In this document: positions 1 through 64,000 of the stretch, in pieces
How positions within the stretch are numbered: the stretch's first letter is position 1
Layout of the letters: each line of letters begins with the position of its first letter
Source: Thuidium tamariscinum
Taxonomy: Eukaryota > Streptophyta > Bryopsida > Hypnales > Thuidiaceae
Assembly (NCBI GenBank): GCA_947034885.2
Contig: OX344751.2
Location: forward strand, 37,229,082 to 37,293,081
DNA: 64,000 nt
Direction of reading: 5' to 3'
The notes under the pieces: model-generated
What the model was told of the DNA's origin: nothing
What the model saw: the letters and a program-made list of their open reading frames with translations, nothing else
The model's database searches: none
Position numbers and translations under genes: made by a program

Positions 1-1930
1 ATCCAAATCATATTTACAATTGTATATAATTACACTGTGTATAATGAAGTTAGGGTTTGGTTAGACTAAAAAGTGTGTTGTCGAATGAAGAGGCCTTTCT
101 TAGGAAAATGTAGGGCTTCTAGTTGCAACTAGATTTGACGTAAGATATAAAGGCTCTTGTGCTCAAATAAACTCATATATATGCTCATATAAACCTCATA
201 ATCCATATAAGCCAAATAAAATATTACATATTTATACAAAGATAGTAAAAGTTGCTACAGATTGTGTAAATTCACTTCAAGAAGTATTTGCCACTAATTT
301 AAGTGCCACAACGGTTCCAAGATTTCAAATTGATAGTGCAATATTTCTTTGAAAAGCTAATAAAAATATTTACAAATCATCAAAATATTAACTTAAAAGT
401 TCGTATTGTATGACTTTTGGGTGAATGCAAGAAACACTTGTACTATTTGTTGCACTCTACTACAATACTCATGATTTATTCTGGAGTACTATAAAATTAG
501 AAAATTAATTTTTAAATTTTAAAGAAAATATGACTTATGTAAACACCTTTAAGACAAAGGTACTGATGGAAGGAATTGTATAGAAATTTTTTCTAAATAA
601 GAGAACTTGAAAAGTGTCAAACCTTAAGAAAATATATACCTTCATGTTTCAATTTGGAAAAAACAGTAAAGTAATTAAATACAAAAAAATATAAAGTGTC
701 CATTTGCAACAACTCTATGGAAATGGTCATCCACCCAAAAAACTACCAAAATAATATTTGATATGTTTCAAAATTCAAGCAGAAAAAAACTCACTTTATA
801 GACTTCCATACCACATAAAATTAACTATTTTCAAAAATCTTTCTTAAAAAAGCTATAAGTCTACTACACGACCATCTCATCCAAATTTCATCTCAAAATC
901 ATTAAAAAAAGGTACTCCTTAGTACTAAAACCCTCCAAATTGTCATTTGTGACATTTAATCACTAGTACTATTTTAATATTAAACTATTTTTGAAAATTA
1001 TGAAAATTTTGCAAGGTGTACAATAGTCATGAATACCTTTCTTGAAATCTTGAGTCATTTTGAGCAAAACTGCAAAAGTTATGGCCAAAAAACAGATTAG
1101 CACTTAAGTTGTGATGGGAAATAATACAAGTGTTTTTTGCATTCACCCTTTTACAGTTGGTCACAATTCTTTCTTCAGATGAAAAACAACTCTTCACTAC
1201 TTCACTTCCAAGATTATAACTTTTTAATCCTAATTCCAAAATAAGAGAACAACAACTCTTTGAAAAGCTAACATCTCATTCAATACAAATCTCATAGATA
1301 GATCTTCTTTATAAAAAAGATATGAGCCCTCAAAAATTCTACCTTCAAACTCCATGACAATCAATTTTGTCTTATTTCCTCAAGAATAATTTTCATATAC
1401 AAAATCCAAATTAAATAAGTGATAGGTTTTTGAAACTAAAAAATCAAGAAAAACATTCTCATAAAATTTCATTGCAAAATTCTTTATGTATAGTATGCTA
1501 TGGCTCTCTAAAACATAATTCTTTCCAAACTGACTATGAAGAGGAAGAAAAAGAGCCTCCACCTCATCCTCTATCCCATCCACCTAGGTAAGCAAATTTC
1601 AACCCCTAAAATGCTACATAGACAACAATTCATCCATTGATCATCCATTTTTTCCATATCTCTATCTATATTCTCTAAGTGAACTTTTAAACCCTTAAAA
1701 AACTTTAAAAGAAGGTAAAATAAGATTTACCTTTCATTTCAACAACTTCGAATACAAAATGAAGTTTTGATGTGTGTTCAAGTAATGAAATAAAAAATAA
1801 CTAATGTCAAATAGTTGTCTAAAAGAGATTTGAAGAAAACAAATGTACTTCATTTGCATCTTGAGATTCTAAAAATATTCCTCTAGTTTGACATACAAAC
1901 TGTACATTTTTATAAAGTAAACTCATATAC
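1..1930. other. AT-rich gene-free stretch
   Basis: No coding region is supported here. The open frames are short, AT-rich and without splice context or recognisable motifs. The only structure I can support is a pair of inverted 24-bp ends at 419-442 and 1125-1148, listed separately. The rest is poly-A/T-rich intergenic DNA. Confidence 0.6.
419..1148. mobile_element. Putative TIR element, about 730 bp, non-coding
   Basis: The left end begins GGGTGAATGCAAGAAACACT and the right end is its inverted repeat with one mismatch (TTTTTTGCATTCACCC reading into the flank). The flanks are TTTT on both sides, too low in complexity to prove a target duplication. A related single end is visible near 36,270-36,300 in inverse orientation. 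There is no coding capacity, so this would be a non-autonomous element. Superfamily is unknown. Confidence 0.45.
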
Positions 1931-2289
1931 AATGCAACAATGTCACAATATCATTGTTCTTGTTTAAGATCATACTATTTTTTGCTTAAGATTAGAGATG
2001 AGTTTAACATTTTGTAGTTTTTTTGAACTTGTAGACCTTATAATTTAGAGCCACAAACAATATATTTGAACATATAATCTTGTATTTAGAAGTTTTATAT
2101 TTTTATTCATTTCCTTCCTCTATATTTAGTATAAAATAAGGTTTTTGATTCATTTGCATTTTTCACCCATTGGAAGAAGAAATCCTCAAAATTGAAGAGT
2201 ATTAGTTCATTTTTCTATTCCTTTGTTTAACAAATTCTTTTTTACTTTGATCTGTAGTGAAATGCCACATTTTGTACATGACATAAGAA

Positions 2290-2625
2290 GATTTTCAACA
2301 ACTGTACAAGACTGCGAGTTCCCAAATGCTAGGAACACACTGGGAACGCTGGGAACGCGATGTTGATGTGGTCGAGCGACTGCCACGTCAGAAAATACTA
2401 ATTTTTGATTAATTTTGATTAATTATTAATTAATTTTAAAATATTAAAAAAAATTAATTATTTTTTTGCTCTTTAGTACATTCTGAAGTTTTTTGGAATT
2501 AAATTTTATTTTTTTCAAAATTCAAAAATTCAGACCAACAGGGGGCTGGTCTGCAGCAGTGGGAACAATTTCGGGGAACACCCCTCAAATGGTCTTCTGG
2601 GGGCCCAAAAATCCGCTTATGTATA
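2290..2625. mobile_element. Insertion related to the GATTTGAGGGC TIR family
   Basis: This block interrupts the dispersed repeat; the homologous repeat at 35.3 and 47.3 kb runs straight through. It contains GCGACTGCCACGTCA, which also lies inside the TIR element at 53,298-53,583, and a terminal-like CCCTCAAAT at about 2,583. Clear inverted ends are not evident, so it may be a truncated or rearranged member. Confidence 0.4.
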
Positions 2626-2965
2626 TAATATTATTATTTCTTGCTCAAAATTTCTCAAAATTTTCAAATTGCTTAAGAAATTCTAAAAATTTCATGCGTA
2701 TAGGAGACATGATTGTCATTACATCCGTATAAAAATATATTTAAGGATATTATTAGGGTTGTGAGAGCATTATGGGGGTATAATGCCAAAGTTAATAGTT
2801 TATCATAGATGCTTATATCTAAACTTTTTGCAAATCTATAGTTGCAAAAATAGGTCTTCTTTATAAGTTATAATGCTTTTCTAACTAAACAATGGAATGA
2901 TGACAAATTGGCCTTGAAAACAAGATCTGGTGTGATGAACATGAACAATATTCATTTGGCAATTG

Positions 2966-3293
2966 AAAGGGATTTGAGGGCAAGAGAAGCCCACTTTAGG
3001 ATTGTTCCCTTGCATGTTCCCTATGTTGCCAAAGAACTATGAACTAGCCCTAATGGTTGAGATTTTGAATTTTTGAAATAAAAAAGTTTTTTTTTCTTCC
3101 AAAAATTCAAGAAATTGTTAAAAAATCTCCTATAACTGATTTTTTTTAAATTAAAAAATTCAAGAGTCTTAAAAAATTATTATTTTTTCATGTAGCACTA
3201 TCTTGATGACATTAGACTATTGATGTGGCACGTTGCCATAGTCTGGAAACAAAACAACAACTTGTGGGCTTCTAATGCCCTCAAATCTATCTT
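2966..3293. mobile_element. MITE-like TIR element (GATTTGAGGGC family)
   Basis: Left end AAAGGGATTTGAGGGC at 2,966-2,981. The right end at 3,277-3,293 is the inverted GCCCTCAAATCTATCTT. Homology extends inward through GAGAAGCCCAC on the left and GTGGGCTTCT on the right. The equivalent sites of the sister repeats at 35.65 and 47.65 kb lack it. It is non-coding and about 330 bp. Confidence 0.6.
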
Positions 3294-3819
3294 AATGATT
3301 ATGAACTTGAACCCTACCGGTAGTATAGTTTTGGCTCAACATTGAATTCCCTTGGCAATAGTTACTTGAGTCTAAAGTTGTAATGTTGGATTTTTCAATA
3401 CATTGATTCTTTTAATCCTGGTTTCCTTTAATATTCAATTTCTTACTATTCTTGAATAAGGGGGTGTCCGAATGATGTGAGTGGAGTGCAAGGTTTAAGA
3501 TGGGAGCCCCCATAATCATCAATATAAGGAATTTGGCATAGTTGGAGGCATCTTCTTCTAAAAATAATATGTTTATAGTATTAGTGAGTAAAACTCATGA
3601 ATATTCAAAAAGAAAACTAGACTTTTTGGATATTGTATGTAATTTCTATAATTTCTTAAAGTATTGGCTACCTATACCAATGAAAATCTGCTACAGGTGC
3701 ATCCAAATCTGAATCTCCCAAATTTCAGCTGTCAATGAATTGCATATAAAAATGAATCCTTCAAATGCTTTAGCAAATCAAAACATATTATGTGGAAGAC
3801 AAATTCACCAAAATCTATG

Positions 3820-4070
3820 AACATGATTAGGTAAGTCTACGGACAAAGAATAGGTACAGTTTCAAAAATAGGTATTTCTACCTTACCCCTTTTGCAATTA
3901 ACAACCCCTATTGGCCTACGGCTCAGAAAGTTGGTGGATTTTGGGATGGTTTTGCGCTGCAAGTGTAATTGCACAGCACTACATTATTGAGGACAGAGTG
4001 ACCAAGAATAATTCGAAATTAATTAACCGTGCAGGACGGAGAGTCGTAAACCCCTAAATGCGCAACTGAA
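3820..4070. repeat. Short repeat shared with 47.83 kb
   Basis: The block around TATTGGCCTACGGCTCAG and TTTTGGGATGGTTTTGCGC recurs at 47,826-47,900 with a few substitutions. It lies between the dispersed repeat and the syntaxin duplication. No gene is seen. Confidence 0.5.
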
Positions 4071-4963
4071 ATAAGCACTCATATAAGAATGTAGGATTCA
4101 CAGTTCCTCATACAAACTTAATTTCTGCGGATGGAGTCTTGTTGCAATTGGTAGAAGATTCTAGATTCTCTTGCATGTAATTCTGAAAGGGATCCTGGCA
4201 AATCACAAAACCTCAACCTGGAACAGAAGGAACGCAAATGCAGAGCACTTTATTGAATAGACCTCAAACAATTTTCTACAAATTCAGAGCATGTGGATAG
4301 GCTCCCTAAACCTGAAACATTTTCTACCTTGGAAACAATTGTGAACTGCGCTAGTGAGAAATGAATAACAGCGGAATTCCACTGCAATACTGTACAGTAC
4401 TGTGCAGGTACGGTGGGAGGCCACTTCACTTGGGAGTTGAGGTTCTTTCACTGCTTCCCCGTACTCTCTGATTTTGAAGCCTAATCAGGTCATGATCAAG
4501 AGAGTTTCTTTCTTAGCGACACAGCCTGCAGTAGGACCACTCATATTCGATCTTTTTCTTTAGAGAGAGTTCCAGACAAGTGATCCTGCTGCAGGAGGTA
4601 TCGCCCAAACGCAAAAAACTGGTTTCAATTGAAAATGGAAGGGTATCAAGCAATTTAACTATATCTATATAGAACCCTGGTTTCCTTTGAAAATGGAAGG
4701 GTATCTTGAAAGCAATGACTATATCTATGAATACAGAAACGCATAGCACTGGAGTTTTCAGAGTTCATGATTTCAGCCGAGTGAATAGATCATTGTTTCG
4801 AATTCAGCCCGTGCACTTCTGGCCCCATCATCTCTTCTCAAAGTAGCAGGAATTTCACATCGTGGTCGCACGCATGTTGCCCAAATCACCGGCTCTATTC
4901 TCGGAGCAATTCAAGTCTTGAGCTTGGGCACCTCCGAATAGGGTACGAAAAATGTCTTTTTTG

Positions 4964-7900
4964 TCAGCCGAGAAAAATCACCAGCATGACGATCACGAAA
5001 AAGAAGGTGACAATGGACAGGAACAACCAATTGCGGTAATGGTTGAATGCATTGAACACCCGCAGAATGACCGGCGGATCCACCTGCAGATCGACCCGAG
5101 ACGGAACAAATTAACAACATAATTGTGTACATCCTAAGCTCTTTAATATCACACCCTATTTTTCTCGAATTGCAAGTGATTACAGGGGAGTTCTGTGGAA
5201 TTGTGACAGAAGTCAGTGTTCAATTCATGCAAAGTCCATTTCACTCGGTGTCAAAAGAGTCGATCAGGGACGTGGTCTACAATCCATTTCACACTGGTCA
5301 TTTTTTAATTGTATGCAACTTCTTATAGGACGTAACAGGAAGTGCAGAGTAGGTTTCGTATGAGGTAGGTCCGTGGAAAAGAATGTGATAATAGAGAAGG
5401 TGGTAGTAAGGAGGTCTGAGTGTAGACGCATGACAGATTGACGAGCATTTACTAATTCGTTCACGTTTCTGAAATGGACACTTATTCTCACCTGGCTTCC
5501 CCGCACAAACGAATGGTGAGCAGCGTAGACTTTGCTCAGCTTCTGCGAAATTACTAGAGACAAAGGTTTGACTTAGATTGAGAGATGAAGGAACTCACCT
5601 CCCGTTCGATGTTAGCAGGAACATTATCTTGAACTTCCAAAACGATTTCCGTATTAGGAAAAATCTGCTAGTCATGAAAAATTCATGTTAATCCAAACGA
5701 TTCAAGATTTCCCAGGCCAAACCTTTACACACGAAAGACAGCTATAAAAGTCATCCAACCAATGTCTGCAGGGTACGGACTTGGACAACTCCGTGATTGC
5801 GTATCATTTCAAACAGAAAAGGGAAGACCTGATGAAGTTCCAGAAACTTCTGTTCAAAGTCCTTCAGTGCATGATGCCGCTCTTGAATCTCAGCTATGGT
5901 GTCCCGTACCTGCACCACAGTGTCAAAGAAGAAACTGAAGGTAAAACCTCTCAGCTTGAGCTGGTAATGTAACCCTCTTGGAAGTGGAAAAACCGAGCAC
6001 AAACAACACACAGATGCGAGGCAATACAACGTCTAGCTGAACCGTTCAAGATGAACAAAAATGCTTCGAAATTTGCCCAAACAGAATGTACCTCGCCTCG
6101 TCTTCGCGCCAGAATGACAGTTCGGAAAATCGGCTCACTGTCTCCTGTTTCAATCAGGCGTGTAATCATCTGCGAACCACACAAAGCAATTGAAGAGAGG
6201 CAAAACTACAACCCCAAGCAGAAAAAACGAAGAATTGTCAAAGTCCTCATTATAAGTGCACCTAAATTTGGTCTAGGATCTCATTCAGAAGGTGTACACC
6301 CTGGGGAAGAGTCTCCAGGGATTGGCTTGCGAACAGAGGCCCAAGTAAGAAAGGTTACCTTCCGTACTCGGATATTGAGAGATAGCATTACATTTTATCG
6401 TGCTTATGACAAGAAGGATCGAAGCCCATGAACCATTCAGACTGAGTAGTTTGAGAGATCATGCAGAGAAGGGAAAAGGATGCAGACTCAGCCCTGAACA
6501 GAATCTGTGACTCGATGGAAATCCAAAACTTGCACTCGGAAGTGGATTGACGCACTTACGGATTCATCAACTTGCTGACCCGTAGCTGCGCACACATCAA
6601 TCGAAACATAGAAGTGAGATTCACAATATCGTCCAAAATCCTTCCGAGCAGCAGAATAACAGGGACTGAAATGCACATCAAATCAGTTCCAGACTCACCG
6701 GCGAAAACACGTGTTTCAACTATCTCCCGAAACCCGTCTTCAAATCTTGGCCCCAGTGCCTGCACTTCAACTTTCTCAATTTAAGCGCAAGCTTAAACTC
6801 ACATCCAAGGATTTGCAAAGCACCAAGAAAACAATGATTCAGAGATGGAGTCAGAATCTCAATCGAAGAGCTCCAGTCGCTTAATGACCGAAATCTTAAC
6901 AACGAACCTGATATTCAACCGTGAGCTCCCTCAGCCTCCTCTTCAAATTTCTGAGACGAGTCACATATAGTCGCAATGAAAAGAATCAATAACTATCTTT
7001 CTCATCTAAAGCAGAAGGCACTAACATCATATCATATGTAGGAAATGATCAATCCTGTTGTTTCAACTCATAGACAGTTCACGGTCCATCGAATGGCGGC
7101 AGCCCGAAATTCTTCAGAAGTTTAGCATGACTACTTTACAATTCTATTTCAGTCATGAACTGGGAAACAAAGTCACGAAAATCCCAACCCAGCGACCAAC
7201 AGGTCTATCAACATCCTCCAAGACAAAAAGGCTCACAACAAGGCTTACGAAGTGCGAGACATCCATGCCCGATAAGTGTGGGACCCTGCATGACGATTCC
7301 TGATTTCGCGGCTCGCAGAATTCTGCGAAGCAGCCAGCGGAAATGAAATGAAAGTTGCGTCACAGAAAAGCCCACAGACAATATAAATAGAATCGAGGGA
7401 GCTTCATTTGTGGAGAAAACGCAAGAAACGGTTGGAGAAGAGGGAGATGACAACGGCAAGGAGTTACATGAAAAGGAAAATGGCAGCAAAAATTCCACAT
7501 ACCGATCTGTCCAATGTCTCCAATTTCCCCCTTAAATCTCGAGCGAGCACACAGGTTTCATCCAGATCCTCGACCACTTTCTCCTTCAGAACTGCACATC
7601 AGTTTGTTTACTTGATAAAGAGCCTCTTGAGAAGCAGTGAAGTTCAATGTCAAAGTATCAAATCTCGGTCAGGATCATTCCTTTAATCTGGTGGTTCAAT
7701 ATCGAGTAGGAACTGTTGTGAATCCCAAGGAGCCACACCACTGCAGAATCCCCACGCTTCAACAATAGGAACAGATTTATTCAAGGAGAGGAGTATCTTA
7801 CTCCATCACATGATGCACATCATTGTGGGGTGCAACTAAGTGAGCAACCTGGTCTCTACTTGCTGTAACCTCAAAAGAACTCACACCTAAACCAACGATC

Positions 7901-9004
7901 TTGGAAGTTGCAATCAAGGGTATGAAGACCGCAAGAGCCTAAAGAAGTCGTGCCTTTCAGTTCTGTAGCTCTTGTCTCATTCCTGTAGTCCTCATTCGAA
8001 TTCTGTTAATCCATGAAAGCGGTGAGATTAATTTACATAGGTGTACGTTACCATCTGGCAAATAGTCGTTCCAGTCATGAGGCCAATTTAGATTGTTCAG
8101 GGAAAAGCAAAGAAATGGATAGAAGAAGCTTGAGATTTGGCACTGTGCAATTAGGGTGAGAGGTAGGGCTTAGATTACATCAATGCATTCATTGTAAGGT
8201 AACGAGTCTAGCATATGAGAATCGTATAAGCGCCACCTCTTAATCACTCAGTAGTTCTTGTTACTTAGCGTGAAGTCGATTGAACAAAATAAGGTTAAAC
8301 AAGTAAACATGTGATTTCACCCCCAATCAAGGCGTAAAATCTCGTGTTATCTCGAGCTTGCTGCTTCCAACTTTGCAGTCTATAGCATCCCTTATTTTAT
8401 TCCTCCTCACAGATGCACAGTCGAGTTTCACTAACACCCTTAAAAGTCAACTGAACTCCACACGAAAGAAGAACCTGAACTGCAAGATCGAAGCTACATT
8501 CACAATCAAGCTACTCCACATTACATCTCGGGTTAGGAAATTTTGGCTCAAGCCACAGGTTATTGGAAACTCGACAAACCTGCAACGTGAGTAACTTCTG
8601 CCGAATCTCATCCATGGAGCTATTGACATCGTTGAACTCCCGGAAGAATTGCATCATTTCTTGGCCAGGCGGAGCACGAATCTGAGTTGCAGAGGAAGAC
8701 GAAGCCCCCGACTCCGGGTGCGAGAATCGGACACCTCCCGTGTCCTGCACATTCACGAAGACGAGCACCATCATTAAAAGAATTCGCAGAAATAGTCACC
8801 ATTCTAGTGCACTGACCAATCCGTCCAAACCAACATTTCAGAAAGCACTGAGGTAATTAACCCCCAGGTATCTCCTGTCCACAATTCAATCGCAGTACGT
8901 ATGCAATACCAATTCAATTCGAACTCAACAACAAGGACATCGGTAACTAAGACTCCACATCCCAAATTCAAATTCGCTCAACATACCCGAGGGAGATCGT
9001 TCAT
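4964..9004 (-). CDS. Qa-SNARE, SYP1-like syntaxin (apparently intact, 13 exons)
   Basis: Plasma-membrane-type syntaxins form SNARE complexes in vesicle fusion. Exons: 9004-8987, 8744-8580, 8002-7930 (donor uncertain), 7591-7503, 7322-7249, 6950-6908, 6759-6699, 6585-6560, 6169-6092, 5909-5829, 5664-5599, 5542-5492 and 5083-4964. Joined they give about 314 residues, the usual family length. The start MNDL is typical of plant SYP1 proteins, and GTATGT follows codon 6. Visible landmarks are LETLDRS and REIVETRVFAATGQ in the Habc-linker part, IETGDSEPIF before the SNARE helix, then RDTIAEIQERHHALKDFEQK and LELHQ. The putative zero-layer Gln lies in EVQDN. The chain ends in a hydrophobic tail anchor of about 20 residues. 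The tail keeps YRNW where plants usually have a Lys-Trp. It is more divergent than a typical SYP1, so a specialised or relaxed paralogue is possible. Confidence 0.85.
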
Positions 9005-9700
9005 GGCGACTCCGACCCCACCAGCTCCAGCCGCACCGGCCACCCTCACAATCAAGCTAAGAATCAACAAATTAGTTCTACGCGGATCAACTCTTCAATT
9101 CGGGTGAAATCGTGCTTGAATGCTGATGCTGACTTGCATTGCTTCATCATCCACACTGAGCTCCCCACCTCAAAATTTTCTCTCTGATTTCAATTTCAGA
9201 CACCGCCAATTCAGAAACTAAATCATCACTGCACTGCGACTCGATATCCGAACCCAAACCTTCGCCTCCGCAGCGTCTATCCGGTGCCTCGCGCTGGAGA
9301 ATTTAACACTCGAGGCTCCAGGACGGTCGAGAGTAATTATTGCGAGGGCGAAGGCGAAGGACAAGGACATTAAACGACTTGGCGCTCTTGCTCCAATTCC
9401 AATCCGCAGGCACGGTGCTCATCAGCTAGCAGAGTAACAACTGAGACGAAAACTGAGAATGATTGGGCGCGGACAGGCTTGGCAGGACGTGCTGCTGCTG
9501 TGAGCTTATGTTTTGCAAGGCCATCCGAGCTACAGTGGTGTATCTCTGTGTGTTGCTGGTGCCAAGTTTGAAACGAGTCGGGCGGGCCTCGGGAAGCCCG
9601 TACGCAGGCGAGCGAGGTTGCCTCTTTCGAAGTGGGCCCAGCAGGATTTCCAGTGGGGGAAATCGCGGGAATTTTTAATTTTTAATTTCTGGGCAAATTC
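9005..9700 (-). promoter_or_regulatory. Upstream region of the syntaxin gene
   Basis: The sequence just upstream of the ATG is richer in G+C than its surroundings (notably 9,240-9,610) and is shared almost perfectly with 41,541-42,130. Homology becomes patchy beyond about 9,600. This is where the promoter and 5'UTR should lie. No TATA box or defined element could be assigned. Confidence 0.4.
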
Positions 9701-12106
9701 TTGGGCAAATAGCAAACGTCTAGAACATACCTATACTTGGCCCAAAATTGAGGGCATTTTTTATACTTTTACTTTGGAGAACCTAAAGTTTACCTAAAGG
9801 TTATTGGGCCTAGTTCAAATGTAGGGATTTAGCATTGCAAATAGGGTGGAGTGAGTGAGGCCAATCTTTTTTTCCCTCTCAACCATTTAAAGTAGGAACA
9901 AGATTTTTGAATGCCTCATTGTAGATTTTGCAATCTAGCTAGAACATAAAAGGGTAAAACAAGGCTATTCTACTTTTATAGTGTGAAAAGAATTATTGCT
10001 AATGTATAACAACTAAGGTAAATGCAAAAAATACTGAATTGTCACTATTAGCAATTGAATATAATTATATACTCCCTCCATTCGAAAATGATTGTCCACA
10101 ATTTTGTTAGTATTTCTTGAGCCAATTTCATTGATCATATTGTTAAAAACATAATTAGCCATCCAATGGTTTAGACCATTTTCTTGTCATATTTTCCCAA
10201 AATTGCAATTTTTGCTGCATTTATTTTAGAAGCAATAATAAACATCCTTTTGGAATCTAATTGTAGAATCTTATACCTAACTTGTTCATAATCATGTGGC
10301 ATAAATTTTATGAAGTTTGACTATGGATTGGAAGATATGAGCAATTAAAGTTATTTTTTCAAAAAGAGGTTGAAATTGTCCAATAAACTATATTGTCGAT
10401 AACTTTTCCATTATTAGTCCAAATACAATGAACCAAAGCTTCACATGTAGACAAAAAATACATTACTTTAGGAAATTTTAAAATTTAATTTTGTTCTTTT
10501 TGAAAAGTTTTTTTGGTGCTTGCCTAACTTAGTTTTAGGCTTTTTGTTTTGTAACTTGTACTCTAAGACACCAATTGAAATGAAAATTTTAATTCTTAGA
10601 TCTTATTTGCATATGTAAGGAAATTCAATACAATGTGGCTATGTACTTTATTCTTAGTATCATTTTGTCAAATAACATGTGGTTCTATAAGAATTATAAA
10701 GAGAAGTCAATTCATTTTTACTTCAATCTTTATTTTTTATTTTTTATAAATAATTCAACATGGAAATTAATACATGAGTAGGATATTTTTTTGAGAATTG
10801 CAAAATTTTCAAAGTCTCACAAATTTAATCCATAGCTAAATAAATCTTATGATTTTGTCTATACCAACTTGTAATTCAACTCTTCTATTCTTCTTTTAAT
10901 TGGATTCTTACAATCAATAACTATAGGAATTTCCAATTAGATTTTCAACACAGTTTTTATTTTCACAAAGTTTAAACATTTCCGTTCAAATTCTAAAACT
11001 ACTAAACTTACAGACATTCCAAAATAGGAAGAATTAATTCCATCTCTACATTCATAGACAAACACATCCCAACTAGGACACAACAAACACATACAAGCAA
11101 AGCAAAAACACATGAAAGCACAAAGAAATCAAAATGCAGCATGACTAGCTGGGATGCGCATTGGCATTCTCTCAACAATAGATAGAAAAAATGAATTCCA
11201 AAACAAACTAATAGGAGGCTGGGAGAAGAGGAAAGCCAACCACCACCAACTGATTCAATTGACTTCCAAATTGGAACTTACAATTCAACACTTTGTTCCC
11301 CCATTCACATAAATACTACTTAATCGGATCCAACCTACTGACCCAAGACTCGTTTCTAATTGGAATTAGCACAACATTTCCAATTGAGCTAAGTTTTTCC
11401 AACTCAACACTCTACCCAGTTCAAATTTAACTTGTGTTACTCGGAAGTAAGCAAACAAACTCCAAATTGGCTATCACAATACTAAAAGAACTGACTCCGA
11501 TTTGCTTCAAAACAAACTCAATCTTTACAAAATTAACATCCAAATGTACAACTAGGTTGTCAAAACCCAACTTAAAACCACAAAAATTACACAAAAATTG
11601 CAAAAATCAAAACCAACTAGGTTATTGACACCCCCAAACATGCTTGTCAACATATAAAAATGTATATTTCTATGTCAAACTAAAGAGTTAATTTCTAGTT
11701 ACAAAAATAATAATAATCCCCCCTCATTAATTACCCTAATTGATTTTTGTTTTAAGACACAAATTGAAATGAAAATTATATTCCCACAAAACTTGTTAAT
11801 TTTTTTAAACCCTAAAGGTTAATTCTCCTTTAGAAGTTAAGAATGGTTTCAAATTTTCTATCTCTAGAATTAATGAAGAACATTGCATTGCTTATTACAA
11901 CTAAATAAAATTAGCTAGAAAGAAGAATTATTTTGATTTACTCAAAACAACCTTAAAAAATATGACATTCAAAATAAACAATTATAATTTGGAGGGACAA
12001 AGGGTAAGTAATATAGTAAAATATAAAAATGTTAGTTCTTAGATCTTATTTGCATCTGTAAGAAGATTCAATACACTCTAGTTATGTGCTTTATTCTTAG
12101 GATCCG
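9700..12106. other. AT-rich non-coding flank
   Basis: No gene is seen. The region is collinear with 42,200-43,570, except that 10,590-11,776 appears duplicated within copy 1 (compare 10,590-10,790 with 12,030-12,106 plus 14,370-14,520). Confidence 0.6.
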
Positions 12107-14367
12107 TTAGGAGGCATTTGAGGGCTCCAAAGGTCCGTTTTGGGACTGTTCCCGAAATCGGTCTGGGAATGGGTGGACATTGCCAGGTCAACATTTAAAA
12201 AAAAAAACTTTTTCTGGAACATCCGAGGATTTTGGGCACTTATCTAATTTCTTTTTAAATCAAAATTTAGCTTAATCAAAGACTCTTTTTAATATATGCA
12301 TCTCATGCTCCATACTTGGCCGATTGCTCATTGCCAAAGTAACCCCAATATAGTCTAATTAGAACATCATCATATCATAGTAAAATCCATCACAGATTTG
12401 ATCCTTGACTTTTGAGCTTCCAAAAAGCTCACAATATATAGTCACAGCTTTTCTACCACAAACTGGTAGTAATTACCCATCATTTTACAGCACAAAAACA
12501 TAGCCACTGATCTTTCCAACAAAAACAGAACATTATACCCTTTTTTTCCTTTGGTAAGAGAAAGTATCACATATAGGATTACAATATTTGTAAAGACTTC
12601 AAAATACTCCGTGAGGTCATGAGTCTCACCTGTGCCCATATCAAAAACAAGACAACCAATTGCAATATTATTGAGGCTACACCAGGTGTCTTCAACCCAT
12701 AGATGCTTGTTATTGCTTTTACACAGAAAACTTTAAGATACACAAATATGCATATACAAAAATCATCTCAAACATCAAAAGAACCTGAGAAAGAGTGTTG
12801 TTGGATTGTGAAGCTGCACAGACTACCAACCAAGTTACAATATGACTAGTGCTAAGCACTCTCTAGCCTTTGCAATTCAAAATAATTGCTATGTAGTCTG
12901 CCTATTCTTTCAAGCTCATACCACACTTTGTCTATTCAATGGTAAATAAGCTCATTGTATGAAAAACTAATATCCCAGGACCTGTCATTTCAAACAATAG
13001 TTTTGCTAGTCGGTAACTTACTGCTCAAGATCCTAACTTAACTCTTTAGGGCCTAGCAAACCAATTTTGGTTCTTTTAAATTGAATTTTGGAAATTGGAA
13101 CACTCTCTTGGCCTTAGTTCCTCTTTGGATATGAACAAGATGTGAGGGCACGGGTATTCTGCTTCTAATGAGCCATTGGCCATCTAATTTAGAGCAATGA
13201 TGATTTGTCTATTGCAATTTGAAGTTCGGAATTTTAGAGTTTCAAAATGCACTGTGGAACATGTTTCTCTATTGAATTTATTTGTGTATAACTAAAGAGA
13301 GAATGCCAACTTTACCATAGTGTTTAATATAATATACTTTATTTTCAATAAAAATTTGATGGAAAATTGATACTTTTATTTGTAATTACTATGATTTTTC
13401 AAAGGCATAAACCTTCAAAAAATCATATAAATTTAATTTTTTTTCCAAAAATAAATTAAAAATCACATTAGATAGAAGATATGAATTTTTATTTGTAGAA
13501 AAATAATAATTTAAATTAAATTATAAAATTTTAATATGAAAATTTGATTCTAGAAGAATTCAAGAGGTTGTTTGGGGCTCCTTAGGCCCTAAAGGATTAA
13601 GTCAAAAAACAGTAGCCTCATTATCAGGCTTGTCAGAGCCCAGCTCAACACAGGACGGATCTATTATTGTTGGGTCCTATTAACAGGAGCGCCATTTTTC
13701 CAATCTTGGTCCGTATTTGTCCGTTTCAATTTACACTAAGCTTTTGAGCATTCGGTTTAATACTATAAATGAAAATCTCATAAGCCATCAATTACTAGTA
13801 TATTACCCATGGCTCCTTGCTCCAATCTGATATTCTCATATCCATCATATCTTGAAGCTAAATTAGCACAAAACCATCGCAATGATTAGATTTTGGACTG
13901 TATTATTGTCATAAATCACTGGAAAAAAATGGGGTAGTTATTACCACCTCCAAATTTATTCTATTTTCAATTTTTTGACATGGGAGGGTGGGTGGGATTG
14001 TGTCTCACTCATAGCAGCGAATAAGTTTCTAATTTGTTTGAAACATTAGACTTTTGTCTTTATATTGTTCCAAATCTGCTTCTTTAGTCCATTCTCTGTT
14101 ACTCATGTTGATGTCTTTCTAGTATTCAAGCTCCAAACGTGATATATGTATCTTACACTTGGAAATGAAATCTAGAAAAAAGAGAAAAGAAAAAAATGAA
14201 AAAGAAATTGGGTCTTGCAATATGAAAAAAAAGTAAAAAAAAAAAATTCGATGACGTGGCACGGTCTCAAGCTTATCGGATTCCTGCAGAACTGTGTTCC
14301 CGCAGCTGTTTTCGCGATTTTGGGGTGTGGGAACTCACAAGCTCCAAAGCCCTCAAATTTCTCCTAA
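12107..14367. mobile_element. TIR element (GATTTGAGGGC family), about 2.26 kb
   Basis: The left end reads TTAGGAGGCATTTGAGGGCT and the right end is its inverted relative (GCCCTCAAATTTCTCCTAA). The homologous site in copy 2 at about 43,574 is empty: GGATCATTTTG continues without interruption there, so the insertion postdates the duplication. Internal GATGACGTGGCA and TTCGCGATTTTGGG recur in the 286-bp member at 53.3-53.6 kb. No transposase is visible. A second inverted-end element is nested at 13,037-13,601. No clean target duplication is evident. Confidence 0.7.
13037..13601. mobile_element. Nested MITE-like element, 565 bp
   Basis: The left end CTTAACTCTTTAGGGCCTAG is mirrored by the right end, whose complement reads CTTAATCCTTTAGGGCCTAA. 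The element is AT-rich, non-coding and wholly inside the larger TIR element. No target duplication was identified. Confidence 0.45.
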
Positions 14368-17038
14368 TGCATTTTGTCTAATAACATGTGGTTCTATAAG
14401 AATTATAAAAATAAATCAATGCATTCTTACTTCAATCTTTATTTTTTATTTTTTATAAATAATTCAACATGGCAATTAATACATGAGTAGGATATTTTTT
14501 TGAGAATTGCAAAAATAAAATTGCAAAATGTTTATTAAAAACAAAACCCTTTCTTTTTGTTTTTTTACGTCATTTCAAATTTAAAAATTTGATTACTAGG
14601 ATGATAGAAAGATTTGTAAAAACTAAAAAGAGAAATTTTAATAAAAACACCACTCTTTATTTATTTATATATTCAAAGTCACATATCATTCATGATTAGG
14701 AGGAGCCTTAGAGAATTTCAAAGAATAAATAGGGAAATTTTTACTTAAATTTTTACTCCATACTTTTCTAATTTATGAGAGAAATAAAACATGAATAGGA
14801 TGATTTTTTGAAAATTGCAAAAAAGAAATGGATGAGTTCTCACTTAAATCTCTGGCCATTAAGACTTTATTTTTGAAAGACTTGTTTATTTGTGTACTTT
14901 GGGTAGCCCCTTCTATAGTTGCTATTTCCATGGTCATTCCACTTACATACATCTATTTAAAGAGGATAAAAATTTCTTGAAAGAGATTTAATTTTTCTTC
15001 TACCCATGTTTGTCCTTAAGTTTGTGCCACTTGCATTTGCACCACTTGTATGCACCATTCGAAAGAAAAGAAATGTTTTTTGGAAGATATTGGCCTTTTT
15101 TTATATTCTATTATTAGAAAAATTGAAGAACCATCTATGTATCTACTTTCAATAAATCAAATTTCATTGAAAGTATCCTTAAAAAAGTCATTAAATCATT
15201 TCCTTATATAAATGCACTTGGCTCTTGATTATTTAAATTTGAATTTTATAAGGATATAGTATCAACATCCTATACTATATTATAGTTAATGAAGGGTTAT
15301 TATTATTATTATTATTAATTTTTTTTTTACTAGAAATTAACCCTCTAGTTTGACATACAAATATACATTTTTATATGTTGACAGGTATGTTTGGGGTACC
15401 CCATAAACGGCATCACACAATCAAATTCACTAAGATTCATTTCTTTAATATAGATTAAAATACAATTCTTATGTATTTGAACGAAAAACAAGGGTTTGGT
15501 TCTTTAGGGTACCAGAAGTTTTCACCAAAAGAAAACCTAAAGAACCAAACTTAATTTTTTGAAATATAATTTAAACATAATTAAACATAATTTTAATCCC
15601 TAAAGAACCAAACTTCGTTTTTTGGGAACATAGCAATTTTGGACAACTCACTATAGATGAAATTTTCGTTTTTCACTCTGAAGTTTTTCTTAAACATGCA
15701 CCCGAGGAGTAGCTTTAAGGCCCAACAATTTTCATAACTCTTGACTAGATAGTTAAAAAGTTATTGCATGGTATATAATTTTCTTTGTTTGGCTGGCAGC
15801 CCGGGCAGCTTAAGAAACTTCTTAAATTTTTTTTTTAAAATAAAAATTTGAAACTGGTTTTTTAGATTTATATAGACATGGGAAGCTTTGACTTATGTCA
15901 TTTGGATTAATGAAATGAAAGTTATGAGGAGTTTTAGTTTGATTGTGGGTAGTTTGTAGGAAGTTATAGATTGTCTAGTCTAAAATAAACTTTGAAGTCC
16001 TTTATTTAATTCAATTTTTAATATTTTGAAAAAAAATAAAAAAAATTGGTGACGATTGTTTATTACAGCATTACAACCATTCGGATTGGCATTTTTTAAC
16101 TTAATAAATTAATTTTTAATAATTTAGTATTTTGAATCATTCTCTACCTCTTTCCACTTACTATTTTTTGTACATGTTGCACAATTCCAAATAATTTGAA
16201 ATTTTTCAAGCATGTAGCCAAGTTGAATTGAAGAAAGAATCTAGAGTATCTGACCCATTTCCAACCACTTAAGCAATTTTGCATATTTCAAGTGCAAATT
16301 TTTTGGATGTAAAATTTTTCTCACATAGAAAAATAGAGTTTAAAAGGAGTGTATATTTTTCAAAATTTTATCACACAAAATGTAATTACTGTGAATTTTT
16401 TACTCAAAGATTTTCTATGACATGTTATAGTCATATAGACCTTTCTATTTCTAACCGTAGGTTGATTGCAAAATCTAACAAGGGGTGATTGCATTTAATA
16501 GAGCTTTATAACCAATCATAATGTACCACAACTACTCCGGGCTTTGTGCCACAACTTTACGGAAAGAGAAGAGTTTATAGATTGGAAATAGGGTGGTAGT
16601 TAGAAATGGGTTGGACACTCTAAACAGTTACAATCATTTTGGACATTTTTTCATACAAATGTGACCTTTTGAAGTGCAGCTGCCCGAAGTTCTGCAATGG
16701 TAAAAAAAGAATTTTCGTTTCTTCAAACACTAATAACTTGCAATCTACATGGTGAAAATTTTTCTGCATGCTGTCAAACTATTACACCAAAAGATCCTAT
16801 GGTAACATTATTCCTAAAATTTTTTTTTCCAGACATTTGGTAGTTGTACTAGACATGACAATTATAGAGCAGTTTTGGTGAAAATATAGTCAAAAACCTT
16901 TAGAAATTAATACAAATTTGCTTACTTCAAATAGATTATAATATGAAATCATAAAAAAAATTATCATTAATAAATTAATGCTGTTAAATTAATTCCTATA
17001 ACTCTTTTCAAGACTGTACCACAGTGTCCTTTTTTCAA
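14368..17038. other. AT-rich non-coding flank
   Basis: No gene is seen. Collinear blocks with copy 2 are about 14,370-15,265 with 43,575-44,465, and 15,300-17,030 with 45,160-46,410. Similarity stops at the GAGC-rich motif at 17,041. Confidence 0.6.
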
Positions 17039-17040
17039 CG

Positions 17041-17107
17041 ACGCTAGCGTTCGAGCGTGGAGCGGTGAGCCTGTGAGCTGCGAGCGGGAAAGTTGTGAGC
17101 GGTGAGC
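17041..17107. repeat. GAGC-rich junction motif, copy 1
   Basis: Seven GAGC tetramers lie within about 65 bp, mostly spaced 7-8 bases apart, beginning GCTAGCGTTCGAGC. Related motifs occur at 34,335-34,387 (inverted) and 47,928-47,975 (direct). All three sit at an edge of the duplicated segments. Confidence 0.55.
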
Positions 17108-17569
17108 ATGAAGTAGCTTTTTTTTTAGGAATTTGGACTAGAATTTTTTCCAATCAGTTTTTTTTCCAAAAGTCAACAAAAAATTACTATTTATAGTAAA
17201 TTTTGCTACCTATGACCATGTCTCCTATAATCGTGGATTTTCATGAAATCTCATATTTTTTAACCATTAATAATAGCATGTATACAAAAAAGTTTAGGGA
17301 TTTAGGATTTAGGGATCAATAAAAAACAAGTCAAACTCTTCAAATATAAAAGGCTCATGTGCCTTCTTTCAGGTTTTAGGACTTTTTGTGAGTAGACAAA
17401 ATAAAAATGGGCAACTTTAAAAACGAGATAGAAAAAAAAGTTTGAATAATATATATATTGCAAAGAAAGTCAATGTTCGTGATTGGATACCATCACTTCT
17501 TCATTTCATTTCTAGCGCATGGAGAAGAATACAATATGAATGTACAACACTCCAAAAACCTAATCATGT

Positions 17570-20500
17570 CTACTTTGAAATAATGATGATCCCTGCTCGA
17601 ACTAGGAGTAGCTTCAACTCATTAAAGCTATAACTAGGTGCATGAATCAATTTGTCATCATGAATATCCATCTTGCAGAAGTACCTATACAAATAATACA
17701 AGTGCTTACAATTCACATATTGTGCTCGGCCTCCCACAGCAGATACTATCATATTGACAAAGTCAGGGCATGTGCATGAAGGAAATGTACCCATAGTAAC
17801 TCAATATACGTTTTTGTTGGACTCTACTCCAGTCTGTAGCACCACTATTGCACCAAGTCCAAGAAGGGGTACGAGGGTCACTCCTACAATTTCCCCTTTG
17901 ATATTTGAAGCACTTTCCCATTTGTTGCGTTGCTCTACGGTTGAAGGATTTGCAAGTCTTTTGATTGTTCGGTTGTTCCTCACTATAGGGTGCACATTTG
18001 CATTTGGTGGACATGGTTGGGTGAAGAAGATAGGCTCAAAAATCTTAGACATGGCAAAAAGTTCACGCGGCGACAATGTAGGACGTTCTTGAAGACGGAA
18101 GCCTGCATGCTGTAACAGTAAGGTTTCTTCACGATTCAAATTGGTCCCCGTTAGAATAGGCCAAACTTCAGGCACCTCTGGCCTATCAATGACCCACTTC
18201 CTCTTTGTACCTTTCACACATCGTTCAATGTCATCCCAACAAAACCAAAAATCCACAACCACTGGGCGCTTAGTTCCATACTCTTCTTTCCTACCGCGAT
18301 AAGTAGGAGCAGGGGGTCCTTTTCCACCCTTGGCAATCCTTGAGGTACACTTGATGTTTGTTGTTGAGCCCAGCATCTTGCATTTGATTTGTGGCCGATC
18401 CTTGCAATGTGCCACTTGGATGTGTCACAATCGGTTTCACATGCTACCGTCACATAATTGGAGGTATTGACTTCATTGCGATTTCCAATGCCTTCCATTG
18501 AATGTACTGCAACCTAGGTAGACCTAGTGCGGACCCGCGGTTGCGAGAAGTTGACTTTGTCTGGTCTATGTGAATCTCCAGCATCACCGATAGGTACATC
18601 AAGCCTCCTCTTTGTGCTCCCAAAAATTTCTTCTCCTTCTAGATGAGGTACTCGAGTTCCTACACCATGTGCTTCTGGCAATGTATTCAATGCTTCGGCA
18701 ATTTTTTTTGGACACCCACTGTGCCTAACGGCCCTCAACCTCAATTCTCCCTTTGATGGTCCTGATCCACATGCATGTCCTCTAAGGTATGCTTGGTAGT
18801 TTGTCATTTGCATCCAAGCTCGAATACTGTCATCACAAGTGGCGTCGAATAAATTGTTTCCTTTTTTCCCCGACATTTGTAGCCACTTGTTATGGATCGT
18901 TTCCGATAGATTACAAAAAGGCATGTCTGTCATCTCTTCTAAAGTAAGACCCTACAATTCCAACCACAGGCAGGCATGAATCAAAATACAATTCACTCTT
19001 ATTATACAAATTAAATCTCAAATTGCTCTCTATACATCTAAGAATTTTAGTATGGTTTAGGGTTTAGGGAAGTACAATCACAAAGAAGAAACAAATAGTA
19101 TTATGGGTTTGCAGAATGCAAATATCTCACTTGAGAAAAAAAAATGGAAACATAGTAACAACAACTAGTGCTTCAATGGCAACCAATTTTGAACCTCGTA
19201 ACATTATATTTTTCTAAAATTAACTAGGGTTGGGAAGCCGTCGGATCCGACGGATTTTATATATAATATCACTTTATAGTACAGTAAAAATACTAAATGA
19301 TTGAAACTTCAAGCAACTACCATTTCCATGAATGCCTTATTGTAAGATTTATAAGAAATATACTTATAGCCGTTGCATGTAATAAGTGCCTCATTGACTC
19401 TCTATCCTACTTCCTTTAATAATTCTTTCAAATTTCTACTATAAATTATCTTTAAAAAAAATTTGAAATGATTTGTATTTAAAATTTTAATTACAAAGAT
19501 ATTAAAAGTTAAAAGAATCATCTCTTCTATATAATTGAAGTAAAAAATTGTCTTATTAAATAAAAATACAAAATATAATTTTTAAACCAAAATAAGATCT
19601 ACATACCATTGTCATGAAGCCTCCCCACTGTAAATAACAAAAATGCCAAAATACTAACCAATGCTCCAGGTGATGAAGTGAGTCTTCCGTTGTAGCTCCA
19701 GATGATAACCACCATGACCAAATTGCAAGATAGTGCACCTCCGCTTCATCCAAAGTTTTGGATTCTTTGTATTGTTTACATAGTGCAATGTGTTGATGTT
19801 GTAGTCCTTGCTTGATGTGTTTCTGGGTGTGCTTCTGAAGAGAATTACTCCAATGCAGTAGGCATGTTTTCTCACAATTCGTCATAATGTCATCTGCTGA
19901 ACCACTACCATAGACAATGCGAACTGCATTCCAATTGGCCATTGCGCTATCTGCCATGAATCCTTTAAAATTTGGCTCAGCCACTCCGTGTTTCTCCATT
20001 ATAGCATTCAATGACCTCCAGAACTGTACTTGAATCTCTGTATCTTCTGATTGCATATCGCACACTACAATGGTCATGACCTTCTTGTACTGAGAGTCAT
20101 ACACGTGGCATGCCATAGTGGTCCAGTCCTTCACGCGCTTCACGTGGTCGAACATCATCCACGCATTCTGTAGATCACCTTCAGGTTGCATGCGCCTTAC
20201 CAAGTCCATTCTACTTCCAAGCCCTTCAGTCAGCATTTTGAAGACATAAACCTTCTCTTTGCCTTGGCTTAGGAAGACACTGTCGTGTATAAACTGGAAC
20301 TTCGATTCCTTCTTCATAGTCATAATGTTGTCAATGAACCCTCCTTAGTTATTTGAGCGGAATGAGGAGATGATATTCCGTATACTAGGACTACTTAAAT
20401 ATTGGAAGCAATCCATGACCTCTTCCATTTCCTCTCCCTTCAATATCTTCTTCTCTCCTTCTCCGTGGTGAAAAAGGTGGTTCGTAAGGAAATCCTTGCT

Positions 20501-21774
20501 AGCGGATAAAGCTATGGCGGAGTTTGTAGCTGAAGGAGTTTTGGCAACTTGTTCTGCTATGAGTTCGGTAATTTCTTTTGTAGAATCTCTATACATGCCT
20601 TTTGCTATTGGGTGAGTGTGGTTTCCTAGATGAATAGCAACCTTAGTCATATTTGGGTTATCACTGTAGCAGTAGTAAATTCTAGCATCACAGGAGTTGA
20701 GGCATGTAGGTATTGTTTTGCAGACTTTACAAACTACTTTGCAATCTTTTGGTGGAACAACTCCTACTGCAAAAGGAAGTATTGTAGAACCTATCCATTA
20801 TGTTTTATTTTTCTTAGAAGTCCTAGACAAGTACTCGCAGCTAGGGTTTTCACAAATAAGATGGCCAACACAGAATGACTTACGGAACTTCAAATGGTCC
20901 AAGTTGTGGATGTTTGTTGTCACTAGCTTGCACCACCCATGTCCGTCGTACCGCTTGTCCATTCCCTCCAAGTTCTTAGCTGTAGATGAAGAAGAAGAGG
21001 CCGACATGGCGGTAGTTCAAAGATGGCATCTCCGTTGTAAGTAGGTGGTAGAAACTCCACTTGGTGATGCTTCACAGCATTCATATCTAATGTTGACAGT
21101 TCATTTCGTGAACGGTGAAGACCAGAAAGTCCCTTCAAGCATTTCATTATACTAGTTATATTACCTACACTTGGATGACAAACTTGTTGTGAGAAGGTAC
21201 GTTGCTCAGAAGTACTAGTGGAGGTGTTATGTATAGAGTACGTAAGACTGATGTCATTGGATTTTTTCTTGACCAAGGAAGGGTCCATGTCAAGAGTCAA
21301 GGAAGGGAACTCGCCTTCTGACTCACTAGATAGTTCTACAATAGTCTCTAACAGCTCTACCTTTGCTTTAGTTGGCAATTCAATTTGTGCCAATGTAGGG
21401 AAGCATCCTATAGGAATAGTAGGATTATCACTCCCAGGTCCAGAAGATCTGTTCACTGTAGAATTATCAGACTGGCGACTTGCTAGCTCAGTCGACGAAG
21501 CTAACATAGACAAAGGGAGACCGTAAGTCCTATAGTTCCCGAGCCCTAAATACCAGCAATGCCCTTCATCAGAGAGACATTTTGAAAGCGGGATTGACTG
21601 AAGTAATTCACTAGACTCAGAATGACGTTCTTCTTCAACGTAGATAGATGACTCTACAAACTTAAATCGAACATGAAGCAAGTGGCTGAATACAGTAGCA
21701 CGACCTTCTAGGTCTAAAGGAAAGACTAACGGAACCTGATGACCATCTACGCGAATGCTTGCCATGTCGCTCAC
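17570..21774 (-). pseudogene. Decayed MULE-type transposase with SWIM zinc finger
   Basis: The start is taken at MSDMASIRVDG (21,774). A Cys/His segment (GHLICENPSCEYL) follows at about 20,850, then HLGNHTHPIAKGMYR (about 20,620) and a DDE-like region with GFMADSAMANWNAV (about 19,950). A donor at about 19,608 (ATG then GTATGT) leads to an acceptor near 18,952. The second part has NNLFDATCDDSIRAWMQ and ends in a SWIM finger (CTC, then NCKH) at 17,700-17,780. Mutator-like transposases carry this order of DNA-binding, DDE and SWIM domains. Decay is clear: in-frame stops at 20,798-20,800, 20,345-20,347, near 18,514 and just before the SWIM finger, plus frame changes near 21,010 and 18,420. No terminal inverted repeats were identified. 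Confidence 0.75.
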
Positions 21775-21779
21775 AATTG

Positions 21780-22225
21780 CCTATAAGATAGAAATGTGGG
21801 TAGAAATGGCTTGAGAGAGTGAAAAAAAGACATATGGATTTATATAGGGCTTTGAAGGGGGCATTGATTATCTGTAAATGATGGAAGCTAGGACAATATG
21901 GATTAAGGGTTGATGGTTTAAAGGTAGAGGAGCTATAAAGTTTAAACAATAGTTTTACATATGAATATTACATTAGAATTAGTGAATGCAAGGTCTGTAC
22001 AACAATCATTACTTTGTGTAGTTAAATGAAGCGCCCATAATTTTATATGTACTAATTAGGTTAAATTATAGAATGATCTTATTTGTATTGAAATCAAGGG
22101 GATTTAGATATTCTGCCGTTGGATTTGTGGCGGTTGGCGAAATGATTATTATCCTGGCGAGTCATTTGAAACGGCTCTAAGTCTCTAGTAGATCTCATTC
22201 AATATACGAATTTATAATTCTACTG
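21780..22225. other. Gene-free gap upstream of the MULE remnant
   Basis: No gene is supported. It separates the MULE remnant (minus) from the minisatellite and the plus-strand ORF at 22.5 kb, and could hold a 5' or terminal region of the element. Confidence 0.4.
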
Positions 22226-22230
22226 ACATT

Positions 22231-22515
22231 GATGGCGGTGTCTCGTCAAGTTGCCTCGGGCAGTGCAAATTTTGAATTCCAAGAATTGACGGCGTTGTCC
22301 CTTCATGTTGCCTCGGGTAGTGAAAATTTCGAATTCTAAGAATTGACGGCGTTGTCCCTTCATGTTGCCTCGAGCAGTGCAAATTTCGAATTCCAAGAAT
22401 TGACGGCGTTGTCTCTTCAAGTTGCCTCGAGCAGTGCAAATTTCGAATTTCAAGAATTGCCATAGCTGTCTCTTCAAGTTGCCTCGGGTAGTGCATCCTT
22501 CAAATTTTGCGAATT
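22231..22515. repeat. 57-bp minisatellite, five copies
   Basis: The landmark GTTGCCTCG recurs at 22,250, 22,307, 22,364, 22,421 and 22,478, an exact 57-bp period. Because 57 is 19 codons, the minus strand stays open in two frames across the array, giving 19-residue repeats (for example LEETTPSILGIRNLHCSRQ). Substitutions between units are few. It is probably a tandem repeat rather than a gene: no flanking coding sequence continues the frames. Confidence 0.9.
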
Positions 22516-22540
22516 GCCGGGGCCGGAATTGATATGTCAT

Positions 22541-22977
22541 ATGACACGCGTGAAGTACAAAGGTGGCTTAACGTTGAGAAGTATACAAGGGATTCTTGGA
22601 ACACTGGAGTTCATTTCATTGTCACCTTCTGAGTGGAGCTTTCATTTTTGTGTAGAGCAGGAGTACCTACTTGTTCTATATGCTCATGATTTTAGAGCAC
22701 TCAAGTGCACTTTCTGTCCTTTCAGAGCAAAGCAAGAGTCATATAGGAAACACTGCTCTTTCTTCTATTCTTCTAGGAAAGTTTTGAGGAGAGCGAAGAA
22801 GACTCTGTCAAAGCGAGGTCGTGGTCAATCGAGTCAGTCGCAGAGGTCTCATTCTTTCGAGGGAGAGGGAGGTGATCATTTGAAGAGTGCTGAGGACCAA
22901 AATGCTGATTCTGTGCAAGAGTACCTGGAGGAGGCGCATGCCGAGGATGAGGGCACTAAGTCACCGGAAACGTATAT
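22541..22977 (+). CDS. Unrecognised basic/acidic ORF, probable first exon
   Basis: The frame from ATG (MTRVKYKGG) reads about 146 codons to a good donor (ATT then GTAAGTC) at 22,977. A possible zinc-binding cluster CTFCPFRAKQESYRKHC is followed by a Lys/Arg-rich segment and an acidic Glu-rich tail. I do not recognise the family, and the next exon was not identified. It is divergent from the MULE remnant across the minisatellite, so it could be an accessory gene of that element or an isolated gene fragment. Confidence 0.4.
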
Positions 22978-22979
22978 TG

Positions 22980-24567
22980 TAAGTCAATCACACGCATCTA
23001 TCTAGTCTTGTGCATTCCAAGTTGTTAGAGTTGTAAACATTGAATCAATTCAGTGAACAACATGTCTTAAGGTGCCAACATAGTTGTGCTCAATTATTCC
23101 GTTAATAAGAGCTATTGAAGGGGATGCAACAGTAGCAAGTAGAAATAGAGGAGCCATTCTTGTGCATGTTTGAATGCCAACTATGAGAGCATTGTCAGGA
23201 CATTGCTTAGAGTAGAAATGACAGAGAGAAATGAGTAAAAAACTGTAAATCATATGAACAGTGAGTTTTGATTGAGGCTTAGGGTCGGAGGAGAAGCTTA
23301 GACATTCTATTGTATAAATAAAAGAAATTTCCTGAGTACTATATCGACAAAGCAGAGAGATTTTCCTATACTCATTGGAACCTATAGTGAAAATTGAGAG
23401 AATTCAGTATTAGTGCAGGGTTTTGGGTTTAGGGTATTAAACCAGCCTTTTTCAACCACGCAATAGGGGCTCTAAAATGGACATGAGAATTCTAGAAAAG
23501 TCACTTCTCTCTTATGATGGAGCTTCATGTCATTTTTTTTTATTCTTCAATAAATGGTTGGAGAACAATACTTCATTTATTCCTAACTAAGTGTCTAGGT
23601 GTCTACCAATTTACTTCAAATTAAAAATAGGTCAAATAACTACTACACTCAAAATAATTAAAAATTTGAAATCAAGCATTCACTTTAGAGGAAGTAAGAT
23701 ACACTTCAAGAAACCATTTCAATGACTTTATAAATAGAGCAATGCCATTTTTCAGTTTTAGACTTAATACTTCTCTAAATATGCATAGATGCATTCCCAA
23801 GTGCCAATGATCACAAATAGGAATTCTAGCCAAGTTTGTGTTTGAAAATTCGTAACTAATTCAATAATGATCAAAAAAATATGAAACAACTTGTGTTAGA
23901 TTTCTAATTCATTTCTCTTAAAGTAAAAAATATACTAAAAATATTTTAAGGTCAAAAAATACACCCTAAACCCGGATCAGTCCAAAGCTGTTCGGTTTGT
24001 CAACATCCCGGACTCAAGTAAAATTAGTTTTCCGATTTCGGGTCCATGAGGCGAAGCCATTTACCCAAATTCCAGCGTATAGAAATTAAAAATAGCGTGG
24101 ATCATGAACATTCCTCGAGGAATGTTGGGAGAATTTCCACCGTACTTTCTCAAATTTTGAAGACGCAAGCTATCCCACCTACCGAATTGAATACTCTCAC
24201 AAATTTCCAAAAGTATCCCAGAGTAAAACAACGGCCACCCTATCGCGTGCCTTCATTGGAATTTCAGAAGTCAACGACTGCCGAAAGTTTTGCTCGAAAT
24301 CTGAGCAAGATTCGAACCTCATGGGCGCCGCCACCATTCTAGCGCGTCATGTTTGCTTTCTCTTGCAACTACGGGAGACCGTCAATCGGTAAGGACTTTG
24401 GAAGTTACTTTCAGATGACGATAGCGCTGGAATGGTGGCGGCTTGATATTAAGCAGCTTGGCGCTCCAAGCCTTCCTTTTCGGTTTGATTTTTCTATCCA
24501 AAATCATCTTCCGCGACACTCACATCCCATTCACTCCTCGCAGAGCTCTCATTCAGTGTTGTTGTAG
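22980..24567. other. Gene-free stretch upstream of gene A
   Basis: No gene is supported from 22,980 to 24,000. From 24,040 to 24,567 the sequence is less AT-rich and lies just upstream of the gene A start, so it likely contains its promoter and 5'UTR. A 98-codon open frame at 24,046-24,342 has no recognisable feature. Confidence 0.45.
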
Positions 24568-27175
24568 ATGGCGAGGACTACACGGAGCCGGGCGCGACTT
24601 GGAGAGAATCCTGAGGAGCAGGTGGCACAGCATGAGGTAATACGGCCTCACTGATTCAATTTTTTTTCGTTTCTCTGAGCCGCACGGAGTGTGCACAGAC
24701 GTGTCTTGCGGTCTGGAGTTGTTTCAATTTCTTGTAATTCACGGTAGTGATGACAAACTTGGTTTCAAATGATGAGTGGGAAGTCAACCTTCATCTTGGA
24801 TCCAGAGAGCTGAAAGCGAGAGAGTATGGGTTTTAGACGTTCTTCTTTGGTAGATAGCGTTCACAGATCGGGCTCCACATTCAAGGCGCGAGGACAGAGT
24901 CCAAGGTGCGAGCTTCGGGAGTATCGCGCCACGCGCCTCCTACGTGGCAGGCGCACCCTGGACTTTCTCCCGCATGATGCGCACTAAGGGATTGACCACG
25001 TAGCTCGTGTCACGCGCCACTCTTTCAACTCACGCGCGCCTTGTCTGTCGCAACACGCCACGCGCTTCCGTCGCGCCCACAGCGCTCTCCGTGCCCTCTT
25101 ACCCTATGCCACTGCAGCACTACGACCACCACGCCCTGCGCGCCCTGCGCCACCAGTGCCAAGCGCGCCCAGCACGCCTTCTGCCCCCGTGCACCCTGGA
25201 TTCTTCCGCTGGCAGTGGTTTTGGATTTCTTTCCTTCGAGTTCTCATGACCGTTGTCAATTTTATGAATGCAGAGTTTAGGTAGCACGAGCCAGCTTGAA
25301 AAACCAAGTCGGATCCGACATGGTTCTCCTAGTTGGCTCGTACTACCCACAGATGAAGTTCAAAATCTGCTTAGACTAACTGAGATTCAGATCTTGCAAT
25401 TTTTTTAAGTTCAATAGGCACTGTCGGATTTCAATTTTTGCATTCCCGATGTAACTCATGGTGGCGTCTAGTTTTCACTTCGAGGTGCAGGTTAATCATA
25501 TTCACATCTAAACTCGTTTGATTGTTCAGTTCCTTTTCAGTTCGATGATTTGAATCTAATTAGAAATGATGGCATGCATTTCGGAGGTACCACGAGGCAC
25601 CCCACGAAACCCCGTTGGATCAGACTTAGTTTTGTGCGGTGCCTCGTGGTACTTAAGAAAGCGCCGTTTTTTTTAAGTCAAATAACCTGGCGTTCACTTA
25701 CAGTTCAATGACTGCCGACTTGGAGGCATCTGGAAGTTCCGTTTTTGATTTCGAACCTGCTGACCTGTGGAGAGGGGAGAGTTCACTGACTGATTCGGTA
25801 CTTAAACTTCAAGTTCCGGTTTGGATTTCGAATCTGCTGACCTGTGGAGAGGGAAGAGTTTACTGACTGATTCGGTACTGAAACTTGATGAGAACCTCAA
25901 GTATCAAGACACTAAGTCCGAGAATTTCACTTACAACATACACTGTTGTTTTCAGTTCATGGATACAAATTTGTCTTCGTGGATCTCAAGAATTGCTAGA
26001 AGTCCATAATTTAGCCTGTCACTCTAAAAGTAATGGTATGAGAGAGAAATTTTGAAGATTTGCATTGCCCTCATGCACTTATTTGTGGAAATTTCAAAAA
26101 AATGGTGAGAATTTGGGGTACTAGTGTACTACGAGCTGCAGCAAAAAACCAAGTCGGATCCGACTTGGTTTTCTGCTGCAGCTCGTAGTACCCCAAAATC
26201 TCACCATTTTTTTGAACTTGGATGATTCTCGCACTTGAACAGGTCAAGAATATTTTACTTTGGCAGTACTAAATCATCTTCTGAACGATGAAAGTTCCTT
26301 TTTTTCCTCTACCCCCGCGTTCTCTAACGTTTCGTTTCATAGATGTTCCATAATTATCATTGGAACTCTATTTCATTGACATTTTCAATTCTAGTTTCAG
26401 TTGTCATAATCCTTCACTTGAAGTTCAAACTTTCTACCTTGCTTCTTGAAAGTATATTAAACATACAATCCTATTATCTATAGATATTAACCTTGATTGT
26501 TTTTGGATTAGGCCACTACTGGAGCTACCAACGTGGGTGAAGGCAGTGAAGAATTACAGCAACAAGTATGCCTTCCTACACTTGTCAAATTTCTTAAAGA
26601 AGTGTCTTAATTCTCTCATGATTGAAATAGCTAAGTCATTTGGCAGTATGATGTAATATACATTTGAAAAAATGGCCAAATTTCATTTACTTCAAAATAT
26701 GACTTCAAGATTGATTGTAAAGTGTTGTACTTCATTGTCCAGGGGCAAACGCTAGAAAGTTTCATCTACAGAGAATCAGCGTCCTGTGGTGCAAGGTGTT
26801 CCATGTATGGAAGTTGGTGGATCCTCTAAGCCCCAGAAATCTACACACTCTGGTGTTTCCCTCTCTACGCATGAAGGCAATGTGCATCAAAACTTGGTGA
26901 GTTTCGATGACGTCATGGATGCTGCAGAGCGAGCCGTTGATGCATTCAAAACTAGTGTGCTTAGTGGGACTAGGGGCAATGGCCCATGGTTTTCATCTTT
27001 CAGCTCTGAAGAGGAATATTCATCTGACATGGAGCTCTCGAACTCTAGCAGTGTTGAGTTCTTCGATTTGTATACAGGAGAGAGTGTTGTAAATCTAGAC
27101 TTGTTTCAGTCTGATGAGATCATTGTCCTTAGCTCAGAATCTGATGAGGATGATGATGTGCAAATCATAGATTAG
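24568..27175 (+). CDS. Gene A: small nuclear-type protein with acidic SIM-like tail (three exons)
   Basis: Exons 24568-24636, 26512-26565 and 26756-27175, all joined in phase 0 at GT..AG sites, give about 180 residues. The N-terminus is Arg-rich (MARTTRSRARLGE). The middle has VSFDDVMDAAERAVDAFK. The tail, EIIVLSSESDEDDD followed by VQIID, fits the hydrophobic-core-plus-acidic pattern of SUMO-interacting motifs. A diverged copy on the minus strand at 53,981-54,420 keeps NLVSF, MDVVERA and VIILSSDSEGDD, so the protein family is real. I do not recognise it beyond that. It precedes gene B by 223 bp in both copies' order. Intron 1 is about 1.9 kb and contains three foldback hairpins. The function is unknown, and the SIM reading is inference. 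Confidence 0.6.
25280..25347. repeat. Foldback with GTCGGATCCGAC core (1)
   Basis: The left arm GGTAGCACGAGCCA pairs with the right arm TGGCTCGTACTACC around the central AAGTCGGATCCGACATGG. It lies in intron 1 of gene A. Confidence 0.8.
25586..25652. repeat. Foldback with degenerate core (2)
   Basis: The left arm GGTACCACGAGGCACC pairs with the right arm GGTGCCTCGTGGTAC. The centre CCGTTGGATCAGACTT is a degenerate form of the GTCGGATCCGAC core. It is 240 bp from foldback 1, in the same intron. Confidence 0.75.
25731..25892. repeat. Tandem duplication, unit about 77 bp, two copies
   Basis: AGTTCCGTTTTTGATTTCGA and the following block ending CTGACTGATTCGGTACT recur about 77 bp later with a few changes. 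It lies in gene A intron 1 and is non-coding. Confidence 0.75.
26094..26215. repeat. Long foldback with GTCGGATCCGAC core (3)
   Basis: The arms of about 57 bp are nearly perfect. The outer part TCAAAAAAATGGTGAGA mirrors TCTCACCATTTTTTTGA. The inner part runs through GGGGTACT, CGAGCTGCAGC and AACCAAGTCGGATCCGACTT. The left arm has an extra 8 bp (AGTGTACT). It lies in gene A intron 1, about 300 bp before exon 2. Transcribed, it would form a long hairpin. Confidence 0.9.
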
Positions 27176-27828
27176 ATAGACTTGTAAACTTAAGAATAGC
27201 AAATACTATTCCAGGATGTACCCTCACTAAGGCTACTTTAATATTGTAAATGTGCTTGATCCTCGCTTTGCAAGTACTATTTTTTACTTGAAGTAAAGCA
27301 TTTTCTTACAAATGTATCAATTTGTTTATATTAAATTTTATTATTGTTTTTGTTCACTATGAATATTTTATTTATTAAATTTGAATTTGCACTCCTAGAT
27401 GGATATCTCCCTTTCCAAAACCACGGATGAAGAGACAATCTTCGAAACACCAAACTCTCAAAACCAGAGACAGCCAGAGATTGAACAAGCAGAAGGAGAA
27501 GGAGAAGGAGAGGAAGGAGAGGAGGACACGGAGATTATCATTCAAGACCGTGAGGAGAAGTTGATGTCAGAGGAAGAACTCCGACATATTCAAAAAGGTG
27601 ATGTTGTGAAGCTGTTGGGACAACTTCGGATGAAGCTCGAAGAGGTATTTTGTATGCATATTCCGTTGTGCAGACTTGTGGCAATGCCAATGGTCAGACC
27701 GGCATTAGCATCTGATATCGCAAAACTTGAGCAAGAGTTTGCAGCTGGAGGATACCAAGATGGAGCTGTGGTATTCTATGTGTCAATGACAAACGAAGAT
27801 GGAAACACTGAAGAGTTCACCCAACAAG

Positions 27829-28929
27829 CACTACTAGAAAAATCATGTCCAGATCAACAAAAATTTAACAGAAAATTGTTGATATGTTTTATTGATTTGG
27901 ACGTGTTGTCCCGGACATACGAGAACAGAAAAGTGTTGATTGGTTTGTTCATTTTTTTGTTAATTTGGACATTCATGAGAAAAATTTGAAAACATAAATT
28001 TTTTCGGACCAACCAAAATCTGCCACGTGGCAGATGCCACATCAGCAAAGTCGAGCCACGTAGGCAGCCCTATCACGCGGGCAGGCCACCTAGGCAGCCC
28101 CGTTACGCGGGTGGCCGCCGACCATAAGGTTTGAACCTTAGACCTCAAGGTTGAGGTCCAAAGTCTTAAGCTACTACAACATGCTTAGCCACAAGTGATC
28201 TACAATGGAATTAGAATTAATTTAGCTACTTCTTCCTTTTAGTTTGTCTTTATTATGTTAAAATGAGCTGACTTTGATGGCTGTTTACACATAGAAAAAA
28301 AACTTATTTAAGAAAATTTCCAACTAATAAAAGTTGGAATATACAACAAAATTTCACTTGAAAAAATCCTTTTGAGATTTCAAGTCCCCAATAAAAAGTT
28401 ATGGATAGAATTTAGAGAAGGTTTCTTAAAATGTCAAATACAATGTCCTCTTTAATCCTTCTCTGATTTTTGTTCATAACTTTTGATTGGAAACTTGAAA
28501 TCTCAAACGGATTTTTGGAGATGAAAGATAATTTTATTTTTCAACTTTCATTAGTTTAAAGTTTTCTCAAAAAAGTTGTTTTACTATGCAAAAATGGCCA
28601 CCAAAGTCTGCTGATGTTCAAAAACACTAAATTTTGAATGATTGACTTGGGAAGAAGCATTTGTTTTTGCATAAAATTTCAAGCACGGTTATTTAGACAT
28701 TGCACAAATGTAGAAACTTATATGAAACTTTTGAAATTCCTAGTTAACAAATAAGTGTAAATTTTTTTGTTGATTTGGACATTGCACTACCCAAATCAAC
28801 AAAAAATTTTACACTTATTTGTTAACTAGTGCCAAATCAACAAAATTTTGTGAAAACGGTCGATACAGTACCCAAATTAACAAAAATTTGTTGATTTTTT
28901 GTTGATTTGGACATCATTTTCTAGTAGTG
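27829..28929. mobile_element. Non-autonomous CACTA element, 1,101 bp
   Basis: Both ends read CACTACTAGAAAA inward. They are flanked by an exact 3-bp target duplication AAG (27826-27828 and 28930-28932), as expected for CACTA/EnSpm elements. Subterminal copies of TTGTTGATTTGGAC occur in both orientations, with a strong internal hairpin at 28,745-28,840. No transposase is encoded. It sits inside the first coding exon of gene B, and removing it with one AAG restores the frame seen in copy 2 of the gene. A related internal stretch (28,440-28,650) is found at 63,190-63,370. Confidence 0.92.
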
Positions 28930-31900
28930 AAGAGATAGACAATTGGAACCCCATTTGGAAGGAGAAGAATGAGGTCTTCAAACAGAAGTTTGAGTCAAAG
29001 CCAGAGCTTCAGTTCTTGAAGAACTTGAAGCTCTTCATTTGCAATGGGAACCACAAACGAGTTGCTTGGATGAATTACATTTCCAAGCACTCAGACAAGC
29101 ACTGCAATGTGGACTCTATTATGTTGGATACGAAAGGGCGCAATGAACTTGTCATGCAAGTCATGCATGACGTAAACAAGTAAGTTCTTTCTTTCATATT
29201 GTTTTTATTTTTCAAAGAAATATTCAATTTGAACGTTGTATTTTCTTGGAGGTAGTTTAGATCTTTGGCTTATATTGCATTGAATTGTTTTCAGGTTTGT
29301 AGAAGACTCCCATGTGAAGATGAACTTGGTACACACCTTGTACTAAATTCAGAAGTACGGAATGCTACCCATAGCAAAGTTTGCAGCTTTATTTAGGCCT
29401 GCAGAGAGGAAGAGGTGCCTTGAGGACAAGGTGACTAAAAAATGGTATTCAATTCAACCCGAGGTCTTCACATCCTTCATCTTCCGGATAAGGTCTTTCA
29501 ACTAGTTTTTGATAAATATATTTTTATTTTAAAAAATCATCATTGTCCATATTGACTTCACATCTAATTGGGTTTTTTGTGCAGCAAGAAATTTCACAAG
29601 CTGTAGATGCAATAGTAAGAAGGTACATGGAGGCCACACAAGAGACTGGAAGTGTACCACTACAGGCAGCCGAAGCAATGAGGTTGGGAGCAAGGGAATG
29701 AACAAAGGTGGCCATGGTGAAGATGTTCAAATTGCTAGCGGTGGCCAACTCAGCAAACGGAGAGGACTTCCTTAAAGAGGTACAATTCAGTAATTTATCT
29801 CCAACTTCATTTAAATTGTTCAAAAGACAGTTCAAATCCATATTGAAAAACTAATTGAAGTCTTCTTGTAGGTGGAAAAGCATTGGGGCAATTACGAGGT
29901 GCCTGAAATGACTTTGGAGAAGCTCCATTTGGTCGCCACTTGCAAGATGACTGCAAAGCACAAGACAAAGATACTTCAATGGTGGAATTCTTCTACTCTT
30001 TCACGTGAATCAAGGAAGTTGCCACCAAAACCTGTCTCCGAACTCTTACTTCCTCAATTTTTGGTGAAGTGCACTTGGTACGCTAGGGTAAGTGTTCAAT
30101 ATCTTTTCAAGAGTGCTTTGATATTAGGAGAATTCCAGATCCTCTATGATGCCTTTAAAATGGCATCAGTTGGGGTCCTTCATTGAATTTGAAGGGGTAC
30201 TTAGCAAAGACGCACTCTATTTTTTCCCATAATTTTCATGTATTTTGACACTGCAATTTTTGTGAAGGTACATGATTTTAATAAGATAACTAGACTTTAG
30301 GTACTACTTGTCATTTGAATTATAGTACCATAATCGATTTTTCTTGCTAGCGACAAACAATAAACAATTAAGTAGTAATGGTTTATGAGTTTCTCAACTT
30401 ATTAGTGAGAATGTATTTTCTTAAATATTATAGGTACTTTATATTCTAGAAGTTTGCACAATCTAATTCCTTTCATTCAATAATAAAACACTTGGTAGTT
30501 CTTTTCATTAAAATATTTGGTAATACAACTGAACTTTTTGACTATATCCCATTTTTCAGATAGAAGATGCTGCAGTGGAGTTTTTTTGACAAAATTGTAA
30601 AAGAAGACAACCTTTCCATCGACTACAACGTAAAACCAAAACCAGAGCGGCTACCAGAGGACATAGAAGGATGGAGGCAGAAGATTTGGGAACATGGCTT
30701 CATGAATTACTTCAAGGGCCAGAAGTACTTCAAGAGGGGCCAAACTTTTTCATCTCACGAAGGCTCTAACACTGTGGTGCGCAGAGTCCTTTATCGGTAT
30801 GTCATTTTCTTTACTACTTGAAATTTTGTGGCGTCATTGTATACTTTGTAATTATAGAAATCCCATAGCATCTTCTACTTCATTATAAATCTTGAATTCG
30901 TATTGTCTTGGCTATTTTTCCACCCTTAAAAGGATTGTAATTTACAACTTCTATGTTATATTTTGCTCTTACTCTTTCATTTTGAGATTGAACAATGCTC
31001 CATATAACTCATTATGATTGAATTACAGGTACTTCAAGTTAGAGCTTGAAGCAAAGGGGGCCATTGCAAAACTGGACCTCCCTCAATTCCTTCCACGCTT
31101 CCTCAACCGCAATTCGAGTTCATGCATGTTCAGCCCACATCGATTGCGCACCTACACTACTGCTCATCTCTTTGGCGCGGGTTGGTACTTGGATTGCACA
31201 CTGGAGTTCACTCATAATTCGGAGGCTAAGCTGAGGGCATCATTGGAGGGCAAGGGGATAGTAGATTTGGAGGCTGTTGATGAGTTCATCGGCATGGATG
31301 ATGATGTTAAGAGGAGGGCCATCAACAAGAGGGATGCACTGGACCGAAAGAAAGAAGTGAAGAATCAACTCATCGTGGAGGCCAAGGAGAAAAAGCAAGC
31401 GGAGAAATCAGCAAAGAAGGCGGAGAAAGAGGCCGAGAAGGCGGAGAAAGAAGCCGAGAAGGAGAAGGAAGAGAAGACTAAGGCCAAGGGAAAGAAGAAA
31501 GTGGAAGAGAAAGGACAAGTCTTAGCTTCCTCCACTGTGAATCAAACACAAGGCGGAGTACCAAGGAAAATCACCATCTCACAGCTCACTGAAGATGTCA
31601 TTTCACGAGTCACACAAGCCATGGTCCTCTCCGATGATGATGTGCCAAAGACTGAGGATTTAATCCTTAATATTTGCATTGAGGACATCGCCATGGATAT
31701 GGAGGACAAAAGACAGGGTGCCTACGACGAGGTCTTGAAGTACTTGGTTCAGGTGATCTCTTCAAACATCTTTGCTCAAATTTATTTTACTTATTGTCAA
31801 TGATATGAATGCTATGCACCAAAGTTGCTATAATGAAACATTGAAGAAAAATTTATCTCTGGTCCACAATTATATTTTGTATTCAAGAATTTTTGTATTT

Positions 31901-31940
31901 GAAAAAATTAGTGAGACAACAAGGCAGAATTTACAATTTT

Positions 31941-31954
31941 GTCGGATCCGATGG
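31941..31954. repeat. Isolated GTCGGATCCGA core in gene B intron 6
   Basis: GTCGGATCCGATGG without obvious long arms. The preceding sequence (AAGGCA, then ACAATTTT) resembles that before the core at 33,801, suggesting both belong to one dispersed repeat. Confidence 0.5.
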
Positions 31955-33571
31955 AATCACTTAAACCGCTATTTTGTTCTGTATTTCCCTACTCAACATT
32001 ATCCACATTCATATGGTTTTGTTTTCTCTAGGAATAGTTGAACATATTGACAAATGTAATTTCTTTTTCAGCTCAGACTTTTATTGAAGTGACCCTAAAA
32101 TTCCTAATGTTGTACTAAATACTATGAATCTGCTTTGAAAGGTAGAAAAGTATACAATACTAATATATTGAAATTCTATTGAAATATGCTTTTGCAGATG
32201 GCAGAGGGCAAAACTCGCATGTTTGAAGGTGTGGCAAATGCAAGGGCTGATGTTGATGTCATCTTTATTGACTATCCAGAGTACTTGCCTGTACTAGGCA
32301 TTTCTCTTACGTCGAAGGAGGTGCCAAATTGGAATGCAGATTTAGAAGCTAATGCTTTGCAATCCGCTTGCACCTTTGCAGTAGAGCATCTGTACAATGA
32401 TGGATGCATCATTGTGTTTCACTCCTTCAGCATTGCATCCAGGGAAGATCTAGCAAGAGTTTGCGAAGCATTTAACTTCAAGAAGAAGAAAGACTGGCTA
32501 GGCATGAACCGCATGCATTTCACCTCGCCAATGGACACCACAAAAACGGTAATTTCAGTATAGATGCTTCAGTTTTTGTCACCTATTTTCTTTTAAAATT
32601 CTATTCATTGATCTCTAATGTTCTTGTGTCATATATGTTGCAGACACAGAAGTTTGGAGTCACTCTCCTTGTCAAGGACCTCAAAGCAAAAGGCGAATCC
32701 AAATTTTCTTTCAAGCGTACTGAGATGATGAAAAAGGCTAGGGTGGATGTTGAGAATGATGACATGCTGATGAATTACATGCATGCAGATGACATCTCCA
32801 TGAATGGGAAGAAGCCATGGAGAGGCCCACGTGAAAAAGATCCAAGGTTCTTCACCCTCCTCCTTGAAGCCACAAGCAATGAAGGGGATGTCATTGTGGA
32901 CTGCACGGCATCCACAGGTTTGTCTTCAATTTTAATATTTCACACTTCTATGTCATTGTAACAATTTTGTCATCTCTCTAATACATTTTCATTACATGAA
33001 TGCCCTAGGTGCTTGCATTTTGGCTTGTAGAGGAACTGGACGCAACATTCTAGCTTTTGAGGGGGACAAAGATGTTTTCAATGCCATTTTGAAGTCCATG
33101 AAGAAGTCGTCACCTTCAATGCCAGTGGCTCCAACCCCCGAGACAACAGTGGACTTGACAATGGATGTGCAAGACGCGGCGCCTATTGTGCCTCGCAAGT
33201 TCGTTCGCAAGGGAAAATCCAGTAAGTAAGTAGAAACTTCTTTCATTCTTTATTATTTTTCTTCATATCACATTTGCAAAGACTAATATAATGTCTTCAA
33301 TTTTTGCAGAGGTTGTGGATTGATCTTGAGAGAGGTCATGGAACAAAATCAAAGGCTTGTCGTTAGTCCAGAGAAGCCTTTCAAGCTACCACCGTATGCA
33401 GAGCAGATGGCAAGTGCCTTTGCAAATTTTGGTTGTTCCAAATCAAAACAATGCAAAGACACTTACGCCCTCAATGTCTTACAGTTTATAGATGCTTCTG
33501 CATCTGAGGGACGGGAGTCCTCAGAGTCCTCTACAGGGTCAGATTCAGTGACTGAGTCCACAGCCACTTAG

Positions 33572-34334
33572 ATTCTTGAGATTGACTAATCTCTTGAATC
33601 ATACTATTGTGTATTATTTGGATTTTATTTGGATTGGATTTGTGTGTTTTATGGCTATTTCTAGAAGTCTCAAATTTCTCTTTCTATTATTTGATTTTTG
33701 TTTTGAAAACATCTAAGGCAATGGCTCTTGCTAGTTCTTCCAAAACCTACACCGAAAATAAATAAATAAATTTTGAGGCAAGAAGGCAACACGTACAATT
33801 CCGTCAGATCCGACAAACCTTTACATATTGACCATCCAATTCTTTCTCTTCATTATACATCTCATAATCAATCTTCTTTCAACAACACCTAGATTGACTT
33901 ATTTAGTGCATGAGTTGCATCAAATTAGAGTATTTCCAATGCCATTTTTTATTTCAAGGTTTGAGTATTTATGAGATGTTCTTTGCTGTTTTCATTTTGA
34001 CTTCACATTCCTTAATTTATCTCTATATAAAAAAGATTTAATATTCTAAATTAAAGCTAATCGACAATATAAACCTAAGTGCTTTGATTCTCACAATTAG
34101 ATTTTATATCCCTACTCTTGTGTATACAATGTCCATGATCATAGGTGTATGCAAAGAGAAAATGAAGAAGAAAACAAAAAGTGACTTCTGTAGTCACATC
34201 TTTCAAAATAGACATCATATCTTCTTTGTCGCCTAAACGTTGAAAGTCCACGATTACAAGTACTAAACTCTAATTTTTGTTACCCTAAAATCCACGATCA
34301 TAGGTGGTCAACTCAAATTTTTTTCAAAATAAAT
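33572..34334. other. Gene-free stretch after gene B
   Basis: The first about 95 bp after the stop is still similar to the sequence after gene B copy 2 (TCTCTTGAATCA and GTTTTATGGCTA), so the duplicated unit includes a 3'UTR. A degenerate palindrome core CCGTCAGATCCGAC lies at 33,801-33,814. No gene is seen in the rest. Confidence 0.55.
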
Positions 34335-34387
34335 TTCCCGCTCACAAGCTCATAGGCTCCTGCTCCCCCGCTCGCCTGCTAGCAATC
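34335..34387. repeat. GAGC-rich junction motif, copy 2 (inverted)
   Basis: CCCGCTCACAAGCTCATAGG followed by further GCTC units and ending CTGCTAGCAATCC. It is the complement of the motif at 47,928-47,975. It directly precedes the left edge of the repeat that starts at about 34,390. Confidence 0.55.
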
Positions 34388-34389
34388 CT

Positions 34390-35770
34390 GGTCCTTTTTT
34401 CATTCAAAAATAAAAAAATAATCTCAAAACTTATTAGAAAATGTATTCAAATTACTTTATTGGTTTATGATGTTTCCATAACCAATTGTAGAAATTTATA
34501 ATTTGATATCGGATATTTAACTTATTTTTTATTATTTTGCAAATCATCCTATATACTACAAAAAAGGGCTATGTCTAAAAAGAATTCAAAATTGAAGATT
34601 TCTTTGAATATCATACTTGAAATATGAAAAGTGAGTTGTAAAGTAGTAAATAGGCCAAAAACCATAATAAAATTCTAACATATATATATATACATATATA
34701 TATGTTTGTATTATCTATTGATATGAAATTAGCTACTAAATCCTAATAAATACGAAAATTAAATATTAAATATTAAATTAATTTTGATTCTTCAAAATAA
34801 TATGGCTATATGTGTTAAAGCAAGAACTAATGTTTTTAGAAAACTAATCTCAATTGTAAATTAGGCTATTTGCAATGATTTCATTATTAATTCCTTGGTG
34901 CTCGAGTGGGGTACTCGAAGCATGCTTATACCCATGTAGTGAATTTATACACATTGCAACAATGTCACAATAACAATTTTCTTGTTTAAGCCCACACTAT
35001 TTTTGTTTAAGATAAGAGATGATTTAAAATCTAATAGTTTTTTTGAACTTGTAGACCTCATAAACTTAGAGCTTGACTTAGAGTCATAAACAATACACTT
35101 GAACATGTAATCTTATATTTAGAAGTTTCATATATATTTTTATTCATTTTTTCCTTTTATATTTAGTATAAAATAAGGTTTTTGATTAATTTGCGTTTCT
35201 CACTTATTGGAAGAAGAAAGCCTTAGAATTGAAGAGTACTAGTTCATTTTTCTAATCCCTTGTCTAAATAATTCTTTTTCACATTGATCGTGTTTTGAAA
35301 TACCATATTTTGTACGTGATATGAGCTCTTTTTAATTTCTTCAAAATTTCACAATATTTTCAAAGTTCACAAAAAAATCTAGAAATTTTATATGTATAGA
35401 GATATTATTGTGACTACATCCGTGGAAAAGTATATTAAAGGACATGATGAAGATTGTGAAAGTATTGTGGGATATAATGCTAAACCCACTAGTTCATCAT
35501 AGACACTTATATCTAAACTTTTTGCAAATCTATAAGTATACGAAGAGAGTTTGTGATTTGAATTATAACGCTTTTCTAAGTATGCAATGGAATGGTGACA
35601 AATTTGCCTTGAAAATCCGACTTGGCATTATAAACATGAACACTGGAGTACTTTCTGCTCAGCATTGAATTCAAAGTTGTAATGTTGCATTTTTCAACTC
35701 CTTGATCTTTTAGTTTTGGTTTCCTTTAATTTTTGGTTTCTTACTGTTTTTGTTCAAGGGTGTGACTGTC
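34390..35770. repeat. Dispersed repeat, copy 2 of 3
   Basis: Collinear with 46,420-47,800 in direct orientation, including the TATA-rich microsatellite at 34,680-34,705 and the block ending ATGAACACTGG. Its presence on both sides of the syntaxin copy 2 segment suggests the segment is one unit of a tandem (about 12 kb) duplication. No gene is recognised. Confidence 0.8.
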
Positions 35771-36976
35771 CAAATGATGGGAGTGAAGTGCGATTTTTTA
35801 AAAATAGTGAAAAAATTCAAAATAAATAAATAAAAGAATCCATTTTTTCAAACTTAAAGATTCTTTTTTTTCAATAAATTTCATCTTGAAAAAAAAAAAA
35901 TTTGTATTCGGTATAAGTATACCTCAATAGTGCACTTTGAGCACATGTGGAAGTTGGACAGTTTAATATTTTCAAAAATATTCTTAGGGACTGTGTAACT
36001 GTACTAGAGGACCATGCATGCCAAATCTTTCGGCTCAATATTTGCTTTTTTGGGTCAAAAATAGGTCTATAACGCCCCCAAATGGCCAAAGTAGACACCC
36101 AATTGGGCCCAGTTCAAAAATGATAAAACAATTTTTAAAAAATTGACAAAATTACACCACGTGTAAAACTTTTTTGTGCACCTTCATTCCAAATTTCAAG
36201 TCAAAAAAACAAAAGATGAAAAAATGTTATGAGCAAAAAACTACCTAGTAAAGGTCAAGGGGACAAAAAAAAGGACAAGTGTTTCTTGCAATCACCCTGT
36301 ACAAATTTAAACTAAACATCTTAGAGATCACTTAGGGGAAAAACAACACACAATATCACTTATGGATTATAATGTTTGATCTTGAACTACAATATTATAT
36401 TGGGGGCAGAATGAGGAAGAATAATTGGTGGCCCGTTTGTTTCTTTCTGGGTTGTGCATTGGTCTTTCAACGTAGAAAGTCTCGGTGCGTTTTCAAATAA
36501 TTCTTCTGCTGAAATCGGCGTTTCAGACGGAGTTCCGCCATTTTTGCGGTCAATCAATTTTAATTTTGTGTCTTTGTGATATTGTACGAACTTGTAAATT
36601 AGATTTTGGGCATTAAGTTTTCGATACTAAGGTTTGGAAAAATGGTGAGATGAACTCTACCAGAAATGTTACCAGAATATATCAGCTGAGAAGGACACAG
36701 AAATTAAGTTCTTGGGATTTACACTTTCTTTGCAGAAAAATGCTGTTTCGGGGTTAACACAAAAAGTGGCATGAAAAGGGTACATTTGGGAGGAGGCCTT
36801 AGATTCACTTCGTGGTACCAGTAACCGAGGCCGCTTGTCACATTTCACTTGATTGGATGGAATCGCCGAGGTGGAAAAACCTTCATGCATGTGAGGTTAG
36901 TATCGGATGCATGAATGGAACAAGAATTCGTTGACATACAGCAGTTTTCTTAGTCACTCTCATGGAAAGACCTGGA
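35771..36976. other. Gene-free stretch before duplication copy 2
   Basis: No gene is supported. At about 36,270-36,300 there is a single inverted copy of the TIR seen at 419/1148. The short open frames show no motif. Confidence 0.5.
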
Positions 36977-37532
36977 AGCACTCAAATCAGAATGTAGGAT
37001 TTATGGGTCCTCATGTAAACTTAGTTTCTGTGGATCCGAGTCTTTTTGCAATAGGTAGAAGATTCTGGATTCCGCTGCATGTAATCTTGAAAGGGATCCT
37101 GGCTAAACACAAAACCTCAACCTGGAACAGAAGGAACGCAACTGCAGAGGACTTTGTTGCAGGAGGCATCGCCCGAACGTAAAAAACTGGTTTCAATTGA
37201 AAATGGAAGGGTATCATGCAATTTAACTATATCTATACAGAACCCTGGTTTCCTTTGAAAATGGAAGGGTATCTTGAAAGCAATGACTATATCTATGAAT
37301 ACAGAAACGCACAGCACTGGGGTTTTTCAGAGTTCACGATTTCAGCCGAGGGAATCGATCATTGTTTCGAATTCAGCCCGTGCACTTCTGGCCCCATCAT
37401 CTCTTCTCAAAGTAGCAGGAATTTCACATCGTGGTCGCACGCATGTTGCCCAAATCACCGGCTCTATTCTCGGAGCAATTCAAGTCTTGAGCTTCGGCAC
37501 CTCCGAATAGGGTACGAAAAATGTCTTTTTTG

Positions 37533-40500
37533 TCAACGGAGAAAAATCACGAGCATGACGGTCACGAAAATGAAGGTGACAACGGACAGGAACAACCATT
37601 TGCGGTAATGGTGGAATGCATTCAACACCCGCAGAATGACCGGCGGATCCACCTGCAGATCGACCCGAGACGGAACAAATTAACAACATAATTGTGTACA
37701 TCCTAAGCTCTTTAATATCACACCCTATTTTTCTCGAATTGCAAGTGATTACAGCGGAGTTCTGTGGAATTTTGACAGAAGTTAGTGTTCAATTCATGCA
37801 AAGTCCATTATAGAAGTACTCGGTGTCACAAGAGTCGATCAGGGACGTGGTCTACGATCCATTTCACACTGGACATTTTTTTATTGTATGTAACAGGAAG
37901 TGCAGAGTAGGTTTCGTATGAGGTAGGTCCGTGGAAAAGAATGTGATAATAAAGAAGGTGGTAGTAAGGAGGTCTGAGTGTAGATGCAATGAAGTGACGC
38001 ATGAGAGATTGACGTGCATTTATTAATTCGTTCAAGTTTATGAAATGGACACTTATTCTCAGCTGGCTTCCCCGCACATACGAATGGTGAGCAGCGTAAA
38101 CTTTGCTCAGCTTCTGAGAAATTCCTAGACACAAAGGCTTCATTTAGATTGAGAGATGAAGGAACTCACCTCCCCTTGAACTTCCAAAACGGTTTCGGTT
38201 TTAAGAAAATCTGCCAGTCATGAAAAATTCATGTTATTCCAAACGATTCAAGATTTCCCAGGCCAAACCTTTACACACGAAAGACAGCTATAAAAGTCAT
38301 CCAACCAATGTCTGCAGGGTACGGACTTGGACAACTCCGTGATTGCGTATCATTTCAAACAGAAAAGGGAAGACCTGATGAAGTTCCAGAAACTTCTGTT
38401 CAAAGTCCTTCAGTGCATGATGCCGCTCTTGAATCTCAGCTATGGTGTCCCGTACCTGCACCACAGTGTCAAAGAAGAAACTGAAGGTAAAACCTCTCAG
38501 CTTGAGGTGGTAATGTAACCCTCTTGGAAGCGGAAAAACCGAGCACAAACGACACACAGATGTGAGACAATACAACGTCTAGCTGAACCGTTCAAGATGA
38601 ACAAAAATGCTTTGAAATTTGCCCAAACAGAATGTACCTCGCCTCGTCTTCGCGCCAGAATGACAGTTCGGAAAATCGGCTCACTGTCTCCTGCTTCAAT
38701 CAGGCGTGTAATCATCTGCGAACCACACAAAGCAATTGAAGAGAGGCAAAACTACAACCCCAAGCAGGAAAAACGAAGAATTGTCAAAGTCCTCATTATA
38801 AGTGCACCTAAATTTGGTCTAGGATCTCACTCAGAAGGTGTACACTCTGGGGAAGAGTCTCCAGGGATTGGCTTGGGAACAGAGGCCCAAGTAAGACCTT
38901 CCGTATTCGGATATTGAAAGATAGCATTACATTTTATCGTGCTTATGACAAGAAGGATCGAAGCCCATGAACCATTCAGACTGAGTAGTTTGAGAGATCA
39001 TGCAGAGAAGGGAAAAGGATGCAGACTCAGCCCTGAACAGAATCTGTGACTCGATGGAAATCCAAAACTTGCACTCGGAAGTGGATTGACGCACTTACGG
39101 ATTCATCAACTTGCTGACCCGTAGCTGCGCACACATCAATCGAAACATAGAAGTGAGATTCACAATATCGTCCAAAATCCTTCCGAGCAGCAGAATAACA
39201 GGGACTGAAATGCACATCAAATCAGTTCCAGACTCACCGGCGAAAACACGTGTTTCAACTATCTCCCGAAACCCGTCTTCAAATCTTGGCCCCAGTGCCT
39301 GCGCTTCAACTTTCTCAATTTAAGCGCAAGCTTAAACTCACATCCAAGGATTTGCAAAGCACCAAGAAAACAATGATTCAGAGATGGAGTCAGAATCTCA
39401 ATCGAAGAGCTCCAGTCGCTTAATGACCGAAATCTTAACAACGAACCTGATATTCAACCGTGAGCTCCCTCAGCCTCCTCTTCAAATTTCTGAGACGAGT
39501 CACATATAGTCGCAATGAAAAGAATCAATAACTATCTTTCTCATCTAAAGCAGAAGGCACTAACATCATATGTAGGAAATGATCAATCCTGTTGTTTCAA
39601 CTCATAGACAGTTCACGGTCCATCGAATGGCGGCAGCCCGAAATTCTTCAGAAGTTTAGCATGACTACTTTACAATTCTATTTCAGTCATGAACTGGGAA
39701 ACAAAGTCACGAAAATCCCAACCCAGCGACCAACAGGTCTATCAACATCCTCCAAGACAAAAAGGCTCACAACAAGGCTTACGAAGTGCGAGACATCCAT
39801 GCCCGATAAGTGTGGGACCCTGCATGACGATTCCTGATTTCGCGGCTCGCAGCATTCTGCGAAACAGCCAGCGGAAATGAAATGAAAGTTGCGTCACAGA
39901 AAAGCCCACAGACAATATAAATAGAATCGAGGGAGCTTCATTTGTGGAGAAAACGCAAGAAACGGTTGGAGAAGAGGGAGATGACAACGGCAAGGAGTTA
40001 CATGAAAAGGAAAATGGCAGCAAAAATTCCACATACCGATCTGTCCAATGTCTCCAATTTCCCCCTTAAATCTCGAGCGAGCACACAGATTTCATCCAGA
40101 TCCTCGACCATTTTCTCCTTCAGAACTGCACATCAGTTTGTTTACTTGATAAAGAGCCTCTTGAGAAGCAGTGAAGTTCAATGTCAAAGTATCAAATCTC
40201 GGTCAGGATCATTCCTTTGAGTCTGGTGGTTCAATATCGAGTAGGAACTGTTGTGAATCCCAAGGAGCCACACCACTGCAGAATCCCCACGCTTCAACAA
40301 TAGGAACAGATTTATTCAAGGAGAGCAGTATCTTACTCCATCACATGATGCACATCATTGTGGGGTGCAACTAAGTGAGCAACCTAGTCTCTACTTGCTG
40401 TAACCTCAAAAGAACTCAAACCTAAACCAACGATCTTGGAAGTTGCAATCAAGGGTATGAAGACCGCAAGAGCCTAAAGAAGTCATGCCTTTCAGTTCTG

Positions 40501-41540
40501 TAGCTCTTGTCTCATTCCTGTAGTCCTCATTCGAATTCTGTTAATCCATGAAAGCGGTGAGATTAATTTACATAGGTGTACGTTACCATGTGGCAAATAG
40601 TCGTTCCAGTCATGAGGCCAATTTAGATTGTTCAGGGTAAAGCAAAAAAATGGATAGAAGAAGCTTGAGATTTGGCACTGTGCAATTAGGGTGAGCGGTA
40701 GGGCTTAGATTACATCAATGCATTCATTGTAAGGTAACGAGTCTAGCATATGAGAATCGTATAAGCGCCACCTCTTAATCACTCAGTAGTTCTTGTTACT
40801 TAGCGTGAAGTCGATTGAACAAAAATAAGGTTAGACAAGTAAACATGTGATTTCACCCCCCATCGAGGCGTAAAATCTCTTGTTATCTCGAGCTTGCTGC
40901 TTCCAACTTTGCAGTCTATAGCATCCCTTATTTTATTCCTCCTCACAGATGCACAGTCAGGTTTCACTAACACCCTTAAAAGTCAACTGAACTCCACACG
41001 AAAGAAGAACCTGAACTGCAAGATCGAAGCTACATTCACAATCAAGCTACTCCACATTACATCTCGGGTTAGGAAATTTTGGCTCAAGCCACAGGTTATT
41101 GGAAACTCGACAAACCTGCAACGTGAGTAACTTCTGCCGAATCTCATCTATGGAGCTATTGACATCGTTGAACTCCCGGAAGAATTGCATCATTTCTTGG
41201 CCAGGCGGAGCACGAATCTGAGTTGCAGAGGAAGACGAAGCCCCCGACTCCGGGTGCGAGAATCGGACACCTCCCGTGTCCTGCACATTCACGAAGACGA
41301 GCACCATCATTAAAAGAATTCGCAGAAATAGTCACCATTCTAGTGCACTGACCAATCCGTCCAAACCAACATTTCAGAAAGCACTGAGGCAATTAACCCC
41401 CGGGTATCGCCTGTCCACAATTCAATCGCAGTACGTATGGAAAACCAATTCAAGTCGAACTCAACAACAAGGACATCGGTAACTAAGACTCCACATCCCA
41501 AATTCAAATTCGCTCAACATACCCGAGGGAGATCGTTCAT
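37533..41540 (-). pseudogene. SYP1-like syntaxin, second copy, broken near the SNARE 3' end
   Basis: The start MNDL is at 41,540-41,538 and the stop at 37,533-37,535, with the same 13-exon layout as the copy at 4,964-9,004. Exons 1-10 are open and nearly identical. The exon homologous to 5,599-5,664 (here 38,170-38,210) is 25 nt shorter: a 24-nt in-frame loss plus one missing A, so its frame reaches a stop at the exon end. It also loses the zero-layer region. The next exon has lost its donor: GT became CT at 38,062-38,061. The last exon is intact and keeps YRKW, closer to the canonical plant Lys-Trp than the intact copy. A functional Qa-SNARE is therefore unlikely without unusual splicing. 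Confidence 0.8.
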
Positions 41541-42130
41541 GGCGACTCCGACCCCACCAGCTCCAGCCGCACCGGCCACCCTCACAATCAAGCTAAGAAT
41601 CAACAAATTAGTTCTACGCGGATCAACTCTTCAATTCGGGTGAAATCGTGCTTGAATGCTGATGCTGACTTGCATTGCTTCATCATCCACACTGAGCTCC
41701 CCACCTCAAAATTTTCTCTCTGATTTCAATTTCAGACACCGCCAATTCAGAAACTAAATCATCACTGCACTGCGACTCGATATCCGAACCCAAACCTTCG
41801 CCTCCGCAGCGTCTATCCGGTGCCTCGCGCTGGAGAATTTAACACTCGAGGCTCCAGGACGGTCGAGAGTAATTATTGCGAGGGCGAAGGCGAAGGACAA
41901 GGACATTAAACGACTTGGCGCTCTTGCTCCAATTCCAATCCGCAGGCACGGTGCTCATCAGCTAGCAGAGTAACAACTGAGACGAAAACTGAGAATGATT
42001 GGGCGCGCACAGGCTTGGCAGGACGTGCTGCTGCTGTAAGCTTATGTTTTGCAAGGCCATCCGAGCTACAGTGGTGTATCTCTGTGTGTTGCTGGTGGCC
42101 AGTTTGAAACGAGTCGGGCGGGCCTCGGGA
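41541..42130 (-). promoter_or_regulatory. Upstream region of syntaxin copy 2
   Basis: Nearly identical to 9,005-9,600, including the GC-richer part. Homology turns patchy after about 42,135, where CAATGTGCACACGCGGGCG replaces the copy 1 sequence. No defined promoter element was assigned. Confidence 0.4.
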
Positions 42131-42134
42131 AGCC

Positions 42135-45100
42135 CGTCAATGTGCACACGCGGGCGATCGAGGTTGCGAACGGAGGCCTCGGTTTGAATTGGGCCCAGCA
42201 GGAATCATCTCGGGGGGAAACGCGGGAATTTTTAGTTTTTAATTTTTTCAAATTTTTTGTGGCAAATTCTGAATTCATATTTGCGTTCGGAATCCCCCAC
42301 TTAGGTAGCGAATGTGCAGAATTTTGGCCCAAAATTGAGGGCATTTTTTTAATTACTTTTACCTTGGAGAACCAAAAGTTTACCTCACTAGGCCGACTTC
42401 AAATTTAGGGCTTTAGCATTGCAAATAGGGTGGAGTGAGTGTGGCCAATCTTTTTTTCCATCTCAAGCATTTAAAGTAGGAACAAGATTTTTGAATGCCT
42501 CATTGTAGATTTTACAATTTAGCAAGAACATGAAAGGGTAAAACAAGGCTATTCTACTTTTAAAGTGTGAAAAAAATTATTGCTAATGTATAGCAACTAA
42601 GGTAAATGCAAAAAATACTGAATTGTCACTATCAGCAATTGAATATAATTATATACTCCCTCCATTCCAAAATGATTATATACAATTTTGTTAGTATTTC
42701 TTGAGCCAATTTCTCTGATCATATTGTGAAAAACATAATTAACCATTCAATGATTTAGACCATTTTCTTGTCATATTTTCTCAAAATTGCAATTTTTGTT
42801 GCGTTTATTTTAGAAACAAAAAAAACATCCTTTTGGAATCTAATTGTAGAATCTAGTACCTATCTTGTTCATAATTAATCATGTGGTATAAATTTTATGA
42901 AGTTTGACTATAGATTGGAAGATATGAGCAACTAAAGTTATTTTTTCAAAAAGAGGTTGAAATTGCCCAACAAACTATATTGTCAATAACTTTTTCCATT
43001 ATTAGTCCAAATATAATGAACCAAAGCTTTACATGTAGACAAAAATACATTACTTTAGAAAATTTTAAAATTTAATTTTGTTCTTTTTGAAAAAAAAATT
43101 TGTTGCTTGCCTAACTTAGTTTTAGGTTTTTTGTTTTATACCTTGTGCTATAAGACACCAATTGAAATGAAAATTATATTCCCACAAAACTTGTTAACTT
43201 TTTTAAACTTATGTAAATGTTTCAAAAAGTTTCGCCAAACATTGAGGACGACGAAACTTGCCTAAAATTCATTTTGTTCCCGAAAGGTGAATTCTCCTTT
43301 AGGAGTTAAGAATGGTTTCAAGTTTTCTATCTCTAGAATTAATGAAGAACATTGCATTGCTTATTACAACTAAATAAAATTAGCTAGAAGGAAGAATTTT
43401 TTTGATTTATTCAAAACAACTTTAAAAAATATGACATTCGAAATAAACAACCATTTTGAGGGACAAAAGGTACGTAATATAGTAAAATATAAATATTTTA
43501 ATTCTTATATCTTATTTGCATATGTTAGAAGATTCAATACATTGTAACTATGTGTTTTATTCTTAGGATCATTTTGTCAAATAACATGTGGTTCTATAAA
43601 AATTATAAAAATAAGTCAATGCATTTTTACTTCAATCTTTATTTTTTATTTTTTATAAATAATTCAACATGGCAATTAATACATGAGTAGGATATTTTTT
43701 TGAGAATTGCAAAAATAAAATTGCAAAATGTTTATTAAAAACAACACTCTTTCTTTTTGCTTTTTTTATGTCATTTAAAATTTAAAATTTTAATTACTAG
43801 GATGATAGAAAGATTGTAAAAACTAATAAGAGAAGTTTCAATAAAAACACCACTCTTTATTTATTTATATATTCAAAATGACATATCATTCATGATTAGG
43901 AAGAGCCTTAGAGAATTTCAAAGAATAAATAGGGAAATTTTTACTTAAATTTTATTCCATATTTTTTTAATTTATGAGACAAATAATACATGAATAGGAT
44001 GATTTTTTGAAAATTACAAAAAAAAAATGTGTGAGTTCTCACTTAAATCTCCATTAAGACTTTATTTTTGAAAGACTTGTTTATTTGTGCAATTTGGGTA
44101 GCCCCTTCCATAGTTACTATTTCCATGGTCATTCCACTTACATACATCTATTTAAAGAGAATAAAAATTTCTTGAAAGAGATTTAATTTTTCTTCTACCC
44201 ATGTTTGTCCCTTAGTCTATGCCACTTGCATTTGCACCACTTGTATGCACTGTTTGATAGGAAAGCAATGTCCTAAGAAGGATACTGGCCTTTTTTAATA
44301 TTTTAATACTAGAGAAATTGAAGAACCATATATGTATCCACTTTCAATAAATCAAATTCCATTGAAAATATCCTTAAAAAATTCATTAAATCATTTCCTT
44401 ATATAAATGCACTTGGCTCTTGATTATTTGAATTTGAATTTTATAAGGATATCAACATCCTATACTAGAATATCAAAGATGTTACACAATAGCTTGAATC
44501 TTCTTAGAATTCCTTAAAATTCACCTTGAAGTGTTTCAATATCCAATTTTCTAGACATGTACAAATTGAAAATTAGATTTTTTTTTCATTATATCTTGAA
44601 TGAAAGTCATCCTAATTTTTAGGGGTACTTTATGAAGTTGTTTTCCTATCCAAGGGTTGGATTTAGTATTATTCTAGAAACAATGGATTTCTCTAAAATT
44701 ACAAATATAGAAGTTTGTCTAGTGGTTGACGAAGCTAAAATTGCATTGATTCTAATTTAAACCTAAAATTGAAAAAAGAGGTCACTGAATCAAAAAATTC
44801 CAAAATTCCAAAAAGTCACCATTTCAAATAAAACCTCATTTCAAATCCATTCCAACAAAATTTACTCAAAAAGATAATATTTTGCTTGTAGTAGTATTTA
44901 GAAAGAATTTTGAATTTTTTTCTTTTGAAGTTTACAGAAAATATTGGTGATAGCATTGGTAAATCTAACCACATGGATAGAATCTAGAATCCCAATTCGA
45001 AACATTTTACTTGCATCTCAATTCCAAAATATTCTTCCAAGTAGTACTTTATGATAGTTTTTCCAAAATCATCAACTTTGGGGATGAGTCTAGAATTGGA

Positions 45101-46420
45101 GGGGGGGCTCTTCTTATAAAAATAAAGATAAAGGTGTAAACACTAGGTAATTAATGAGGGGGGATTATTATTATTTTTTAACTAGAAAACAACCCTCTAA
45201 CTTGACATACAAATATACATTTTTATATATTGACAAGCATGTTTGGGGTACCTCATAAATGACATCACACAATCAAATTCACTAAGATTCATTTCTTTAA
45301 TATAGATTGAAATACAATTCTTGTTGTAGAGATATAATTTTAACCCCTAAAGAATCAAACTTTGTTTTTTGGGAACATAGTAATTTTGGACAACTCACTA
45401 TAGATGAAATTTTCGTTTTTCACTTTGAAGTTTTTCTTAAACATGCACCTGAGGAGTAGCTTTAAGGCCCAACAATTTTCATAACTCTTGACTAGATAGT
45501 TAAAAAGTTGTTGCAGGATATTTGATTTTCTCTATTTGGTTGGCAACCCGGGCAGCTTAAGAAACTTCTTAAAATTTTCTTTTCTTAAAATGAAAATTTG
45601 AAACTGGTTTTTTAGATTTATATAGACATGGGAAGCTTTGACTCATGCCATTTGGATTAATGAGATGAAAGTTACTAGGAGTTTTAGTTTGATTGTGGGT
45701 AGTTTGTAGGAAGTTATAGATTGTCTAGTCTAAAATAAACTTTGAAGTCCTTTATTTCATTCAATCTTTAATATTTTTGAAAAAAATAAAAAAATATAGT
45801 GAAGACTCTTTATTACAACATTACAACCGTTCAAATTGGCATTTTTTTAATTGAATAAATTAATTTTTAACAATTTTGAATTTTGAATCATTCTCTACCT
45901 CTTTCCACTTATTATTTTTTTGTACATGTTGTACAATTCCAAATGATTTGAAATTTTTCAAGCATGTAGACAAGTTGAATTAAAGAAAAATCTAAAGAGT
46001 TACAATCATTTTGGCATTTTTTCATACAAATGTGACCTTTTGAAGTGTAGTTGCCCAGATTTCTGTGATGGTAAAAAAAGGATTTTTGTAACTTCAAACA
46101 CTAATAACTTGCAATCTACATGGTGAAAAATTTTGAAATTTTTTCTACATGTTGTCAAACTAGTGCACTAAAAGATCCTGTGGTAATATTATTCCTAAAA
46201 AGAAAATTCAAAAATTTGGTAGTTGTATTAGAAATGATAGTTTTAGAGCAGTTTTGGTGAAAACATAGTCAAAAACCTTTAGGGGTTAATTCAAATTTGC
46301 TTACTTCAAGTAGATTATAATATGAAACCATAAAAAAACTTACCATTAATAAATTAATGTCGTTAAATTGATTCCTGTAACTCTTGTCAAGACTGTGTCA
46401 CAATGTCCAATTTTCATTCA
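42135..46420. other. AT-rich non-coding flank of copy 2
   Basis: No gene is seen. It is collinear with the flank at 9,700-17,030 apart from the indels noted for the segmental duplication. Confidence 0.6.
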
Positions 46421-47925
46421 ATAATAAAAAAAGAATCTCAAAACTTATTAGAAAATGTACTCAAATCACTTTATTAGTTTATGATGTTTTGATAACCAAT
46501 TGTAGTAATTTATAATTTGATATGGGATGTTTAACTTATTTTTTATTATTTTCCAAATCATCTTATATACTACAAAGAAGGGCTATATTTAAAAGGAATT
46601 CAAAATTGAAGATTTCTTTTAATATCTTATTTGAAATGTGAAAAGTAATTTTTAAAGTAGTAAATAGGCCAAAACACATGATAATATATATATACACGTT
46701 TTTATTATCTATTGACATGAAATTAGCTACTAAATCCTAATAAATATGAAAATTTAATATTTAATATTTAATAAATTTTTATTCTTCAAAATAATATGGC
46801 TATATGTGTTATAATAAGAACTAATGTTTTTAGAAAACTAATCTCAATTTTATTTGTAAATTAGGCTACTTGCAATTATTTCATTCTTAATTCCTTGGTT
46901 TCTGAGTGGGATATCCCAAGCATGCTTGTATCCATGTAGTGAATTTATACACATTGCAACAACATTACAATAACAATGTTTTTGTTTTAAGCCCACACTA
47001 TTTTTGTTTAAGATAAGAGATGATTTAAAATCTAATAGTTTTTTTGAACTTGTAGACCTTGTAAGCTTAGAGCTTGACTTAGAGCCATAAACAATACACT
47101 TGAACATGTAATCTTATATTTAGAAGTTTCATATATATTTTTATTCATTTTTTTCTTCTATATTTAGTGTAAAATAAGGTTTTTGATTCATTTGCATTTC
47201 TCACTTATTGGAAGAGGAAAGCCTCAAAATTAAAGAGTACCTAGTTCATTTTTCTAATCCCTTATCTAATAAATTCTTTTTCACATTGATAGTGTGGTGA
47301 AATACCATATTTTGTACATGATATAAGCTTTTTTTTATTTCTTCAAAATTTCACAATATTTTCAAATTTCACAAAAAAAATCTAGAAATTTTATATGTAT
47401 AGAAGATATTATTGTGACTACATCCATGAAAAAGTATATTAAAGGACATGATGAGGGTTGTGGAAGCATTATGGGATATAATGCTAAGTCCATTAGTTCA
47501 TCATAGACACTTATATCTAAACTTTTTGCAAATCAATAGGTGCATGAAGAGAGTTTGTATTATAAATTATAACCCTTTTCTAAGTATGCAATGGAATGAT
47601 GACAAATTTGCCTTGAAAACTCGACTTGGCATTATGAACATGAATACTAGTTGAAACATTATGAGCATTGAATTCCTTTGGCAATAGTTACCTAAATCCA
47701 AAGTTGTAATGTTGGATTTTTCAACTCCTTGATTCTTTGAATTTCGGTTTCCTTGAATTTTTGATTTCTTACTATTTTTGTACAAGGGTGTGAGTGTCTG
47801 AATGATGGGAGTGAAGTGCGAGATTTACCCTCTTTTGCAGTTAACAACTCGTATTGGCCTACGATTCAGGAAGTTGGTGGATTTGGGGATGGTTTTGCAC
47901 TGCAAGAATAATCAGGGTTGCTAGC
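46420..47925. repeat. Dispersed repeat, copy 3 of 3
   Basis: Direct repeat of 34,390-35,770, followed at 47,826-47,900 by the short block also seen at 3,890-3,960. It ends at the GAGC-rich motif. This is the truncated start of a further duplication unit. No gene is recognised. Confidence 0.8.
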
Positions 47926-47927
47926 AA

Positions 47928-47975
47928 GCGAGCATAGGAGCGTGAGCTTGGAAGCCTAAGAGCTTATGAGCAGGA
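47928..47975. repeat. GAGC-rich junction motif, copy 3
   Basis: TTGCTAGCAAGCGAGC followed by further GAGC units. It is in direct orientation to 17,041 and inverted relative to 34,335, and marks the right edge of the third repeat copy. Confidence 0.55.
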
Positions 47976-48257
47976 AAATAAAGGTTCCAAAAAATCGATG
48001 AAGGTCCTAAGACCGTGGATGGTCCTATGATTGTGGTTTTGGAAACATACAGTGTATGTCACTTAACTGTTCATTGTTTTTGAATTTGTGGTAGAACACC
48101 TTCAGTTCATTGTAAGAAGTTTTGATTCCGAATTCATATGACTAATCCTTTTTCAAAAAGACAGCCAATTGATTATGCTTTAGAACTACATGTGATATTT
48201 TCTTGCTCTCACATTCAAGGGGATTATGTTTAAAAGGAAATGATTTCTATTTCATTT

Positions 48258-48612
48258 CCCATTTTTTTGGTAGATACTTTCTTTGTGGTGAACTTTAAAT
48301 CACTCCCCTTTTTTTCATAGAGACTTTCTTTGAGGTGAACTTTAATTTCACTCTCCGTTTTTTCTATAGAGACTTTCTTTGTAGTTTAGGGTGAATTTAC
48401 TCCCCATTTCTTTTGTAGAGACTTTAATTGTGGTGAACTTTAAATTCAATTCCCATTTTGTTTCATAGAGACTTTCTTTGAGATGAACTTTAATTTCACT
48501 TCCCATTTTTTTTGGAGAGCCTACCTTTGTGGTGAACTTTAAATTCACTGCCCATTTCTTTTCCTAGAGATTTTCATCGTGTTGAATTTCAATTGCACTC
48601 TCCATTTTTTTG
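48258..48612. repeat. 49-bp tandem array, about seven copies
   Basis: The TAGAGACTTTC landmark or its variants recur at about 48,271, 48,318, 48,367, 48,416, 48,466, 48,515 and 48,565, a 47-50 bp period. The unit includes GTGGTGAACTTTAAATTCAC. The minus strand is open through part of it, but the frame is just a product of the repeat. It lies about 300 bp beyond the 3' end of gene B copy 2. Confidence 0.85.
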
Positions 48613-48913
48613 GGGGGAAAGAAACTGTGCTTAATATGAATAAGGTATTTTGCTAACTTGTACTTCATAGTCCTTTCTAACACCTATATGATTTCTTATT
48701 TTCAGTTTTTATTTATTTGTTAGTAGATGTGAGGTGTGCATTTATATTTTGTAAATTAATCTTTGGGTAAAATCCAAGTACAATTTTTTGAGAGAAATTA
48801 AGCAGTTAAAAAATGAAAAGAGATAAAGGGACATCCAAGAAGTAGCCATAAAACTCACAAATCCAATTATAATAAAAAAAACACAATAGTTTGATTCAAG
48901 AGATTCATTGATC
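48613..48913. other. 3' flank of gene B copy 2
   Basis: No gene is seen. The part nearest the gene (about 48,835-48,913) is similar to the sequence after the gene B copy 1 stop. Confidence 0.5.
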
Positions 48914-51900
48914 TTATGAATCTAAATTGTTGTCGGTCGTGGAATCAGAACCCATAGATGACTCAGAGGATTCCCTACCCTCAAATGCAGACACATCTAC
49001 ATACTGCAAGACATTTAGAGCATATGTGTCTTTGTAGTGTTTTGGTTTAGGGCAACCAAACTCCGCAAAGGCACTTGCCAATTGCTCAGCATAAATTGGA
49101 AGCTCAAAAGATTTTTGTGGACTGATGAGAAGACTTTGTTTTGACATGATGGCATTAGGTGCCATCAATCCACAATCCCTGCAAAGAATAATAACATGAA
49201 TTTAGGCTTTCAGAACGCAAACAAATGTACATTAGAATGCAAACAAAGAATTTTTTTGATTGTCAACTTACTTACTGGATTTCCCCTTGGCCCTTGCAAA
49301 CATATTTGCGAGGCACCACAGGCATGTCCTCCAAGTCTTGTGAAACCTCTACCACAGGTGCCAGCATTGGTGTTTTGACCACAGATGCTCATGACTGTTT
49401 TCTTCATTGGCTTCAGAATAGCATTGAAAATGTCTTTGTGCCCCTCTAAAGCTACAATGTGGCGTCCAGTGCCACGACATGCCGTAATGCATGTATCTGA
49501 AGTCAATGAACATAAAATTTATTAATTTTGTGATTGAGTGACAATGAAATACTATAGGAATGTAAAAGATTTGATTTAAACACTAACCCGTAGATGCGGT
49601 GCAATCCAAAATCAAATCTCCTTCAATGCTAGTCGCTTCAAGGAGGATGGTGAAAAACCTTGGATCTTTATCGCGTCCTCTTCTCCAAGGCCACTGTCCA
49701 TTCATTGCCATGTCATATGGATGGGTGTAGTTCATGAGCATGTCATCTTTTGCAACATCAACCCCAACCTTTGCCATAGAGCTGGCCCGCTTGAAGGAAA
49801 ATATGGATTTCCCTTTGGAACCAAGGTCCTTCACAAGTAGAGTCACTCCAAACTTCTGTGTCTGCAATATGCAAGGCAAATGTGCATTAAATGCATTGAA
49901 TAGAGTGCATTATGACAACATGATGAAAGCCAAAACATTTGAAAGGAATTTACTGTCTTAGTCTTCTCCACTACGGAGGTGAGGTGCATGCGGTTCATTC
50001 CCATCCACTCTTTCTTCCGCACCAATTTGTACGTCTCACGCACTTCCGCAATGCTCTCCCTTGCCTTTACGCTATACAAGTGAAAGATGATGATGCAACC
50101 ATCATCATGCAAATGTTCTGCACCAAAGCTACTTGCTGATTACAATGCCTCATCTTTTGGATCTGAATTCCATACTGGTACATTGGTTGGTAAAGAAGAG
50201 AGCCCAGACACCGGTAAGTTCTCTGGGAAATCAATGAAAATGACATCAACCCCTGCTTAGGTGTTTAGCACACCTTCAAACATGCGAGACTTTCCATTTG
50301 ACATCTACAAACATGCAATGCAACAGAAAGTTAATTATGAACATCAAAAAGATAACAATAATTGAGGCACAAACAAAGAAATTAAAACAATGAAGATGAA
50401 AATGGTCACCTTTTCCATAAAGTGCACCACCTCATTGTAAGAAGTTGGTTTGTCTTCCTCCATGTCCTTCACAATGTCTTGAATGGAGACATTGAGGATT
50501 AAATCCTCGGTCTTTGCCGCAACATCTTCTATCAAGACCATCGCTCATGTGACATGACTGATGACCTCCTTGTTGAGCTGTGATAGAGTGACCTTTTGCC
50601 TCATTTTGCTCTCCATTTGAGAACCTTGATCCACAATGGAAGATGGTACCACATGACCACCAGCATCGTCCTTCTTCTTTCCCTTGCCCTTGTCCTTCTC
50701 TGCTTTCTTGTCCGCTTGTTCCGCCTCCTTCTTTTCCTTGTTTTCCAACAAAATTTTGGCTTGAGCTTCCTTCTTTCAATCAAGTGTATTCCTCCTCAAA
50801 ATGACCTTCTTCTTTGCATTCTCATCAAGGCCATCAAACTCATCAATGTCGCAATCCACGACCCCTTTGCCATCTAAAGATCTCCTAAGCTCAATCTCTG
50901 AAAGATGAGTGAAATTGAGTGTACAGTCCAAGTACCCACCAAAAGATGAGCTGTGGTATAAGTGCAAAGCTGATGCGGGCTAAACATGCAAGTCGTTGAA
51001 CCCCGATCAAGATAAGATGCTAAAAATGGTCGAAGATCCAAGTGAGCAATTGCTCTTTTGTCTTCAAGCTTGAACTTGAAATACTTGAAACACAACCATA
51101 GAAATTCATAAGGGATAATTTTCATAATGCAAATACAATTACAAGAATATATTACAGTGGAAAATCACTATTTTCTAGGTCACAACTTTTCACAATAGTA
51201 GAAGCAATACAAATATCAAAGAGGAAAAATAATTCTTTTCCAAAATAGCATTACTATAGATTTTTGAAGCCCACATTTTCTAAACCTCAATGATGTACAA
51301 GTAAGGGTTTAGAGGTGTTTGCACATCCATTTTGCCTCATTGATATAAAATAACTCACAAAAAGTAGTAATGATTTGTATATATACAAACTTATAGATTC
51401 AATTTCTAAGTCATTAGAGAAATACAAAACCTTTAGGGTTTTTGTCCCCATATTATAAATTAGTTTATGGCACATATTGGAAAAGAACTCTTTGCATTGC
51501 GGCAGCTAAACCTTTATGCGCCATGAAAGAGTCTCCCTTCTTAAAATAATTATGGCCCTTAAAATAATTCAAGAAGCCATGATCTCAAATCTTACACCTC
51601 CACCCCTCAATGTACTCAGGCAGGTACTCAAGTTTAGCTGGGACCTTGTAGTTGACCGTAATGTTGTCTTGCTTTACCACTCCATCAAAGTATTCAATGA
51701 CCGCATCTTCAATTTGAAAAACCTTGGAAAACATTAGAATCCATACTATTATATTTCTAAAATTTACTTCGAAAGCCATCAATGAAATATTCAATACCAA
51801 TGAAGGAGGAAAAAAAATTATAAATATGTAAAATTCATCACTCACTCCTGCATACCAAACGCATTTTGGAAGAAATTGGGGAAGAAGAAGCTCTGAAACA

Positions 51901-53741
51901 GGCTTAGGTGGAAACTTGCATGCTTCACAAGAAGGAACAGATGAATTCTACCACTTCAAGATTTTAATCTTGTGTGTTGCAGTCATATTGCACATGGCCA
52001 CCAATTGCAACTTCTCCAACGTCATTTCCGGAATCTTGTTTGTGCTCCAATGCTGCTCCACCTAACCAACCATCCTCCACATTTTAATTCAATATAAAAA
52101 AAATCTAGAACCATAGACATGCAAAACCTTCAAATTTAACTCACCTCCTATAGAAAGTCTGTCCCATTAGAAGGATGAGCCACTGCCAAGATTTTCCCCA
52201 TCTTTAACATCAAAGTTTTGGTTTTTTCTTTTGCTCTAGCTCTCATGGTATGGGCAATCTCTGGTGCCTTTCTATCACTCTCCAATGTCACATCTATATA
52301 CTTTTTCACTGTAGAATACTAGTCTATAGCTTGGGAAATCTCATGTTGTTATACCATCCAATTATTTAAATTAATCATGACAATATTAAAAAAAGATGCT
52401 ACTTTGGAAGATGATGAAGGCTAAAAAAACAAAGAAACTTACCTTGAAAATGAATGATGTGAAGACCTCCACTGGTATACTATACAATTTCTTTGAAACC
52501 TTGTTTTCAAGGCACCGTTTCTTCTCTGAAGGCCTCAATAAATCAGTAAATCGCTCAATCAACAAGAGTCCATACTTCTGCACTTGGTATAAAGTGTGTA
52601 CCAAGTTAGTCTTCACATGTGAATCCTCAATAGATCTGCAAAACATCAACCACATTTTATTACCATGAGCTTCTCATCCCTACATTTGATATCTTATCAA
52701 ACAACATAACACACTCATAAGCAAATAAATAAAGAAATAAAAAGACTCACTTATTGATGTGATGCATCACTTGCATCACTAATTCTATTTGCCCTCTTGT
52801 CTCTAGTAGAATGCAATCCACGACACAATGCATCTTTGGGACCAAGGTATAACACCTGTCAATAAGATTCAGCCATGCAATGCGATGATGGTTTCTGTCA
52901 CATATGAAGAATTTCAAGTTCTTCCAAGATCAGAGCTCAGGTTAATTTGGACTCTAGGTGCCGGATAAGCACATCATTCTTCTCTCTCCAAATTGGATCC
53001 CACTTCGCCATCTCAGCCTCCGTGAATTCTGAGTTGAGTCCTTCTTCATCTGTAGTAGTGTAGTGGAGACATAGAAGGTTGCTACTCCATCTCTATATCC
53101 ACCAGCAAACTTTTGCTCTAATTTTTTTACATCACAAGACAATGTAGGCCTAACCATAGGTATAGCAACAAGTCTATAGAGGGGAATGTTGAACCTATAA
53201 AGCTCATCTGGCTTCATGTGTAGAGTAGAAAGAATATCCACTAAGTCTCCTTTTTGAGCACGATGCAGCTCGTCTTCAAGCATCTTCTTCTCATTAGGAG
53301 GGATTTGAGGGCTCTGGGAGCCTGTGAGTTCCCACAACCCAAAATCGCAAAAACAACCGCGTGAACGCAGTTTTGCAGGACTCTGACGTGGTTGAGCGAC
53401 TGCCACGTCATCGACTTTTTTTTTCCGATTTTTTTTTCTTGGACTTTTTTTCATATTTCAGGACCCCCAATTTTTTATTTTTTATTTTTTATTTTTAAAA
53501 AATACTAACCAATGGCCAACCGTTCCCAGACCCTATTTCGGGAACAATCCCGAAACAGCCCTTTGCAGCCCTCAAATGCTTCCTCATCTTCAACAATATC
53601 AATCTACATAGCCTCATCTACTTCTCCCACTGGATCTCCATAGTCATTTCCGTGCTCAATATGTGGTTGTTGGATCTCATCCGTCCTAGGGGTCTCCATA
53701 ATGGTCTCCTCCTGAGTTTCTTTGACAGGTGAAACATCCAT
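48914..53741 (-). pseudogene. Gene B copy 2 (inverted): ParB-like / methyltransferase-like, heavily decayed
   Basis: The start MDVSPVKETQEE at 53,741 directly follows an acceptor (TTGCAG), as in copy 1. Homologous blocks keep exon order: AIPMVRPTLSCDVKKLEQKF (about 53,150), CDRNHHRIAW (about 52,890), VHTLYQVQKYG (about 52,590), YFKFKLEDKRAIAHLD (about 51,080), VIFIDFPENLP (about 50,230), DKDPRFFTILLEA and DCTASTG (49,590-49,670), then GRHIVALEGH (about 49,450). Lesions are a 286-bp TIR insertion at 53,298-53,583, a small frame-shifting duplication at about 53,050, a stop in the exon near 52,145, one near 51,580, two in the motif IV exon (about 50,160 and 50,265) and frame changes near 50,940 and 49,390. 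None coincide with copy 1's lesions. At several copy 1 stop positions this copy is open, so the two copies decayed independently. Confidence 0.75.
53298..53583. mobile_element. MITE-like TIR element (GATTTGAGGGC family), 286 bp
   Basis: The left end GGAGGGATTTGAGGGC and the right end GCCCTCAAATGCTTCC are inverted repeats. Flanking TCAT on both sides could be a target duplication. The interior includes GCGACTGCCACGTCATCGAC. It interrupts the first coding exon of gene B copy 2; copy 1 has no insertion there. Related members are at 2,966-3,293 and 12,107-14,367. Confidence 0.8.
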
Positions 53742-53980
53742 CTGCAATAAAAAATTAAAGCCCATTGAATAGATTAAACAAAACAAATATGGACAAAGAC
53801 AAAGACAAAAGAAAAGCAATTTGAATTTTGAATTCACTTGGAAATAGATTTCTTGAAAATTAAAATAATGCTTGTAAAATAAAAGTCCTTTGAGAAAGAG
53901 AAACAAAATGAGCCCAACAAGGCTTTTGAATAAGTCAAAATGCTATATCACTAGAGAATTAAATTTTATAGATATCAATC

Positions 53981-54425
53981 TCATCCTATGATGTCCACAT
54001 CATCTCCCTCAGAGTCCGAACTAAGGATAATGACTTGGTAAGTATAAACTTTGTCTGTACAATAAGACTCATGAAACTCTTTGAAAGGAGGACTAGAGCT
54101 AGCATTTGAGAGCTCTACAACAGAGGAGTACTTTGTCTCGAAGCTCTTAGATGAAAAGCATGGATTAGGACCACAATTCCAACTAAGCCTATCTCCCTCA
54201 AAATCGTTTGCTGCACGCTCTACAACATCCATGATATTAGCGAAACTCACCAAATTCCTCTCATCATCACTAGAGACGCTCGGAATTGGTATGCTAGGCT
54301 AAGGCTACTTCTTCTTCTCTGATGATCTTCCAATATCAAGAGCTGAAAAAGTCTTCTCTATTGGAGCTTGAACCTGAGAATAGCTAGTCTTGAGACACTT
54401 GCCTTTACGTCAACCATTCTAGAAA
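53981..54425 (-). pseudogene. Gene A copy 2, remnant of the last exon
   Basis: The last exon of gene A is recognisable: NLVSFANIMDVVERAANDFE, VELSNASS and a tail VIILSSDSEGDD that keeps the SIM-like pattern. Two TAG codons interrupt the frame near 54,298-54,306, after RSSEKKK. Exons equivalent to the first two of copy 1 were not found on the minus strand upstream. As in copy 1, it lies directly upstream of gene B. Confidence 0.65.
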
Positions 54426-55001
54426 ACAAAAGATTTTTCAAATATGAAAAATTAGAGCGAGTGCATCTAAAGTAAACAACAAATGATAGTCTTTCGAGAT
54501 CACATAAGAATAAAAAACATTTAAGCCGACTTAATCATGAACAAATGAATGAGTCATTCAATGATCCGTACCTGATCAGGGTCGGAATGAACCCTTCCTG
54601 CCGATCCACTTCAAGCGTTGGAAACGTGTAATATTTTAAATGACCAAAACTCAATTTACTTTGCATACAAAAGGCTTTTACAAGGTACCCGAGTTTTCAG
54701 CACTCTCAAAAAACTTAGACTAAAATTATAATGAAATTAAGAGTTTGGTGTGGTTTAATAAATACAATAAAATGAATTTCATTAACAATTATACTTAGAA
54801 GCGTGTTCAGTCTAGCTGACATCAAAACAAAAAATATTTTGAAATGGTAATTCAAATCTTTATCATGTGCAATTTATTGAAGTGGAGCTCAAGGAACGAG
54901 ACCCCTGCTCCAAACGTGAGCTAAAAAAAATAGAGATGCCTGCATCCAAACTCAAAAGGTTGTAATTTCCTAAGCGCTGTCACATCAACCTACCAAAAAA
55001 T
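54426..55001. other. Gene-free stretch upstream of gene A copy 2
   Basis: No coding sequence is recognised. By position it should hold gene A intron or 5' sequence of the inverted unit. Confidence 0.4.
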
Positions 55002-55072
55002 AGGGTACCATGATGTACGTGTAATATCCCCGTCGGATCTGACGGTAGTTCAATGGTGACCTCGTGCTACCC
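55002..55072. repeat. Foldback with GTCGGATC core (4)
   Basis: The outer AGGGTACCATGATG pairs imperfectly with CTCGTGCTACCCT around the central CCGTCGGATCTGACGG (55,030-55,045). It is on the 5' side of the inverted gene A/B unit, and a CACTA-type hairpin is inserted at its right edge. Confidence 0.7.
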
Positions 55073-55073
55073 T

Positions 55074-55148
55074 CACTATAACAAAAAGTGGTAAAAAGAA
55101 CCGCACTCAATTTTGAGTGTGGTTTTTTTACCACTTTTTGTTATAGTG
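55074..55148. mobile_element. Miniature CACTA-type hairpin, 75 bp
   Basis: A near-perfect palindrome whose ends read CACTATAACAAAAAGTGGTA inward, flanked by CCT on both sides (55,071-55,073 and 55,149-55,151). CACTA ends and a 3-bp target duplication fit the CACTA superfamily. It is almost entirely inverted repeat with no internal region. Confidence 0.85.
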
Positions 55149-55394
55149 CCTAGTTTTCTACATGTTGTGAGAAACTGAGCAATTAATTCAGCTTATTCAA
55201 AGATTCTGATTGAAAACTACAATGGACTTTGAAATGAAGGGCAATCGGAGGTTAGCATACAAATCTTGTAGTTTAAGACAGTCAAAATAGCATTCAGTCT
55301 GGTTTTCATCGCTGTGGCAATGATGAAGGAATTTCGGCATCCTCAACCCGAAAATGTGGAAAGCGGAAATTTGAGTTACCTCAACACAAGGTTT

Positions 55395-55466
55395 TCTAGA
55401 ATACCACAACCCCATCAAGAAGAGGCCGTTGGATCCAATGGCTTTCCACGAGGTGGTTACGGTACC
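55395..55466. repeat. Foldback with degenerate core (5)
   Basis: The centre is CCGTTGGATCCAATGG. The right arm CCACGAGGTGGTTACGGTACC pairs imperfectly with the left arm ATACCACAACCCC. The stretch 55,391-55,530 is a diverged direct repeat of 55,735-55,890. Confidence 0.65.
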
Positions 55467-55737
55467 TCAAAAACACATATGTCAAGGAGTTCAGTAGGCC
55501 GTCAAGGTGTGCCAATCAGAATGCAAAGAGGCTTCTAAAAACTACCGACGTCGAAGTGGAACCGCAAGGGCAACACCAAATGTACCCTTCTAGTACCTCG
55601 AATCAAGTGGGGTCACCATAAAAAATTGCAAAGTGGGCTATGCATCCGAAGCACATTACAAATGCACCATCCCAAGCTAAGCGAAGCACCCAAGACATGC
55701 GTGAGCGCTTCAAGAAACATGGACATAAGAGTTTCTG

Positions 55738-55806
55738 GAGTACCGCGACCCCATCGGGGAGAGGCCGTCGGATCCGATGGATTATCCACGAGGTGGTCAT
55801 GGTACC
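55738..55806. repeat. Foldback with GTCGGATCCGA core (6)
   Basis: The centre is CCGTCGGATCCGATGG. The outer GTACCGCGACCCCAT pairs imperfectly with GTGGTCATGGTACC. It lies about 270 bp from foldback 5 and is related to it by direct duplication. Confidence 0.7.
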
Positions 55807-55890
55807 CCCAAAATCCACATGTCGAGGAGTCCCAAACCCATATGTCGAAGAGTCTTGAAGGCACAAACAATCTGTAGAGATGTGCCAATC

Positions 55891-57000
55891 TTGGCCAAAG
55901 AAGCTTCGTGCCAACAACGTGCTGACGTTGGAGGTCTGCAGCGCCTTCTAACTCACACATTCTATCTCAATAGATGTGTTCACTCAAGAAGATATTCAAA
56001 GGAAACTCAGGTAAGATTCATACCTCCACTGCCGTGTCCTGCTCGACTTCCGGAAATGCTCTCGTTGCGATTGACCCTACCTCAGCTTGCTTTGCTCGTG
56101 CTTGTGTATGCCGCATCACGACTGCCTCGCTCTGCGAAGGCAATTCCCCCAAGTCTATTACAGAAGATGAGATCAAAATACCGAAATGCATATTCCACAG
56201 ATCGTAAGAGTTGCGGAAATCTTCTCCGTGTGATCGAAGAGGTGAAGGCTCTTAAGCCATCTCAAAGCACCAAGGATGACCCACATACAAGCCAGAGTGT
56301 CACGAGAAAGATTTGTCTAGAGCTCAATTTGGAGTGAAGACAAGATAGCACAATTCACAAGAAAGGAGAAGGTCCAGTGGAAAAATCCCCTTCCTTGGAA
56401 TTCGAGATGAATCTGGAAATCTACTACCACGGAAATCGGCTTGAAAAATTCAGCCTGCCAGCTATTATGTTGCAGGATTTGGTAATATCCTCAGAGGTTG
56501 ACTTTCATTAACCATGTTCAGAAATTGAAGTATTTCACTCTTGACTTGGTCATGTTCATGCGTATCTTGTACCTGGACAAGAATTGGTCCATTTGCTTTG
56601 TAACTCAGACAAATGAGCGGGGTTGAGGGATACAAAAAGAGAAACTTCTATTCTACGCTACTCAACATTTAACGAGCTTAGCAAGTATCAGAGCATGCAC
56701 ACATGCATCATTTACATTGAAGTAAAAACTTTTCTAGAAGACAAACAACATTTGAGATTTAATAAGTGTCCGGGTTTGCTTTGGACTGTACCCTGTCAAT
56801 GCATAGATTCTCTAGGTTCTATATTTACACGGCTCTAGGAATGTGTGGGTGCTTTATTCCCACCCTTGGAATAAAGTGTACACAACTAGGTTCTACTACT
56901 TTTGCAACGATCTCTAGTGGGTGTCTAAGCTACGTGTAATCCAGTTACGCCTTGCAAGCAATGGATCTTCCTAACTTCCTACTCCTAATCAACCCGCTTG
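55891..57000. other. No recognised gene
   Basis: A plus-strand frame is open at 55,777-56,337 and ends in a Lys/Arg-rich stretch, but I see no motif, homologue or splice structure, and its start lies inside foldback 6. Nothing else is supported here. Confidence 0.4.
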
Positions 57001-57579
57001 CCTGGGGAGATAACTTAGAGTAACTTTTAAACACCACGTGTGAGAATATTTTGGACACCCTATTTTATGTCCTAAAATTTTAAAAAAAAGAAAAGAAAAA
57101 AATATGAGAATATTCTCCTACTTTGAAAGTTTATAACTTGAATTATTGATATTTTTATTTGTTGATTATAATTAGTTACAAATTTTTTAAGTAAAAAAAT
57201 ATACTGTAGAGCTGAAAATAACTTTCACACCCCTATTTTATATAAGAAAAAATTGTCTAAAAAATGAACAAAAAATTATCAAAAATAGTTTTTCATCGAA
57301 AGTTTATTTTTCTTGATTATTGATGCCGTACTCATTTAAATGCATTCTCTATAAATATTTGAGTTGAAAAACATGGCAATTTAGTTCATTTTTCAACCTA
57401 CTCTAATAATCATTTCATATGTTATTTGAATTCAAATTTTTTGGCAATAGAAGCCTATAGTAATTGTTAAGCACATCTCAAAATTATAGGTCAAAATCAT
57501 AGTTTATAAAAAAGTAAAAATAAAAAAATCACTTTAACACACGTAGTTTGTTTTTTATACACTAAGTTATCTCCCCAGG
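57001..57579. mobile_element. hAT-like MITE, 579 bp with 8-bp target duplication
   Basis: The ends read CCTGGGGAGATAACTTAG inward on both sides and are flanked by the exact 8-bp direct repeat CCCGCTTG (56,993-57,000 and 57,580-57,587). Eight-base target duplications are typical of the hAT superfamily, although the terminal sequence is not the common CAG type. The interior is AT-rich and non-coding. Confidence 0.9.
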
Positions 57580-57587
57580 CCCGCTTG

Positions 57588-58802
57588 CACTTGCTAGGCG
57601 GGAATAACTTCCACTCTAAGGTTTTTGAATTTTAGGATAAGTCTTTTTAGTTGTTTTCTATTTTGTAATATCAGTGGGAATCTAAGGTTTTACTTGCTTT
57701 GGTCAATCCTATTTGATCTTCCCAATTAAGCAAAGGTTCTAGTTAAGATTTCACTTTTTTCCAGCGTATCGCTGTCCTGATGTAAATTCCTACATAGTGT
57801 ACAAACATATTATAATATGTTTTATTGGGTAGCTTCAAGGTGACGTTAATTCTTTGAATAACTTCAAGGTGACGCTGTTCTATTGACATGTACAACATCC
57901 ATATAAGAACAGGGTGGATTCAAGAAAGACCAGTCCTATTCTCTGTCACGATTGAAGTCATGGCGTTCTCTTTTGGTATAACTTTTGGAGTTCAAGTCCT
58001 AAGAACTCGAAATTTTTATTGGGAATGGTCAACTTGATGATAATGAGCCACCCTTTTTTCCCAAAAAAAGAAAAAAGTTTTTCTATTTTTTTGCTCATAT
58101 CCTTAATTTGTCACACTTTCAGATATTGGGTTTTCACTACGTTGTGAGTACCCAAATTGTATGATGTATGTTTGAAATCCGGATGTTCTATTCGTACACT
58201 AGTTGGGCATGTGCATGCCAAGGGGCATGACAAAATATTATATTTTATATGCTCTAAATGCTAGCTAATAGCGGTCAGTCGTGCACGTATTATCTAAACA
58301 ATAAAAAGGTTATCATTAAAATGTTTTTGGATCAAATTCATTAACATGGTTTCCATACAAATGGCCAATTTTTTTTTATTTTTTTAAAATAAAATTCTAT
58401 TTTCTAAAAATTAATGTTTGGAATTCTGTATTTTCTAGAAGAAACTGGACCTCTGCCCTTCCATAATACTATTTGTGGAAATCCTAGTATCCATTAGTAC
58501 TATGGAGGAGCCTACCGAACTAGTGGACTTGACACGTGGCACATGGTGCCAGAAAAATTAGCAGCCGCCACTGCTCTTCATTAAGTGAAGTCATTTATGT
58601 ATGCACTTAATAACGTTGTCGACGGATGCTACTGCATGCTAGTGGTTGAAGCACCATTCTGGAGTAGGGTTCTTGCCCAAAGTGATGCAATTTTGACGAA
58701 TCAGGTCCTGTGGACAACGCTTTTGCTCGCAATTCCCATGATCCTTGAAGCGAACCACTGCAAACTGTAGGTGCACTTCGGCTTTGCACATTAGAAACGC
58801 CG
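57588..58802. other. Gene-free stretch upstream of the DDE-like gene
   Basis: No gene is seen. The last few hundred bases (58,500-58,802) should hold the promoter and 5'UTR of the gene that starts at 58,803. No promoter element is assignable. Confidence 0.45.
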
Positions 58803-61800
58803 ATGGAGGAAGATGGGGCCCCAGGAGGTAGACCGCCGCGACGGCGAAGAGATGTGAGGCCTGGTCCGCGCACCAGGCAAGATGCAGATGTAGCGCGGTT
58901 AGCGGAGCACCGCAGGCAAGCTCGGAAGCGCCAACGTCGGAGTCGTGCACGGCGGAACTTAGTAAATGTTTACAGAGAACAAGATGCTTCGCTGGAGACC
59001 GATGATGCAGAGGGTGCCGCCAATGCAACTGCTGATGCAACCGCCAATGAAGTTCTAGACGTTGGAAACCGTAGGATAGTAAACAGACTTGCCGATCGCA
59101 TCTCCGACAGCATGTTCTCGCAGCTCATGCCATTACACAATGCAGATCTTCGTGCAACAATCTTACACAAGGTATTCACGAGCGTTCACGTGCAGCCATT
59201 GTTACCTGCATATTATTCAGCTCCTGAAGATGTACTAGTTGAGAGACAGATTTTGGACAATATCCGTGCTAAATTGCAGCGCATAAAGATTCCTCACACT
59301 TCAGGGAAATTGGCTAGGAAACGCTCCATTCTTGAAGCTGTTGTATCCGAAATTGAAGCAGATTTCAGTAAGTTCCACCTCGTTTTGGGCATGAAGAAAA
59401 TCAATTTGGAGAATGCGGTTGACCGTTTGCGCGCATCTTCCGTGGCTGAAGGTGCTAGGTTCATTGTTCCTAAACGAAGGAAACGTCAAGGAAGCATTCC
59501 TGATGTTATGAAGGCAGCTGTGACTTGTTGGTGGTGCGAACAAACTCGTGTGAGTCCAAACAGGAAAGACATTCGGCGCAAGCGATTAGGGCGCAATGTA
59601 TATGACACACATCCGGCTCATCTTCTACTGGAGACACAGGTTTGATTATGATGACCTATTTTTGTTCTCTCCTGTACTTTGTCTTACACAGCACATGCAT
59701 TCTCTCCTTGTCATTAGTGTTATGTTAGTAATGTTCAACCACATCTTATTTTGAAAGGGTACTGCAAAATGAAAATTCTATATCTTGCCTTTGTAGGCCT
59801 CTTAACACTTGCATACAAGGATTATGAGCTCTACTGCTCAGTATTACAGAATAGGAAATAGTGGCAATCTGATCCTGCATTCTATATGTCAGTCTTGTAA
59901 ATAATTTCACTCCTTCCATTTGTTGACAACTTAGTCCTAGTCCTTCGACACAATGCAGTTACTAATACTACTATGTGAACAATTGTGATTGATAATTGAG
60001 AGTCCAATTTATGGACTAGTTTCATGATCCATGTACTACTTCTGACCATTGCTAATAGTACTAGTCGCTCTATTTTGCAGTCCATACAATACAGTAGGTT
60101 TAGATACATGCTATTGAGCTACATATCCAGAACTAAAGAATTGTCGTAATGGCCCGAACTCCTTTATGTCCTGTGGTAGTCCTGTTTTTCTTTGACAGTA
60201 TTTGAATTATGCGTTTCTAATACATTGTCAACTTCCAAGATACTCTGACTATACTTCTCCTAAATTCCATTTGTACTTTAAAATACCTACTGATGCACAT
60301 AATCAGTACTACTGTATTATGTTGTTCCAAAATGACCACTACTTTAGATTGGATAATGCTGTTCGTGTAGTTCACTATTGCCATGTACTCTGGAAATTAT
60401 TTCTAGAACTCTGAATACATAGCAATAGTATTTTTTTAATGCAATTGCAAAACTTCATAGTATTTGACACTTCAGTGTAGTACTACATATTACCTATACT
60501 ATTCCAGACGCTTAGTATTGTTCCCCACCTACTACTATGAAGTACTCCGTATAATGATTTCTGTGGTACACGGATCATAAGCAAGACTTTGTAAGTGGCA
60601 TGAGGACTTAGTACCGCTTACAACCTATGCACCATAGTACACAATAGTACTCTATAACCTCTTAGATAGTAATCATAGATATTTCACAGAGTACTACTAC
60701 ATGTCTTATAGAGTACTATAATAGGGTTTCAAGAACAGTGACGAAGGAATTATTTAGTACTAAAACTCTTATATAGTACTTCAGGGGTCCAGTACATTAC
60801 AATGTAGTACTACGGTAAGGCTTCTGGTACTGCATAACCCTATGGCATTGCTTCGTTGTATGCATCTGATACTTCTTTAAACTTCATAGTTATGCAGATG
60901 TGTTTCCAAGTTTTAAACATCTCTTCTGAACCACTGCCAACTTCCTTCCTAAACCTGATGTTCCAATGTGAATTCTTGTATGCACTTCTTTTCAGTATTT
61001 TGAATGCATGCCTTACTATTTCACAGTAAGCTAATCACTTTGTTTCCAACACTGCAGAGGCAATTATATGATCGTTTTGTTGCTGCTCATCCGGAATGCA
61101 TCCTCATGTACACATCTTTCAATGGGCTGCGCCCATTTTTCATCATCAAATGCAAAGAGCGTAACGTCTGCTGCTGTCGATACCATGTGCAGATAATGTT
61201 CCTTTTGGAGGCGCTCAATGCATTTCGCGATCCACGGAATTCGCCACACTTTCTAGTCGAATGCCATTGCCCATGTCTACTGTGCAATGCTGCAAATGGC
61301 GAGGAATGCCGCTTGGGACTCTGCCGATTTTCAGGTGTCACTGCACTGTGGGAGTCCATCCTTTGTCCCAAAGCTCCGGACAGTGAATTTCACCGACCCC
61401 AGTGCTTGCTCGGTGAATGTGGAAAATGTGGCGTAGCATTCTTCAGGATTTGTCCAAGGGAAGTCGAGAATGTTCCCCAGTTGAATATTCAATGGAAGCA
61501 ATTTCAGTATGAAATTGTTGGCACATCAGCTGATGGACGGGCTAAGAAGCGCATTACTGAGGTTGTCCGCACAACATCTTTCTCTGAGTTCCTAGGTTTC
61601 TTAAAACCAACTCTACAACATTTCATACGCCATAATTTTGAGGCTAGATGGCAAACTGATCAAGCCAAAGTACTATGGGAAACACTACAGAGGCACACAG
61701 TTCTAACACACATAGACTTTGCAGAGAACTATACATTTGAGGTGCAAAATGAGATTCAGTCTATGTACTTTGTCTCCACACAAGTTACCATTCTTGTACA

Positions 61801-63146
61801 AGTTACTTTTCACGCTGCTTCCAGATTTGGTGATGCAGATGATGATGTTGACCTCATCAGAGAGACACATTACTATATATCTGATGACCGCAGTCACGAC
61901 ACATTATTTGTACAACATTGTCTCCTCCAACATTGGCGTTGGTTCACATCAAATGAGTTTGTACCAGATAATCACGTTGTCTTCAGCGATGGTTGTGCTA
62001 GCCAGTTCAAAGGGGCTAGAGCTCTGTACTTTGCTGCGAGGTATGATGGCTCATTTATTTCTTGGAATGTCTAATATTATAGCACATAGAACTCCTGAAT
62101 TGGTTTAGGGTTAGGCTAGTACTCAATCCACTCTTATATTCCAATATAAGGCATGATTTCTTTGTTGTGTATAGCTTAGAATTTCAGTTGCTCTGACTAA
62201 GGAAGAGGACTCCATTATGTCTTTCTTGTGCAGGTACCCCTCGCTCACTGGCGGCTGTAAAATGCTTTGGAATTTCTATGGATCTGGACATGGAAAAGGG
62301 GAATGGGATGGTGCTGGAGTAGTAGTCAAGAGAACTCTTCAATCCGAACAACTGCTAAATCCACAGAGACCTCTTAAAAATGCTCTTGATTGTGTCACAT
62401 TCTTGGATGCCACTTTAGATGGCCAAGTGCCAAACACTGGAGATCGTTTGAGGTAATCACTCTGTCATGCTGTCTTGTTCTCTATTTCTATTCATGGTGC
62501 AATGCAATGTAGCATGAAGGTTTACTGCTGAACATGAACTCTAGTTCTGTTGATTTGCCCTCCAGTTCCACTCAATTGCTTTCAATGCCATGTTCTCTTA
62601 TTTAATTAGATATGTCTTCATTCATTTCTTAGTATTTCGAATGCCACCTTGTCTTTCTGAAATATAACTCCGTCAACCTTCTTTGGACTATTTCAAATGC
62701 CATTTTCTCTTATTCACTTACTCAAGTAGAACTCACTTTGAACAAACTGATTTTCTGCAGGTCTTATCGGTACTTCCACCTTGTTCGCCCTGAGGATGTT
62801 GATCGACACAACCAATATTCCTGCGATGGAATTCCCGGGTCATCAAAATTTCACTCTGTCTTTGCTAATGATCGGTATGACCCAACTAAGCTTCTTGTGA
62901 GAGAATTGTCCTGTTTTTGTGGCCCTTGCTCAGAGGAAGATTTCAGCCACTGTGAAAACAAGGAATATGTGAAACCTTGGAGAGCTATCAAAATTCAAGC
63001 ACGTAATGTGGAATTGGGAAATCCAGAAGACGAACTAGAGGAAGGAGAGGACATTTGGGACTGGGAATACAGTGATGAAGGAATGGCAGATTTAGTGCAG
63101 TCGGGAGATAATTTTGCTGTCCCTGCTGCTTCTGACAATGAAGAAG
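58803..63146 (+). CDS. Spliced DDE-transposase-like gene, 3' end uncertain
   Basis: Exons 58803-59639, 61058-62040, 62234-62452 and 62761-about 63146 join in consistent phase (CAG/AGG; AG+G Arg; AG+G Arg). The N-terminus is very Arg-rich (RRQARKRQRRSRARR), suggesting nucleic-acid binding. Exon 2 has Cys clusters (about 61,262-61,325 and CGKCG at about 61,420) that could bind zinc. Candidate catalytic acidic residues with an RNase-H-like spacing are HIDFAENYTFEVQNEIQ (about 61,712), VVFSDGCASQFKG (about 61,980) and YGSGHGKGEWDGAG (about 62,280). These motifs recall a widespread uncharacterised eukaryotic family of transposase-like proteins, but I cannot name the superfamily. No stop or frameshift is seen in the four exons. 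The frame reaches a stop at 63,257-63,259 only through sequence resembling the CACTA interior, so the true 3' end is either a donor near 63,146 or disrupted. Confidence 0.6.
60541..60831. repeat. GTAC-dense segment in intron 1
   Basis: Twelve GTAC tetramers lie in about 290 bp, at 60,542, 60,566, 60,611, 60,637, 60,647, 60,691, 60,713, 60,757, 60,776, 60,792, 60,807 and 60,828, most as AGTACT. About one is expected for this composition. It is not an exact tandem repeat. GTAC is the core bound by plant SBP-domain factors; whether that matters here is unknown. Confidence 0.7.
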
Positions 63147-63149
63147 GTG

Positions 63150-64000
63150 TCTCTTTCTTTATCTTGCAATGCCAAACTCCTAAATGTCCTCTGAATTTTG
63201 CCCATAACTTTCAATTGGAGACTCCAAATCACAAACGGATTGTTGGAGATGAAAGTTAACTTGATTTAACAACTTTTCTTAGTCCAAAGTTTTCCGAAAA
63301 AAAGTACTTTACTATGCGAAAACAGCCTCCAAAGTCTGCTGAGTTGAAAAACACTGAATTGTGAATTAGTAAGTTAATAAAAAATATTCTAATTGCACAT
63401 AAATGTGAAACTTGGTGGTTTAAACTTTTCCCACATGAAATTTTAGTGATAAAAATTTAATTAAAGATATTATGAATATTTGGCAAATATTTTACTAGGA
63501 GATGATTTGGTCACAATTCTTATTTAAGTTTTTTGTAATTTAGAACATAGAGTTTCAATAGTTCTAAATTAGAATTTGAAAATTCTTATTGTAGAATTTA
63601 AATATTTAAGAACTTAGAATTTGAATAATTTAAAAAACTTAAAATTAGAATTTAGACCCCTAGAGAACAAAGTTGCCTTTTTTGACAATATAGCTAATGT
63701 TTTTGGTTATGTATTTAGAAATTGAATTTCCGGTTTTTTTCCCTTAAAATTATTACACAACATGTAATCCAGGGATAGTTTGAAGGATTCACAATTTTTA
63801 TAACTTTTGATTAAATCATAAAAAAGTTGTTATATGGTGTATAGGTTTTCGAGCTATGCGTGCATCTAAACTAGGTAGATGTGAATGTAATTTTTAAATA
63901 AATAGGAATTTGAAATTGATTTTCTAAAATATTAATCTTGTGAAAAGTTTCAAATCGTTCTATATAGATTAGGGAGGTGAAACTTATGAGGAATTTCACT
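63150..64000. repeat. Repeat sequence related to the CACTA element interior
   Basis: 63,190-63,370 matches 28,440-28,650 with substitutions (shared blocks include TTGGAGATGAAAG and CTCCAAAGTCTGCTGA versus CACCAAAGTCTGCTGA). 63,770-63,900 is a distant relative of 45,450-45,560. No CACTA terminus is visible before the window ends. No gene is seen. Confidence 0.55.

Follow-up and report, generated by a model that had tools for sequence, protein, structure and literature searches.

The question raised by this locus is what a pair of genes, one of which resembles a fusion of a ParB-like protein and a DNA methyltransferase, is doing in a moss genome, and on which DNA its products might act. The sequence analysed was a 64,000-nucleotide stretch from Thuidium tamariscinum (hereafter the window), together with related loci fetched from the same genome. 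To our knowledge, the ways in which eukaryotic transposons resist silencing by the host are poorly known. The protein pair had been noticed in a first-pass annotation, which missed its status as transposon cargo, the published algal parallel and an array of palindromes described below.

The two-gene unit in the window

The unit (genes A and B) was located at 24568-33571 on the plus strand, with gene B divided into 10 exons as first described, and a second copy was present in inverted orientation. Exons and introns are arranged alike in both copies, and their protein readings are 54% identical (567/1054 aligned columns). The single consistent gene B frame that had been reconstructed for the window was not upheld: in copy 1, exons 2 and 3 are interrupted by in-frame stops, exon 5 is frameshifted, the exon 2 donor is lost (AT, vs GT in 7/7 other copies) and exon 1 carries an insertion; copy 2 is broken as well. 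The presence of the unit twice in 30 kb had been regarded as unusual; exon 6 of gene B gave 151 scored matches across the 363-Mb genome, so that two neighbouring copies are nothing special for this multicopy family. Exon 3 of gene A was matched in 8/8 complete elements (see below), only partially in elements h and i and in two pieces in element b. The coordinates of all features are given in Table 1.

Table 1. Features of the window and their positions (strand: +, - or. for none)
Feature	Position	Strand	Remark
Giant DNA transposon, copy 1	17036..34390	.	17,355 bp; inverted ends and 10-bp target duplication
Left target-site duplication	17026..17035	.	GTCCTTTTTT
Right target-site duplication	34391..34400	.	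GTCCTTTTTT
Left terminal inverted repeat, copy 1	17036..17105	+	CAACGACGCTAGC...
Right terminal inverted repeat, copy 1	34321..34390	-	inward CAGGATTGCTAGC...
Putative Mutator-like transposase gene	17570..21766	-	ORFs; broken in copy 1; limits approximate
Palindrome GTCGGATCCGAC, near left end	19240..19251	.	
Gene A exon 1	24568..24637	+	identical peptide in elements c and e
Long palindrome, gene A intron 1	25280..25347	.	
Long palindrome, gene A intron 1	25579..25660	.	decayed core (2 mismatches)
Long near-perfect palindrome, gene A intron 1	26090..26219	.	
Gene A exon 2	26515..26566	+	splice signals by eye
Gene A exon 3	26740..27174	+	acidic C-terminus
Gene B exon 1, first part	27399..27828	+	ParB-like by motif only
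CACTA-type insertion in gene B exon 1	27829..28929	.	1.1 kb; terminal repeats; 3-bp duplication aag
Gene B exon 1, second part	28933..29179	+	GNHKR box; GNHRR in 5/6 other copies
Gene B exon 2	29295..29487	+	donor lost in copy 1
Gene B exon 3	29585..29779	+	
Gene B exon 4	29872..30087	+	
Gene B exon 5	30560..30796	+	frameshifted in copy 1
Gene B exon 6	31029..31752	+	holds K/E-rich segment
Palindrome site, gene B intron 6	31941..31952	.	1 mismatch
Gene B exon 7	32198..32548	+	methyltransferase motif IV region
Gene B exon 8	32644..32917	+	methyltransferase up to motif I
Gene B exon 9	33009..33225	+	remainder of motif I region
Gene B exon 10	33310..33571	+	
Palindrome site near right end	33803..33814	.	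1 mismatch
Giant transposon, copy 2, inverted	47913..64000	.	far end not found within window
Gene B, copy 2	48915..53741	- (53741->48915)	broken
Gene A last exon, copy 2	53981..54422	- (54422->53981)	
Three copy 2 palindromes	55032..55778	.	at 55032, about 55433 and 55767

Limits and copies of the transposon

The two broken genes of the window are part of a DNA transposon of roughly 16 kb. The left and right ends of copy 1 aligned with a score of 58 and the end of copy 2 aligned with the right end of copy 1 with a score of 66, values that were each reached by 0/4910 random pairs of 70 bp. Copy 1 had been inserted into an LTR, and its joined flanks were aligned gap-free to LTR3 as the empty site. 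Complete elements (15.4-16.4 kb) were obtained at 7/10 other loci fetched and, together with copy 1, make up the complete set (n=8); the incomplete loci d, g and j were left out of all element and flank counts. Exact 10-bp target duplications were found at 8/8 complete elements, two of which share 98.1% identity; over their alignable parts, type I elements show about 73% identity to type II elements.

In the layout of the element, a putative transposase gene occupies the left half on the minus strand, and gene A, which encodes a small acidic protein, and gene B occupy the right half on the opposite strand. The transposase frame is open over 729 aa in element b, for which a Pfam search gave no match to the MULE transposase domain PF10551 at E 10, and the tail of element e matched a SWIM-like C-terminus (PF04434) at E 0.15 with 12.1 bits vs a cut-off of 19.6. 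Mutator-like transposons generate target duplications of 8-11 bp, a range that includes the 10-bp duplications of 8/8 complete elements. On the basis of duplication length and the sub-threshold SWIM match, the transposase is provisionally assigned as Mutator-like. The two-gene unit is best explained as the accessory part of this transposon, which would move by cut and paste. The element shares with Mutator-like elements (MULEs) the terminal inverted repeats as well, but differs from them in size and cargo and in lacking a Pfam MULE match. Between the large open frames that flank copy 2 (58749-63259) and the transposase of copy 1, no homology was seen. The 10-bp duplications, together with the transposase-like gene, made an origin from a virus or polinton seem less likely, and it was put aside.

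An array of palindromes within the element

All eight complete elements carry the palindrome TCGGATCCGA, in 2-7 occurrences each and partly at the centre of palindromes of about 90 bp; this array, also absent from the first-pass annotation, is new here. Exact TCGGATCCGA was counted 37 times in the 127,557 bp of the 8 elements, and 0 times in 29,798 bp of element flanks and in four 10-kb control loci, so that its absence outside elements refers to the window and to about 70 kb of flanking and control sequence. The incomplete loci d, g and j hold 1, 1 and 5 exact palindromes, which stand outside all counts. One site with 2 mismatches lies in the window outside the elements, at 11323.

Sites were retained in 70/95 comparisons vs 37,650/127,097 for background 10-mers, and are therefore conserved above background. 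The core letters are kept while the arms vary, and the self-complementarity of the arms is kept though they differ among palindromes (706/810 cells paired; at most 561 in shuffles). The long palindromes are mostly clustered between gene A exons and not at the element ends, single sites occur also towards both ends, and the copy 2 palindromes lie at upstream distances to the last exon of gene A similar to those in copy 1. The palindromes have in common an outer box (GGTAC...) and a hairpin form.

Selection on gene B and its methyltransferase half

Gene B was intact in 2/8 complete elements, encoding proteins of 1111 aa and 1103 aa. Comparison of these intact copies gave dN 0.235 and dS 1.99, a dS near 2 being saturated, and comparison of the window copies gave dN 0.33 and dS 1.72; because the codon count of the latter takes in overlapping out-of-frame blocks, dN/dS of the intact copies is the better estimate. 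The gene B protein is under purifying selection. No relatives by sequence were confirmed in viral contigs or prokaryote genomes, and a plasmid search with the first 600 aa gave no match.

Of the two halves read into gene B by eye, the methylase half held up, and the ParB half found no support by profile. The beta-class reading of the C-terminus agreed with Pfam, PHROG and profile-profile alignment, and motif IV stands ahead of motif I, the beta-class order. In the Pfam check against N6_N4_Mtase (PF01555) both window copies were matched (E 0.001 and 0.0022), yet below the gathering cut-off; one of the intact full-length proteins gave E 0.026, and the other no match. PHROG methyltransferases were matched with a best value of 5.2e-6, and 7/7 families matched by copy 1 are named methyltransferase. 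With hhalign, an end-to-end alignment (Prob 96.4, P 1.1e-9, 199 columns) was obtained to beta-class phage enzymes, a set of 10 picked from hits to the same query, and 34 viral ParB-methylases, found via a ParB motif pattern, gave a colinear one (Prob 66.5, P 5.4e-5, 181 columns). In a PDB search with the methyltransferase profile, an unrelated repeat protein ranked first (E 0.0005), with DpnA behind at 0.023. Taken together, the C-terminus is supported as beta-class DNA methyltransferase-like.

The catalytic motifs of beta-class N4/N6 enzymes are (D/N/S)PP(Y/F/W) and FxGxG. Neither has its canonical form in six printed copies, and motif IV departs from it in both window copies too: motif IV reads DCPE in 4/6 printed copies, DCPK in one and DYPE in one, and DYPE and DFPE in the window copies, and motif I reads DCTASTG in 5/6 printed copies and DCMASTG in one. 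Since motif IV is mostly DCPE and motif I mostly DCTASTG, catalysis may be altered or lost. Gene B thus shares with the phage and viral beta-class enzymes, ParB-methylase fusions included, a colinear domain and the order of its motifs, but differs from them in these motif letters, in being a eukaryotic, 10-exon gene and in an N-terminus not recognisably ParB by profile.

The ParB-like N-terminus

An ancestral CDGNHxR box had been predicted from the window copies, and was recovered as FICDGNHRR in 5/6 printed copies and FICDGNHKR in the sixth. Proteins of the ParB/sulfiredoxin superfamily carry a GxxR(R) box between a strand and a helix, for which these sequences, as read by eye, are a candidate. 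The proposed check against ParBc (PF02195) gave no match in Pfam, and searches of Pfam, NCBIfam, PHROG and PDB yielded no ParB match, only weak unrelated matches or none. A two-copy profile aligned no better than 100 column shuffles in each case to 11 ParB/YbdM proteins, or to the N-termini of 34 viral ParB-methylases (34 of 35 frames were used, one with a short N-terminus being dropped). After other copies were added to the profile, the best ParB alignment, run with no shuffle control, had Prob 7.2 and spanned 18 columns in a segment away from the motif, and a plus-strand motif screen of 80 methyltransferase loci returned one long frame, without a ParB-like motif. Because of the motif pattern and the published parallel, the N-terminus is nevertheless likely ParB.

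Proposed action of gene B on its own element

With a probability of roughly 0.55, the unit is an accessory unit of the transposon in which gene B, with or without gene A, acts on the palindromes for self-marking against silencing or for guidance of the transposase. Gene B, perhaps with gene A, would recognise GTCGGATCCGAC in its own element, the targets being the palindromes of about 90 bp in gene A intron 1 and the single sites nearer the ends, and would modify this DNA, perhaps by methylation, or occupy it. The transposon would thereby be marked as self, and host silencing countered or the transposase guided, with anti-silencing as the presumed purpose. A more specific form of this reading is tentative and, taken as a whole, rather doubtful: the ParB-like methyltransferase and a parS-like palindrome array would form a bacterial-style self-recognition that writes a non-5mC mark on the element and lets it escape host silencing; the mark, either N4-methylcytosine or N6-methyladenine, might for example sit on the GGATCC/GATC of the core.

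The alternative with the most weight, although we lean away from it, is that gene B binds the palindromes with a catalytically dead methyltransferase fold, as a DNA-binding or bridging protein. DCPE and DCTASTG, found in most copies, lack the aromatic residue and the first glycine that are usual in these motifs, and hhalign sets DYPE opposite DPPY; such substitutions are, however, no proof of inactivity, and the surroundings of motif I are strongly conserved between the two window copies of a gene under purifying selection. It is rather unlikely that the palindromes serve the transposase, or replication or repair of the element, as hairpin or cruciform DNA independently of gene B. Sites towards both ends, self-complementarity reaching beyond the core and the ability of ~90-bp palindromes to extrude as cruciforms are consistent with such a role, but the core is kept while the arms change, and most long palindromes lie between gene A exons. 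Repeated insertion of a small hairpin MITE at each place, to which the common outer box and hairpin form would point, is improbable in view of the similar positions in both element types (I and II), the retention above background and the lack of sites in the examined flanks and control loci. An ordinary host gene family, incidentally associated with the transposon, would suit a long, multi-exon gene intact in 2 copies and under purifying selection, but is most improbable, since at 7/10 other loci and in the window copy gene B occupies the same position in a complete element flanked by target duplications.

Comparison with known systems and significance

ParB-methylase accessory genes have already been published in algal giant transposons, among them Ectocarpus Sola1-1_Ec32 (21.5 kb), whose ParB-methyltransferase accessory protein has 1104 aa and for which binding and marking of its own transposon was a suggested function (PMC12477816). 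Compared by that description, the moss protein is alike in length (about 1100 aa) and in combining ParB-like with N4/N6 methyltransferase domains, and is likewise giant-transposon cargo encoded on the other strand from the transposase. What sets the moss element apart from algal Sola1, again by description, is its 10-bp target duplication and a transposase provisionally classed as Mutator-like; its gene B is also accompanied by the small acidic gene A and by the palindrome array. The VANC proteins of Arabidopsis VANDAL elements are described as binding short motifs repeated in their own transposon, both within accessory-gene introns and upstream of its transposase gene (PMC5735166). By this account gene B would be similar in acting on its own element via short repeated motifs; unlike VANC, which induces loss of DNA methylation, it resembles a DNA methyltransferase, and its motifs are palindromes.

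New relative to the published ParB-methylase is a candidate target, the palindrome array, and intact genes are present in the same genome. Because the array is conserved above background, is present in 8/8 complete elements and none was found in the examined flanks and controls, and because intact genes are present, self-targeting becomes directly testable where, in the published description, the function was a suggestion (PMC12477816). The arrangement suggests that a mobile element recognises its own DNA, and may mark it.

Ends and insertion site of the transposon

Weak homology was detected past the 3′ ends of both gene copies (34290-34409 versus 48020-47893, E 2e-11), and the terminal block common to both was read from the sequence to recur inverted near 17036, so that the first copy was delimited as a 17,355-bp element at 17036-34390 (copy 1). 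Copy 1 is bounded on each side by GTCCTTTTTT, and its joined flanks form a gap-free alignment of 140 bp with a further LTR of the window; copy 1 was therefore inserted into an LTR. In comparisons of the terminal 70 bp, the left and right ends of copy 1 scored 58 and its right end scored 66 against the end of the inverted copy 2 (each reached by 0 of 4910 random pairs), and its left end scored only 38 against that same copy 2 end (reached by 4 of 4910). The similarity does not extend beyond the tips: compared over 250 bp, the left and right ends gave an unremarkable score, which 19 of 1937 random pairs from the window also reached. When the window was scanned with each end, no ends besides these three were seen among the best 14 places per end, and the other end of copy 2 (start 47913) was not found within the window. 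The region 1916-47826 looks like a tandem LTR-retrotransposon array, its two internal regions being 94.6% identical over about 6 kb.

Features in and around the two element copies (window positions)
Feature	Position	Strand	Remarks
Gene A	24568-27174	+	Copy 1
Gene B	27399-33571	+	Copy 1
Second gene A/B copy	54422-48915	inverted	
Non-autonomous CACTA-type element	27829-28929		Within gene B exon 1; terminal CACTACTAGAAAA; 3-bp duplication aag; internal inverted repeat at 28260-28618
Short insertion	53292-53584		Gene B copy 2, exon 1; ends match 12109-12207 and 14185-14369 within left LTR element
49-bp tandem repeat	48249-48611		7.4 copies; a short way downstream of gene B copy 2
CACTA-like hairpin, 75 bp	55074-55148		CACTATAACAAAAAGTGGT...; possible agg duplication; adjoins copy 2 palindrome
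LTR, first copy	about 1916-3497		
LTR, middle copy	continuing 34391-35798		Split by giant element
LTR, third copy	46405-47826		

Genes of the element

The two-gene unit described in the first-pass annotation was recovered, with gene A (a small acidic protein), gene B (about 1,100 aa) and an inverted second copy of the pair. The single consistent frame claimed for gene B does not hold in the window, where neither copy is functional: in copy 1, exons 2 and 3 contain stops, exon 5 is frameshifted, the splice donor after exon 2 is lost, and a CACTA-type insertion interrupts exon 1. Both copies have 10 exons in the same layout, and 567 of 1054 aligned columns are identical between the two protein readings.

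In element b, one of the related loci described below, the gene opposite the A/B pair is open over 729 aa, with cysteine/histidine clusters seen by eye. In element e, the C-terminus of the putative transposase contains a CxC...CxH that matched Pfam SWIM below its cut-off (E 0.15); PF10551 gave no match. From the 10-bp duplications of the family and the SWIM match, the element was provisionally classed as Mutator-like. A 179-aa open frame at 22466-23005, with a similar-looking frame in element b (5581-5955), is possibly a third gene. Open frames of a further putative gene, with a cysteine-rich stretch and DFAENY...SDGCASQFK, lie at 58749-63259, inside or beside copy 2; they were not homologous to the transposase of copy 1, and those at 61004-63259 had no Pfam match.

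Related elements and selection on gene B

Exon 6 of gene B gave at least 151 scored matches in the genome (363 Mb, 19 contigs; 843 candidates, 150 of these scored), those listed falling mostly into two groups, above about 80% and near 60% identity. Many of the gene B matches listed lie on contig C11 (17.5 Mb), apparently more densely per base than on other contigs; this contig may represent a sex chromosome or one of low recombination. Ten loci of 20 kb each (a-j) were hand-picked out of both groups and fetched. Both ends were present in seven (a, b, c, e, f, h, i; 15,372-16,373 bp) and not seen within the 20 kb examined in d, g and j; counting copy 1, there are eight complete elements, and each is flanked by an exact 10-bp duplication. 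Where they can be aligned, elements of type I (a, b, c, e, f, copy 1) share about 73% identity with those of type II (h, i), and the 98.1% identity of c and e suggests recent activity of the family.

In elements b and h the whole of gene B reads through uninterrupted (1111 and 1103 aa), with GT/AG at all predicted introns. The gene has one stop in e and two in a; in i a single stop is combined with loss of an acceptor and a change of frame. It is more broken in c, f and copy 1 than in these three. The b and h proteins are identical at 733 of 1096 residues; the dN of 0.235 against a dS of 1.99, with 266/190/556 differences at codon positions 1/2/3, shows that selection has maintained the gene B protein.

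Domains of the gene B protein

The methyltransferase domain proposed for the C-terminus was borne out, with changed signature residues. Both window copies matched Pfam N6_N4_Mtase at E 0.001 and 0.0022, short of the Pfam cut-off, and NCBIfam CcrM at E 0.006 and 0.00047; the seven PHROG families matched by copy 1 all carry the name methyltransferase (best 5.2e-6), and one further family without a name matched copy 2 only (0.23). The intact full-length proteins matched Pfam worse than the window copies (b, E 0.026; h, no methyltransferase match). In the PDB search of this region an unrelated repeat protein ranked top (E 0.0005), followed by DpnA (0.023), with CcrM, MboIIA and N4-cytosine enzymes weaker and amid chance matches. 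From a tblastn search of phages (460 records, E up to 10), 60 rows were sampled evenly; 48 were named methylase or methyltransferase, and 12 were unnamed or hypothetical. Profile comparison aligned 199 columns to 10 phage enzymes chosen among matches to the same query (Prob 96.4), and 181 columns to the C-termini of 34 viral ParB-methylases collected by ParB motif pattern (Prob 66.5). The canonical motifs are DPPY and DPFxGSG; gene B has DCPE (4 of 6 copies) and DCTASTG (5 of 6) at these positions. On these comparisons, the C-terminal methyltransferase fold may safely be assigned.

The ParB-like N-terminus had been proposed on a motif pattern, and the pattern stands by eye (VRPxLxxDIxxLxxEF ... 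FICDGNHRR); no supporting match was obtained in the Pfam, NCBIfam, PHROG or PDB libraries, and no profile comparison of this region lent support. Together with a published account of this architecture, the pattern makes ParB the probable, unproven identity.

Palindromic sites

The most over-represented GC-rich 10-mer of the window was CGGATCCGAC. Allowing up to 2 mismatches, GTCGGATCCGAC had 9 matches in the window (0.4 expected), 8 inside the two elements and 1, with 2 mismatches, outside. Exact TCGGATCCGA occurred 37 times in 127,557 bp of the eight complete elements (2-7 per element; 47 palindrome sites with up to 2 mismatches), and was absent from 29,798 bp flanking the seven fetched elements and from four 10-kb control loci. 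Recurrent positions are 2.2-2.9 kb in from the left end (8/8 elements) and, counted from the right end, about 2.45 kb and 0.6 kb (6/6 type I elements); two to five sites also fall between exons 1 and 3 of gene A (exon 1 was not found in element i). Most of the sites between these exons mark the middle of a palindrome of ~90 bp, in which the outer box and the core are shared and the arm varies.

Self-complementarity was examined in 18 of 25 palindromes, leaving out three near-copies from e, three from the window and one outlier from h. Pairing was found in 706 of 810 cells (at most 561 in shuffles), and in 129 of 162 cells of the variable arm (at most 94 with right halves dealt anew). Within five elements (f excluded), 108/135 cells paired between the arms of one palindrome, and 115/306 between arms taken from different palindromes. 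Dyad symmetry is retained while the letters change. When sites were compared pairwise among five type I elements (a, b, c, f and copy 1), 70 of 95 comparisons gave identity; these comparisons are mutually non-independent and possibly align neighbouring palindromes to each other. Background 10-mers were identical in 37,650/127,097 noncoding cases, in 1,771/8,984 containing 6 G or C, and in 889/3,622 containing two CpG.

Proposed mechanism

The most economical reading is that the element would encode a sequence-specific DNA modifier together with its own target array, the gene B product being proposed to act by binding, methylation and anti-silencing. Two published systems agree with this direction. 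PMC12477816 describes a ParB-methylase architecture in an accessory protein of a giant algal transposon, and was the only paper in the literature searched in which this architecture was seen. According to PMC5735166, VANC21 binds a short motif repeated in VANDAL21 accessory-gene introns and upstream of the transposase gene, positions comparable to those of the palindrome sites here, and VANC induces loss of methylation. The kind of protein is already known; new here would be the different type of transposon, the accompanying gene and a candidate array of target sites.
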